Positions 1-42,167 of a DNA stretch of 42,167 bases are shown piece after piece. The notes beneath the pieces were generated by a model. The model was not told where the DNA came from. It did not search any database and saw only the letters and a program-made list of their open reading frames with translations. Numbering within the stretch: position 1 is the stretch's first letter; every line of letters begins with the position of its first letter. The translations under genes were made by a program, and so were the position numbers. This DNA comes from Vicinamibacteria bacterium (GTDB lineage Bacteria > Acidobacteriota > Vicinamibacteria > Fen-336): assembly GCA_025923995.1 (NCBI GenBank), contig JAICEW010000013.1:1-42167 (forward strand), given 5' to 3'.

Positions 1-444
1 CTGGTCGCGTTCGTGCTCGACGCGGCGAAGGGCGCCGTCGCCGCCCTGATCGCCCAGCGATCGGGCCTGGGCATCGCGGTGGCGTCGCTGGCCGCGGTGT
101 CGGCCATCGTGGGCCACATGTACCCCGTCTGGCTCGGGTTCAAGGGTGGCAAGGGCGTCGCGACCGGCGCCGGCGCGTTCCTGCCGCTGGCACCTCTCGC
201 CACGGTGGTGGCGCTCGTCGTGTTCGCGGTCACGCTGGCGGTCACGCGGTACGTGTCGCTCGGCTCCATGCTGGGGGCGGTGTCGCTCGCCGTCGCGGCC
301 GCGCTCGGGGGAGCGCCGCCGCCGGTCTGGGCCGCGGCCGCGTCGATGACGCTCCTCATCGTCTGGAAGCACCGCGCCAACATCCAGCGCCTGGCCGCGG
401 GCACCGAGAGCCGGATCGGCCGCCGCGCGCCGGCGGGAGGCTGA
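1..444 (+). CDS. plsY: Glycerol-3-phosphate acyltransferase PlsY, C-terminal part (5' end outside window)
   Basis: PlsY is a polytopic inner-membrane enzyme that moves an acyl group from acyl-phosphate to the sn-1 position of glycerol-3-phosphate, giving lysophosphatidic acid. The reading frame is open from the first base, so the N-terminus lies upstream. The family signature is visible: a GHMYPVWLGF stretch followed by the glycine-rich FKGGKGVATG acyl-phosphate/substrate-binding motif, then hydrophobic helices and a basic tail with KHRANIQRL, typical of the PlsY C-terminus. It sits 9 nt before gpsA, whose product makes the glycerol-3-phosphate it uses; plsY-gpsA pairing is common. Family assignment is confident; the N-terminal motifs cannot be checked. 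Confidence 0.93.
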   Translation: MVAFVLDAAKGAVAALIAQRSGLGIAVASLAAVSAIVGHMYPVWLGFKGGKGVATGAGAFLPLAPLATVVALVVFAVTLAVTRYVSLGSMLGAVSLAVAAALGGAPPPVWAAAASMTLLIVWKHRANIQRLAAGTESRIGRRAPAGG

Positions 445-453
445 CGGACGCCC

Positions 454-1440
454 ATGCGCCTGGCCGTGATCGGGGCCGGTGCCTGGGGCACCGCGCTCGG
501 CGCCCATCTCGCTTCCGCCGCCCACGAGGTGAGGCTGTGGGCGCGCGCGGCCGCCTCGGCCGAGGAGATCGGCCAGGCGCACCGCCTCGAGCGTTACCTC
601 CCCGGCGTGGACCTGCCGCCCTCCCTCGTCGCCACCACCGACCTGGCCGCCGCCCTGCGCGACGTGGAGACCGCGTTCATGGCGGTCCCTTCGGAGTTCT
701 GCCGAGCGGCCTACCGCGACGCCGCCCGTCTGCTGCCGGCCGGGGTGCCGCTCGTCTCGGCCACCAAGGGGCTCGAGCTGGAGACGCTGCTGCGCATGAC
801 GGAGGTGGCGGCGCAGGAGGCGCCGGGCCGTCCGCTGGCGGTGCTCTCGGGGCCCTCCTTCGCGCTCGAGGTCGCCCGCCGCCAGCCCACGGCGGTCGTG
901 GTCGCGTCGGACGACGTCGGCGTCGCCGAGCAGGTGCAGCGCGAGGTCTCGGCCCCGTGGTTCCGCGCCTACTCCAGCGCGGACGTGGTGGGCGTGGAGC
1001 TGGCGGGCGCGCTCAAGAACGTGATCGCGATCGCGGCCGGCATCGTGGACGGGCTCGGCTACGGGCACAACACCGTGGCCGCGCTCGTCACGCGCGGGCT
1101 GGCGGAGATCACGCGGCTCGCGGTCGCGCTGGGCGGCCGCGCGGACACGCTGGCCGGCCTGGCCGGGCTGGGCGACCTCGTGCTCACGTGCACCGGCGGG
1201 CTCTCGCGCAACCGGCGGCTGGGCCAGGCGCTGGGGGCGGGACGGACGCTGGCCGAGGCCACGTCGCTGAGCCACCAGGTGGCGGAGGGCGTGCGCACCA
1301 CCCTGGCCGCCTGCCAGCTGGCCGAGCGCGCGGGCGTCGACCTCCCGATCGGGCGCGAGATGAGGGCCGTGCTCTACGAGGGCCGGCCGGCACGCGAGGC
1401 GGTGGACGCGCTGATGTTGAGGAGGCTCAAAAGAGAGTAG
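454..1440 (+). CDS. gpsA: Glycerol-3-phosphate dehydrogenase [NAD(P)+]
   Basis: GpsA is a cytoplasmic dehydrogenase that reduces dihydroxyacetone phosphate to sn-glycerol-3-phosphate for phospholipid synthesis. The 328-residue length is normal. The N-terminus has the Rossmann dinucleotide-binding motif GAGAWGTALG (residues 7-16). The C-terminal catalytic domain carries ELAGALKNVIAIAAG with the catalytic Lys at about residue 188, then the GLGDLVLTCTGGLSRN substrate-binding stretch. The ATG start has a GGGAGG ribosome-binding site about 13 nt upstream, inside the end of plsY, so the two genes are very probably co-transcribed. Confidence 0.96.
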   Translation: MRLAVIGAGAWGTALGAHLASAAHEVRLWARAAASAEEIGQAHRLERYLPGVDLPPSLVATTDLAAALRDVETAFMAVPSEFCRAAYRDAARLLPAGVPLVSATKGLELETLLRMTEVAAQEAPGRPLAVLSGPSFALEVARRQPTAVVVASDDVGVAEQVQREVSAPWFRAYSSADVVGVELAGALKNVIAIAAGIVDGLGYGHNTVAALVTRGLAEITRLAVALGGRADTLAGLAGLGDLVLTCTGGLSRNRRLGQALGAGRTLAEATSLSHQVAEGVRTTLAACQLAERAGVDLPIGREMRAVLYEGRPAREAVDALMLRRLKRE

Positions 1441-1497
1441 ACTTGTCGCGGCGAAGCGCGTGCCGACCGTCCCGGGCAGGCGTCCTCGCGATCTCGC

Positions 1498-3159
1498 ATG
1501 TATCGCCTCATCTACCAGGACGGCGACCTCCCGCAGACCCACACCTTCTCAACCGGCGAGGTGGTGATCGGCCGCTCGCCCGAGTGCCAGGTCGTGCTCA
1601 AGGACTTCGGCATCTCGCGCCAGCACGCCCGCATCGTCGTCGACGACGACGGCGTGCGCATCACGGACCTCAAGTCCAAGAACGGGACGACCGTGAACGG
1701 CGTGCCGGTCATGGAGGCGCAGCTCAAGGACGGCGACCGCATCCTGCTCGGCAAGTTCCAGCTCACCTTCAGCAAGAGCCTCGAGGGCAAGGTGGTGCTG
1801 GACGAGGAGCGCCCCCTCTCGGAGGAGGCGGGCACGATCATCCGCAGCGTGGGCGAGCTGTCGAAGCTGCTCAGCCCCACCACCGACGCGGGCGCCCTGT
1901 CGGCGGCCGTGGCCGAGGCCAAGAAGGCGCCCGACGCCCAGGAGACGGCGAAGCTCAACCGCATCCTGAAGGTGCTCCTGAACTTCGCGAAGGACCTGAA
2001 CGAGGCGCGCAGCGTCGACGACGTGCTCCACCGCATCATGGAGATCGTGTTCGACCACGTGCCCGCCGACCGCGGCTTCCTGATGCTGCGGGAGGAGGGC
2101 GAGGCCCGCCTCACGCCCAAGGTGGTGAAGCACCGCACGGGCGGCGACCAGGACAAGATCACCATCTCGAAGACGATCGCGGACCGTGTGCTCAAGGACC
2201 GCGTGTCGATCCTGACCTCGGACGCGCAGGTCGACCCGCGCTTCGGCGCGGGCGACTCCATCCGCTTCCACGGCATCCGCAGCGCCATGTGCGCGCCGCT
2301 GTGGAGCCAGGACCAGATCATCGGCATCATCCACGTGGACTCGCCGATGCTCACCAACTGCTTCACGCTCAACGACCTCGACCTGCTGACCGCGCTGGGC
2401 CACAACGCCGCCGTGGCCATCGAGCGCGCGCGGCTCAACCAGAAGATCGTGGCCGAGGAGAAGAAGCGCGAGCGGCTGGGCCGCTTCCTCTCGCCGCAGG
2501 TGACGAACCGCATCATCAACACGTCGGAGTCCCAGGGCGCCGAGCTGGGGGTGCCGGAGGCCAAGGAGGTGTCCGTCCTGTTCGCGGACATCGTCGGCTT
2601 CACGTCCATGTCCGAGAAGATGAGCCCCGCGGCCGTCTCGTACCTGCTGAACGACTACCTGTCGCGGATGACCGAGATCATCTTCAAGTACGACGGCACG
2701 CTCGACAAGTACATCGGCGACGCCATCATGGCGGTGTTCGGCGCGCCCCTCGACATGCCGGACCACGCGGCGCAGGCCATCCGGGCCAGCCTGGAGATGC
2801 GCGAGCGGCTGGAGGAGTTCAACGCCGAGCGGCGCGAGGGCCCGCAGCTGCGCATCCGCATCGGCATCAACAGCGGCAAGGTGGTGGCGGGCGAGATCGG
2901 GAGCATCAACAAGAAGGAGTACACGGTGCTGGGCGACACCGTGAACACCGCCAGCCGGCTGGAGAGCTCGGTGGCCGAGCCCATGATGGTGGTGATCGGC
3001 GAGAACACCTTCGAGGCGGTGCGCGGCCAGTTCGAGTGCCGCAGCCTGGGCGAGAAGGGCCTCAAGGGCAAGGACAAGAAGGTGACCGCGTACGAGGTGG
3101 TCGCCGCCCTCGCCGCGCTCGACGTCACGCCGCCCGGCGCGGCTTCCGGCGGGGCCTGA
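1498..3159 (+). CDS. FHA-GAF-class III adenylate/guanylate cyclase
   Basis: This 553-residue cytoplasmic protein has three parts. Residues 1-95 are an FHA phosphothreonine-binding domain (GRSPECQVVLKD, SRQHARI, SKNGTTVNG). Residues about 160-315 are a GAF sensor domain. Residues about 355-540 are a class III nucleotide cyclase. Both metal-binding aspartates are present, D364 in LFADIVGFTS and D408 in YIGDAIMAVFG, and the NTASRLES segment supplies the transition-state Asn and Arg. The KEYTVLGDTVN segment fits ATP use, so cAMP is the likely product, but substrate choice is inferred. It probably reads a phosphoprotein through FHA and a small ligand through GAF. No transmembrane segment is seen. 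The HD-GYP gene begins 2 nt after its stop, suggesting translational coupling. Confidence 0.9.
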   Translation: MYRLIYQDGDLPQTHTFSTGEVVIGRSPECQVVLKDFGISRQHARIVVDDDGVRITDLKSKNGTTVNGVPVMEAQLKDGDRILLGKFQLTFSKSLEGKVVLDEERPLSEEAGTIIRSVGELSKLLSPTTDAGALSAAVAEAKKAPDAQETAKLNRILKVLLNFAKDLNEARSVDDVLHRIMEIVFDHVPADRGFLMLREEGEARLTPKVVKHRTGGDQDKITISKTIADRVLKDRVSILTSDAQVDPRFGAGDSIRFHGIRSAMCAPLWSQDQIIGIIHVDSPMLTNCFTLNDLDLLTALGHNAAVAIERARLNQKIVAEEKKRERLGRFLSPQVTNRIINTSESQGAELGVPEAKEVSVLFADIVGFTSMSEKMSPAAVSYLLNDYLSRMTEIIFKYDGTLDKYIGDAIMAVFGAPLDMPDHAAQAIRASLEMRERLEEFNAERREGPQLRIRIGINSGKVVAGEIGSINKKEYTVLGDTVNTASRLESSVAEPMMVVIGENTFEAVRGQFECRSLGEKGLKGKDKKVTAYEVVAALAALDVTPPGAASGGA

Positions 3160-3161
3160 CG

Positions 3162-4946
3162 TTGCCCCCCCGCCCGGTCGCGCGCCCCCGCGGGCGCATC
3201 CTCTTCTCGCTGCTGCTGCTGCTGCTGGGCGTGGGCGTGGTGCCGCTGGTGGGCACCTCGTGGCAGCTGGTCTCGCGCAGCCGCGAGATCCTGGAGCTGG
3301 ACCAGAAGGAGATGCAGCTCGACAAGGCGCGCAGCCTGTCGCAGCAGGTCGCCGTGTACGTGGGCAGCCTGCGCAGCCAGGTGGCCGCCATCGCGCGCAC
3401 CCTGGAGCTGGAGGCGGGCGACCGGCCGTTCCCCGAGCGCGTGGCCGCCCTGCGCGAGCGCGGAGCGCTCAGCCGCTACGAGGACGAGATGGGCGGGCGC
3501 TTCTACTCGGTCACGGTCGTGGACACGACCGGCGCCGGGGCGCGGGCCGGCCAGCGGCTCCAGGAGCCCGCGCTCGAGCAGCTCCTGCAGGAGAGCGTGC
3601 TGCGCGCGCTGCAGGGCAAGTCGATGGCCAGCCACCCGCACTTCTCCACCTCGCTCAAGGAACCGCTCATCGTCCTCTCCGAGCCGGTCCGCCGCGGCGA
3701 GAGCGAGGTGGTGGGCGCGGTCGCGGTCGTGGCCAGCCTGGGGCAGCTGTGGATCATGAGCCGCGCGCTCGACCAGGGTGCGCAGTTCGACGTGTACGTC
3801 GTGGACGGCCGGGGCCGCGTGGTGGCCCACTCCAACCCCGAGCGCGCGCAGGAGGACCTGGACGTCTCCCAGGTCGAGATCGTGAAGCAGTTCCTCGCCT
3901 CGCAGGGCCGCACCGGCGCGACGGTGCCGTTCACGATCGCGACGGCCAAGGGGCCGGCCAAGATGCTCGGCACCTACACCAGCATCCCCGACACCGGCTG
4001 GGGCGTCATCGTCCAGGTGGAGGAGGCGAGGGCGTTCTACACCGCGTTCCAGATGCGCGACCAGTCCTTCTGGCTCGTCGCGCTGGTCGCGTTCCTGGCG
4101 GTGGTGCTCGGGACCCTGTTCGCGCGCGAGATCAGCCGTCCGATCGACGAGCTGGCCCGAGGGGCCCGCCGGCTGGCCGCCGGCGACTACGCGACCCGGG
4201 TCTCGGTGAAGGCGGCCAACGAGGTGGGAGTCCTGGCCGACGCCTTCAACCAGATGGGCGAGGAGATCCAGAAGGCGGTCGAGCAGATCCGCCAGGCCGC
4301 GGCGCGCAACAAGGAGCTGTTCATGGGCAGCATCCGCATGCTCGCCAACGCGATCGACGAGAAGGACCCCTACACACGCGGCCACTCCGAGCGCGTGGCC
4401 TTCTACTCGATGCTCATCGCCAGGCACCTGGGCATGTCGCCGGAGGACGTGGAGCGCGTCCACCTCTCGGGCATCATCCACGACGTGGGCAAGATCGGCA
4501 TCGAGGACAAGATCCTGCGCAAGCCGGCCGCGCTGACGGACGAGGAATACGAGATCATGAAGGAGCACCCCCGCAAGGGCGAGCACATCCTGGAGGCGGT
4601 ACCCCTGCTCAAGCAGATGGCGGGCGCGGGCCTCATGCACCACGAGAACGTGGACGGCAGCGGCTACCCGGACGGCCTCAAGGGCGAGCAGATCCCGCTG
4701 CTGGGCCGCATCGTGAGCGTGGCGGACGCCTTCGACGCCATGACCACCGACCGACCCTACTCGAAGGCGATGACGTTCGAGGCGGCCCTGGCCCGACTGC
4801 GGTTCCTGGCGGGCAAGAAGTTCGACGGGAACTGCGTGACCGCGATCGAGAAGGCGGCCGAGGCGGGAGAGCTGACGCCGGCCAAGGCGCTGCGCGCGTC
4901 GGTGGCCGCGCGACGCGCCGCTCCGGCGGCGGCCGCCGGGAATTGA
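3162..4946 (+). CDS. Membrane-bound Cache-HAMP-HD-GYP phosphodiesterase
   Basis: HD-GYP proteins hydrolyse cyclic di-GMP. The start taken is TTG at 3162, 2 nt after the cyclase stop; it puts a transmembrane helix (a run of Leu, about residues 12-32) at the N-terminus. A roughly 270-residue external Cache-like sensor follows, then a second helix (about 303-322) and a HAMP linker (REISRPIDELARGARRL). The C-terminal HD-GYP domain is intact: the HD pair at about 440-441 (IIHDVGKIGI), HHENVDGSGYPDGL with GYP at about 501-503, and DAFDAMTTDRPY. An extracellular signal would therefore control cytoplasmic c-di-GMP breakdown. Total length is 594 residues. The alanine-rich C-terminal tail looks unstructured. 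Confidence 0.88.
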   Translation: MPPRPVARPRGRILFSLLLLLLGVGVVPLVGTSWQLVSRSREILELDQKEMQLDKARSLSQQVAVYVGSLRSQVAAIARTLELEAGDRPFPERVAALRERGALSRYEDEMGGRFYSVTVVDTTGAGARAGQRLQEPALEQLLQESVLRALQGKSMASHPHFSTSLKEPLIVLSEPVRRGESEVVGAVAVVASLGQLWIMSRALDQGAQFDVYVVDGRGRVVAHSNPERAQEDLDVSQVEIVKQFLASQGRTGATVPFTIATAKGPAKMLGTYTSIPDTGWGVIVQVEEARAFYTAFQMRDQSFWLVALVAFLAVVLGTLFAREISRPIDELARGARRLAAGDYATRVSVKAANEVGVLADAFNQMGEEIQKAVEQIRQAAARNKELFMGSIRMLANAIDEKDPYTRGHSERVAFYSMLIARHLGMSPEDVERVHLSGIIHDVGKIGIEDKILRKPAALTDEEYEIMKEHPRKGEHILEAVPLLKQMAGAGLMHHENVDGSGYPDGLKGEQIPLLGRIVSVADAFDAMTTDRPYSKAMTFEAALARLRFLAGKKFDGNCVTAIEKAAEAGELTPAKALRASVAARRAAPAAAAGN

Positions 4947-4953
4947 GGTGCCC

Positions 4954-5712
4954 ATGACCCGACCCACGCGCCGCCTGGCGCCCGCGTTCGTCCTCCTCGC
5001 CGGCCTGGCCGCGCCGCTCGCCGCGGACCAGACCCCGAACCCGGACGCGGAGATCTCCTTCAACACCGGCCTCACCCACCTGCGCGAAGGGCGGCCGCAG
5101 CTGGCGCTCGAGGAGTTCAAGAAGGCCGTGAAGGGCGACGACAAGAGCCCGTACTTCCAGAAGGGGCTGGGGCTCGCCTACAGCCAGCTCGGCCGGTACG
5201 ACGACGCGGCGGCCGCCTTCCGCAAGGCGCTCCAGATCAACCCCTACTACGTCGACGTCCGCAACGACCTCGGCACCGCGCTCGTGCTCGCGGGCAAGCG
5301 GGCGGAGGGCAAGGCCGAGTTCGTCACCGCGTACAACGACCCCACCAACCCCTCGCCGGATCTCTCCGCGCGCAATCTCGGCCAGGCGCTCCTGGAGGAG
5401 AAGAGCTACGCCGAGGCCGCGAACTGGTTCCGCAGCGCCGTGAACAAGAACAGGTCGCTGGTGGACGCCCACACGGGCCTGGCGGAGGCCCTCGTCGGCC
5501 TCGGCAAGCCGGAGGAGGCGGTGCCCGTCCTCGAGAGCGCGCTCAAGGAGGCGCCGACGAGCCTGCCCCTCATGATCAGCCTGGCCGACGCGTACTACCG
5601 GACGGGCCGGTTCACGGAGGCGCGCAAGAACCTCGAAGAGGTGTCCAGGAAGGACCCCGTCGGTCCCGCCGGCAAGCGCGCCGCCGAGATGCTGAAGCAC
5701 CTCCCGCGCTGA
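4954..5712 (+). CDS. Exported TPR-repeat protein
   Basis: This is a 252-residue protein with an N-terminal signal peptide (basic MTRPTRRLAP, hydrophobic core, cleavage likely after LAA before DQTP). At least five tetratricopeptide repeats follow: NTGLTHLREGRPQLALEEFKK, GLAYSQLGRYDDAAAAFRKAL and ADAYYRTGRFTEARKNLEEV are good examples. TPRs are protein-binding scaffolds, so a periplasmic or outer-membrane assembly role is possible, but none can be named. ATG 4954 is preferred over GTG 4948 because GAGG lies 5 nt before the ATG. It follows the HD-GYP gene by 7 nt and is probably the last gene of that operon. Confidence 0.78.
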   Translation: MTRPTRRLAPAFVLLAGLAAPLAADQTPNPDAEISFNTGLTHLREGRPQLALEEFKKAVKGDDKSPYFQKGLGLAYSQLGRYDDAAAAFRKALQINPYYVDVRNDLGTALVLAGKRAEGKAEFVTAYNDPTNPSPDLSARNLGQALLEEKSYAEAANWFRSAVNKNRSLVDAHTGLAEALVGLGKPEEAVPVLESALKEAPTSLPLMISLADAYYRTGRFTEARKNLEEVSRKDPVGPAGKRAAEMLKHLPR

Positions 5713-5772
5713 CGCGGGAGCCGGTTGGGGGCGGCAGCGGCCGCCCGCTTCCCGATCCCTGAAGGACGACCG

Positions 5773-6690
5773 TTGGCCAACTCATTCCTCGACCGCTTCA
5801 AGCAGGGGCTTTCCCGCACCCGCGACATCCTCAACGCCGACGTGGGCGACCTGCTGCGCGGCCGCCGCCCGCTGGAGCCCGCCGACCTGGACGCGATCGA
5901 GGAGGCGCTGCTGGCGGCGGACATGGGAGTGCCCGCCGTGGCGGAGGCCATGGAGGTGCTGCGCGCGCGCAGCCGCGAGGTGTGGACCGAGGGGCGCGAC
6001 GCGATGCGCGGCCTGCTGCGCCAGGAGCTCCTGCGCCAGCTCGAGCAGCCCGCCCCGGCCGCGCGCACGGCGGCCCGGCCGTGGGTCGTGTTCCTGGTCG
6101 GCGTGAACGGCGTCGGCAAGACCACCACCATCGGCAAGCTGGCCCGCGCCGAACGCGCCGCCGGACGCACCGCGCTGCTGGTGGCCGCGGACACCTTCCG
6201 CGCGGCGGCCGCCGAGCAGCTCCAGGTGTGGGCCGAGCGCACGGGGGCCGCCTTCCATCGCGGCGCGGAGGGAGCGGATCCCTCGGCCGTCCTCACCGAC
6301 GGCCTGCGCGCGGCCCGCAGCCGGGGTCACGACACGGTGCTGGTGGACACCGCGGGCCGCCTGCACACCAAGGGCAACCTGATGGCGGAGCTGGCCAAGA
6401 TGTCGCGCGTGGCGGCGCGCGAGGTGCCCGACGCGCCGCACGAGACGCTGCTGGTGCTGGACGCGACGCTGGGCGGCAACGCGCTCGCACAGGCGCGAGA
6501 GTTCGCGAAGGCGGGCGGCGTCACCGGCCTGGTCCTGACCAAGCTCGACGGGACGGCGAAGGGCGGCGTGGCGGTCGCCGTGGTGCGCGAGCTGGGCGTG
6601 CCCATCCGCCATGTCGGCCTGGGGGAGGCGGCGGAGGACCTGGTGCCGTTCGACGCCTCTTCGTTCGTCGACGCGCTGGTCGGCGAATGA
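5773..6690 (+). CDS. ftsY: Signal recognition particle receptor FtsY
   Basis: FtsY is the membrane-associated GTPase receptor that accepts ribosome-nascent chain-SRP complexes from Ffh and passes them to SecYEG. TTG 5773 is chosen because GAAGGA sits 6 nt upstream and the product then begins MANSFLDRFKQGLSRTR, the expected membrane-binding helix of the N domain. All GTPase motifs are present: P-loop GVNGVGKTT (residues 110-118), DTFRAAAAEQL, DTAGRL, TKLDGTAKGG and GLGEAAEDLVPFD. The 305-residue product has the NG core but no acidic A domain like the long one of E. coli. The stop overlaps the ribD start as ATGA. Confidence 0.95.
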   Translation: MANSFLDRFKQGLSRTRDILNADVGDLLRGRRPLEPADLDAIEEALLAADMGVPAVAEAMEVLRARSREVWTEGRDAMRGLLRQELLRQLEQPAPAARTAARPWVVFLVGVNGVGKTTTIGKLARAERAAGRTALLVAADTFRAAAAEQLQVWAERTGAAFHRGAEGADPSAVLTDGLRAARSRGHDTVLVDTAGRLHTKGNLMAELAKMSRVAAREVPDAPHETLLVLDATLGGNALAQAREFAKAGGVTGLVLTKLDGTAKGGVAVAVVRELGVPIRHVGLGEAAEDLVPFDASSFVDALVGE

Positions 6691-7808
6691 CCCCGGACGA
6701 GCGCTTCATGGCGCGCGCGCTGGATCTCGCCGCGCGGGGACTGGGGGAGACGAACCCCAACCCCGTCGTGGGATGCGTCGTCGTCCGCGGCGGGCGCGTG
6801 GTCGGCGAGGGGCTCCATCGCCGGGCGGGCGGGCCGCACGCGGAGGTGATCGCGCTGCAGAAGGCGGGCGCGCGGGCCAAGGGCGCCACGGCGTACCTGA
6901 CGCTCGAGCCGTGCGCGCACACCGGCCGCACGCCGCCCTGCGCACCGCTCGTGGCCGCGTCCGGCGTCGCGCGCGTCGTGGTGGCCGTCGGCGATCCCGA
7001 CCCGCGGGTGAGCGGCCGTGGCCTGCGCCTGCTGCGCGCCAAGGGCATCCGCGTGACGACCGGCGTCCTGCGCGACCGCGCCGCGCTGCTGAACGAGCGC
7101 TTCCTGGTGGCGGCCGCGCGGCGGCGCCCGTTCGTCCTGCTCAAGGCCGGCCTGTCGCTCGACGGGCGGATCGCGACCGCGAGCGGGCGGTCCCGGTGGA
7201 TCACGGACGAGCGGCAGCGGCGGGCGGCGCGTGGCCTGCGCCGGCTCTTCGACGCGGTCGCGGTGGGCATCGGCACCGTGCTGGCCGACGATCCGCTGCT
7301 GCTTCCCGAGCCGCGCGTGCGCCGCCCCTTCACGCGCGTGGTCTTCGACCGCCGGCTGCGGACGCCGGTCGGCAGCCGGCTCGTGCGCAGCGTCTCCGAG
7401 GGCCGGGTGGTGGTGCTGACCGGGCCGCGCCCTCATCCGCGGCGCAGGGCGGCGCTCGAGAAGGCGGGCGTCGACGTCCTGCCCACGCGCGCCCTCACTC
7501 CCCGGGGCGCGCTCCGCGCGCTCGACGGGATCGCGAGCCTCATGGTGGAGGGCGGCTCCGCCCTGCTGGGCGCGTTCCTGCACGCGCGCGTGTTCGACCA
7601 GGTGGTCCTGTTCCGCGCGCCCATGCTGCTCGGAGGCCGGAACAGCCTGTCCGCGTTCGGGGGGCCCGATCCAAAGGCTCCCGCCGACGGGATCCCTCTC
7701 GCGCCGGGCGCGGACCGTGCGCTGATCGCGCAGGATCCGGCGCTGGGCGCGGTCGTCGGTGCGGGCGGGGAGGTCTGGTACCCTGCCGTCCGCGTGCGAA
7801 GGGGCTGA
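6687..7808 (+). CDS. ribD: Bifunctional riboflavin biosynthesis deaminase/reductase RibD
   Basis: RibD deaminates the GTP-derived diaminopyrimidine and then reduces its ribosyl side chain, the second and third steps of riboflavin synthesis. The 373-residue length is usual. The N-terminal deaminase domain has the zinc and proton-shuttle residues H51-A-E53 and C76/C85 in [11 protein letters not shown]. The C-terminal reductase domain begins near [17 protein letters not shown] and has the [22 protein letters not shown] and [13 protein letters not shown] segments. Its ATG overlaps the ftsY stop (ATGA), and its own TGA overlaps the ATG of ribE by one base, so the three genes are translationally coupled. 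Confidence 0.95.
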
Positions 7809-8410
7809 TGTTCACCGGCATCGTCGAGGAGACCGGCACCGTGCGCGCCGTCGCGGCGCGCGACGAGGTGGTGGTGGTGACGATCCAGGCCCGCGCGGTG
7901 CTGGGGACCCTCGCCGCGGGCGACTCGATCGCGGTGAACGGGTGCTGCCTGACGGCGGTCTCGCTGTCGGCGGACGCGTTCGTCTGCGAGCTGACGCCGG
8001 AGACGCTCGCGCGCACCTCGTTCGGCGCGGGCCTGTCCGCCGGACGCCTGGTGAACCTGGAGCGCCCGCTCGCCGCGAACGGTCGGTTCGACGGACACAT
8101 CGTCCAGGGCCACGTGGACGGGGTGGGACGCGTGGTCGCGCTGACGAAGCTGGAGCAGTCCGCGGTGCTGGAGATCGCGCCGCCCGCGGCGCTCGAGCGC
8201 TACCTGGTCGAGAAGGGCTCGGTGACCGTCGACGGCGTCTCGCTCACGGTCGCCGCGCTCCGGCCGGGCGCCTTCTCGGTCGCGCTCATCCCGTTTACAC
8301 TGGAGCGCACGACCCTGGACGGCCTGCGTCCGGGGGACCTGGTGAACCTCGAGGCGGACGTGATCGCGAAGTACGTGGAGCGCCTGCTCAGCGCGCGAGG
8401 GAGCGCTTGA
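7808..8410 (+). CDS. ribE: Riboflavin synthase alpha subunit
   Basis: Riboflavin synthase dismutates two 6,7-dimethyl-8-ribityllumazine molecules to give riboflavin, the last pathway step. The 200-residue protein shows the internal duplication of the family. It starts with the near-invariant [12 protein letters not shown]. The N barrel has NGCCLTAV and NLERPL, and the C barrel has VDGVSLTVA and [28 protein letters not shown] segment joins the barrels. The gene overlaps ribD by one base and the ribBA TTG start by four (TTGA). The same gene is called ribC or ribB in some nomenclatures. Confidence 0.95.
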
Positions 8411-9633
8411 AGCCCAAGGAGACGAGCCCGTTCAGCCCCATTCCCGAGGCCATCGCGGACATCCGCGAGGGCCGGATGGTCGTGGTGGTCGACGACGAGG
8501 ACCGCGAGAACGAGGGCGACCTCACGATCGCGGCCCAGCACGTCACCCCCGACGTCATCAACTTCATGGCCACGCACGGGCGCGGCCTGGTCTGCCTGCC
8601 CATGACCGGCGACCGCCTGGACGAGCTGCGCATCCCGCTCATGGTCCAGGACGACGAGAACAGCGCGCGGTTCGGCACCGCGTTCTGTGTCCCCGTCGAG
8701 GCCAAGCAGGGAACCACCACCGGCATCTCCGCGGCCGACCGCGCGCGCACGGTGCTGGCCGCGATCGACCCCCGCACCAAGCCGGCCGACCTGGCCCGGC
8801 CGGGACACATGTTCCCGCTGCGCGCGCAGGACGGCGGCGTGCTGGTCCGCACCGGCCAGACCGAGGCCGCGGTCGACCTCTCGCGCCTGGCGGGCCTGTA
8901 CCCGGCCGGGGTCATCTGCGAGATCATGGACGACGACGGGACCATGGCGCGCGTGCCGCGGCTGGAGCGCTTCTGCCGCCAGCACGGCCTGCGCATGATC
9001 ACCATCAAGGACCTGATCTCGCACCGGATGCGCACCGAGCGGCTGGTGCGCAAGGTGGCCGAGGCCAGCCTGCCCACCGAGTACGGCGCCTTCCGCATCC
9101 ACGTCTTCGAGAGCCTGATCGACAAGCAGCACCACGTGGCGCTGGTGATGGGGGAGCTCACGGCCGAGGAGCCCGCGATCGTGCGCGTGCACTCCCAGTG
9201 CCTCACCGGCGACATCTTCTCGTCCACCCGCTGCGACTGCGGAGCCCAGCTCGACAAGGCGCTGGACACGATCGGCCGGGCCGGGCAGGGCGTGCTGCTC
9301 TACCTGCGCCAGGAGGGCCGCGGCATCGGGCTCGTCCACAAGATCATGGCCTACCAGCTCCAGGACCAGGGCCACGACACGGTGACCGCGAACGTGGCGC
9401 TGGGCTTCAAGCCCGACCAGCGGGACTACGGCATCGGCGCCCAGATCCTCCACGAGCTGGGGCTGCGCCAGATCCGGCTCATGACGAACAACCCGCGCAA
9501 GTTCGTGGGGCTCGAGGGCTACGGCCTCAAGATCGTGGACCGCCTGCCGCTGGAGATCCCGGCCTCGGACGAGAGCCGGCGCTACCTCAAGACCAAGAAG
9601 GACAAGCTGGGGCACATCCTGCGCAGCGTATGA
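8407..9633 (+). CDS. ribBA: Bifunctional DHBP synthase / GTP cyclohydrolase II
   Basis: This 408-residue fusion supplies both riboflavin precursors: 3,4-dihydroxy-2-butanone 4-phosphate (RibB half, residues about 1-205) and the diaminopyrimidine from GTP (RibA half, about 206-408). The RibB half has [11 protein letters not shown] and [11 protein letters not shown]. The RibA half has the zinc cysteines C265, C276 and C278 with the spacing known from E. coli RibA, followed by [10 protein letters not shown] and [16 protein letters not shown]. The TTG start overlaps the ribE stop as TTGA and has an AGGGAG site just upstream. No ribH (lumazine synthase) follows, although it often does. Confidence 0.95.
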
Positions 9634-10088
9634 TCCAGGAGTTCCTGCGACGGGTGCCGCTCTTCGCCGAGCTCGACGACGACGAGCTCACGCACGTGCT
9701 GATGGCCGGGCTGGTGCGGCGCTACCCGGAGGGCACGCTCATCATCCGGGAGGGCGCCGAGGCGTCCCAGCTCCACGTGATCCACGAGGGGCGGGTGCGC
9801 ATCGGCAAGGTGGTGCCGGGCGTCGGTGAGGAGGCCCTCACGATCCTGGGGCCCGGCCAGTACTTCGGCGAGGTGGAGCTGCTGGCGGGGGGGACCGCCG
9901 CCGCCCAGGCGGTGGCCCACACGGACTGCGAGGTCCTCGCCATCCCGTATTCGGAAGTGGCCCAGCTCATGCGCCGGCCCGAGCTGGCCAACAAGTTCCT
10001 CCGGGCCATCGCCCGGACCCTGGCCGAGCGGCTCCGCGAGTCGAACCAGAGGGTGGTCAGCCTCTTCGCGCTGAGCCGGCCCCACTAG
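9630..10088 (+). CDS. Single-domain cyclic-nucleotide-binding-fold protein
   Basis: This 152-residue protein consists of one Crp-type beta-roll domain with no helix-turn-helix, so it is not a Crp-like transcription factor. The N-terminus [20 protein letters not shown] is typical of cNMP-binding domains, as is [15 protein letters not shown] at the phosphate-binding cassette. In that cassette the conserved Arg that grips the cyclic phosphate appears replaced: the sequence runs [10 protein letters not shown] where families that bind cNMP have Arg-Ser/Thr-Ala. It may therefore bind another ligand or act as a protein-interaction domain. Its ATG overlaps the ribBA stop (ATGA), tying its translation to riboflavin synthesis. 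Function is unknown. Confidence 0.8.
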
Positions 10089-10133
10089 GGACCGCTCCGG
10101 AAGCTAACCTGCGGCCCCTGTGGGCTTTAAGGT

Positions 10134-10163
10134 TTGACAACCGGCGGGCCATTCCCGTAACAT
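10134..10163 (+). promoter_or_regulatory. Sigma70-type promoter upstream of ffh
   Basis: A perfect TTGACA -35 hexamer at 10134-10139 is followed after 18 nt by TAACAT at 10158-10163 (4 of 6 matches to the -10 consensus). It lies in the 208-nt gap between the cyclic-nucleotide-fold gene and ffh, where a new transcription unit is expected. Predicted start of transcription is near 10170, which leaves an untranslated leader of about 125 nt. Confidence 0.6.
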
Positions 10164-10169
10164 GACCCG

Positions 10170-10296
10170 TTATTTTGGCCTCGCCGCCGAGGGGCTGGGC
10201 GGTGAACGTCTTCCCTCCACAAGGCGCGTGGCTTCCTCGTGAGTTTGGTGGGGTGGAGCGCCGTGCCCTTGAAACGGGCCCCAGGAGTCCGCTGAC
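10170..10296 (+). other. Long, foldable 5' leader of ffh (candidate regulatory RNA)
   Basis: Between the predicted transcription start and the GTG of ffh there are about 125 nt with no convincing reading frame. Three hairpins can be drawn by eye. CCTCG/CGAGG closes a 4-nt loop (10179-10192). CTCCAC (10215-10220) pairs with GTGGAG (10253-10258). GCCC (10265-10268) pairs with GGGC (10276-10279) just before the AGGAG ribosome-binding site at 10283-10287. The 4.5S SRP RNA signature is absent, so it is not ffs, and I recognise no named riboswitch. The pairings are visible in the sequence; a regulatory role is inference. Confidence 0.35.
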
Positions 10297-11649
10297 GTGT
10301 TCGATGCGCTGAGCGATCGTTTGCAGGGCGTGTTCCGCTCCCTCCGGGGGCGGGGCGCGCTCACGCCTGAGGACGTCGACCAGGCCCTGCGCGAGATCCG
10401 ACTGGCGCTGCTGGAGGCGGACGTCCACTTCAAGGTGGTGAAGCAGTTCCTGGAGCGGGTGCGCGTCCGCGCCGTCGGCCAGGACGTGCTCAAGAGCCTC
10501 ACCCCCGACCAGGCCGTCCTCAGGGTCGTCCGCGACGAGATGGTCGCGCTGTTCGGTGGCGGCGACGCCGCGCGCCTCCAGGGCTCCTCCAGGCTGCCGG
10601 CCGTGGTGCTCATGACCGGCCTGCAGGGGTCGGGCAAGACCACCAGCACCGCCAAGCTGGCGCGCTGGCTGGTCCAGGGCGGCCACCATCCGCTGCTGGT
10701 GTCGACCGACGTCTATCGCCCGGCCGCGCGCGAGCAGCTGCGCACCCTGGGCCAGCAGAACAACCTGCAGGTGCACCACCCCGAGTCGCTCACGCAGCCG
10801 CGGGCCATCCTGGAGTCGGCGCTCACGGAGGCGCGCTCGGTGGGCCACGACTTCCTGCTGGTGGACACCGCGGGCCGCCTGCACATCGACGACGAGCTGA
10901 TGGCGGAGCTGGAGGAGCTCAAGCGCGCTTCCCAGCCGACCGAGGTGCTCTACGTCGCGGACGCGATGACCGGCCAGGACGCGGTGAAGAGCGCCGAGGA
11001 GTTCCACAAGCGCGTCGGCACCACGGGCATCGTGCTGACCAAGCTGGACGGCGACGCGCGCGGCGGGGCGGCCCTGTCCGCGGCCAGCGTGACGGGCTGT
11101 CCCATCAAGTTCGCCGGCGTGGGCGAGCGGGTGGACGAGCTGGAGCCGTTCCAGGCCGACCGCATGGTGGGCCGCATCCTGGGCATGGGCGACGTGCTGG
11201 GCCTCATCGAGAAGGCCGAGCTGATCGTCGACCGCGAGAAGGCGGAGGAGCAGGTCCGCAAGCTCCGGCGCGGGGAGTTCACCCTGGAGGACTACCGCGA
11301 CCAGCTGGGGCAGGTCCGCAAGATGGGCCCGCTCGACAGCGTGCTCTCGATGATCCCGGGGCTGGGCAACGCCGCGAAGGACGTGGACACCGAGCAGGGC
11401 GAGCGCGACCTGCGGCGGGCGCTGGCGATCATCGACTCCATGACCCCGCTGGAGCGGCGCGAGCCGTCGGTCCTGAACGGGAGCCGGCGCAAGCGGATCG
11501 CGAAGGGAAGCGGCACGCACGTGGAGGACGTGAACCGCGTGCTGAAGCAGTTCGTGCAGGCCCGCAAGCTGATGAAGCAGTTCGGCGGCGGCGGGGCGAA
11601 CAAGATGATGAAGCGGCTGATGGGCGGCCGCATGGCGCAGTTCAGGTAA
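10297..11649 (+). CDS. ffh: Signal recognition particle protein Ffh
   Basis: Ffh binds signal sequences of nascent membrane proteins together with 4.5S RNA and docks with FtsY in a GTP-dependent way. The 450-residue protein starts at GTG 10297 with AGGAG 9 nt upstream. The N domain begins MFDALSDRLQGVFRSLRG. GTPase motifs are complete: GLQGSGKTT (residues 108-116), STDVYRPAAREQL, DTAGRL, TKLDGDARGG and GVGERVDELEPF. The methionine-rich M domain ends with MMKRLMGGRMAQFR and contains the SRP-RNA-binding helix-turn-helix region (GSGTHVEDVNRVLKQF). It leads the ribosomal cluster; rpsP starts 13 nt downstream. Confidence 0.97.
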   Translation: MFDALSDRLQGVFRSLRGRGALTPEDVDQALREIRLALLEADVHFKVVKQFLERVRVRAVGQDVLKSLTPDQAVLRVVRDEMVALFGGGDAARLQGSSRLPAVVLMTGLQGSGKTTSTAKLARWLVQGGHHPLLVSTDVYRPAAREQLRTLGQQNNLQVHHPESLTQPRAILESALTEARSVGHDFLLVDTAGRLHIDDELMAELEELKRASQPTEVLYVADAMTGQDAVKSAEEFHKRVGTTGIVLTKLDGDARGGAALSAASVTGCPIKFAGVGERVDELEPFQADRMVGRILGMGDVLGLIEKAELIVDREKAEEQVRKLRRGEFTLEDYRDQLGQVRKMGPLDSVLSMIPGLGNAAKDVDTEQGERDLRRALAIIDSMTPLERREPSVLNGSRRKRIAKGSGTHVEDVNRVLKQFVQARKLMKQFGGGGANKMMKRLMGGRMAQFR

Positions 11650-11662
11650 AGGAGCGTACGGA

Positions 11663-11908
11663 ATGTTGTCGATTCGTCTGAGGAGAGCGGGCAGTGCGAA
11701 GAAGCCGCATTACCGGGTGGTGGTCGCGGACTCGCGCGCGTGGCGCGACGGGCGCTTCGTGGAGATCCTGGGCCACTACGACCCGCGCAAGAACCCGGCG
11801 GTCGTGAAGATCGACGCGGAGCGTGCGAACTACTGGATCTCGAAGGGCGCGCGTCCTTCCGAGACCGTGAAGAGCCTGCTGTCCCGGGAGACCCCGGCGG
11901 CCTCTTGA
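11663..11908 (+). CDS. rpsP: 30S ribosomal protein bS16
   Basis: bS16 is a small-subunit protein that binds 16S rRNA early in assembly. The 81 residues match the family well: MLSIRLRRAGSAKKPHYRVVV at the N-terminus, then DGRFVEILGHYDPRKNP and YWISKGARPSETVKSLL. The ATG has a strong AAGGAG ribosome-binding site about 9 nt upstream, overlapping the ffh stop. The gene order ffh-rpsP-khpA-rimM-trmD-rplS is a widely conserved bacterial operon. Its TGA overlaps the TTG start of khpA. Confidence 0.97.
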   Translation: MLSIRLRRAGSAKKPHYRVVVADSRAWRDGRFVEILGHYDPRKNPAVVKIDAERANYWISKGARPSETVKSLLSRETPAAS

Positions 11909-12135
11909 AGGACCTGCTGGAGACGCTCGCGCGCGGGCTCGTGAACGAGCCCTCCTGCGTCCGCGTGCACGAGCACGAGGAGGACGGCGTGGTCTACCTC
12001 GACCTCGAGGTGGCCAGCGCCGACCGCGGGCGTGTCATCGGCCGCGGCGGCCGCACCATCGACGCGCTGCGGACGCTGCTGCGCGCGGTGGGCGAGCGGT
12101 CGGGCCGTCCGTGCGAGGTGGAGGTCGCCGAATGA
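11905..12135 (+). CDS. khpA: KH-domain RNA-binding protein KhpA
   Basis: KhpA is a small single-KH-domain RNA-binding protein; in Firmicutes it partners with KhpB and influences cell division and sRNA-related regulation. The 76-residue product has the expected N-terminus MKDLLETLARGLVNEPSCV and the KH signature GRVIGRGGRTIDALRTLL, which carries the GxxG loop (GRGG). The start is TTG 11905, overlapping the rpsP stop as TTGA; homology to the family N-terminus supports it despite a weak ribosome-binding site. It sits in the family's usual place between rpsP and rimM, and its stop overlaps the rimM ATG (ATGA). Confidence 0.93.
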   Translation: MKDLLETLARGLVNEPSCVRVHEHEEDGVVYLDLEVASADRGRVIGRGGRTIDALRTLLRAVGERSGRPCEVEVAE

Positions 12136-12668
12136 ACCCCGCCCGCGACTTCGCCGAGCTGGTGGCCATCGGCCGCATCGTGAAGCCCCAGGGGCGTCGC
12201 GGTGAGGTCGCGGTGGAGTCGTACTCCGACCGGCCGGACCGGTTCCCGTCGCTGCGCGCCGCCTACGTCGCCGATCCCGACGGCCGGGCGCGGCCCGTGG
12301 CCGTGACCTCCTGCTGGCCCCACAAGGGTCGCTTCGTGCTGAAGCTGGAGGGCGTCGACACGATCGACGAGGCCGAGCGCTACCGCGGGCTGGAGCTGCG
12401 CATCGGCGAGGAGGATCTGGCCCCGTTGCCGGCCGGGTCCTACTACCACCACCAGCTGCGTGGCCTGCACGTCGTCGACCCCGAAGGCGCCGCGGTGGGC
12501 GACGTGGCGGACGTCCTCACCGGCGCCGGAGAGGCGCCGGTTCTGGTCGTGCGCGGCGGGGAGGTGGAGACGCTGATCCCGCTGGCGGAGGCGTTCGTGA
12601 AGGTGGTGGACCTGGAGCGCGGGCGCCTGGTGGCGGTCCGTCCGGAGGCGGCCGTTGCTCAGGGTTGA
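12132..12668 (+). CDS. rimM: Ribosome maturation factor RimM
   Basis: RimM helps the 30S head domain mature around protein uS19 and 16S rRNA. The 178-residue product has the N-terminal RimM barrel (AIGRIVKPQGRRGEVAVES, HKGRFVLKLEGVDTIDEAERYRG) and the C-terminal PRC barrel starting at YYHHQLRGLHV. ATG 12132 overlaps the khpA stop (ATGA); the family motif begins about 18 residues later, as usual. The last 14 nt overlap the trmD reading frame. The C-terminal EAAVAQG is unremarkable. Confidence 0.95.
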   Translation: MNPARDFAELVAIGRIVKPQGRRGEVAVESYSDRPDRFPSLRAAYVADPDGRARPVAVTSCWPHKGRFVLKLEGVDTIDEAERYRGLELRIGEEDLAPLPAGSYYHHQLRGLHVVDPEGAAVGDVADVLTGAGEAPVLVVRGGEVETLIPLAEAFVKVVDLERGRLVAVRPEAAVAQG

Positions 12669-13407
12669 CGTCGTCACCATCTTCCCGCGCATGGTGGAAG
12701 CCCCGCTCGCGGACGGCATCGTGCAGCGGGCCCGCGACAAGGGCCTGCTCGACGTGCGCGTCCACGACCTGCGCGACTTCTCCGAGGACAAGCACCGCAG
12801 CGTCGACGACGCCCCGTTCGGCGGCGGGCCGGGGATGGTCATGAAGGTGGAGCCGTTCCAGCGCGCCATCGCCCACGTCCTCCCTGGCGGAGCGGGACCG
12901 GCGGACGTGGTGGCGCTGCTCTCGCCGCGGGGCCGCACGTTCGACCAGGACACGGCGCAGCGCTACGCGCGCCTGTCGCGGCTGGTCCTCCTGTGCGGGC
13001 GCTACGAGGGGATCGACGAGCGGGTGGCGGAGACGGTGGCGACCGAGGAGCTGAGCCTGGGCGACTTCGTGCTGACCGGCGGCGAGGTGGCCGCGCTGGC
13101 GGTGATCGAGGCGACCATGCGCCTGCTGCCGGGGGCGCTGGGCGACGAGGGGTCGGCCGAGGCCGACTCCTTCGCGGACGGCCTGCTCGACTACCCGCAC
13201 TACACGAGGCCCGCGCAGGCGGGCGGACGGAGCGTGCCGGAGGTGCTGCTCTCGGGCGACCACGGCCGCATCCGCCGCTGGCGGCGCAAGGAATCGCTGC
13301 GCGCGACGCGCGCGCGCCGGCCGGAGCTGCTGCGCAGGGCGCCGCTTTCGGAGCTGGACCGCGCGCTGCTGGCCGAGATCGAGAACGAAGAGAAGGTCCT
13401 GGCGTGA
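12655..13407 (+). CDS. trmD: tRNA (guanine-37-N1)-methyltransferase TrmD
   Basis: TrmD uses S-adenosylmethionine to methylate G37 next to the anticodon, which prevents +1 frameshifting. The 250-residue SPOUT enzyme begins at TTG 12655 as [18 protein letters not shown] with a GGAGG site 7 nt upstream, inside the end of rimM. Knot and active-site motifs are present: [42 protein letters not shown] and LDYPHYTRP. It lies in the conserved rimM-trmD-rplS order. Confidence 0.96.
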
Positions 13408-13435
13408 ACGTGCTCAAGAAGAAGGAACAGAACAG

Positions 13436-13828
13436 ATGAATCCGATCGATAGCGTCGAGGCGGCGGACCTGAAGAAGGGGCTGCCCCGTCTTTCCCCGGG
13501 AGACACCGTGCGCGTGCACGTGCGGGTCAAGGAGTCCTCGGTGAAGGAGGAGATCAAGGGCAAGCCGAAGGAAACCGAGCGCGAGCGCGTGCAGGTCTTC
13601 GAGGGCATCGTGATCGGCCTCAAGGGCACCGGGGCCCGGTCCACGATGACGGTGCGCAAGGTGTCGTTCGGGCAGGGCGTGGAGCGCATCTTCCCGCTGC
13701 ACGCGCGCACCATCGAGAAGATCGAGGTGGTGAAGCAGGCGCGCGTCCGGCGCGCGAAGCTGTACTACCTGCGCGACCGCAAGGGCAAGGCCGGCCGCAT
13801 GAAGGAGAAGCGCGCCACCAACGCCTGA
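13436..13828 (+). CDS. rplS: 50S ribosomal protein bL19
   Basis: bL19 sits at the 30S-50S interface. The ATG has AAGGAA upstream. The core is clear: [47 protein letters not shown] and [21 protein letters not shown]. At 130 residues it is longer than the usual 115. The extra length is mainly about 12 charged residues (around [12 protein letters not shown], residues 36-48) between the first barrel strands, where E. coli has only a short EGSKK turn. The insertion is in frame and looks genuine. Confidence 0.95.
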
Positions 13829-13842
13829 TTCCCGGAACCTCC

Positions 13843-14511
13843 ATGGCAGCGCCCGGAGCGCGCGGCGGCGGACGGCGCCCCCTGGTCCACCGGGGGGTCG
13901 AGCTCGCCTGCACGTGGAGGTTCGAGCAGGAGGCGCGCGCCCTCGGCCACGCGCGGGTGGCGGGAGCGGACGAGGTGGGGAGGGGCGCCCTCTGCGGCCC
14001 GGTGGTGGCGGCGGCGGTGGTGCTGGGCGACGGCTTCGACACGGAGGGCATCGACGACTCCAAGCGGCTCACCGGGAAGCAGCGCGAGACGCAGGCCGAG
14101 CGCATCCGCGGCGGCGCGCTCGTGGGGCTCGCGTGGTGCGACCCGGAGGAGATCGACCGCATCAACATCCTGCGCGCGACCCATCTCGCCATCCGGCGCG
14201 CCGTGCTCGCGCTCGAGTCGCTGCCGGACCTGCTCCTGGTGGACGGCGGGAAGGTGCCCGACCTGCCCTGTCCGCACAAGCCGATCGTCAAGGGCGACGC
14301 GCTCTCCGTCTCCATCGCGGCCGCCTCGATCGTTGCGAAGGTCGCTCGGGACGCTATGATGCGCGAGTGGGATGCGCGCTACCCCGGCTATGGCTGGGCG
14401 CAGAACATGGGGTACGCGAGCGAGGACCATCGGGAAGCGATCCGGCGGCTGGGCCCCTCAGCCATCCACCGGCGCTCGTTCCACGGCATCATGCAGCGCT
14501 GGCTCTTCTGA
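13843..14511 (+). CDS. rnhB: Ribonuclease HII
   Basis: RNase HII cuts the RNA strand at ribonucleotides embedded in DNA and starts ribonucleotide excision repair. The 222-residue protein has the family's four metal ligands: D43 and E44 in AGADEVGRGALCGPVV, D134 in LLLVDGG and D152 in KGDALSVSIAAASIVAKVARD. The DDSKRLT and MGYASEDH segments also fit. About 35 N-terminal residues precede the conserved start, longer than in E. coli. rplS-rnhB adjacency is conserved. The ribosome-binding site before the ATG is weak, so a slightly different start is possible. Confidence 0.93.
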   Translation: MAAPGARGGGRRPLVHRGVELACTWRFEQEARALGHARVAGADEVGRGALCGPVVAAAVVLGDGFDTEGIDDSKRLTGKQRETQAERIRGGALVGLAWCDPEEIDRINILRATHLAIRRAVLALESLPDLLLVDGGKVPDLPCPHKPIVKGDALSVSIAAASIVAKVARDAMMREWDARYPGYGWAQNMGYASEDHREAIRRLGPSAIHRRSFHGIMQRWLF

Positions 14512-14521
14512 GGTCGCCCCG

Positions 14522-17500
14522 TTGGCCAAGATCAACCCGGTCAAGCTGAAGCAGGACGCGGAGAAGCTGGAGAAGGCCGGTCGCGCGGACCAGGCCATCC
14601 TGCTCTACCGCCAGATCGTCGAGGACAACCCCCGCGACTGGAACACGGTCAAGAAGATCGGGGACCTCTACGTCCGCCTGAACCGGCACCGCGAGGCGAT
14701 CGGCGAGTACGCGAAGGTCGCGGACTTCTACGCGAGCGACGGCTTCCTGCTCAAAGCCATCGCCATGTGGAAGCAGATCAACAAGCTGGACGCCAGCTCG
14801 CTCGATCCCTACCTCCACCTGGCCGACCTGTACGCGAAGCAGGGCCTCATGATGGAGGCCAAGAGCCAGTACCAGATCGTCGTCGACGAGTACGTCAAGC
14901 GCGGCAAGACGCGCGAAGCGGGCGACGTGCTGCGCAAGATGGCGGACATCGACCCCGGCGACCTCAAGATCCGCAGCCGGCTGGCCGACCTCTACACGCG
15001 CGACGGGGACCAGGGCCGCGCGGTGGGCGAGCACATCGCGATCGCGGAGGAGCTCAACAAGAAGGGGCACCTGGCGGAGGCGCTGCAGGTCCTGGAGAAG
15101 GGCCTCAAGGTCGATCCCGGCAGCCTCCAGCTGCGCCTGGAGCTGGCCCGCGTCCACCTGGTCCAGAAGAGCTACGACCGCGCCGTGCACTACCTCGAGG
15201 AGGCGGTCCGCCAGGCGCCCGAGGACCCGCAGATCCTGGTCCGGCTGGGCGAGGCCTACCTGGGCGCCAAGAAGTTCGAGGAGGCGGAGGCGATCAGCAG
15301 GCGCCTGCGCGAGCTGGGTCCGGACGACGACGAGAGCCGCATCCAGATGGGCCGGGTCTACCTGCAGCAGGACCGCTTCGACCGGGCCTTCGAGGAGTTC
15401 CTGCCCGCCGTCGAGAAGATGGCGGCGCGCAAGGAGACCGAGAAGGCCGCTGCCCTGCTCCAGCAGATCATCCAGAAGAACGCCGTCCACACGATCAGCC
15501 TGGCCAAGCTCGTCGACGTATACCGGGCCGGCAACAAGGAGGGCGCGGCCACCGCCGCCTCGCAGCAGCTGGCCGAGGCGCACATCAACTCGGCGGAGTT
15601 CGTCGAGGCCGCGCAGGTGCTCGAGGACCTGGTCGAGCGCGACCCGCAGAACGCGCAACACCGGACGAAGCTGGAGTTCGTGAAGACGCGGATCGGGGGC
15701 GGCAGCGCGCCCCGGCCCGCCGCGGCGTCGGCGGCGCCGGTGCTCGAAGGGGCGTTCCTGGAGGAGGAGTTCGACCTCGAGGAGCCCGCCGCGGCGCGCA
15801 TGCCCACGCCGGCCGCGTCCCGTCCGGCGGTCCGGCCGCCGGCTCCCGCCAGGCCGGCCGCACCGCCGCCCCCGGCCGCCGCGCCCGCGCCGGCGCGCCG
15901 GGCCGAGGTGGAGGCGCCCGGGCCGCTCTCGGAGGACGACCGCGAGTTCGTCGAGGAGCACGTCGCGGAAGGGCGCGTGTTCCGCAAGTACGGGCTGCTG
16001 GACAAGGCGGCGGACCAGTTCGAGGCCGTCGTCGCGCGGTTCCCGGAGAACCTCGAGGCGCGCCAGGAGCTGCGCGAGCTGTACAAGGAGAAGGGGCAGC
16101 CGGCGCGCGCGGCCGAGCAGTGCCACGCGCTCTCGGAGATCTTCCGGCTTCGCGGGGACAACGCGTCGGCCGACGCGTACGAGGCCGAGGCCCGCGAGCT
16201 GACCCCGCCCGCACCCAAACCGGCTCCACGACCGGCCCCGACACCGGCGGCGCCGGTCCATCTCGAAGAGGAGGAGATCCAGCTCGAGGACGCGACCGAG
16301 GAGCTCTCCTTCGACGAGGCCGAGGAAGAGGAGATCCCGCTGGACGTGGACGAGGCCCCGGCGATCGCGGCCGCGGCGCCTGCGCTCGAGGTCCAGCCCG
16401 ACGAGGGAGCGCTCGATCTCAGCGAGACCGGCGAGCTTCCTGGCAGCTTCCTCGACGACGAGCCCGCCGCAGAGGTCGAGGTGCCGATCGAGGAGCCGGA
16501 GCCGCCGGCTCCGCCGCCGCCCGTCCGGGTCGCGCCACGCGTCGAGCCGCCGCCCGTCCTCGAGGAGCCGCCCCTGGCGTTCGCCGACAGCGACCTCGGC
16601 CTCGAGGTCGAGATGGACGCGGAGCAGGAGCCTGAGCCCGAGCCCGAGCCGCCGGCCATGCCGGCGTTCGTCGAGGAGCCGCCCGCCTCCACCGTGCCCG
16701 GCGAGGTGCAGCGCGTGCTGGAGGAGGTCGAGCAGTACATGTCGCTGGGCTTCGTCGACGACGCCCGCGACGCGCTGCGTGAGATCAGCGCCCGCTACCC
16801 CGACGAGCCCGCCATCGCGGACGCCGTCGAGCGCCTGGGCCTGGACCTCGACGTGCCCGTGGAGCCCGCTGCGATCGAAGAGCCCTCGTTCTCGGTCGTG
16901 GAGGAGGATTCGGCGGAGATCGACATTCCCGCACAGGTGGAGCCGCCGCCGCCCGCTCCCGTCGAGGAGGAGGACGTGCTGGCCGGGCTCGGCATCGAGC
17001 CGCCTCCGCCCGCGGCCGCGCCCGCGTTCGAGCTCGAGGAAGAGCCGGCCGCGGCGGAAGAAGAGTTCGACGTCGAGGCGGACCTGCAGTCCGCGGTGGC
17101 CGAGGCCGCCGCCGCCAGCCCGGCCGACGCGTCTCCGGAGCCCGAGGTCTCCTTCGAGGAGGAGGAGACGCCGCTGGTCGAAGAGGCGCCGGCGGAGGAG
17201 ACGCTGGTCGAAGAAGAGGAGCCCGTCTTCGCGGCGGAGCCGGAGCCGGAGCCCGAGCCCGAGCCGATCGCGGTGTCCGCGGCGCCCGAGCTGCCGGAGC
17301 CCGCGCCCGCGCCCGCGTCGAGCTGGGACGGAGGAGGCTTCGACCTTGGCGCCGAGCTGGGCGACCTCTTCGGCGCGCAGTCCGCGGTCGAGGAGGAGCC
17401 CGCCGCCTCCACCAGCTCCGAGCTGGGCGAGAGCGGCCTGGCGGACATCTTCAAGGAGTTCAAGAAGGGCGTCGACAAGCAGCTCGGCCAGGAGGACTAC

Positions 17501-17863
17501 GACACCCGCTACAACCTGGGCATCGCCTACAAGGAGATGGGCCTGATCGACGAGGCCATCGCGGAGTTCCAGCTGGCCGCCAAGGACCAGGGCCGCCTGC
17601 TCGAGTGCAGCAGCATGCTCGGCATCTGCTTCCTCGAGAAGGGCATGCCCAAGCTGGCGATCAAGTGGTTCGAGAAGGGGTTGAAGGCGCCGGGCCGGCG
17701 TGAGGAGGAGTACCAGGGGCTGCGCTACGACCTCGCCACCGCGCACGAAGCGGCGGGCGACCTCGACACGGCCCTCGGGCTCTTCACCGAGCTCTACGGG
17801 CAGGACGCGAACTTCCGCGACGTGGCCGCCAAGCTGCGCGAGCTCCGAGGCGCGCAGGCCTGA
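14522..17863 (+). CDS. Giant TPR-repeat protein with acidic low-complexity linkers
   Basis: This protein has 1113 residues from TTG 14522 (GAGG 8 nt upstream, overlapping the rnhB stop), beginning MAKINPVKLKQDAEKLEKAG. There is no signal peptide or transmembrane segment, so it is probably cytoplasmic. Residues 1-390 form an array of about ten TPRs. Glu/Pro/Ala-rich linkers (390-470, 560-720, 780-965), including EPEPEPEP runs, separate short helical blocks (470-560 and 725-775). The C-terminal block (967-1113) begins GLADIFKEFKKGVDKQLGQ and has clear TPRs (YNLGIAYKEMGLIDEAIAEFQ). Similar proteins occur in Acidobacteriota and delta-proteobacteria. The layout suggests a flexible scaffold, but the function is unknown. 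Confidence 0.82.
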   Translation: MAKINPVKLKQDAEKLEKAGRADQAILLYRQIVEDNPRDWNTVKKIGDLYVRLNRHREAIGEYAKVADFYASDGFLLKAIAMWKQINKLDASSLDPYLHLADLYAKQGLMMEAKSQYQIVVDEYVKRGKTREAGDVLRKMADIDPGDLKIRSRLADLYTRDGDQGRAVGEHIAIAEELNKKGHLAEALQVLEKGLKVDPGSLQLRLELARVHLVQKSYDRAVHYLEEAVRQAPEDPQILVRLGEAYLGAKKFEEAEAISRRLRELGPDDDESRIQMGRVYLQQDRFDRAFEEFLPAVEKMAARKETEKAAALLQQIIQKNAVHTISLAKLVDVYRAGNKEGAATAASQQLAEAHINSAEFVEAAQVLEDLVERDPQNAQHRTKLEFVKTRIGGGSAPRPAAASAAPVLEGAFLEEEFDLEEPAAARMPTPAASRPAVRPPAPARPAAPPPPAAAPAPARRAEVEAPGPLSEDDREFVEEHVAEGRVFRKYGLLDKAADQFEAVVARFPENLEARQELRELYKEKGQPARAAEQCHALSEIFRLRGDNASADAYEAEARELTPPAPKPAPRPAPTPAAPVHLEEEEIQLEDATEELSFDEAEEEEIPLDVDEAPAIAAAAPALEVQPDEGALDLSETGELPGSFLDDEPAAEVEVPIEEPEPPAPPPPVRVAPRVEPPPVLEEPPLAFADSDLGLEVEMDAEQEPEPEPEPPAMPAFVEEPPASTVPGEVQRVLEEVEQYMSLGFVDDARDALREISARYPDEPAIADAVERLGLDLDVPVEPAAIEEPSFSVVEEDSAEIDIPAQVEPPPPAPVEEEDVLAGLGIEPPPPAAAPAFELEEEPAAAEEEFDVEADLQSAVAEAAAASPADASPEPEVSFEEEETPLVEEAPAEETLVEEEEPVFAAEPEPEPEPEPIAVSAAPELPEPAPAPASSWDGGGFDLGAELGDLFGAQSAVEEEPAASTSSELGESGLADIFKEFKKGVDKQLGQEDYDTRYNLGIAYKEMGLIDEAIAEFQLAAKDQGRLLECSSMLGICFLEKGMPKLAIKWFEKGLKAPGRREEEYQGLRYDLATAHEAAGDLDTALGLFTELYGQDANFRDVAAKLRELRGAQA

Positions 17864-17871
17864 TCGCCGGC

Positions 17872-18096
17872 TTGGCCATCTTCCTCTCGGTCCTGAGCTC
17901 GCTGCTGGTCGGCGTCATCCTGGTGGTGGCACCGTGGACGAGCTGGTGGGACTCCAACTACCTTCTGCTGCCGCATCCCGCGCTGCGCGCGGTGCTGCTC
18001 AACGCGTTCACGCGGGGAGTGGTGAGCGGGCTTGGCATCGTCAACATCGTGCTGGCGGTGCACGAGGCGCAGCAGCACTGGACCGGCCGCTCCTGA
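17872..18096 (+). CDS. Small membrane protein, unknown function
   Basis: This 74-residue protein starts at TTG 17872 (MAIFLSVLSSLLVGVILVV). Two hydrophobic segments (about 2-21 and 48-65) flank a loop with TSWWDSNYLLLPHP. It starts 8 nt after the TPR gene stop and 16 nt before the ThiE-like gene, so it is probably part of the same operon. I recognise no family. The regular hydrophobic pattern and fit between neighbours support a real gene. Confidence 0.6.
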   Translation: MAIFLSVLSSLLVGVILVVAPWTSWWDSNYLLLPHPALRAVLLNAFTRGVVSGLGIVNIVLAVHEAQQHWTGRS

Positions 18097-18112
18097 CGGC
18101 GGGGCCGACCTG

Positions 18113-18733
18113 GTGCCACTGACCAGCCGGGCGGCGCTGATGATGGTCACCGACCGCGGACGCGCGGGCGGCGCCCTCCTGGACGAGGCGCGCGCGGCGG
18201 CCGTGGCGGGCGTCGACTTCATCCAGCTGCGCGAGAAGGACCTCGCTGGCGGGGCGCTGCTGGAGCTGGCGCGGGCGCTCGTGGCCGCGGTCGTGGGAAC
18301 GGCGGCGCGCGTGCTGGTCAACGGCCGCCCCGACGTGGCCGTCCTGGCCGGCGCGCACGGGGTGCACCTCCCGGCCGCGGGCCTGCCCGTGGCGGCGGTG
18401 CGCCGGGCCTTCCCCTCGCTCCTGGTGGGCGCGTCCTGCCACTCCGAGGAATCGGCGCGCGCCGCGGCCGCGGCGGGAGCGTCGCTGGTGCTGTTCGGGC
18501 CGGTCCTGGCCAGTCCCGGCAAGGAAGCGCGCGCGCAGGGGATCGAGGCGCTGGCGCGCGTGGTCCGCGCGGCGGACGCCGATGTGTACGCGATCGGCGG
18601 CATCGATGCCGAAGGCGCGGCACGGGCGCTGCAGGCGGGCGCGCGCGGCGTCGCGGCCATCCGTCCGTTCCTGCGCGATGCGGGCGGCGCGGTCCACGCC
18701 TTGAGGCGCCGCCTCGCGAGCGAGCAGGCGTGA
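18113..18733 (+). CDS. Thiamine phosphate synthase-like protein (ThiE/TenI family)
   Basis: This 206-residue TIM-barrel protein starts at GTG 18113. ThiE couples the pyrimidine and thiazole halves of thiamine; TenI-type relatives aromatise the thiazole tautomer. Family motifs are FIQLREKDLAG, VLVNGRPDVAVLAGAHGVHLP, SCHSEESARAAAAAGA, FGPVLASPGK and YAIGGIDAEGA. The FGPV...PGK loop differs from the canonical TPTK-type pyrophosphate loop of ThiE, so ThiE and TenI cannot be separated by eye. No other thiamine gene is nearby. The ribosome-binding site is weak. Its stop overlaps the next gene as GTGA. Confidence 0.78.
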   Translation: MPLTSRAALMMVTDRGRAGGALLDEARAAAVAGVDFIQLREKDLAGGALLELARALVAAVVGTAARVLVNGRPDVAVLAGAHGVHLPAAGLPVAAVRRAFPSLLVGASCHSEESARAAAAAGASLVLFGPVLASPGKEARAQGIEALARVVRAADADVYAIGGIDAEGAARALQAGARGVAAIRPFLRDAGGAVHALRRRLASEQA

Positions 18734-19491
18734 GGCCGCCCGCTCCGTCCGCCGACCTCGACGCGCTGCACGCGGCGGTCCTGGGCGCGGGCGAGAACGT
18801 GCCCGCGCTGCGCGGCGCGCTCGCGTCGCACGCGCCCGACCCCATCGTCCTCATCGCGGTCCTCCGGCGCGCGGTCCCCCTGCGCCTGCTGGAGCTGCTC
18901 GCCGGTCCGCCCTGGTCGGAGGACGCCCGCGTGCTGGCGGGCGTGGTCCTCAACCCGCGTGCGCCGGCGCCCCTGTCGCTGCGCCTGCTGCCGTCGCTGT
19001 TCTGGCGCGACCTGGCCGTGGTCGCGCTGGCGCCGCGCGTTGCGGGGCCGGTGCGCGTGCGCGCCGAGGCGATCCTGAAGGAGAGGGTCCCCGACCTGCG
19101 GCTGGGCGAGCGCATCGCGCTGGCGAAGATCGCGACCGCCCCCGTGCTCCCGCTGCTGCTCGCGGACCACGCCGCGCGGGTGACGGAGGCCTGCCTCATC
19201 AACCCGCGGCTGCGCGAGGAGGACCTCGTGGTCGCGCTGCGGCAGGAGACCGCGCGCCTCCCGCTGCTCGAGGCGGCCAGCCGCTCGCCGCGCTGGTCCG
19301 CCAGCTACGCCGTGCGCCTCGAGCTCGTCCTGCAGCCGCGCACGCCGCTGGCCATCGCGCTCGCGCAGCTGAGCACGCTCGTCCCGCGCGACCTGCGCCG
19401 CGTGGGCGATGCGTCCGTCGCCCAGCTCCTGCGCGTGACGGCCCTGCGGCTGCTGGACAAGGCCCCGCCGCAGGCCGAGCCGGAAACCTAG
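18730..19491 (+). CDS. Helical-repeat (HEAT-like) protein, unknown function
   Basis: This 253-residue Leu/Ala/Arg-rich protein starts at GTG 18730, which overlaps the ThiE-like stop (GTGA). It is built of repeated helical pairs, visible in recurring units such as VLNPRAPAPLSLRLLPSLFWRDL and VLQPRTPLAIALAQLSTLVPRDL. The latter unit resembles the C-terminus of the protein at 20416-21504 (RNPKTPVGISLGLVSRLNPRDI), so the two are probable paralogues. No catalytic motif, signal peptide or membrane segment is seen. A protein-binding solenoid is likely; the partner is unknown. Confidence 0.68.
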   Translation: MRPPAPSADLDALHAAVLGAGENVPALRGALASHAPDPIVLIAVLRRAVPLRLLELLAGPPWSEDARVLAGVVLNPRAPAPLSLRLLPSLFWRDLAVVALAPRVAGPVRVRAEAILKERVPDLRLGERIALAKIATAPVLPLLLADHAARVTEACLINPRLREEDLVVALRQETARLPLLEAASRSPRWSASYAVRLELVLQPRTPLAIALAQLSTLVPRDLRRVGDASVAQLLRVTALRLLDKAPPQAEPET

Positions 19492-19510
19492 GCTGATGAG
19501 CGACATAGGC

Positions 19511-19538
19511 TTGACACTTTTTTGCAATCCGCTAGAAT
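19511..19538 (+). promoter_or_regulatory. Strong sigma70-type promoter
   Basis: TTGACA at 19511-19516 (6 of 6) and TAGAAT at 19533-19538 (5 of 6) are separated by 16 nt. The spacer holds a T-tract in an otherwise GC-rich region. It lies 20 nt after the helical-repeat gene and drives the RodZ-like gene, with predicted transcription start near 19545 and a leader of about 70 nt. This is the best promoter match in the window. Confidence 0.8.
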
Positions 19539-19616
19539 TCCGCTCTCTCCTGGATTCAAGGGTCACCGCAATGGACGTGGCTCGGACTCACAAGGATCTG
19601 GACCAAGGGAACTGCG

Positions 19617-20393
19617 TTGCCTTCTTTCGGTGAGACGCTCCGCCGTGAGCGCGAGCTGCGCGGGATCGATCTGCGCGACGTCGCGGAGGCCACCAAGATC
19701 AGCGTGCGTTTCCTCCAGGCGCTCGAGTCCGATCGCACGGACGTGCTGCCGGGCGGGCTCTTTCCGCGCGCGTTCGTCCGCCAGTACGCGAGCTACCTGG
19801 GCCTCGACCCCGAGCGCACCGTCGCGGAGTACCTCTTCGCCGTGTCCGGCCAGTCGGTCGAGAGCCCTCCCGCCGCCGCGGCGGCCGTGCCGCCCGCGCA
19901 GCCGCGGGCGCGACGTGGGTACGTGATGGCGCTGCTGGTGGTGGCCGCGGTCGCCTTCATGCTCGCCTGGCCCCAGGTGCGCACGGCCGAGAGCGAGCGC
20001 GCCGTGCCGCCGCCGACCTCGATCGCGGTGCAGGAGCCCCTTCCGAGCCTGCGCGTCTACCCGGCTCCGTCCTCAGGGCCTTCCGCGCCCGCGCCCGAGG
20101 TGGCCGCGGCGGGGCTCGTCCTGGACCTGCAGGCCCGGCAGAGCTGCTGGGTGGCGGTGCAGGCCGACGGGGTGAAGGTGATGGACCGCGTGCTGGCCGA
20201 GGGGGAGAGCCAGACACTCTCGGCGCGCGACGAGATCGTGCTGAGCGTGGGCAACGCGGGAGGCCTGGCGTACAAGCTGAACGGGCGGCCCGGCGTGGTG
20301 CTGGGACGCGAAGGCGAGGTCCGTCGCAACATCGTCATCACGCGTCAGAGCGTGCCGTCGCTGCTGCAGGACGGCCCACTTCCTCCCGCCTGA
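19617..20393 (+). CDS. RodZ-like membrane protein with N-terminal helix-turn-helix
   Basis: This 258-residue protein starts at TTG 19617, with AAGGGA 6 nt upstream. Residues 4-70 form a Cro/C1-type helix-turn-helix like that of RodZ (FGETLRRERELRGIDLRDVAEATKISVRFLQALE, LPGGLFPRAFVRQYASYLGLD). One transmembrane helix follows at about 101-118, then a Pro/Ala linker and a C-terminal beta domain of DUF4115 type (SCWVAVQADGVKVMDRVLAEGE, KLNGRPGVVLGREGEVRRN). RodZ links MreB filaments to the elongation machinery. This may be RodZ or one of the many RodZ-like proteins; no mre genes are in the window. Confidence 0.82.
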   Translation: MPSFGETLRRERELRGIDLRDVAEATKISVRFLQALESDRTDVLPGGLFPRAFVRQYASYLGLDPERTVAEYLFAVSGQSVESPPAAAAAVPPAQPRARRGYVMALLVVAAVAFMLAWPQVRTAESERAVPPPTSIAVQEPLPSLRVYPAPSSGPSAPAPEVAAAGLVLDLQARQSCWVAVQADGVKVMDRVLAEGESQTLSARDEIVLSVGNAGGLAYKLNGRPGVVLGREGEVRRNIVITRQSVPSLLQDGPLPPA

Positions 20394-20415
20394 TCGGCAT
20401 CCTGGAGAGGCGTCC

Positions 20416-21504
20416 ATGAGCGAGGCCCGCGCCGTCAACCCACTCGTCGCGCAGTTCCAGAAGCCGGGGGTCCCGCGCGACCTGCGTCTCATGGCCGCGC
20501 AGGGCGCGCTGCCGCTCAAGCCGGCGGACCTGCTGGAGCTGCTGCACACGCTGCTCTCCGACGTCGAGCCGCAGATCCGGGACACGGCCACGGCGACGCT
20601 GGCCGGCTTCCCGGCGGAAGAGCTGCTGCCCATCTGCCGCGACAAGGCCTCGCCGCCCGGCGTGCTGGCCTGGGTGGTCACCAACCGCACCGAGCGCGAG
20701 CTGCGCGAGGCCACGCTGCAGAACGTCGGGCTGGCGGACGAGGCCATCGAGGCCCTGGCGGCGTCGCTGCCCGAGGAGCTGGCGGAGCTGGTCGTCATCA
20801 ACCAGACGCGCCTGCTGCGACGCACGTCGCTGCTGGAGGCGGTCGAGGCCAACCCGCACCTCAACAACGACCAGAAGCGCCGCCTGCGCGAGCTGCGCGA
20901 GACCTTCCGCATCGGCGGGGCCGAGCCGCCCCAGCACCTGCCGCCGCCGCCTCCTCCTCCGGTGCAGGAGGCCGTCGAGGAGTCCCCGCAGGAGGACACG
21001 ACGCAGGTGCTGCCGGAGGGCCCGCTCACCGAGTCCGACGCGATGGTGCGCTACCTGTCCGAGGAGGAGCGCAACGAGCAGGACAAGGTCAGCGCGGTGC
21101 AGCGCATCTACCGGCTCAACACGGCCGAGAAGGTGATCGCCGCGCTCAAGGGCTCGCGCGAGGAGCGCGCCATCCTGGTGCGCGACCCCAACCGCCTGGT
21201 GGCGACCGCGGTGCTGGGCAGCCCGCGCCTGACCGAGGCCGAGATCGAGTCGTTCGCGGGCATGAAGAGCCTGTCGGACGAGATGCTGCGCCAGATCGGC
21301 GGCCACCGCGAGTGGACCAAGCGCTACGGCGTGGTGGCCAACCTGGTGCGCAACCCCAAGACGCCGGTGGGCATCTCGCTGGGGCTGGTCTCGCGGTTGA
21401 ACCCGCGCGACATCAAGAGCCTGACCGTGGACCGCAACGTCCCCGAGGTCATCCGCAAGCAGGCGCAGAAGTTCCTGAAGGGCCCTGACCAGAAGAAGCA
21501 CTGA
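20416..21504 (+). CDS. HEAT-like helical-repeat protein, unknown function
   Basis: This 362-residue protein has ATG 20416 with GGAGAGG upstream. Residues 1-180 are helical pairs (RDLRLMAAQGALPLKPADLLELLH, LAWVVTNRTERELREATLQN). A Pro/Glu-rich linker (about 175-205, with a run of seven prolines) joins them to a C-terminal helical block ending RNPKTPVGISLGLVSRLNPRDIKSL, IRKQAQKFLKG. The last block matches the protein at 18730-19491. There is no signal peptide or membrane helix. It lies 22 nt after the RodZ-like gene and 5 nt before the DnaJ-TPR gene, so the three are co-transcribed. Related to DUF2336/HEAT-type solenoids at most; function unknown. Confidence 0.72.
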   Translation: MSEARAVNPLVAQFQKPGVPRDLRLMAAQGALPLKPADLLELLHTLLSDVEPQIRDTATATLAGFPAEELLPICRDKASPPGVLAWVVTNRTERELREATLQNVGLADEAIEALAASLPEELAELVVINQTRLLRRTSLLEAVEANPHLNNDQKRRLRELRETFRIGGAEPPQHLPPPPPPPVQEAVEESPQEDTTQVLPEGPLTESDAMVRYLSEEERNEQDKVSAVQRIYRLNTAEKVIAALKGSREERAILVRDPNRLVATAVLGSPRLTEAEIESFAGMKSLSDEMLRQIGGHREWTKRYGVVANLVRNPKTPVGISLGLVSRLNPRDIKSLTVDRNVPEVIRKQAQKFLKGPDQKKH

Positions 21505-21509
21505 TCGCC

Positions 21510-22163
21510 ATGGCCGACTACTACGAGATCCTCGGCGTACCGAAGAACGCGAGCTCGGCGGACGTGCGCAAGGCGTACGCGCTCAAGGCCCGCGAGCAGC
21601 ACCCGGACCGCTTCTCCGATCCCGCGCAGAAGAAGGAGGCGGAGGCGCGCTTCACGGAGATCACCGCGGCCTTCAACGCCCTCAGGGACGACCGCAGCCG
21701 CTCCGAGTACGACGCGTCGCTCCAGCGCCCCAACCAGGCCACGCCGGAGGCGATCGCCCAGAACGCGTACGAGCGGGGCCTGGAGCGGCTCGAGGGCCGC
21801 GCGTTCCACGAGGCGGTGGAGCTGCTGCGTACGTCCGTCCAGATGATGCCGGGCGAGGCCCGCTATCACGCCGCGCTCGCGCTCGCGCTGGCCAAGAACC
21901 CCAACTGGGTCCGCGAGGGCATCTCGCAGCTCGAGCAGGCCATCCAGCTCCAGCCGACCCGCGCCCTCTACTACGCGCAGCTCGCCGAGCTGCTCCTGGG
22001 CCAGGGCCTCTCGCTGCGGGCCCGGCGGGCCGCCGAGTCGGCCTTGCGGCTGGACCCCGGCGAGGCGACGGCCCTGCGCGTCATGCAGGCCACGGGCCCC
22101 GAGGACCCGGGGCCGGGGGACGGGGGCGGCGGGCTGCGGGGGCTCCTAAGGCGAAGGTCGTGA
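21510..22163 (+). CDS. DnaJ-domain TPR protein
   Basis: This 217-residue protein has an N-terminal J domain (MADYYEILGVPKNASSADVRKAY, with the HPD motif at 31-33). That motif stimulates the ATPase of an Hsp70 partner. Residues about 85-190 hold three TPR-like helical pairs (YERGLERLEGRAFHEAVELL, YYAQLAELLLGQGLSLRARRAAESALRLDP). It lacks the Gly/Phe and zinc-finger regions of DnaJ, so it is a specialised co-chaperone and not DnaJ itself. It follows the helical-repeat gene by 5 nt. The C-terminal Gly-rich tail ends in RGLLRRRS. Confidence 0.85.
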   Translation: MADYYEILGVPKNASSADVRKAYALKAREQHPDRFSDPAQKKEAEARFTEITAAFNALRDDRSRSEYDASLQRPNQATPEAIAQNAYERGLERLEGRAFHEAVELLRTSVQMMPGEARYHAALALALAKNPNWVREGISQLEQAIQLQPTRALYYAQLAELLLGQGLSLRARRAAESALRLDPGEATALRVMQATGPEDPGPGDGGGGLRGLLRRRS

Positions 22164-22166
22164 GTG

Positions 22167-22172
22167 TATGAT
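22167..22172 (+). promoter_or_regulatory. Candidate -10 element for the PP2C-kinase module
   Basis: TATGAT (5 of 6 matches to the -10 consensus) lies just after the DnaJ-TPR stop, 55 nt before the PP2C ATG. No good -35 hexamer is seen 16-18 nt upstream. It may be a weak or activator-dependent start, or the module may be read from the upstream promoter at 19511. Confidence 0.3.
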
Positions 22173-22227
22173 TGCCCGCGTTCGCGAAGCACCCGCGCCC
22201 CGCTAAGGAGCCATCGCTGGTCCCTGC

Positions 22228-22992
22228 ATGAAAGTCACCTACCAGGCGCTCACGGACGTGGGCCGCAAGCGCAAGGGCAACGAGGACAGCCTCTTCGTGA
22301 ACGCCGAGCAGAAGCTGTTCGTCGTGGCCGACGGCATGGGCGGGCACGCCGCCGGCGAGATCGCGTCCAGCATCGCGGTCGACTCCATCAACGAGTTCGT
22401 CTGCCTCACCGGGGGGGACGAGGAGATCACCTGGCCCTTCGGGCTGGACGAGACGATCTCCTACGACGGCAACCGCCTGAAGACGGCCGTCCGCTTCGCG
22501 AACAAGAAGGTCCTGGAGGCGACCAAGGAGAAGTCGGAGTACGAGGGCATGGCCACCACCGTCTGCGCGGTGCTGGTGGACGACGCCGTGGCCAACCTGG
22601 CGCACGTGGGGGACAGCCGCGTGTACCTGATGAGGGACGGCGAGCTGAGCCAGCTCACGAGCGACCACTCGTGGGTCAACGAGCAGATCCTCAGCGGCGT
22701 CATCTCGCCCGAGCAGGCACGCAGCCACCCGCTGCGCAACGTCGTCACGCGCGCGCTGGGCGGCAAGGCGGACCTGCAGGTGGACATGCAGGCGCACGAG
22801 ATCGAGGCGGGCGACGTGCTCCTGCTCTGCTCCGACGGCCTCACGACCATGATCCCGGACGACGAGATCGCGCGGGTCATGCGCGAGAGCGGAGGCGACA
22901 TCGAGAAGGCCGCCCAGGCCCTCGTGGACGCCGCCAACGCCAAGGGCGGCGAGGACAACATCACGGTGCTGCTGCTGAAGTTCGAGGAATGA
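22228..22992 (+). CDS. PP2C-family Ser/Thr protein phosphatase
   Basis: This 254-residue cytoplasmic phosphatase of the bacterial PP2C (Stp/PrpC) type removes phosphates from Ser/Thr-phosphorylated proteins using two Mn/Mg ions. All metal motifs are present: GRKRKGNEDS (D20), VVADGMGGHAAGE (D35), HVGDSRVYL, LLLCSDGLTTM and GGEDNITVLLLKF. The gene lies 23 nt before the kinase gene, the usual phosphatase-kinase pairing, so the kinase is its likely substrate. AAGGAG is visible but 17 nt from the ATG, which is long. No in-frame start lies closer to it, and the conserved N-terminus supports this ATG. Confidence 0.94.
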   Translation: MKVTYQALTDVGRKRKGNEDSLFVNAEQKLFVVADGMGGHAAGEIASSIAVDSINEFVCLTGGDEEITWPFGLDETISYDGNRLKTAVRFANKKVLEATKEKSEYEGMATTVCAVLVDDAVANLAHVGDSRVYLMRDGELSQLTSDHSWVNEQILSGVISPEQARSHPLRNVVTRALGGKADLQVDMQAHEIEAGDVLLLCSDGLTTMIPDDEIARVMRESGGDIEKAAQALVDAANAKGGEDNITVLLLKFEE

Positions 22993-23015
22993 CGCATCCC
23001 TCCTTGGACGAGTAG

Positions 23016-25001
23016 GTGAGCGAGCCCAGACCCGGCGCCGTCCGCCCCCGCATCGGCAAGTACACGATCACCGGCCGCATCGGCCGGGGCGGCATGGGCA
23101 TGGTCTACCGCGGCTGGGACGAGGTCCTGGAGCGGGAGGTGGCGGTCAAGACGCTGACCGTCGAGAAGAGCCTCGAGGACGAGCACCGGCAGCGCTTCCA
23201 GATCGAGGCCAAGGCGGCGGCCAAGCTGCAGCACCCCAACATCGTCACCGTCTTCGAGCTGGGCGAGGACCGCGGGCTCCCCTTCATCGCCATGGAGCTG
23301 CTGTCGGGGGTGGACCTGGAGGCGCTGCTGCGCTCGGGCGAGGCCATGCTGCTGGCCGAGAAGCTGGACGTGATGGCGCAGGTCTGCCGCGGCCTGCACT
23401 ACGCGCACGAGCGGCGCGTCGTCCACCGCGACATGAAGCCGTCCAACATCCGCGTGCTGGAGGACGGCACCGCCAAGATCATGGACTTCGGCATCGCCAA
23501 GCTGGGCGCGTCCGGGGTCACCAAGAGCGGCATGATGGTGGGCACCGTCCACTACATGAGCCCCGAGCAGATCCGCGGCCGGACGCTGGACGGGCGCAGC
23601 GACGTCTTCTCGGTGGGCGTCATCCTCTACCAGCTCCTGGCCGGCGAGCGGCCCTTCGCCGGCGATCATCCGACCGAGATCCTGTACAAGATCGTCCACA
23701 ACGAGCCGGCCCCGCTGGCCGCCGACTTCGGTGAGTGCGGCCCGGCGCTGCAGGCGGTCCTGACGCGCGCGCTGGCCAAGGACGTGGACCAAAGGCATCC
23801 CAACGCGTCGTCGCTCGCCGACGACCTGCTGCGCATCGCCGCCCAGCACCTGCGCGGCTCCGGCTCGGCCTCCGAGATCTCCGAGTCCGTCAGCGTCTCC
23901 CGGCGCCTGGTGGGCGAAGGGCAGGTGGAGGAGGGCATCCGGCGGCTGCGTGAGGTGACCGACCGCCATCCCGACTCGGTCGAGGCCCAGCGCGCGCTGC
24001 GCTTCGCCACGCACGAGATGAAGCGCCGTGCCCTGGCCCCCGAGGAGACCGCGGACGAGTATCCGGAGCTGGCCGCGACGTTCCGCCCCGCGCCGACGCA
24101 GATGCAGGACGCGGCGGTCGCGCCCACGACGCTGATCCCGCCGCCCCCGACCCTCGCGTCGGCCGGCCCCACGGTCACGAACGCGCACGCGCCGCACGCG
24201 ACCGCGTTGCGCCGGTACGGATGGACCTTCGTGGCGGCGGCGGCGGTGCTGACGGTCGGCTCGCTGCTCGCGCTGCGCCCCGATCCTCCCGCTCCCGCCG
24301 CGGTCGGGACGCCGGCGCCGGCGCCCGTGAAGCCGGCCGCGTCCGCCGCGCCGGTTGGCACGCTGCGTCCCGCCAGCCGCCTGACGATCAAGGTGACGAG
24401 CGACCCGACGGGCGCCTCGCTGGCCATGGACGGCCAGCCGGTGGGCGTCACGCCGACCAGCCTCTCCTTCGATCCCTCGACGCCGCCGCGGCTGACCTTC
24501 ACGCGCGAGGGCTTCCACACGCGCGAGGTGCGGCTCGACGCCAACAACATCCCGGCCGAGGTGCGCGTGGGGCTCGAGACGTCGGGGCCCCACGGCAACG
24601 TCGCGCTCACCTCGTCGTACCCCGTCGACGTGCTCTGGCGCGGCCGCCCGCTCGCGACCGGGGAGGCCGCGAAGACCTTCGACCTGCCGGCGGGCGAGCA
24701 GTCGCTCACGATCGTCGCCAAGGAGCACTTCCTGCGCGCGACCATTGCTGTCGAGGTGCGGGGCGGCGAGACCGTCCCGCTGACGCCGCCGGTCCTGGGC
24801 CGGATCAACATCCGGGCCAACCCCGACAACTGCCAGGTCTTCATCGACGGCACCTTCGTCGACTATCCGCCCATCCTGAACCGCCCGCTGGCCGGCGGCG
24901 CGCACACCGTCTCCTTCCGCTGGCCGGACGGTGTCAGCCGGGAGGAGAGCGTGCAGGTCTCGCCGGGGAGCCCCGCCTACGTGATGGGGCGCAGGGACTG
25001 A
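23016..25001 (+). CDS. Transmembrane Ser/Thr protein kinase with external PEGA domains
   Basis: This is a 661-residue Hanks-type kinase. GTG 23016 directly follows an in-frame TAG and is the only start before the kinase domain. Residues 16-275 hold IGRGGMGMVY, VAVK (K45), HRDMKPSN (D139, N144), DFG (D157) and GTVHYMSPEQ, so it should be active and RD-type. A short helical stretch (about 290-340) and Pro/Ala linker follow, then one transmembrane helix (about 400-420). The outside part contains PEGA-type beta domains (SDPTGASLAMDGQPVGVTPT near 455; NPDNCQVFIDGTFVDYPPI near 600). PEGA domains are thought to touch the cell surface or wall, so they may sense envelope state. Its TGA overlaps the next ATG by one base. 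Confidence 0.92.
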   Translation: MSEPRPGAVRPRIGKYTITGRIGRGGMGMVYRGWDEVLEREVAVKTLTVEKSLEDEHRQRFQIEAKAAAKLQHPNIVTVFELGEDRGLPFIAMELLSGVDLEALLRSGEAMLLAEKLDVMAQVCRGLHYAHERRVVHRDMKPSNIRVLEDGTAKIMDFGIAKLGASGVTKSGMMVGTVHYMSPEQIRGRTLDGRSDVFSVGVILYQLLAGERPFAGDHPTEILYKIVHNEPAPLAADFGECGPALQAVLTRALAKDVDQRHPNASSLADDLLRIAAQHLRGSGSASEISESVSVSRRLVGEGQVEEGIRRLREVTDRHPDSVEAQRALRFATHEMKRRALAPEETADEYPELAATFRPAPTQMQDAAVAPTTLIPPPPTLASAGPTVTNAHAPHATALRRYGWTFVAAAAVLTVGSLLALRPDPPAPAAVGTPAPAPVKPAASAAPVGTLRPASRLTIKVTSDPTGASLAMDGQPVGVTPTSLSFDPSTPPRLTFTREGFHTREVRLDANNIPAEVRVGLETSGPHGNVALTSSYPVDVLWRGRPLATGEAAKTFDLPAGEQSLTIVAKEHFLRATIAVEVRGGETVPLTPPVLGRINIRANPDNCQVFIDGTFVDYPPILNRPLAGGAHTVSFRWPDGVSREESVQVSPGSPAYVMGRRD

Positions 25002-26479
25002 TGCGGGGCGCGCGCGCCGTCCTCGCGATGCTGGCGGCCCTCGCGGCGTCGTCCGCGTCCGCGCAGCCGGGGCCGAACGAGCAGGCGCGCGGCCTGCTGG
25101 AGGACGGCCGGGCGTACCTCAAGAGCGGCCAGACCAAGCAGGCGGTCGACAACTTCAACACGATCGTCAGCGGCTTCTCCGGCACCGACTCGGTGGACGA
25201 CGCGCTGCTCGAGATCGGCCGCTGGCAGATGGACGTCGAGAGGAGCCCCGACAAGGCGCGGGCCGCGTTCGAGGACGTCACCAAGCGCTTCCCGCAGTCG
25301 GACGGCGCTCCGGGGGCGTACTACCACCTGGGCCGGCTGGCGCTCGCGCGCGCGACCACGACCGCCGAGCTGGACGACGCGCTGGCCCAGTTCGTGCGCG
25401 TCCAGCGCCTGTATCCCGGCAGCGAGTGGGTGCCGCGCGCGCTGCACGGCGCCGCGCTCGTGCACCGCAAGGCGGGACGCCTGCCCGACGCGGTGGAGGC
25501 GGCGCGCAGCGTCGCGCTCGAGTATCCCAACAGCGACATCGCACCCGAGGCCTACTTCGAGGCGGGGCACGCGCTCGCCCTCATGGGCGAGCCGAGGCCG
25601 GCCATGGAGGAGCTGCAGCAGATCCGCAACCGCTTCCCCGACAGCGAGTGGGCCCCGCGCGCGCTCGAGCGCATCACCGCGCTGTACCGGCTCTTCGGCG
25701 GGCCCGCGCCCGCCTTCGCGGCGGACTCCTCCTTCTCCCTGGGGGCGGGCGACGTGCTCAAGGACGTGCGCGCGCTGCTGGTGACCGGCGACGGGCAGAC
25801 GTGGGTCGCGTCCGACAAGGTGAAGGGCGTGGTCCCGTTCGCTCCCGACGGCAAGATGGGACCGAGCCTCACGGGCGTGGACCTGCGCAGCCTGTCCGCG
25901 GGGCCGCGCGGCGAGCTGGTGGTCGCGGCGCGCCTGGCGGTGCGCATCGGGCCTCGCGACATCCGGTCCTTCTCGGTGCCGAGCGACAAGCCGGGCGTGC
26001 CGGAGCCGCTGGAGCGCATCGAGGCCGCGCTGCTCACGCCGGGAGGCAACCTGCTCGTCGCGGACGGGAAGCACAAGAAGGTCTACCGCTTCGACGGCAA
26101 GTTCCAGTTCAGGGACGCATTTCCCGACCCCAAGGAGCGCGAGGTGACGCGCATGACGCTCGACCCGGACGGCGGGCTGGTCTTCCTGGACAAGGACCTG
26201 AAGACGGTCACCACCTACGACGAGACCGGCAAGCCGCTGCGCACGATCGCCGCGCGCGGGGCCGGGTACGAGCTCAAGAAGCCGGTGGACGTCGCGGTCG
26301 ACGCGTTCCGCCACACCTACGTGGCCGACCAGGAGGGGGCCGTGCTCGTGTTCTCGCCGCAGGGGAAGCTGCTCACGACGCTGGGCGGGACCGCGCGGCC
26401 GACGGCCCTGGCGCTCGACGCGACCGGGGCGGTGATCGTGTACGACGACAAGGCCGAGCGCGTGGTGAGGTACAAGTGA
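25001..26479 (+). CDS. Exported TPR and NHL-type beta-propeller protein
   Basis: This 492-residue protein has a signal peptide (MRGARAVLAMLAALAASSASA, then QPGPNE). Residues about 25-240 carry TPR repeats like those of CpoB/YbgF and BamD (GRAYLKSGQTKQAVDNFNTI, YYHLGRLALARA, YFEAGHALALMGEPRPAMEEL). Residues about 255-492 are an NHL-like beta-propeller (GGNLLVADGKHKKVYRFDGKF, GGLVFLDKDLKTVTTYDETGK, YVADQEGAVLVFSPQGKLL). Both are interaction folds. It overlaps the kinase gene by one base and the following gene by four (GTGA). A periplasmic partner of the kinase's PEGA domains is an inference. Confidence 0.82.
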   Translation: MRGARAVLAMLAALAASSASAQPGPNEQARGLLEDGRAYLKSGQTKQAVDNFNTIVSGFSGTDSVDDALLEIGRWQMDVERSPDKARAAFEDVTKRFPQSDGAPGAYYHLGRLALARATTTAELDDALAQFVRVQRLYPGSEWVPRALHGAALVHRKAGRLPDAVEAARSVALEYPNSDIAPEAYFEAGHALALMGEPRPAMEELQQIRNRFPDSEWAPRALERITALYRLFGGPAPAFAADSSFSLGAGDVLKDVRALLVTGDGQTWVASDKVKGVVPFAPDGKMGPSLTGVDLRSLSAGPRGELVVAARLAVRIGPRDIRSFSVPSDKPGVPEPLERIEAALLTPGGNLLVADGKHKKVYRFDGKFQFRDAFPDPKEREVTRMTLDPDGGLVFLDKDLKTVTTYDETGKPLRTIAARGAGYELKKPVDVAVDAFRHTYVADQEGAVLVFSPQGKLLTTLGGTARPTALALDATGAVIVYDDKAERVVRYK

Positions 26480-28653
26480 GGCCGCTGCTGCTGGCCCTCG
26501 TCGCCCTGGCGGCCCTCCCACTCGTCGCCCAGGAGCCGTCGCCGCCGCCCGCGGCGGCGACGGACGTCGACCAGCGGGAGCTGCAGGCCGTGCAGGACCT
26601 GCTGGCCCGCGCGGTGGCGGAGTTCGACGGCGCCCAGCAGAGCCGCTCGATCGTCATCTTCGACGAGATCGTGAACCGGCTGGAGAACCTGCGGCGCCAG
26701 GGATCCCTCCCGCCCCGGGGGCGCGAGATCCTGGTCCAGGCCTACGAGCTGCGGGGCCGCGCGTACTACAACATCGGGCTCTCGGAGAAGGCGGCGGACT
26801 CCTTCCGCTCGCTCGTGCAGTTCCAGCCCCAGTACAACATGAGCCGCGAGAAGGTCTCGCCCAAGGTGGTGGACTTCTTCGGCTCCGTGAAGAAGGCGCT
26901 CGTCGGCTACCTGGCCGTGTCCACGGTGCCGCCCGGCGCGCGGGTCTCGCTCAACGGCGAGTTCCTGGCGCTCTCGGATTTCTTCCCGCTCGACGTGCTG
27001 GCGGGGGAGTACGCGGTCGAGATCGCGCGCGACGGGTACCAGACCGAGACGCGCACGCTCAGCATCGCCCCGCGCGCCACCGAGACGCTCCAGGTCGACC
27101 TGGTGCGCACGCTGGCCAGCGCGTTCTTCATCACCGAGCCGGCCGGCGTCGAGGTCTGGGTGGACGGCGAGCTGCGGGGCACGACGTCCGGATCGCTCTC
27201 TCCGGACCGGCACGAGGCGGCGCGGGCCCAGGGGCTCGACCCCTCGCGCAGCTCCGACCGGCTGGAGGTCACGAACCTCTCGATCGGCGCGCACCAGGTC
27301 GAGCTGCGCCGCAAGTGCCACGAGATCGCGCGCCGCACGCTGGAGCTGCCGGAGCCGAAGGACTACGACCCGGACCCGGTGAAGCTCGAGGAGTCGGTGG
27401 GAACGCTGAGCCTGCGCTCGGATCCGCCGGGCGGGCGCATCTTCCTCGACGGCGAGGGGATGGGCGTGACGCCGCGGGAGCTGCCCCGCGTGTGCTCCGG
27501 ACGCCACCGCATCGAGGTGAAGCACCCGGCCGGCCGCTTCATCCAGGACCTCACGCTCGAGAAGAACGAATCGAAGACGCTGGACTGCCCGATCCGTCCC
27601 AGCCTGGCCTTCCTGGGCGTGGTGGCGGAGAGCCCGGCGGGCGAGCGGGTGCTGGCCGATGCGGAGGAGCGGATCCTCGAGAACCTGGCCCGCGTGTCGT
27701 CGCTCAACTTCATCCCGGCCCCCCGCGACACGGTCGAGCGCATCCTGGACCTCGAGAAGCTGGGCCGGCGCGGGCTGGTGCCCGGGTCGGGCACGGAGCC
27801 GGACGTGCTGCGCAAGGTGACCGAGAGGCTGGCGGCCGCGCTGGAGGTGCAGGGCTTCCTGATCGCGGTGCTGCCGGAGGAGAAGCTGCAGCGGACGGCG
27901 GTGCTGCACCTGCTGGCCGCGGGCAACACCGTGTCGGACCGCTGGAGCGTCAACTTCGCGGAGTCCGCCGCGTACCTGCGCTTCCTGGCCGCGGTGGACC
28001 GGCGGGCCGCGCTCCAGCGGCCGTGGAGCGGCCTCATCACCGTGGACACGCTGCTGCACGACGGCGTGCCCGTGCTGCGCGTGGTGCCGGGCAGCCCCGG
28101 AGCACTCGCCGGCGTGGCTCCGGGCGAGGTGCTGCAGGCGCTGGACGGGCAGCCGGTCAAGAAGACCGCCGACTGGCTGGCCGCGCTGGGCTCGCGCAAG
28201 GCGAAGGACAAGGTGTCGCTCAAGCTCTCGGGCGCCTCGGGCCCGCGCACCGTCGAGCTGGCGCTGTCCGAGACGCCGCAGGAGATCCCGCTCAACGACC
28301 CGACGCTCCTCTACAACAAGGTGATGATGGACCTGCGGCAGCAGGTCGAGGGCTACCCGGGGACCGAGGCGGCCGCGTTCGCGCGCCTCAACCTCGCGCT
28401 GTGCGCGATGCACTTCGCCGACTTCGCCGCCGCGCACGAGCACCTGCTGAAGGCGCGCGAGGAGCTGCCGCGCCGCGCGGGCGTCTCCCAGGGCACCGCG
28501 CTCTACTACCTCGGGCTCGCGCTGGAGCGGCTCGGGTACCGCAAGGAGGCGGCCGACGCCTACCGCGCGGCGGCCGCGTCCACCGACGCCACGCTCCTCA
28601 ACAACGACGGGCCCGCCGTGTCGGCCCGGGCCTCGCGGCGCCTGACCCCGTGA
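26476..28653 (+). CDS. Exported multi-domain PEGA-PDZ-TPR protein
   Basis: This 725-residue protein begins at GTG 26476, overlapping the previous stop (GTGA), with a signal peptide (MRPLLLALVALAALPLVA). A helical/TPR-like region comes first (to about 140). Three PEGA-type segments follow: STVPPGARVSLNGEF near 146, ITEPAGVEVWVDGEL near 217 and SDPPGGRIFLDGEGMGVTP near 314. Residues about 375-510 resemble the alpha/beta fold of exported CsgG/TolB-N-type domains, but only loosely. A PDZ domain (about 515-600: VPVLRVVPGSPGALAGVAPGEVLQALDG) and C-terminal TPRs (620-715) complete it. No protease residues are seen, so it looks like an assembly or sensing scaffold. Confidence 0.82.
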   Translation: MRPLLLALVALAALPLVAQEPSPPPAAATDVDQRELQAVQDLLARAVAEFDGAQQSRSIVIFDEIVNRLENLRRQGSLPPRGREILVQAYELRGRAYYNIGLSEKAADSFRSLVQFQPQYNMSREKVSPKVVDFFGSVKKALVGYLAVSTVPPGARVSLNGEFLALSDFFPLDVLAGEYAVEIARDGYQTETRTLSIAPRATETLQVDLVRTLASAFFITEPAGVEVWVDGELRGTTSGSLSPDRHEAARAQGLDPSRSSDRLEVTNLSIGAHQVELRRKCHEIARRTLELPEPKDYDPDPVKLEESVGTLSLRSDPPGGRIFLDGEGMGVTPRELPRVCSGRHRIEVKHPAGRFIQDLTLEKNESKTLDCPIRPSLAFLGVVAESPAGERVLADAEERILENLARVSSLNFIPAPRDTVERILDLEKLGRRGLVPGSGTEPDVLRKVTERLAAALEVQGFLIAVLPEEKLQRTAVLHLLAAGNTVSDRWSVNFAESAAYLRFLAAVDRRAALQRPWSGLITVDTLLHDGVPVLRVVPGSPGALAGVAPGEVLQALDGQPVKKTADWLAALGSRKAKDKVSLKLSGASGPRTVELALSETPQEIPLNDPTLLYNKVMMDLRQQVEGYPGTEAAAFARLNLALCAMHFADFAAAHEHLLKAREELPRRAGVSQGTALYYLGLALERLGYRKEAADAYRAAAASTDATLLNNDGPAVSARASRRLTP

Positions 28654-28982
28654 GCACGCCGCCGGCGGCGCGGCTGGTGTGGGAGCGGCAGGACGGCTCG
28701 CACGTGGACTTCGCGCTGGCCGCCACGCCGATGGTCGTGGGCCGCGACGAGGAGGCGGACATCCGCGTGGACGAGCCGCTCGTCTCGCGCGCCCACGCGC
28801 GCATCGAGCCGCGCGAGGGGGCGTACGCGCTCCTGGACCTGGGCTCGACCAACTTCACGCGCGTCAACGGCGAGGTCATCCGGGAGCGTGTGCTCCGGCA
28901 CGGCGACGAGCTGCGCTTCGCACGGGCACGCTGCCGCTACGTCGAGGACGGTGTTCCCGATCCCGTGGCGGGCGGCGTCTAG
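28650..28982 (+). CDS. Stand-alone FHA-domain protein
   Basis: This 110-residue protein starts at GTG 28650, overlapping the previous stop (GTGA). It is almost entirely one FHA domain: MVVGRDEEADIRVDEPLVSRAHARIEP, LLDLGSTNFTRVNGEVI and LRHGDELRFA. The phosphothreonine-binding residues of the GR, S..H and N loops are present (the last as TNFTRVNG). FHA proteins read phosphothreonine marks, so it is the natural reader for the kinase two genes upstream. No signal peptide is present, so it should be cytoplasmic. Confidence 0.88.
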   Translation: MSTPPAARLVWERQDGSHVDFALAATPMVVGRDEEADIRVDEPLVSRAHARIEPREGAYALLDLGSTNFTRVNGEVIRERVLRHGDELRFARARCRYVEDGVPDPVAGGV

Positions 28983-28989
28983 GGGCCGC

Positions 28990-29262
28990 TTGTCCATCCG
29001 GCTCGACCGCTGGCGGCTGACCGCCGCCGTCCTCGCGCTGGCCGGCGCGGCCGTGCTGTTCCTCCCGCTGTGCGACCTGGTGTTCGACTGCGGCTGCACC
29101 TGGCCGCTGCTGGGCGGCGCCGAGCGCTGCAACATGCACGCGCCGCGCCCGCCGCACTGCCCGTTGTGCAAGGGTCCGCGCGTCTACGGCCTCGCGTTCA
29201 GCCTCGCGCTGTGGACGGCGCTGTTCCTGCCGATCGATCGGCTGCTGCGCGCGAGCCGTTGA
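28990..29262 (+). CDS. Small Cys-rich two-helix membrane protein, unknown function
   Basis: This 90-residue protein starts at TTG 28990, with AGGGG 4 nt upstream, 7 nt after the FHA gene. Two transmembrane helices (about 11-30 and 66-82) enclose a loop of about 35 residues with C34, C36, C47, C57 and C60; C28 lies at the membrane edge, and H50 and H56 are also in the loop. The basic N-terminus (MSIRLDRWR) predicts that the loop faces outward. CGC...C..H...HCPLC could bind a metal or form disulfides. No named family is recognised. Confidence 0.65.
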   Translation: MSIRLDRWRLTAAVLALAGAAVLFLPLCDLVFDCGCTWPLLGGAERCNMHAPRPPHCPLCKGPRVYGLAFSLALWTALFLPIDRLLRASR

Positions 29263-29356
29263 CGGGCCGCACTCCCTAGCGGTTGGGGCCCGGAGGCCCT
29301 TCCAGGACACCCGAACGCGTGATCGCGCGGATCGTCGGCCAGTCGGCCGGACCGCG

Positions 29357-32300
29357 TCACCGCGGCCGGTACGTCAGGGGCGTGTCGTACGAGAAGCCGG
29401 TGGCGGGCTCGATGGCGACCGCCTTGCCCGTGAGCGTCCCGTACCCGCCGTCGTGCGTGACGGTGATCGTTCCCGACGCGCCGGGCACGACGGTGGCCAC
29501 GTTCAGCACCAGCCCGCGGCGCGCCGGCAGCGCGAACGGGCGCGAGGCGAGCACCGTCCCCTCGGCGCTCCAGAGCCACAGCGTGCCGTTCACCGTGCCG
29601 GCGGTCGGGTTGTGGAGCAGGACGACCGCCTCCTGGTCGCCGGTCGTGTTGAAGCGCGCGAGCGCGGCGGACGCGTCGTAGGCCCGGAGCCGGTACGTGT
29701 CGTCGGCTCCGCAGTCGGTCGAGCAGCCCTGGCTGCGGACGCGCACCAGCTGCGTCAGCGTGCCGGCGGTGCTGTTCTGCCAGCGCAGCGTCCGCGCGTG
29801 GCCGGTCCCGACGGGCGCGCCCGCCTGCAGGATGGTCGAGGTGTCGTGATCCACGCGCTCCAGCGAAAGGGGCAACGCGCCATCCAGGTCGCCCGAGACC
29901 TCGTCGAGCACGACCTCGAACGCGGACCGGGGCGGCACGTGGACGGCGAACCGCTCCTGGGCCGGGCTGCCCGCCGGCAGCGCGAGACGCCAGTCGGACC
30001 CGTGCCCCAGCTCACTCCGCAGCGCGAGGTCCATGCGCGTCTCCTCGACGTCGGTGTTGTCCGCCAGGTCGACGTCCACCTGGTCCGCGTCCACCTCGGC
30101 GACCAGGGACACGGAGGTGAACGCGACGGCCTGGACGTCGACGTGGAACGACACGGCCTGGCCCGGGAACATCGTCTGCATCCCGCAGGTGATCTCCACG
30201 TCGTCCGGCGACGCGCAGGCGGCGTCCGGGAGGTCGATCAGGGTGACGCCCGGCGGCAGCGAGCAGTGCGTGAGCACGCGTGACGCCGCGTACGCGCCCT
30301 GGTTGACGACGTCGAGCGTGTAGCGGAAGCGCTGTCCCGGCTGCACCGGGTCGGCGCTGTCGCTCACCGACACGGCCAGGTCGACGGGGTTGATCTGCGT
30401 GCGGAACGAGGTGAAGTTGTCGGCGGGCTCGGTCTCCTCCGGAGCCAGCGCGTGGGCGTCCGCCCAGCCCGCCGGCTGGCCCCCTCCGTTCTCCGACGTC
30501 GTGGCCACGACCGTGAGCTGGAACGACGCCCCTGAGGCGAGCGTGGCCAGGTCGCAGGTCACGAGGTTCGCGCTCTCCGCGCAGAGCGGCAGGCTCGGCG
30601 TGTGCGACACGTAGGACATGCCGATGGGCACCCGGAAGCGGAGGCGGGGGCCCGTGGCGGGCAGCGGGCCGCGGTTGACCGCCGTGGCCACGTAGGTGAC
30701 CGGGTCGCCGCTCGGCGCGGGGTCCGGCGAGCCCTCGACGGCGATCGCGAGGTCCGTCCCCGCGCCGGGGGCGCGCCCGCGCAGCACGGTGAGCGTGTCG
30801 CCCTCGGTCACGAGCGCGGCCAGGTCCGCCCGGCCGTCGTGGTCGAGGTCCGAGGCGAGAAGGGCCCGCGTGTTGCCGCCGACGGGGATAGGGGCCGCCT
30901 GGAAGAGGCCGAACGAGCCGTCGCCGCTGCCTCGCAGCAGGTGGACGCCCGTGGCGGCGCTCGAGAACTCGAAGGCCGCGACGTCGGGACGCCCGTCGCC
31001 GGTGAAGTCGGAGACGGCGAGCGAGGTCGGCAGGATCGGCGGCTGGACGACGGCGGGACCGAACCCGCCCAGGCCATCACCCAGGCGCACACCCAGCCCG
31101 CCGGGCTGGGGCAGCGGCTGGTGGTCGCCGCCGCCCACCAGGTCGAGCCGGCCGTCCGCGTCGAGGTCCGCGGCCGCCAGCGCGTGCTCGGCGGCGTAGA
31201 GGTCGATGGGCGGGCCGGCCACGAAGGACTCCACGCCGGTGCCCGACAGCAGCTGGAGCCGCAGGTTGCCGCCCTGCGGCGCGCGGAACCACGCCAGGTC
31301 GGTGCGCGCGTCCGCGTTGAAGCGGCCCGCGGCCAGCGCCAGCGAGCCGTCGCCCACGACGGTGGTGCCGCCCAGGCTGAAGGTGCCGTCCGCCACGCCG
31401 TGGAGGACGAAGATCGCGTCGGCGGTCTCGTTGGCGACGGCGATGTCGGTGACGCCGTCGCCGCCGAAGTCGCCCAGGGCCAGGCTCTGCGGCACGCCGC
31501 CGACGGGGTAGGAGGCTCGAGCGAACCCACCCGCATGGTCGTTGAGCAGCACGACCACGTCCTGGGTGCCCGCGTGCGCGACCGCCAGATCGGGCCAGCC
31601 GTCGCGGTCGAAGTCCGACGTGACGAGGTCGACGGGGCCGGTGCCTGTCAGCGTCGAGGACGCCGGACCGAACCCGCCCTGACCATCGCCTCGCACCACG
31701 GAGACCGTGCCGCCGGCGTGCGCGGCGGCGACGTCCGGGTGGCCGTCGCGGTCGAAGTCGGCGGCGACACCGGCCGTCGCCTCGGGCGGGATGGGGAACG
31801 TGCGCTGGGCGGCGAAGAGGCCCGCGCCATCCCCCGCCAGCAGGCTGGCGCCCGCGACCAGGTCCAGGCGTCCGTCGCCGGTGAGGTCCGCGAGGGCCAG
31901 GTCTCCCGACACTCCGTATCGGCGTGGCGACAGCACGCCGCCCGCGCCGTCGCCCGCGTAGGTCCAGACGCCGGCCCCGGAAACCGCGATGTCGGGCCGC
32001 CCGTCGCCGTCGAAGGCGCCGATCCGCACGCGCCTGGGGTTGGCCGGGGCGGGCACGATGGCGGGCGCGCCCAGCGAGCCGGTCCCGTCCCCGCGCAGGA
32101 TCGAGAGCGTGCGCCCGCGCTGGTCCGCCGTGGCCACGTCGAGGCGCCCGTCGCCGTCGAGGTCGCCCGCGTCGATGCCCTGGGGCCCCTCGCCGCAGGG
32201 GAAGGGTCCGCGCACGGTGACGGCCAGCGTCGCGCTGCCCAGCAGGACGAACACCGCGTTGCCGAAGTTGTCGGCGACGGCCACGTCGTCGCGCCCGTCG

Positions 32301-32899
32301 CCGTCGAAGTCGCGCGCGACCAAGCCGTACGGGAGCAGCACCATCGGCAGGTTCCACACGACCGGCGCCGCGAAGGTGCCCGCGCCGGTCCCGCGGTAGA
32401 ACAACGCCTGGGCCACGCTCGTGAACCCCCGGTGCGACAGCGCGAGGTCGCGCCGGCCGTCCCCGTCGAAGTCGCCGGCGGCCAGACCCGTGTTGAGCGG
32501 GTCGCCGCCGAGGCTGACGCCGGCGAAGCGGCCGTCGCCGAGCCCCAGGTACACGGCGGGACCGGTGGCGAAGTCCGCCAGCGCCAGGTCCAGGCGCCCG
32601 TCGCCGTTGAAGTCGGCGGCGACGAGGGCCTCGGCGGTGGAGGACGTCGAGGTGGCGACCTGCGAGACCAGCGGGACGCCGTACCCGCCCTGGCCGTCGC
32701 CGAGCGTGACGGCCACGCCCGTCGGGTTGTGGAGCGCGTAGGCGACGTCGAGCCGCCCGTCCCCGTTGAAGTCGCCGGTGGTGACGGGGCCGGTCGTGAG
32801 GCGCGTGACGGGCAGCAGGGGGGCCGAGACGAGGTGCTGCGTGGCGCGCGCCGGCGCCGCGGCGAGCAGGCACAGGGCCGCCGCGCCGAGCGCGCGCAT
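29357..32899 (-). CDS. Large exported FG-GAP/VCBS-repeat protein with DUF11-type domains
   Basis: This 1180-residue protein has a signal peptide (MRALGAAALCLLAAAPARA). Residues about 30-740 contain around 14 FG-GAP/VCBS units, each with a Ca2+-binding loop of the GDFNGDGRLDVA type, as in integrin-alpha propellers; a few loops are degenerate (GRFNADARTDLA). Residues about 745-980 hold two CARDB/DUF11-like beta-sandwiches (DLAIAVEGSPDPAPSGDPVTY, DLAVSVSDSADPVQPGQRF). The last 200 residues are a beta-rich region without a recognised anchor or sorting signal. It is probably secreted or surface-attached and calcium-stabilised. Only 2 nt separate it from the EAL gene upstream, so it is the last gene of the c-di-GMP operon. 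Confidence 0.85.
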   Translation of the reverse strand: MRALGAAALCLLAAAPARATQHLVSAPLLPVTRLTTGPVTTGDFNGDGRLDVAYALHNPTGVAVTLGDGQGGYGVPLVSQVATSTSSTAEALVAADFNGDGRLDLALADFATGPAVYLGLGDGRFAGVSLGGDPLNTGLAAGDFDGDGRRDLALSHRGFTSVAQALFYRGTGAGTFAAPVVWNLPMVLLPYGLVARDFDGDGRDDVAVADNFGNAVFVLLGSATLAVTVRGPFPCGEGPQGIDAGDLDGDGRLDVATADQRGRTLSILRGDGTGSLGAPAIVPAPANPRRVRIGAFDGDGRPDIAVSGAGVWTYAGDGAGGVLSPRRYGVSGDLALADLTGDGRLDLVAGASLLAGDGAGLFAAQRTFPIPPEATAGVAADFDRDGHPDVAAAHAGGTVSVVRGDGQGGFGPASSTLTGTGPVDLVTSDFDRDGWPDLAVAHAGTQDVVVLLNDHAGGFARASYPVGGVPQSLALGDFGGDGVTDIAVANETADAIFVLHGVADGTFSLGGTTVVGDGSLALAAGRFNADARTDLAWFRAPQGGNLRLQLLSGTGVESFVAGPPIDLYAAEHALAAADLDADGRLDLVGGGDHQPLPQPGGLGVRLGDGLGGFGPAVVQPPILPTSLAVSDFTGDGRPDVAAFEFSSAATGVHLLRGSGDGSFGLFQAAPIPVGGNTRALLASDLDHDGRADLAALVTEGDTLTVLRGRAPGAGTDLAIAVEGSPDPAPSGDPVTYVATAVNRGPLPATGPRLRFRVPIGMSYVSHTPSLPLCAESANLVTCDLATLASGASFQLTVVATTSENGGGQPAGWADAHALAPEETEPADNFTSFRTQINPVDLAVSVSDSADPVQPGQRFRYTLDVVNQGAYAASRVLTHCSLPPGVTLIDLPDAACASPDDVEITCGMQTMFPGQAVSFHVDVQAVAFTSVSLVAEVDADQVDVDLADNTDVEETRMDLALRSELGHGSDWRLALPAGSPAQERFAVHVPPRSAFEVVLDEVSGDLDGALPLSLERVDHDTSTILQAGAPVGTGHARTLRWQNSTAGTLTQLVRVRSQGCSTDCGADDTYRLRAYDASAALARFNTTGDQEAVVLLHNPTAGTVNGTLWLWSAEGTVLASRPFALPARRGLVLNVATVVPGASGTITVTHDGGYGTLTGKAVAIEPATGFSYDTPLTYRPR

Positions 32900-32901
32900 G
32901 C

Positions 32902-34134
32902 TCAGGCGGGCTCGGGGCCCGGCTCGGGGCGCGCGAGCAGGAAGCCCTGCCCCCAGCTCACGCCCATGGACAGCAGGGCGCGCGCCTCCTCCTCCGCGTG
33001 GATGCCCTCCGCGATCACGGTGGCGCCGATGCCGCGCCCCATGGCCACGATGGCCTTCACCATCTCCCGGTTGACCAGGCTCGCGTGCACGTCGCGCACC
33101 AGCGCGATGTCGATCTTGAGGAAGGTGGGCTTGAGCCGCGCGATCGACTCCAGGCCCGAGTAGCCGGCCCCCACGTCGTCGACCGCGAACGACATGCCGA
33201 GGTCGGTGTAGTACGTCATGGCCTCGCGGAAGAGCGTGTAGTTGTCGATGACCAGCTTCTCCGTGATCTCGATGACGATGCGGTCGGGCGACACCTGCGC
33301 CCGGTCCAGGAAGTCGATCAGCGCCTTGCCGCGGAACTGCGGGTCGCGGATGGTGCCGGGGAGCGTGTTCACGAAGATCTTGGCGGTGGAGGGGATGCGG
33401 GAGGAGGACAGCAGCGCCCGCTGGCGGCAGAGGCGGTCGAGCTCGACCAGCAGCTCGTGCGCCTCCGCGGCCCCGAACAGCGCGTCGGCCGGCTCCAGGC
33501 CGGAGCCGCGCGCCCCGCGGGAGAGCGCCTCGTAGCCCAGCACGGTGCGGGTCTGGAGGTCCATGATGGGCTGGAACGCGGTCACGATGCGCTCGCGCAG
33601 GATGATGTCGAGCAGCCGCTCGCGCATCTGCAGCTCTTCCGCCTGCCGCTGGTGCGCCGCCTGCCGCAGCGCGTGGTGGTAGGCGCCGCGGACGCTGCGC
33701 TCCGGGTGGACCAGCGGGTTGTAGACGGCCATGCTGTAGCCCACCTCGATGCGCGGCGGGGTCTTGAGGTACGGGAACGCCGACCGGCCCAGGCTGGGCG
33801 CGAGCGACGCCAGCAGGCGGGACTGGATTGCCTTCAGGTCCGCCGGCGTCGTGGGGACGCTGCGCCGCCGCTTGCGTCCCAGCAGCAGCAGGAAGCGCAG
33901 GCCGCGCGGCCGGTCGAGCGCCAGCACGTCGTCGTTGCGGTAGTCCTTGCCCTGCTGCTCGAGCAGGATGGTGGTGATGCGCGCCCGCACCTCCTCGAAC
34001 GCGTCGCTGCCGTATTCGCTCTCGACCACGCCGATGGGGGACGCGTCCATCACGATCACGCCCAGGCTGCCCCGCTCGGCCAGCTCGCGGGACAGATCGT
34101 TCAGGTGCTCGTGGTACGAGGGGATCGTCTTCAT
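32902..34134 (-). CDS. EAL-domain c-di-GMP phosphodiesterase with degenerate GGDEF-like region
   Basis: This 410-residue cytoplasmic protein carries a C-terminal EAL domain (about 180-405) that should hydrolyse c-di-GMP to pGpG. Every catalytic residue known from RocR-type enzymes has a counterpart: E202 (YEALSRG), N256 (FVNTLPG), E289 (VIEITE), D319 and D320 (AVDDVGAG), K340 (FLKIDIA), E376 (IAEGIHA) and Q396 (GQGF). Residues 1-150 look like a GGDEF domain that has lost its motif (LLLLGRKRRRS in its place), so it is probably regulatory. Its ATG overlaps the stop of the upstream EAL gene (ATGA). Confidence 0.9.
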   Translation of the reverse strand: MKTIPSYHEHLNDLSRELAERGSLGVIVMDASPIGVVESEYGSDAFEEVRARITTILLEQQGKDYRNDDVLALDRPRGLRFLLLLGRKRRRSVPTTPADLKAIQSRLLASLAPSLGRSAFPYLKTPPRIEVGYSMAVYNPLVHPERSVRGAYHHALRQAAHQRQAEELQMRERLLDIILRERIVTAFQPIMDLQTRTVLGYEALSRGARGSGLEPADALFGAAEAHELLVELDRLCRQRALLSSSRIPSTAKIFVNTLPGTIRDPQFRGKALIDFLDRAQVSPDRIVIEITEKLVIDNYTLFREAMTYYTDLGMSFAVDDVGAGYSGLESIARLKPTFLKIDIALVRDVHASLVNREMVKAIVAMGRGIGATVIAEGIHAEEEARALLSMGVSWGQGFLLARPEPGPEPA

Positions 34135-35447
34135 CGAGTGGACGCGTCTTCCATCGGGATGAGGACGGGCGGCGCCAGGTGTCGCCCCTGGCCCAGCGGC
34201 ACGCCCAGGCCGCTCACGGCCACGAGCTCCGCCTCGGACTCGATCCCGGCCGCGATCACGCGGGCGCCGATCTTGGCCGACAGCTCGACGAGCGTCTCCA
34301 GCAGGCTGCGCTGGATGCGGTTGTGGGCGAGCGGGCGCACCAGGGACACGTCGAACTTGAGGTAGTCCGGCTCCATCTCCACCAGCGCCTGCAGGCTCGC
34401 GTAGCCCGCGCCGGTGTCGTCGATCGCGACCTTGAAGCCCTCCTGCTTGAGCCGGCGCACCACGCGCTGGTAGCGCCGCCGCTCCTCCATCGAGAAGCCG
34501 CCCGTGATCTCCAGCACCACGTCGCCGTGGGCCAGGCCCTGCGCGTCCACCTGCCGGATGAAGGCCTCGCCGGCGACCGCCTCGTCGAGCAGCGCGCGCG
34601 CCGAGGTGTTGAGGAAGAGCTTCACGCCCGGACGCAGGTGGCGGAACGCGGAGCGCAGCGACCGCCGGCGGCACAGCCGCTCCAGCTCCAGCAGGCGCCC
34701 GAACCGCGAGGCCAGCGCGAAGAGGCGCTCGCCGTCCTCGAAGGGGCCTCCGGCCGGGCCGCGGCTGAAGACCTCGTGGCCCACCGCGTGCCGGCCCGAG
34801 AGGTCCACGATCGGCTGGAAGAGCGTGACCACGCCGCCGGCCAGGATCTCTTCCAGCCCCTGCGAGCGCCGCTCCGCCTCCGCGGTGTGCTCGCGCAGCG
34901 TCTGGAACATGGCCTCGTCCAGCGCGCGATGCAGCGAGCGCTCGGTGCGCAGCATGGGATCGCGGTACAGGAACGAGTGGCCCAGCCGGAAGGAGGGCAG
35001 CGGCCCCGGCTCCGGGCGCAGCTTCCGCAGCGCACCATGGACCTGCTCGCGCAGCCGGTGCAGCCGCGTGTCCGCGCTGGGAGCGTCGGTGCCGCCCTGG
35101 TCGCCGCGCAGGAACACGAGGAACTTGTCGCTGCCCACGCTCAGGAGGGAGACGATGTCGCGGGGCCCCAGCCCGCCCTCCACCTTGAGCGACAGCAGCG
35201 CGCGACCCATCAGCACGACCGGGTCCGCCTCGCGGGCCGGGTCGGCCGGGGCGTTGTCGGGCCGCGCGAGGTCCAGGTAGACGAGGCCCGCCGTGCCGCG
35301 CTCCTCGGTCAGGCGGCGCACGTCGTCGAGCACCGCCGCCAGCGTGGGCAGGCCGGTGGCTCCGTCGACCACGTGCGCGCGGAAGCGCAGCCACTCGGCC
35401 TGCAGCCGTTCGTGGTCCGCTTCCACCGAGGTCTCCGGCTTGAGCAT
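34131..35447 (-). CDS. EAL-domain protein, predicted catalytically inactive
   Basis: This 438-residue protein has a degenerate N-terminal GGDEF-like region (VGSDKFLVFLRG, about residue 104, in place of GGDEF) and a C-terminal EAL fold (about 200-425). Several catalytic positions remain: E225 (in HEVFSRG rather than EAL), N280, E313, D343-D344, K364 and Q420. The Glu in the usual AEG(V/I)E loop is Ala here (IAAGIESE, A400); that Glu is the general base in RocR. It may therefore bind c-di-GMP or its partner without cutting. It lies 25 nt after the response regulator and overlaps the active EAL gene. AGAGG precedes the ATG. Confidence 0.87.
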   Translation of the reverse strand: MLKPETSVEADHERLQAEWLRFRAHVVDGATGLPTLAAVLDDVRRLTEERGTAGLVYLDLARPDNAPADPAREADPVVLMGRALLSLKVEGGLGPRDIVSLLSVGSDKFLVFLRGDQGGTDAPSADTRLHRLREQVHGALRKLRPEPGPLPSFRLGHSFLYRDPMLRTERSLHRALDEAMFQTLREHTAEAERRSQGLEEILAGGVVTLFQPIVDLSGRHAVGHEVFSRGPAGGPFEDGERLFALASRFGRLLELERLCRRRSLRSAFRHLRPGVKLFLNTSARALLDEAVAGEAFIRQVDAQGLAHGDVVLEITGGFSMEERRRYQRVVRRLKQEGFKVAIDDTGAGYASLQALVEMEPDYLKFDVSLVRPLAHNRIQRSLLETLVELSAKIGARVIAAGIESEAELVAVSGLGVPLGQGRHLAPPVLIPMEDASTR

Positions 35448-35472
35448 CTGGGGCGCCTCTAGAGACCGCGCG

Positions 35473-35850
35473 TCAGGCGCGGGGGACCTGCGCGAAGATG
35501 GCCTCGATCTTGCCGAGCAGCTCCGTCAGGGAGAACGGCTTGCAGATGTAGTCGATGGCCCCCTCCTGCAGTCCCTGGACGCGGTCCTTGGCCTCGGTGC
35601 GTGCCGAGAGCATGGCCACGGGGATGCGCCGCGTGTCGTCGTCGACGCGCAGCAGCTTGAGCACCTCCCAGCCGTCCATCTGCGGCATCATGATGTCGAG
35701 CAGCACCAGGTCGGGCTTGTCGATCTGCGCGCGCGTCAGCGCCTCGTGGCCACCGGACGCGGTCGTCACCTGGTAGCCCTTCTCCCGGAGCACCATCTCC
35801 AGGAAGTGCAGGATGTCGTCTTCGTCGTCCACCACCAGGATCTTCTTCAT
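35473..35850 (-). CDS. Single-domain response regulator (CheY-like)
   Basis: This 125-residue receiver domain stands alone. It has the acidic pocket D8-D9 (VVDDEDD), phosphoacceptor D52 (LVLLDIMMPQMDG), S82 (MLSAR) and K104 (CKPFS), so it should accept phosphate. With no output domain it probably acts through protein contact. Its ATG overlaps the stop of the hybrid kinase (ATGA), making that kinase its likely phosphodonor; downstream targets may be the two EAL proteins in the same operon. Confidence 0.92.
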   Translation of the reverse strand: MKKILVVDDEDDILHFLEMVLREKGYQVTTASGGHEALTRAQIDKPDLVLLDIMMPQMDGWEVLKLLRVDDDTRRIPVAMLSARTEAKDRVQGLQEGAIDYICKPFSLTELLGKIEAIFAQVPRA

Positions 35851-38171
35851 AGGCTCGCCTGCTGCGCCCTCCCCGCGGTTCCCAGGTGCCGACGCACCTC
35901 CGTCATCAGCTCGCGCACGTCGAACGGCTTGCTCATGTACTTGCGCGCGCCCATCTCCAGCACGCGGCGCACGTCGGCGTCGTCGCCCCGGCCGGAGAGG
36001 ATGAGCACCGGCACGGGCGTGGCACCGCGGCCCAGCGCCTCCAGCACGTCGAACCCCGACAGCTCCGGCATCATGAGGTCCAGGATCACGAGCGCGGGAT
36101 GGCGCCGCTCGATCGCGTCCAGCGCCTGGCGCCCGTCGTGCGCCACCACGGTTCGGAAGCCCTCGACCCGCAGCGTGTCCCGCACCAGCTCGGCGGTGTC
36201 GAGGTCGTCGTCCACCACCAGCACCGTGGGCTCGGCGTCGGGGTGGCCGGCCAGCACGCGCCGCACGCTCGCCGCCAGCGTGGCGCGCTCCACCGGCTTC
36301 ACCAGGTGCTCGGCCGCGCCCAGCGTGAGGGCCTTCACCGCGTCCTTCAGCACCGACACCACCAGCACCGGGATGTGCCGCGTGGCCTGCTCGCGCTTGA
36401 GCGAGGCCAGCAGGTCCAGCCCGGAGCGGTCGGGCAGCATGATGTCGAGCAGGATCACGTCGGGATGGCGCGCGGCGGCCAGCGCCGCCCCTTCCTCCGC
36501 GCTGGCGGCGGTGAGCACGGCCAGCCCCTCCTGCATCAGGTCCGCGCTCACGCGGCGGGTCAGCTCGACGTCGTCGTCCACCACCAGCACCAGGCCCTCT
36601 TCGGTGCGGTCGCGGGCGCTGGGCGGAGGCTGGTCCTCCGGCCGCTCGAGCAGGGGCAGCCGGAAGTGGAAGACCGTGCCCTTGCCCTCCTCGCTCTCCA
36701 CGTGGATGGCCGCCCCGTGGGCGTCGAGGATGCTCTTGACGATGGCCAGCCCCAGGCCGACGCCGCCGAAGCGGCGGGTGGTGGTGCCGTCCACCTGGTG
36801 GAACCGGTTGAAGATCTTGCTGATCTGGTCGCGCGGGATCCCGATGCCGCTGTCGCTCACGCGGATCTCCGCGGTCGGCCGCTCGGCCCCCGCCACCCGC
36901 CCCGCGGACACGGTGATGCTGCCGCCCTCGGGCGTGAACTTGATCGCGTTGATCACCAGGTTCTCGATCACGGCGGACAGCTTCTCGCGGTCCGCGATGA
37001 GCGAGGGTATGTCCCCCTCCACCGCGCTCAGGAAGCGCAGCCGCTTCTTGTCCAGCTCCGAGCGCACGGTGGTGTGGATCTGCTCGACGAGCGACGCGAT
37101 CGAGAAGCGCTGGAGGTTGAGCGTGATGCGGCCGATGTCCATGCGCGAGAAGTCGAGCAGCGCGCCGATGGTGCGCGAGAGGCGCTCCAGGTTGCGCTGG
37201 ACCACCACCAGCCCCTTCTCCTGCTTGTCGGTGATGTCGCCCAGCTTCCGCTCCAGGATGTAGTCGGTGTAGCCCTTGATGGCCGTGAGCGGCGTGCGCA
37301 GCTCGTGGCTCACGTTGGCCAGCAGGTCCGACTTCATCCGGTCGAGCTCCTTGAGCTCCTCGTTCACGCTGGCCAGCTTCTTGTTCGACTCCTCCAGCTC
37401 GCCGACGTTCTCCTTGAGCCGGGTCGTCATGTGGTTGAAGGCCTCGGCCAGGATCTGCAGCTCGTCGCCCGAGCGGATGTTGAGCCGCCGGTCGAAGTGC
37501 CCTTCCGCCAGCTCCTGCGCGCCCGCGGTCAGCTCCGCCACCGGGCGCGTGATCCGGCGCGCGAGCGCGATGGCCACGCCGACCGCGGCCAGCACCGAGG
37601 CCAGCGTGAGGCCGCCGGTGGTCAGGAGCAGCTGGGAGACCGCCTTGTTCATCTGCCCGTAGGTGACCTGGTAGATGACCGACAGCTCGTGGCGGCCCCA
37701 CTCCTCGAGGTAGGGGGCGATGATCTCGAGCCCCGGCTCCCCGTCGGGGAGGCGGATCTTCAGCACCGTCGGCTCCAGCCGCTTGATCGCGTCGACCCTC
37801 TGCGTCTCCTTGATCAGGCGCGTGGCCGGAGGCTGGCGGGAGACCGCGTCGTCCATGTCGTCCGAGTCGAAGACCACCTCGCCGCTCATGCGCACGATCA
37901 GGATGCGCTCGAGGTCGGGGTTGAGCCGCATCCTGTCCTTGATGAGCTCCCGGAACTTGTAGAAGCCCGACTCGTAGAAGTCGTTGTACGCGCTACAGAT
38001 CGGCGCCTTGGTCAGCTCGGCGAAGTTCAGGGCCTCCTGCTCGATGCGGGTCTTGGTCTTGGAGCGCTGCCACAGCACGAGGTAGAAGCCGTTCAGCGTC
38101 AGGCTCAGCACGATCACCGAGACGATGGCGAGGGCGGTTCGGGTCTGTAGGCTGTTGAGGCGGAGAGCCAT
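35847..38171 (-). CDS. Hybrid sensor histidine kinase with two C-terminal receiver domains
   Basis: This is a 774-residue membrane kinase. Transmembrane helices at about 13-34 and 181-204 flank a periplasmic sensor of about 145 residues. HAMP (204-257) and a short coiled coil lead to HisKA with H289 (NVSHELRTPLTAIKG). The ATPase domain (385-505) has N-box NLVINAIKF, SDSGIGIP and GGVGLGLAIVK. Two receivers follow, with D576 (VILLDIMLPDRSG) and D698 (VILDLMMPELSG), both with the conserved Lys (LVKPVE, MSKPFD). The order allows a phosphorelay to the separate regulator. It is the first gene of a five-gene minus-strand operon. No clear ribosome-binding site precedes the ATG. Confidence 0.94.
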   Translation of the reverse strand: MALRLNSLQTRTALAIVSVIVLSLTLNGFYLVLWQRSKTKTRIEQEALNFAELTKAPICSAYNDFYESGFYKFRELIKDRMRLNPDLERILIVRMSGEVVFDSDDMDDAVSRQPPATRLIKETQRVDAIKRLEPTVLKIRLPDGEPGLEIIAPYLEEWGRHELSVIYQVTYGQMNKAVSQLLLTTGGLTLASVLAAVGVAIALARRITRPVAELTAGAQELAEGHFDRRLNIRSGDELQILAEAFNHMTTRLKENVGELEESNKKLASVNEELKELDRMKSDLLANVSHELRTPLTAIKGYTDYILERKLGDITDKQEKGLVVVQRNLERLSRTIGALLDFSRMDIGRITLNLQRFSIASLVEQIHTTVRSELDKKRLRFLSAVEGDIPSLIADREKLSAVIENLVINAIKFTPEGGSITVSAGRVAGAERPTAEIRVSDSGIGIPRDQISKIFNRFHQVDGTTTRRFGGVGLGLAIVKSILDAHGAAIHVESEEGKGTVFHFRLPLLERPEDQPPPSARDRTEEGLVLVVDDDVELTRRVSADLMQEGLAVLTAASAEEGAALAAARHPDVILLDIMLPDRSGLDLLASLKREQATRHIPVLVVSVLKDAVKALTLGAAEHLVKPVERATLAASVRRVLAGHPDAEPTVLVVDDDLDTAELVRDTLRVEGFRTVVAHDGRQALDAIERRHPALVILDLMMPELSGFDVLEALGRGATPVPVLILSGRGDDADVRRVLEMGARKYMSKPFDVRELMTEVRRHLGTAGRAQQASL

Positions 38172-38267
38172 GTAGGAGCCGCCGGATCACGCCCGAAAGG
38201 AGTCCCGGGCCGGAATGCCTTGCTCCCAGCTTCCGGACGAGGGCGGGTCTCCCCGGGAGGTGCAGCG

Positions 38268-38295
38268 ATCATAGCCGAGCCGGGGGGCAATGCAA
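38268..38295 (-). promoter_or_regulatory. Candidate promoter for the histidine kinase/c-di-GMP operon
   Basis: Read on the minus strand, TTGCAT (38295-38290) and TATGAT (38273-38268) are 16 nt apart. The -10 matches 5 of 6 consensus bases; the -35 keeps only TTG. It lies in the 262-nt divergent gap between the kinase gene and the MshEN-like gene, about 95 nt before the kinase ATG. The rest of this gap holds no gene that I can support. Confidence 0.45.
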
Positions 38296-38330
38296 CCACC
38301 GGAGGCGGTAAGCGCGTGCAGCGAGCGGAC

Positions 38331-38360
38331 TTCGCCGCGCGGGCGGGCGCGCGATACAAT
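38331..38360 (+). promoter_or_regulatory. Candidate promoter for the MshEN-like gene
   Basis: TACAAT at 38355-38360 matches 5 of 6 bases of the -10 consensus. The best -35 is a weak TTCGCC at 38331-38336, 18 nt upstream. Predicted transcription begins near 38367, about 67 nt before the TTG start. With the minus-strand candidate at 38268-38295 it forms a divergent promoter pair within 100 bp, which would allow joint control. Confidence 0.4.
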
Positions 38361-38433
38361 ACGCGGCCGGCCCGACCCGTCACCCGCGCCGTCACGATCG
38401 ACCTCGAGCCTCCGGAGAACTAGGAACAGCCGC

Positions 38434-39447
38434 TTGCCCATCCTCGCCCGCATCCTCAAGGACCGGGGCATCGTCACCGAGCGCCAGCTCCAGGAGGCGA
38501 TCCAGCACCAGGTGCTCTACGGCGGGAGGCTGGGGACCAGCCTCTACGAGCTGGGCTTCATCACCGAGGACCGCCTGCAGGAGGCGCTGGCGCGCGCGCA
38601 CGGCGTGCCGGGCATCTCGGTCGACCTGCGCGAGGTGCAGCCGGAGGCGGTGGCCGCCCTGCCGAAGGCGCTGGCCGCGAAGCACAAAGTGTTTCCGTAT
38701 CGACTGCGCGGCAAGACCCTCACGCTGCTCATGGTCGACCCCAACGACCATTCGACGGTCGCGCGCATCGGGTACTCGCAGGGCTTCATCATCCGGACCG
38801 CTGTCATCCCCGAGTTCCGCATGATCCAGCTGCTGCGCGACTACTACGGGGTCGACGAGCGTTGGCGCTTCACGGACACGCACCGGCCGTCGGCCGCGAC
38901 CGTGAAGCGCGACGCGCCGACGGGCGCGACCGCGGCCGCGCGCCTGGACGACGCCGTCACGCGGGACGAGGTGGTGGAGGCCCTGCTCGCGGTCTGCCAG
39001 CGCTTCTTCCGCCGGGTGCTGTTCTTCATCGTGAAGGAGCCGTGGGTGCTGGGCTGGAGCGGGGCGGGCGAGGGCGTGGACCGTCCGCTCGTCTCGTCGC
39101 TGCGGGTGCCGCTCGACCAGCCCTCGATCTTCCGCACCGTGACGCGCGACCGCTCGCTCTTCATCGGCCGGCTCGGTCCCGAGGAGGAGAACCAGCGCTT
39201 CCTGAAGGCGCTGGGCAAGCGGCCGCAGTCCAGCGCGGTGCTGCTCCCCGTGTCGCTGCGCAGCCGGGTCGTGAACCTCGTGTACGGGGACAACGGGGCC
39301 ACGGACCGCGTGCGCGGCGACCTGGGGGAGCTCATGGTCCTGTTGCAGAAGGTGCCGCGCGCCTACCTGCGCATCATCCGCAAGCGCGTCGCCGACGCGC
39401 GGGCGCTGGTGGGCGAGGAGCCGGAACACGTCGAAAGGAACGACTGA
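38434..39447 (+). CDS. MshEN-like (GspE N-terminal type) domain protein without ATPase
   Basis: This 337-residue protein starts at TTG 38434, with AGGAA 7 nt upstream. Residues 1-135 resemble the MshEN/T2SSE N-terminal domain, which in MshE binds c-di-GMP through two RLGxxLxxxG...L...L..Q motifs. Here motif 1 has ILARILKDRG (no Arg-Leu-Gly, final Q26 kept). Motif 2 has R32-L33-G34, G41, L48 and L52 but Ala at the final Gln position. Binding is therefore uncertain. Residues about 175-337 look GAF-like (FFIVKEPWVLGW, SSAVLLPVSLRSRVVNLVYGDN). There is no Walker ATPase. It is divergent from the c-di-GMP operon. Confidence 0.75.
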   Translation: MPILARILKDRGIVTERQLQEAIQHQVLYGGRLGTSLYELGFITEDRLQEALARAHGVPGISVDLREVQPEAVAALPKALAAKHKVFPYRLRGKTLTLLMVDPNDHSTVARIGYSQGFIIRTAVIPEFRMIQLLRDYYGVDERWRFTDTHRPSAATVKRDAPTGATAAARLDDAVTRDEVVEALLAVCQRFFRRVLFFIVKEPWVLGWSGAGEGVDRPLVSSLRVPLDQPSIFRTVTRDRSLFIGRLGPEEENQRFLKALGKRPQSSAVLLPVSLRSRVVNLVYGDNGATDRVRGDLGELMVLLQKVPRAYLRIIRKRVADARALVGEEPEHVERND

Positions 39448-39558
39448 ATGATCGAGAGGCAGAGGGAGATCCGCCGTCGCCGCAAGCGCAAGGAGAAGGC
39501 CCAGAAGGCCCGCAAGAAGGACGCCATCGCGGCCGCGAAGAAGCCCGCCAAGCGCTGA
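39448..39558 (+). CDS. 36-residue Lys/Arg-rich microprotein
   Basis: This short frame starts with ATG directly after the MshEN-like stop (no gap) and has an AAGGA site 8 nt upstream. The product has nine Arg and nine Lys in 36 residues (MIERQREIRRRRKRKEKAQ...AKKPAKR) and should be helical at the start. It could bind nucleic acid, acidic protein or membrane phosphates. The good ribosome-binding site and coupled position support a real gene. No family is recognised, and it is too short for certainty. Confidence 0.55.
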   Translation: MIERQREIRRRRKRKEKAQKARKKDAIAAAKKPAKR

Positions 39559-39582
39559 CGGGCGGCCGTCGACGGGCGGCCG

Positions 39583-39870
39583 TCAGCCCGACCAGCGCGC
39601 CAGGGCGTACAGCACGCCGATGAGCCCGAGCGTGATGGCCGTCGACCAGACGAGCCACGTCCGCAGCCTCGTCTGGTCGGCCGGGCTCCAGGGCACCTCG
39701 ACCACGCGGCGGGTCTCGGGCCGGCCCGTCACCTCCACCTCGAAGGTGCGGCGCCCGCTCGAGGCGTCGCGGGCGCGTCCCCGCACGAGGGCCCCGCACG
39801 AAGGACAGCGTGAGACGAACCGCGGCGTGCCGGGCAGGGCGGCCGCGCATCCGGGGCAGGGGAAGGTCAC
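39583..39870 (-). CDS. Zinc-ribbon protein with C-terminal membrane anchor
   Basis: This 95-residue protein starts at GTG 39870. Residues 1-30 form a treble-type zinc ribbon (PCPGC...SRCPSCGALVRGR, with C5, C8, C22 and C25). A linker rich in charged residues and a C-terminal hydrophobic helix (WLVWSTAITLGLIGVLYAL, about 73-91) follow, so it is probably a tail-anchored or single-span membrane protein. Its start codon is only 9 bp from the divergent MFS start. Function unknown; the cysteine spacing and the membrane tail support a real gene. Confidence 0.6.
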   Translation of the reverse strand: MTFPCPGCAAALPGTPRFVSRCPSCGALVRGRARDASSGRRTFEVEVTGRPETRRVVEVPWSPADQTRLRTWLVWSTAITLGLIGVLYALARWSG

Positions 39871-39879
39871 GCGACCAGT

Positions 39880-41091
39880 ATGAACGCGCCGGGGTTCCTC
39901 CAGGCATTCAGGCACCGCGACTACCGCCTGCTCTGGACCGGCGCCTTCCTGAGCAGCCTGGGCACCTGGACCCAGGACGTCGCGCTGGCGTGGCTCATCC
40001 ACACGCGGATGGGCGACCCCTTCTACCTGGGGCTGCGCAGCTTCGCCGCCGACGCGCCGCTCGTCGCCTTCATGCTCGTGGGCGGCGCGGTCGCGGACCG
40101 CGTCGACCGCCGCCACATCCTCCTCACGTCGCAGATCCTGCAGATGACGTTCGCGGCGACGCTGGGGACGCTCTACGTCCTGGGCCACCTGGGCATCGTC
40201 CCCATCCTGGTCCTGGCGTTCCTCACGGGCCTCGCGCAGTCGCAATCGGCGCCGACCTACCAGGCCGTGCTCACGAGCGTCGTGCCGCCCGCGCAGATCC
40301 CGAACGCGGTCGCGCTCAACTCGCTCCAGTTCAACCTCTCGCGCATGGTGGGGCCCGTCATCGCGGGGGTGCTGCTGGCGCGCGGAGGGACGACCGCCTG
40401 CTTCGTGGTGAACGTGGTCTCGTTCCTGGCGGTGATCGTGGCCATCTGGCGGATCGACCTCCCGCCGCCGCCCGCCCCCGCCGAGAAGCAGACGCTGGCC
40501 CGCAGCCTGGGCGATGGGCTGCGATTCGTGTGGGAGAGCCCGCGGCTGCGGGTCCTCACCATCCTGGCCGCGGCGGCGAGCTTCCTCGGGTTCCCGCTGG
40601 TCACGTACCTGCCGGTGATCGCGGGCGACGTGCTGCACACGGGCGCGGGGGGCTACAGCCTGCTGCTCTCGAGCTTCGGCGCCGGCGCCATCGTCGGCGC
40701 CGTGGCCACCGCCCAGCGGGGACAGGCCGCCGGACGCGGCCGCCTGCTGCTCCTGGCGTTCGTGGTCTACGGCGTGACCACGCTGGCGGCCGCGTTCTCG
40801 CGGCATCAATACCTCTCGATGGCGCTGCTCTTCGTGGCGGGCATCGCGGTGGTCACGGCCTACTCGACGCTGAACTCGCTCGTGCAGGAGAACGCGCCGG
40901 CTGCGATGAAGGGCCGCGTGCTTTCCATCTACGGGCTGGCGTTCCGGGGCGGCCAGCCCCTGGGCGGCCTGCTGGCCGGGCTGCTGGTGCGCGCGCTGGG
41001 CCCCTCGATCGTGGTCGGCGGGTTCACGCTGCTGCTGGCCGTGATCGCGGGCCTCATGCTCCGCCGGAGCGCGGAAATGAAGACCCTCTAG
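39880..41091 (+). CDS. MFS exporter (EntS/MFS_3-like)
   Basis: This 403-residue inner-membrane transporter should have about 12 helices. The N-terminal FLQAFRHRDYRLLWTGAFLSSLGTWTQDVALAWLI is typical of the EntS-like drug/siderophore export branch. The MFS signature loop between helices 2 and 3 is GGAVADRVDRRHIL. Helix 4-5 region QSQSAPTYQAVLTSVVP and the C-terminal ENAPAAMKGRVLSIYGLAFRGGQPLGGL also match the branch. Substrate cannot be told from sequence, and no siderophore genes are nearby. GGGGAAGG lies about 13 nt before the ATG, within the divergent zinc-ribbon gene. Confidence 0.9.
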   Translation: MNAPGFLQAFRHRDYRLLWTGAFLSSLGTWTQDVALAWLIHTRMGDPFYLGLRSFAADAPLVAFMLVGGAVADRVDRRHILLTSQILQMTFAATLGTLYVLGHLGIVPILVLAFLTGLAQSQSAPTYQAVLTSVVPPAQIPNAVALNSLQFNLSRMVGPVIAGVLLARGGTTACFVVNVVSFLAVIVAIWRIDLPPPPAPAEKQTLARSLGDGLRFVWESPRLRVLTILAAAASFLGFPLVTYLPVIAGDVLHTGAGGYSLLLSSFGAGAIVGAVATAQRGQAAGRGRLLLLAFVVYGVTTLAAAFSRHQYLSMALLFVAGIAVVTAYSTLNSLVQENAPAAMKGRVLSIYGLAFRGGQPLGGLLAGLLVRALGPSIVVGGFTLLLAVIAGLMLRRSAEMKTL

Positions 41092-41190
41092 AGGCCTGGT
41101 CTTGCCGGGCCGCCTTGACCGGGCCCGAAAGCGGGGCGTAAGCTCCATCTTGGCTGCCGGGCCACCGGTACGGCGGGCGCAGGAAAGACC

Positions 41191-41367
41191 ATGAGCGATC
41201 CGGTTCGACGCACGTTCTCCCGGCCCGTCGGGACCCTGAGGCGTCCGGGCACGTACCTGGGCTGCCCCCAGTGCGGGCGCCTCCTCAACATCCAGTGGGC
41301 GACCCGCAGCATCGTGTGCTCCTGCGGGGCGCGCATCACCCCCGCCGACAAAGAGAAGCAGGCCTGA
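41191..41367 (+). CDS. 58-residue zinc-ribbon protein
   Basis: This small frame begins at ATG 41191, with AGGAAA just upstream. C25-P-Q-C28 and C43-S-C45 give a four-cysteine zinc-binding site around two short strands (YLGCPQCGRLLNIQWATRSIVCSCGAR). A basic N-terminus precedes it. Such tiny zinc ribbons can bind nucleic acids or proteins; no family is recognised. It lies 99 nt after the MFS gene, with a poor TTGACC-like -35 between them (41115-41120). Its TGA overlaps the presumed start of the following gene. Confidence 0.65.
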   Translation: MSDPVRRTFSRPVGTLRRPGTYLGCPQCGRLLNIQWATRSIVCSCGARITPADKEKQA

Positions 41368-42167
41368 CCGCGGATCCGGCCGACCGAGGCCGCGTCCCGC
41401 TGGACGGCTTCGTCGTCCCCGCGCTGCTGCTGCTCGTCGCGCGCGAGATCCACCTGCACGACCCGCTGCGCGTCCTGGCCTGGCGGGCGCTGCACGAGGA
41501 CATCGCCTGGCCGGCCTGGATCCGCCCGCTCCGGCCGGCGCCGAGCGGAGCGGTGGACCGGGATCCCGTCGCGCTGGCGCTCACGTCGCTCGCGATCCTG
41601 CTCGCGATCACCTACGCGGCCATGGCGCCCTTCCTGCGCCTGCGCTGGCGCGCGGCGATGCTGGGCCTGGGCGCGGCCGTGCTGGTGGTGCTGCCCACGA
41701 TCGGGCTGGTCACGATGGGCTTCGCGACCGGCCGCCCCTACGGTCAGGACGGCGGGGTCGTGCAGCTCCCGCTCGCGATGGACCGTTTGCTCGCCGGCCA
41801 GTCGCCCTACGGCGCGGACTACTCGGACAGCATGCTGGGCAAGCAGGCGCGCGTGTCCGCGTTCTGGCGCGAGTACGGCGGCAACCCGATCCTGCGCCAC
41901 CACGCGTACCTGCCCGGCACGCACCTGCTCATGCTCCCGGCGTACGGGGCCTGCCGCGCGGTCCTCGGCGCTTTCGATACGCGCTTCGTGACCCTGGCGG
42001 CGTTCGGCGCGGCAGCGGCGATCGCGTTCCTCTTCGTCCGCGGCGGTGCGCGCGGCCTGGTGGCCGCCGCGGTCGTGCTGGTCAACCCGCTCGTCTGGTG
42101 GCACCAGGTCTTCGGGGCCAACGACGTGATCGTCGCCGGCCTGCTCCTCGCCTCCGCGTTGGCCGCC
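41364..42167 (+). CDS. GT-C-type integral membrane glycosyltransferase, N-terminal part (runs off window)
   Basis: The frame is open from upstream of 41364 to the last base. Hydrophobic helices begin at GFVVPALLLLVA and recur. A first outer loop reads RPYGQDGGVVQLPLAMDRLLAGQSPYGADY. This matches the GT87/DUF2029 and related GT-C pattern, where a loop Asp acts in transfer from a polyprenyl-phosphate sugar and is followed by a G..PY element. YLPGTHLLMLPAYG and NPLVWWHQVFGANDVIVAGLL fit too. There is no ATG, GTG or TTG between the zinc-ribbon stop and the first helix. CTG 41364 overlaps that stop as CTGA and is the likeliest start; GTG 41316 is an alternative. Substrate unknown. Confidence 0.7.
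   Translation, partial: MTADPADRGRVPLDGFVVPALLLLVAREIHLHDPLRVLAWRALHEDIAWPAWIRPLRPAPSGAVDRDPVALALTSLAILLAITYAAMAPFLRLRWRAAMLGLGAAVLVVLPTIGLVTMGFATGRPYGQDGGVVQLPLAMDRLLAGQSPYGADYSDSMLGKQARVSAFWREYGGNPILRHHAYLPGTHLLMLPAYGACRAVLGAFDTRFVTLAAFGAAAAIAFLFVRGGARGLVAAAVVLVNPLVWWHQVFGANDVIVAGLLLASALAA

Follow-up and report, generated by a model that had tools for sequence, protein, structure and literature searches.

The Lap system combines the adhesin LapA, the c-di-GMP receptor LapD and the protease LapG, and C-terminal sorting domains on exported proteins are familiar from T9SS and PEP-CTERM. Among c-di-GMP receptors, MshEN proteins are characterised in the available text of PMC5013675 by two 24-residue RLG...Q motifs. 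For EAL domains, the available texts report that losing the first Glu of the EGxxE motif abolishes the activity of TBD1265 while the second Glu is dispensable (PMC12943098), and that domains without the catalytic base are classed as inactive (PMC12900916). ASRT-type (ASRAH) domains are proposed in PMC2739507 to bind sugars, and two of their residues are singled out there: a conserved Asn that closes strand 2, and a Trp with which strand 1 opens.

In this report, we analysed a locus in a stretch of 42,167 nucleotides (hereafter the window; GC 0.724) for which the initial annotation had proposed a single operon joining a two-component relay and two EAL proteins to a secreted FG-GAP protein. This led to two findings: four of these genes are probably a conserved c-di-GMP turnover operon that an unrelated fifth gene has joined, and the product of the fifth gene belongs to a family of 62 proteins sharing a C-terminal module. 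We consider that the module family matters more than the operon and is the more surprising find. The source genome (G000), a 6.8-Mb draft of 592 contigs that is 96.8% complete, is the sole genome of its genus in our sample, and in named collections the related contigs belong to MAGs of Acidobacteria and Vicinamibacteria. The features of the locus are the following.

35847..38171, minus strand: hybrid sensor kinase, 774 aa; HAMP, HisKA, HATPase_c and two receivers by Pfam; N-terminal sensor part without Pfam match
35473..35850, minus strand: stand-alone receiver REC, 125 aa; one receiver by Pfam; overlaps the kinase gene by 4 nt
34131..35447, minus strand: EAL1, 438 aa; probable degenerate GGDEF-like half followed by EAL (Pfam and structural model)
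34500..34502, minus strand: EAL1 codon 316, Gly (coordinate computed from the gene start)
34248..34250, minus strand: EAL1 codon 400, Ala (coordinate computed from the gene start)
32902..34134, minus strand: EAL2, 410 aa; N-terminal half without Pfam match, then EAL (Pfam)
29357..32899, minus strand: FG-GAP protein, 1180 aa; signal-peptide-like start, FG-GAP repeats, two DUF11 and a C-terminal module
29360..30013, minus strand: the C-terminal module, 218 aa; PPC-like domain, then ASRT/TM1070-like beta-sandwich
38434..39447, plus strand: divergent MshEN protein; start codon picked from relatives and uncertain, ORF opening at 38290

Re-derived from the sequence, the positions, order, sizes and spacing of the five minus-strand genes were all as first annotated, with overlaps of 4 nt between kinase and REC and between EAL1 and EAL2, and gaps of 25 nt between REC and EAL1 and of 2 nt between EAL2 and the FG-GAP gene. 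Pfam likewise bore out the domain content given for the hybrid kinase, the lone receiver and the two EAL genes, and an in-house score agreed with the predicted secretion of the FG-GAP protein, in which Pfam finds FG-GAP_3 in 11 stretches besides the two DUF11 domains, and which contains nine DxDxDG-type loops.

The C-terminal region of the FG-GAP protein recurs throughout its own genome. When its last 457 residues were used as query, G000 yielded 65 matches, and 16 other genomes together yielded six weak ones, mostly to the DUF11 part. An iterated profile of the module retrieved 62 copies among the fetched stretches of G000, and a profile search of the order in which all candidates were scored gave 62 copies in G000 and none in the 16 other genomes. 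Further afield, at least 6 of 193 genomes of the class had a match when the best candidates (up to 15 per genome) were scored, G000 included and the other five weak, and at least 24 of 396 genomes of the phylum did so on the best candidates (up to seven per genome), again including G000, with the others weak and nearly all confined to the second half of the module. Rescoring with a local profile showed that two of the remote relatives (L093 in G127 and L094 in G104) match the module almost from end to end (L094 also has a second, partial match) and that a third (L095 in G192) matches its second half; all these matches lie near a C terminus. As judged from these searches, G000 alone of the genomes covered shows the expansion, and the module seems to derive from an older domain of the class. 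A foreign or contaminant source was rejected: the module loci have a mean GC of 0.721 (range 0.640-0.749, n=52), close to that of the window, and the window is syntenic with the family.

The architecture of these adhesin- and enzyme-like proteins is uniform at one end and extremely diverse at the other. In all 61 copies uncut by a contig end, the module stops 0-3 residues before the end of the protein, and the last residue is R in 47, H in 6 and K in 3 (56/61 in all). A predicted signal start passed our in-house score in 35 of the 62 proteins, and 7 of the other 27 are cut at the 5' end or have no start; the signal-peptide, gene-calling and Shine-Dalgarno criteria used for the family are home-made. 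Passengers of at least 90 aa are carried by 44 of the 62, and across these 44 Pfam recognised 46 families, including Calx-beta (29 proteins), DUF11 (15), beta-helix (6), FG-GAP (4) and GSDH (3), as well as single GH44, M4 and M10 enzymes. A further 16 are short module proteins, of which one is cut, and two more are cut fragments. The 15 complete short proteins, about 260-280 aa long (L082, L089, L120, L126, L131, L132, L133, L135, L136, L137, L139, L140, L141 and L142), consist of the module alone behind a lead of under 50 residues, which comprises a signal-peptide-like start and in many cases a stretch reading DVWD or DxWE. The short proteins cluster on the tree (3 changes, against a shuffled mean of 13.4). 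We also considered a shared neighbour gene serving the module and rejected it, the largest neighbour cluster comprising 5 loci and being passenger-like.

The module was modelled with high confidence (mean pLDDT 95.6, pTM 0.90), and its two halves resemble different known domains. Residues 1-114 align with the PPC domains of ColG and of Bacillus (Z 10.4-11.1, rmsd 2.4-2.5, 92-96 residues aligned), and residues 110-218 with TM1070 (1nc7; Z 13.2, rmsd 2.6, 103 aligned) and ASRT (2ii8; Z 8.9). Foldseek gave low TM scores for the module, which we attribute to matches that cover one half at a time. In an alignment of 58 of the 62 copies, leaving out two truncated at the N-terminal side, one whose C terminus is lost at a contig end and one that begins only at position 9 of the model, the ASRAH Asn is kept as N135 in at least 90%. 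The G000 copies have Arg-Phe in place of the ASRAH Trp, which the remote relatives L093, L094 and L095 do have. At the level of sequence, no model of Pfam or NCBIfam scores above its cut-off against the module, NCBIfam gives no match up to E 1 and Pfam no PPC family up to E 10, the sole family-model match being DUF5719 on the second half (E 0.0079, below its cut-off). A search of PDB sequences with the module profile gave a best E of 0.88, and the available open-access literature, searched for the module motif and for C-terminal sorting in Acidobacteria, yielded no description of the module.

We infer that this is a lineage-specific surface-retention or sorting module, which would keep proteins at the surface through sugar binding or serve as a sorting tag. 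In its full form, our proposal is that the PPC-like and ASRT-like domains make up an undescribed C-terminal surface-sorting or retention system, amplified to 62 predicted exported proteins in one Acidobacteriota lineage from a domain that is missing in the order's other sampled genomes and has one or two copies in remote members of the class, with the stand-alone module proteins possibly acting in the same surface layer as competitors or as building blocks. This we put forward tentatively, as a possibility well short of an even chance. A narrower alternative, which we regard as unlikely without being far-fetched, is that, instead of binding surface sugars, the module is a dedicated sorting signal recognised by an exporter or processing enzyme yet to be discovered. 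Its strictly C-terminal position in 61 of 61 uncut copies, the prevalence of R, H or K as last residue and the great diversity of the passengers would all suit such a signal. However, 15 complete copies consist of little more than a signal-peptide-like start and the module, which is odd for a pure tag, and no gene family recurs widely beside the module genes. In addition, the last strand of the fold contains a conserved FD, so that the protein end may simply be the domain end. If the module is an anchor or a sorting tag, it would offer a handle on surface building and enzyme secretion in these bacteria, and the surface-retention or sorting system proposed here would, if true, be a natural example of a tag spreading over dozens of unrelated passengers.

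The other finding concerns the genes upstream of the FG-GAP gene. We searched 59 other genomes for EAL1, 13 of them in the family of the source, and found an orthologue in 8 (50-62% identity), every one in that family. The 4-nt overlap of EAL1 stop and EAL2 start is present in 8/8 of these relatives, and kinase, REC, EAL1 and EAL2 are contiguous and in the same order in 7/8; in the eighth (G009) the locus is broken by a contig end and the kinase lies on another contig. REC in the relatives is 85-90% identical, and the EAL1 starts in L034-L036 were placed by hand to give a 4-nt overlap with REC. Rows of the query PEGA_26500, whose translation was in a wrong frame (13 stops replaced by X), were excluded. 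The residues expected of a phosphorelay are in place, with H289 in the HELRTP motif of the kinase and an Asp in both kinase receivers and in the lone REC. A more distant Thermoanaerobaculia contig (L047, 7443-14767) has the kinase, REC, one EAL gene and then a sortilin/BNR-repeat gene, which suggests that the core may predate the second EAL. The sortilin/BNR-repeat protein of L047 (7443-14767) is itself another such protein adjoining a core of this type. Elsewhere in G000 there are paralogues of EAL1 (42%, L037, contig C58) and EAL2 (40%, L038, contig C60), and no kinase or REC match was seen in their fetched flanks. On the other side of the FG-GAP gene, positions 21510-28982 of the window encode, going by sequence alone, a Ser/Thr kinase, a PP2C-like phosphatase and an FHA protein, a neighbourhood whose synteny with the core extends to most relatives.

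Both EAL proteins were judged correctly at the outset, EAL1 as inactive-looking and EAL2 as active-looking, and the comparison with relatives adds that the former state is probably recent. In EAL1, AEG has become AAG at residue 400 and ITE has become ITG at residue 316. A400 replaces the catalytic-base Glu, the first Glu of EGxxE, and G316 the Glu of the ITE motif, at what we take to be the loop-6-stabilising position; both Glu residues are present in 8/8 relatives. Among the nine sequences compared, the loss of catalytic residues is thus limited to the source genome, and inactivity of EAL1 throughout the family was ruled out by the catalytic Glu retained in all eight relatives. In EAL2, by contrast, metal ligands and catalytic base are intact: alignment with BlrP1 places E202, N256, E289, D319, D320, K340, E376 and Q396 at what are presumably the EAL Glu, Asn, Glu, Asp-Asp, Lys, catalytic Glu and Gln positions, and all are invariant in 9/9, the second Glu of EGxxE being His or Gln in 9/9. 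The branch leading to G000 measures 0.652 for EAL1, 0.209 for EAL2 and 0.333 for the kinase, against 0.234, 0.295 and 0.592 for the path to G010 (stem plus tip); going by these lengths, EAL1 is evolving fast in the source genome. EAL1 offers an example of recent loss of catalytic residues next to a partner that retained them. Its model (mean pLDDT 78, built from 9 sequences) aligns with PA0575 (5m3c) over both halves (Z 25.2, 380 residues), at an rmsd of 12 that probably reflects a different angle between the domains. This match to GGDEF-EAL proteins over both halves makes a degenerate GGDEF-like domain the most likely identity of the N-terminal half in the model; by analogy only, the same may hold for EAL2.

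Divergent from the kinase is a gene whose product matches MshEN with 45.5 bits in Pfam and 50.7 bits in NCBIfam, each score exceeding the respective cut-off. The gene lies near the kinase in 6/7 relatives, adjacent in 5 and about 1.5 kb off in G010, and it was not found in the G002 stretch. Measured against the motif in the available text of PMC5013675, motif I of the window protein has ILA where RLG is expected, and the last residue of motif II is A, not Q. The second half is weakly GAF-like in the L033 copy.

What follows EAL2 differs from relative to relative. The order of five genes, sought in the relatives, is absent from all of them, no FG-GAP gene following EAL2 in 8/8, and the idea of FG-GAP as a conserved partner of the core was abandoned for that reason. 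In G002, G007, G008 and G010 the slot holds a polytopic membrane protein of about 510 aa whose GTG start overlaps the EAL2 stop (GTGA):

L029:8008-9525, L030:7228-8751, L032:7568-9148 and L033:11578-13110: membrane protein of about 510 aa, one in each of the four relatives

This protein has no Pfam match. In a search of G000 and 16 other genomes it matched only in the same G002, G007, G008 and G010, so that G000 and the remaining 12 gave nothing. In G005, G011 and G013 the slot is empty and a convergent FHA gene comes directly, and in G009 it holds an opposing gene. The tree of EAL1, EAL2 and kinase places G000 as sister to G002/G010, which both hold the membrane gene, so that the ancestor may have had it too; replacement of the membrane gene by FG-GAP in the G000 lineage is likely but not proved. 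Judged by gene order, the FG-GAP gene is an apparently recent, lineage-specific neighbour of the core. The five-gene operon first proposed stands in part: kinase, REC, EAL1 and EAL2 are tightly coupled and conserved as a unit, in one piece in 7/8 relatives, and the fifth gene is missing from 8/8. The further claim, that a c-di-GMP unit is wired to its own exported protein, finds no support, since the fifth gene has no synteny in 8/8 relatives and its product is one of 62 module proteins. A second protein with FG-GAP, two DUF11 and the module (L129:4724-10264) adjoins a pectate-lyase-like beta-helix gene and not c-di-GMP genes.

The explanation that we favour, and hold to be probably correct as a whole, is that kinase, REC, EAL1 and EAL2 are a conserved four-gene operon for c-di-GMP turnover and that an unrelated fifth gene was acquired in its variable slot. 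Two observations weigh against it. First, the FG-GAP start has no Shine-Dalgarno by our in-house criteria, by which 35 of the 54 module genes whose start could be assessed do have one, and sits 2 nt after EAL2, which fits read-through or coupled translation into FG-GAP. A simple consensus scan of 29100-38500, EAL2/FG-GAP junction included, found neither a sigma-70-like promoter nor, on the minus strand, a terminator-like site; RNA folding at the EAL2/FG-GAP junction was unremarkable (z 0.55). Judging from the sequence, a message shared with EAL2 is plausible, and these features also fit a genuine new five-gene unit. Second, EAL1 lost its residues in the same genome that gained FG-GAP, which could be rewiring and not decay. 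A further caution, on how recent the junction is, comes from the source genome being a draft in 592 contigs and alone for its genus here.

The junction features and the EAL1 changes feed the strongest competing account, that of a newly evolved five-gene device: sharing one message with the FG-GAP gene and acting through c-di-GMP, the relay and the EAL pair would control how much of the FG-GAP protein is made or displayed. EAL1 is altered solely in the genome with FG-GAP, and 4/8 relatives have a different envelope-type gene coupled to EAL2 at this position. Nevertheless we think such a device improbable, given that the five-gene order is absent from 8/8 relatives, that the FG-GAP architecture is found again in the L129 paralogue and that 61 other proteins carry the module. 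Still more doubtful, at perhaps a slim chance, is that FG-GAP is transcribed alone from a promoter inside EAL2 and that the tight junction is an accident of insertion. By home-made criteria, a co-directional coding-like ORF ends 30 nt or less upstream of only 8 of 54 module genes with an assessable start, so that tight packing behind another gene is not the rule in the family; however, no promoter-like site was found in the scan, which used the sigma-70 consensus only, and the lack of a Shine-Dalgarno suits coupled translation. Least credible of all is Lap-type control, to which the initial annotation had likened the locus and in which an inactive EAL protein with bound c-di-GMP would restrain a periplasmic protease that otherwise releases the FG-GAP protein: an inactive-looking GGDEF/EAL protein is indeed present and its model aligns with the EAL domains of LapD and FimX, among others, but no LapG-family match was found in the genome and EAL1 and EAL2 match only EAL in Pfam, with no HAMP and no periplasmic part.

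With the conserved operon and its acquired neighbour as the preferred reading, we can propose how the locus would work. The hybrid kinase would sense an outside signal and pass phosphate to the lone receiver, which may act on the EAL pair through protein contact. Action of the pair would lower c-di-GMP near the MshEN protein, the probable reader. EAL2 would be the only likely phosphodiesterase here, with EAL1 as a c-di-GMP-binding or docking partner. The FG-GAP gene, acquired by this lineage in the variable slot, would probably be read on the EAL2 message across the 2-nt gap. The locus also serves as a warning: a neat five-gene junction in one genome resembled a dedicated device, and eight relatives show otherwise.

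The comparison with described systems highlights both similarities and differences. The first half of the module shares its fold with the PPC or clostridial collagen-binding domain, but no Pfam PPC model matches it and it is always followed by a second domain. The second half shares the beta-sandwich fold and the Asn of the ASRAH superfamily (ASRT/TM1070), from which it differs in being strictly C-terminal, single, fused to a PPC-like domain, present in 62 paralogues and devoid of the Trp in G000. Like T9SS and PEP-CTERM substrates, the family consists of varied predicted exported proteins with one common C-terminal region; unlike them, it gives no NCBIfam match up to E 1, has no terminal hydrophobic stretch and is a two-domain fold of 218 residues. 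SprA (TIGR04189) had no match in G000, and likewise none in the control genomes, and GspD secretin, sought with type II secretion in mind as the export route, gave partial matches on several contigs, none above cut-off. Turning to c-di-GMP signalling, the locus recalls Lap in that c-di-GMP proteins lie near the gene for a large exported repeat protein and one EAL protein is probably without catalysis. It departs from Lap in that the association is not conserved, the LapD-type architecture (periplasmic input, HAMP, GGDEF, EAL) is not seen by Pfam in EAL1 or EAL2, and, as already noted for the window, LapG was not found (PF06035, Peptidase_C93, had 0 matches in this 96.8% complete draft; the control matched 1/14, in Caulobacter); a Lap-type device here is unlikely. 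The MshEN protein shares with known receptors a domain above curated cut-offs, and differs from them in its weakly GAF-like second half (L033 copy) in place of an ATPase and in motifs that are imperfect by the available account. Finally, EAL1 shares its fold with the degenerate GGDEF/EAL proteins FimX, PA0575, MorA and LapD, unlike which the EAL proteins here stand two in tandem, bear no attached sensor or receiver and have a hybrid kinase and a lone receiver as coupled partners, making the operon a modest variant of EAL-based c-di-GMP signalling.
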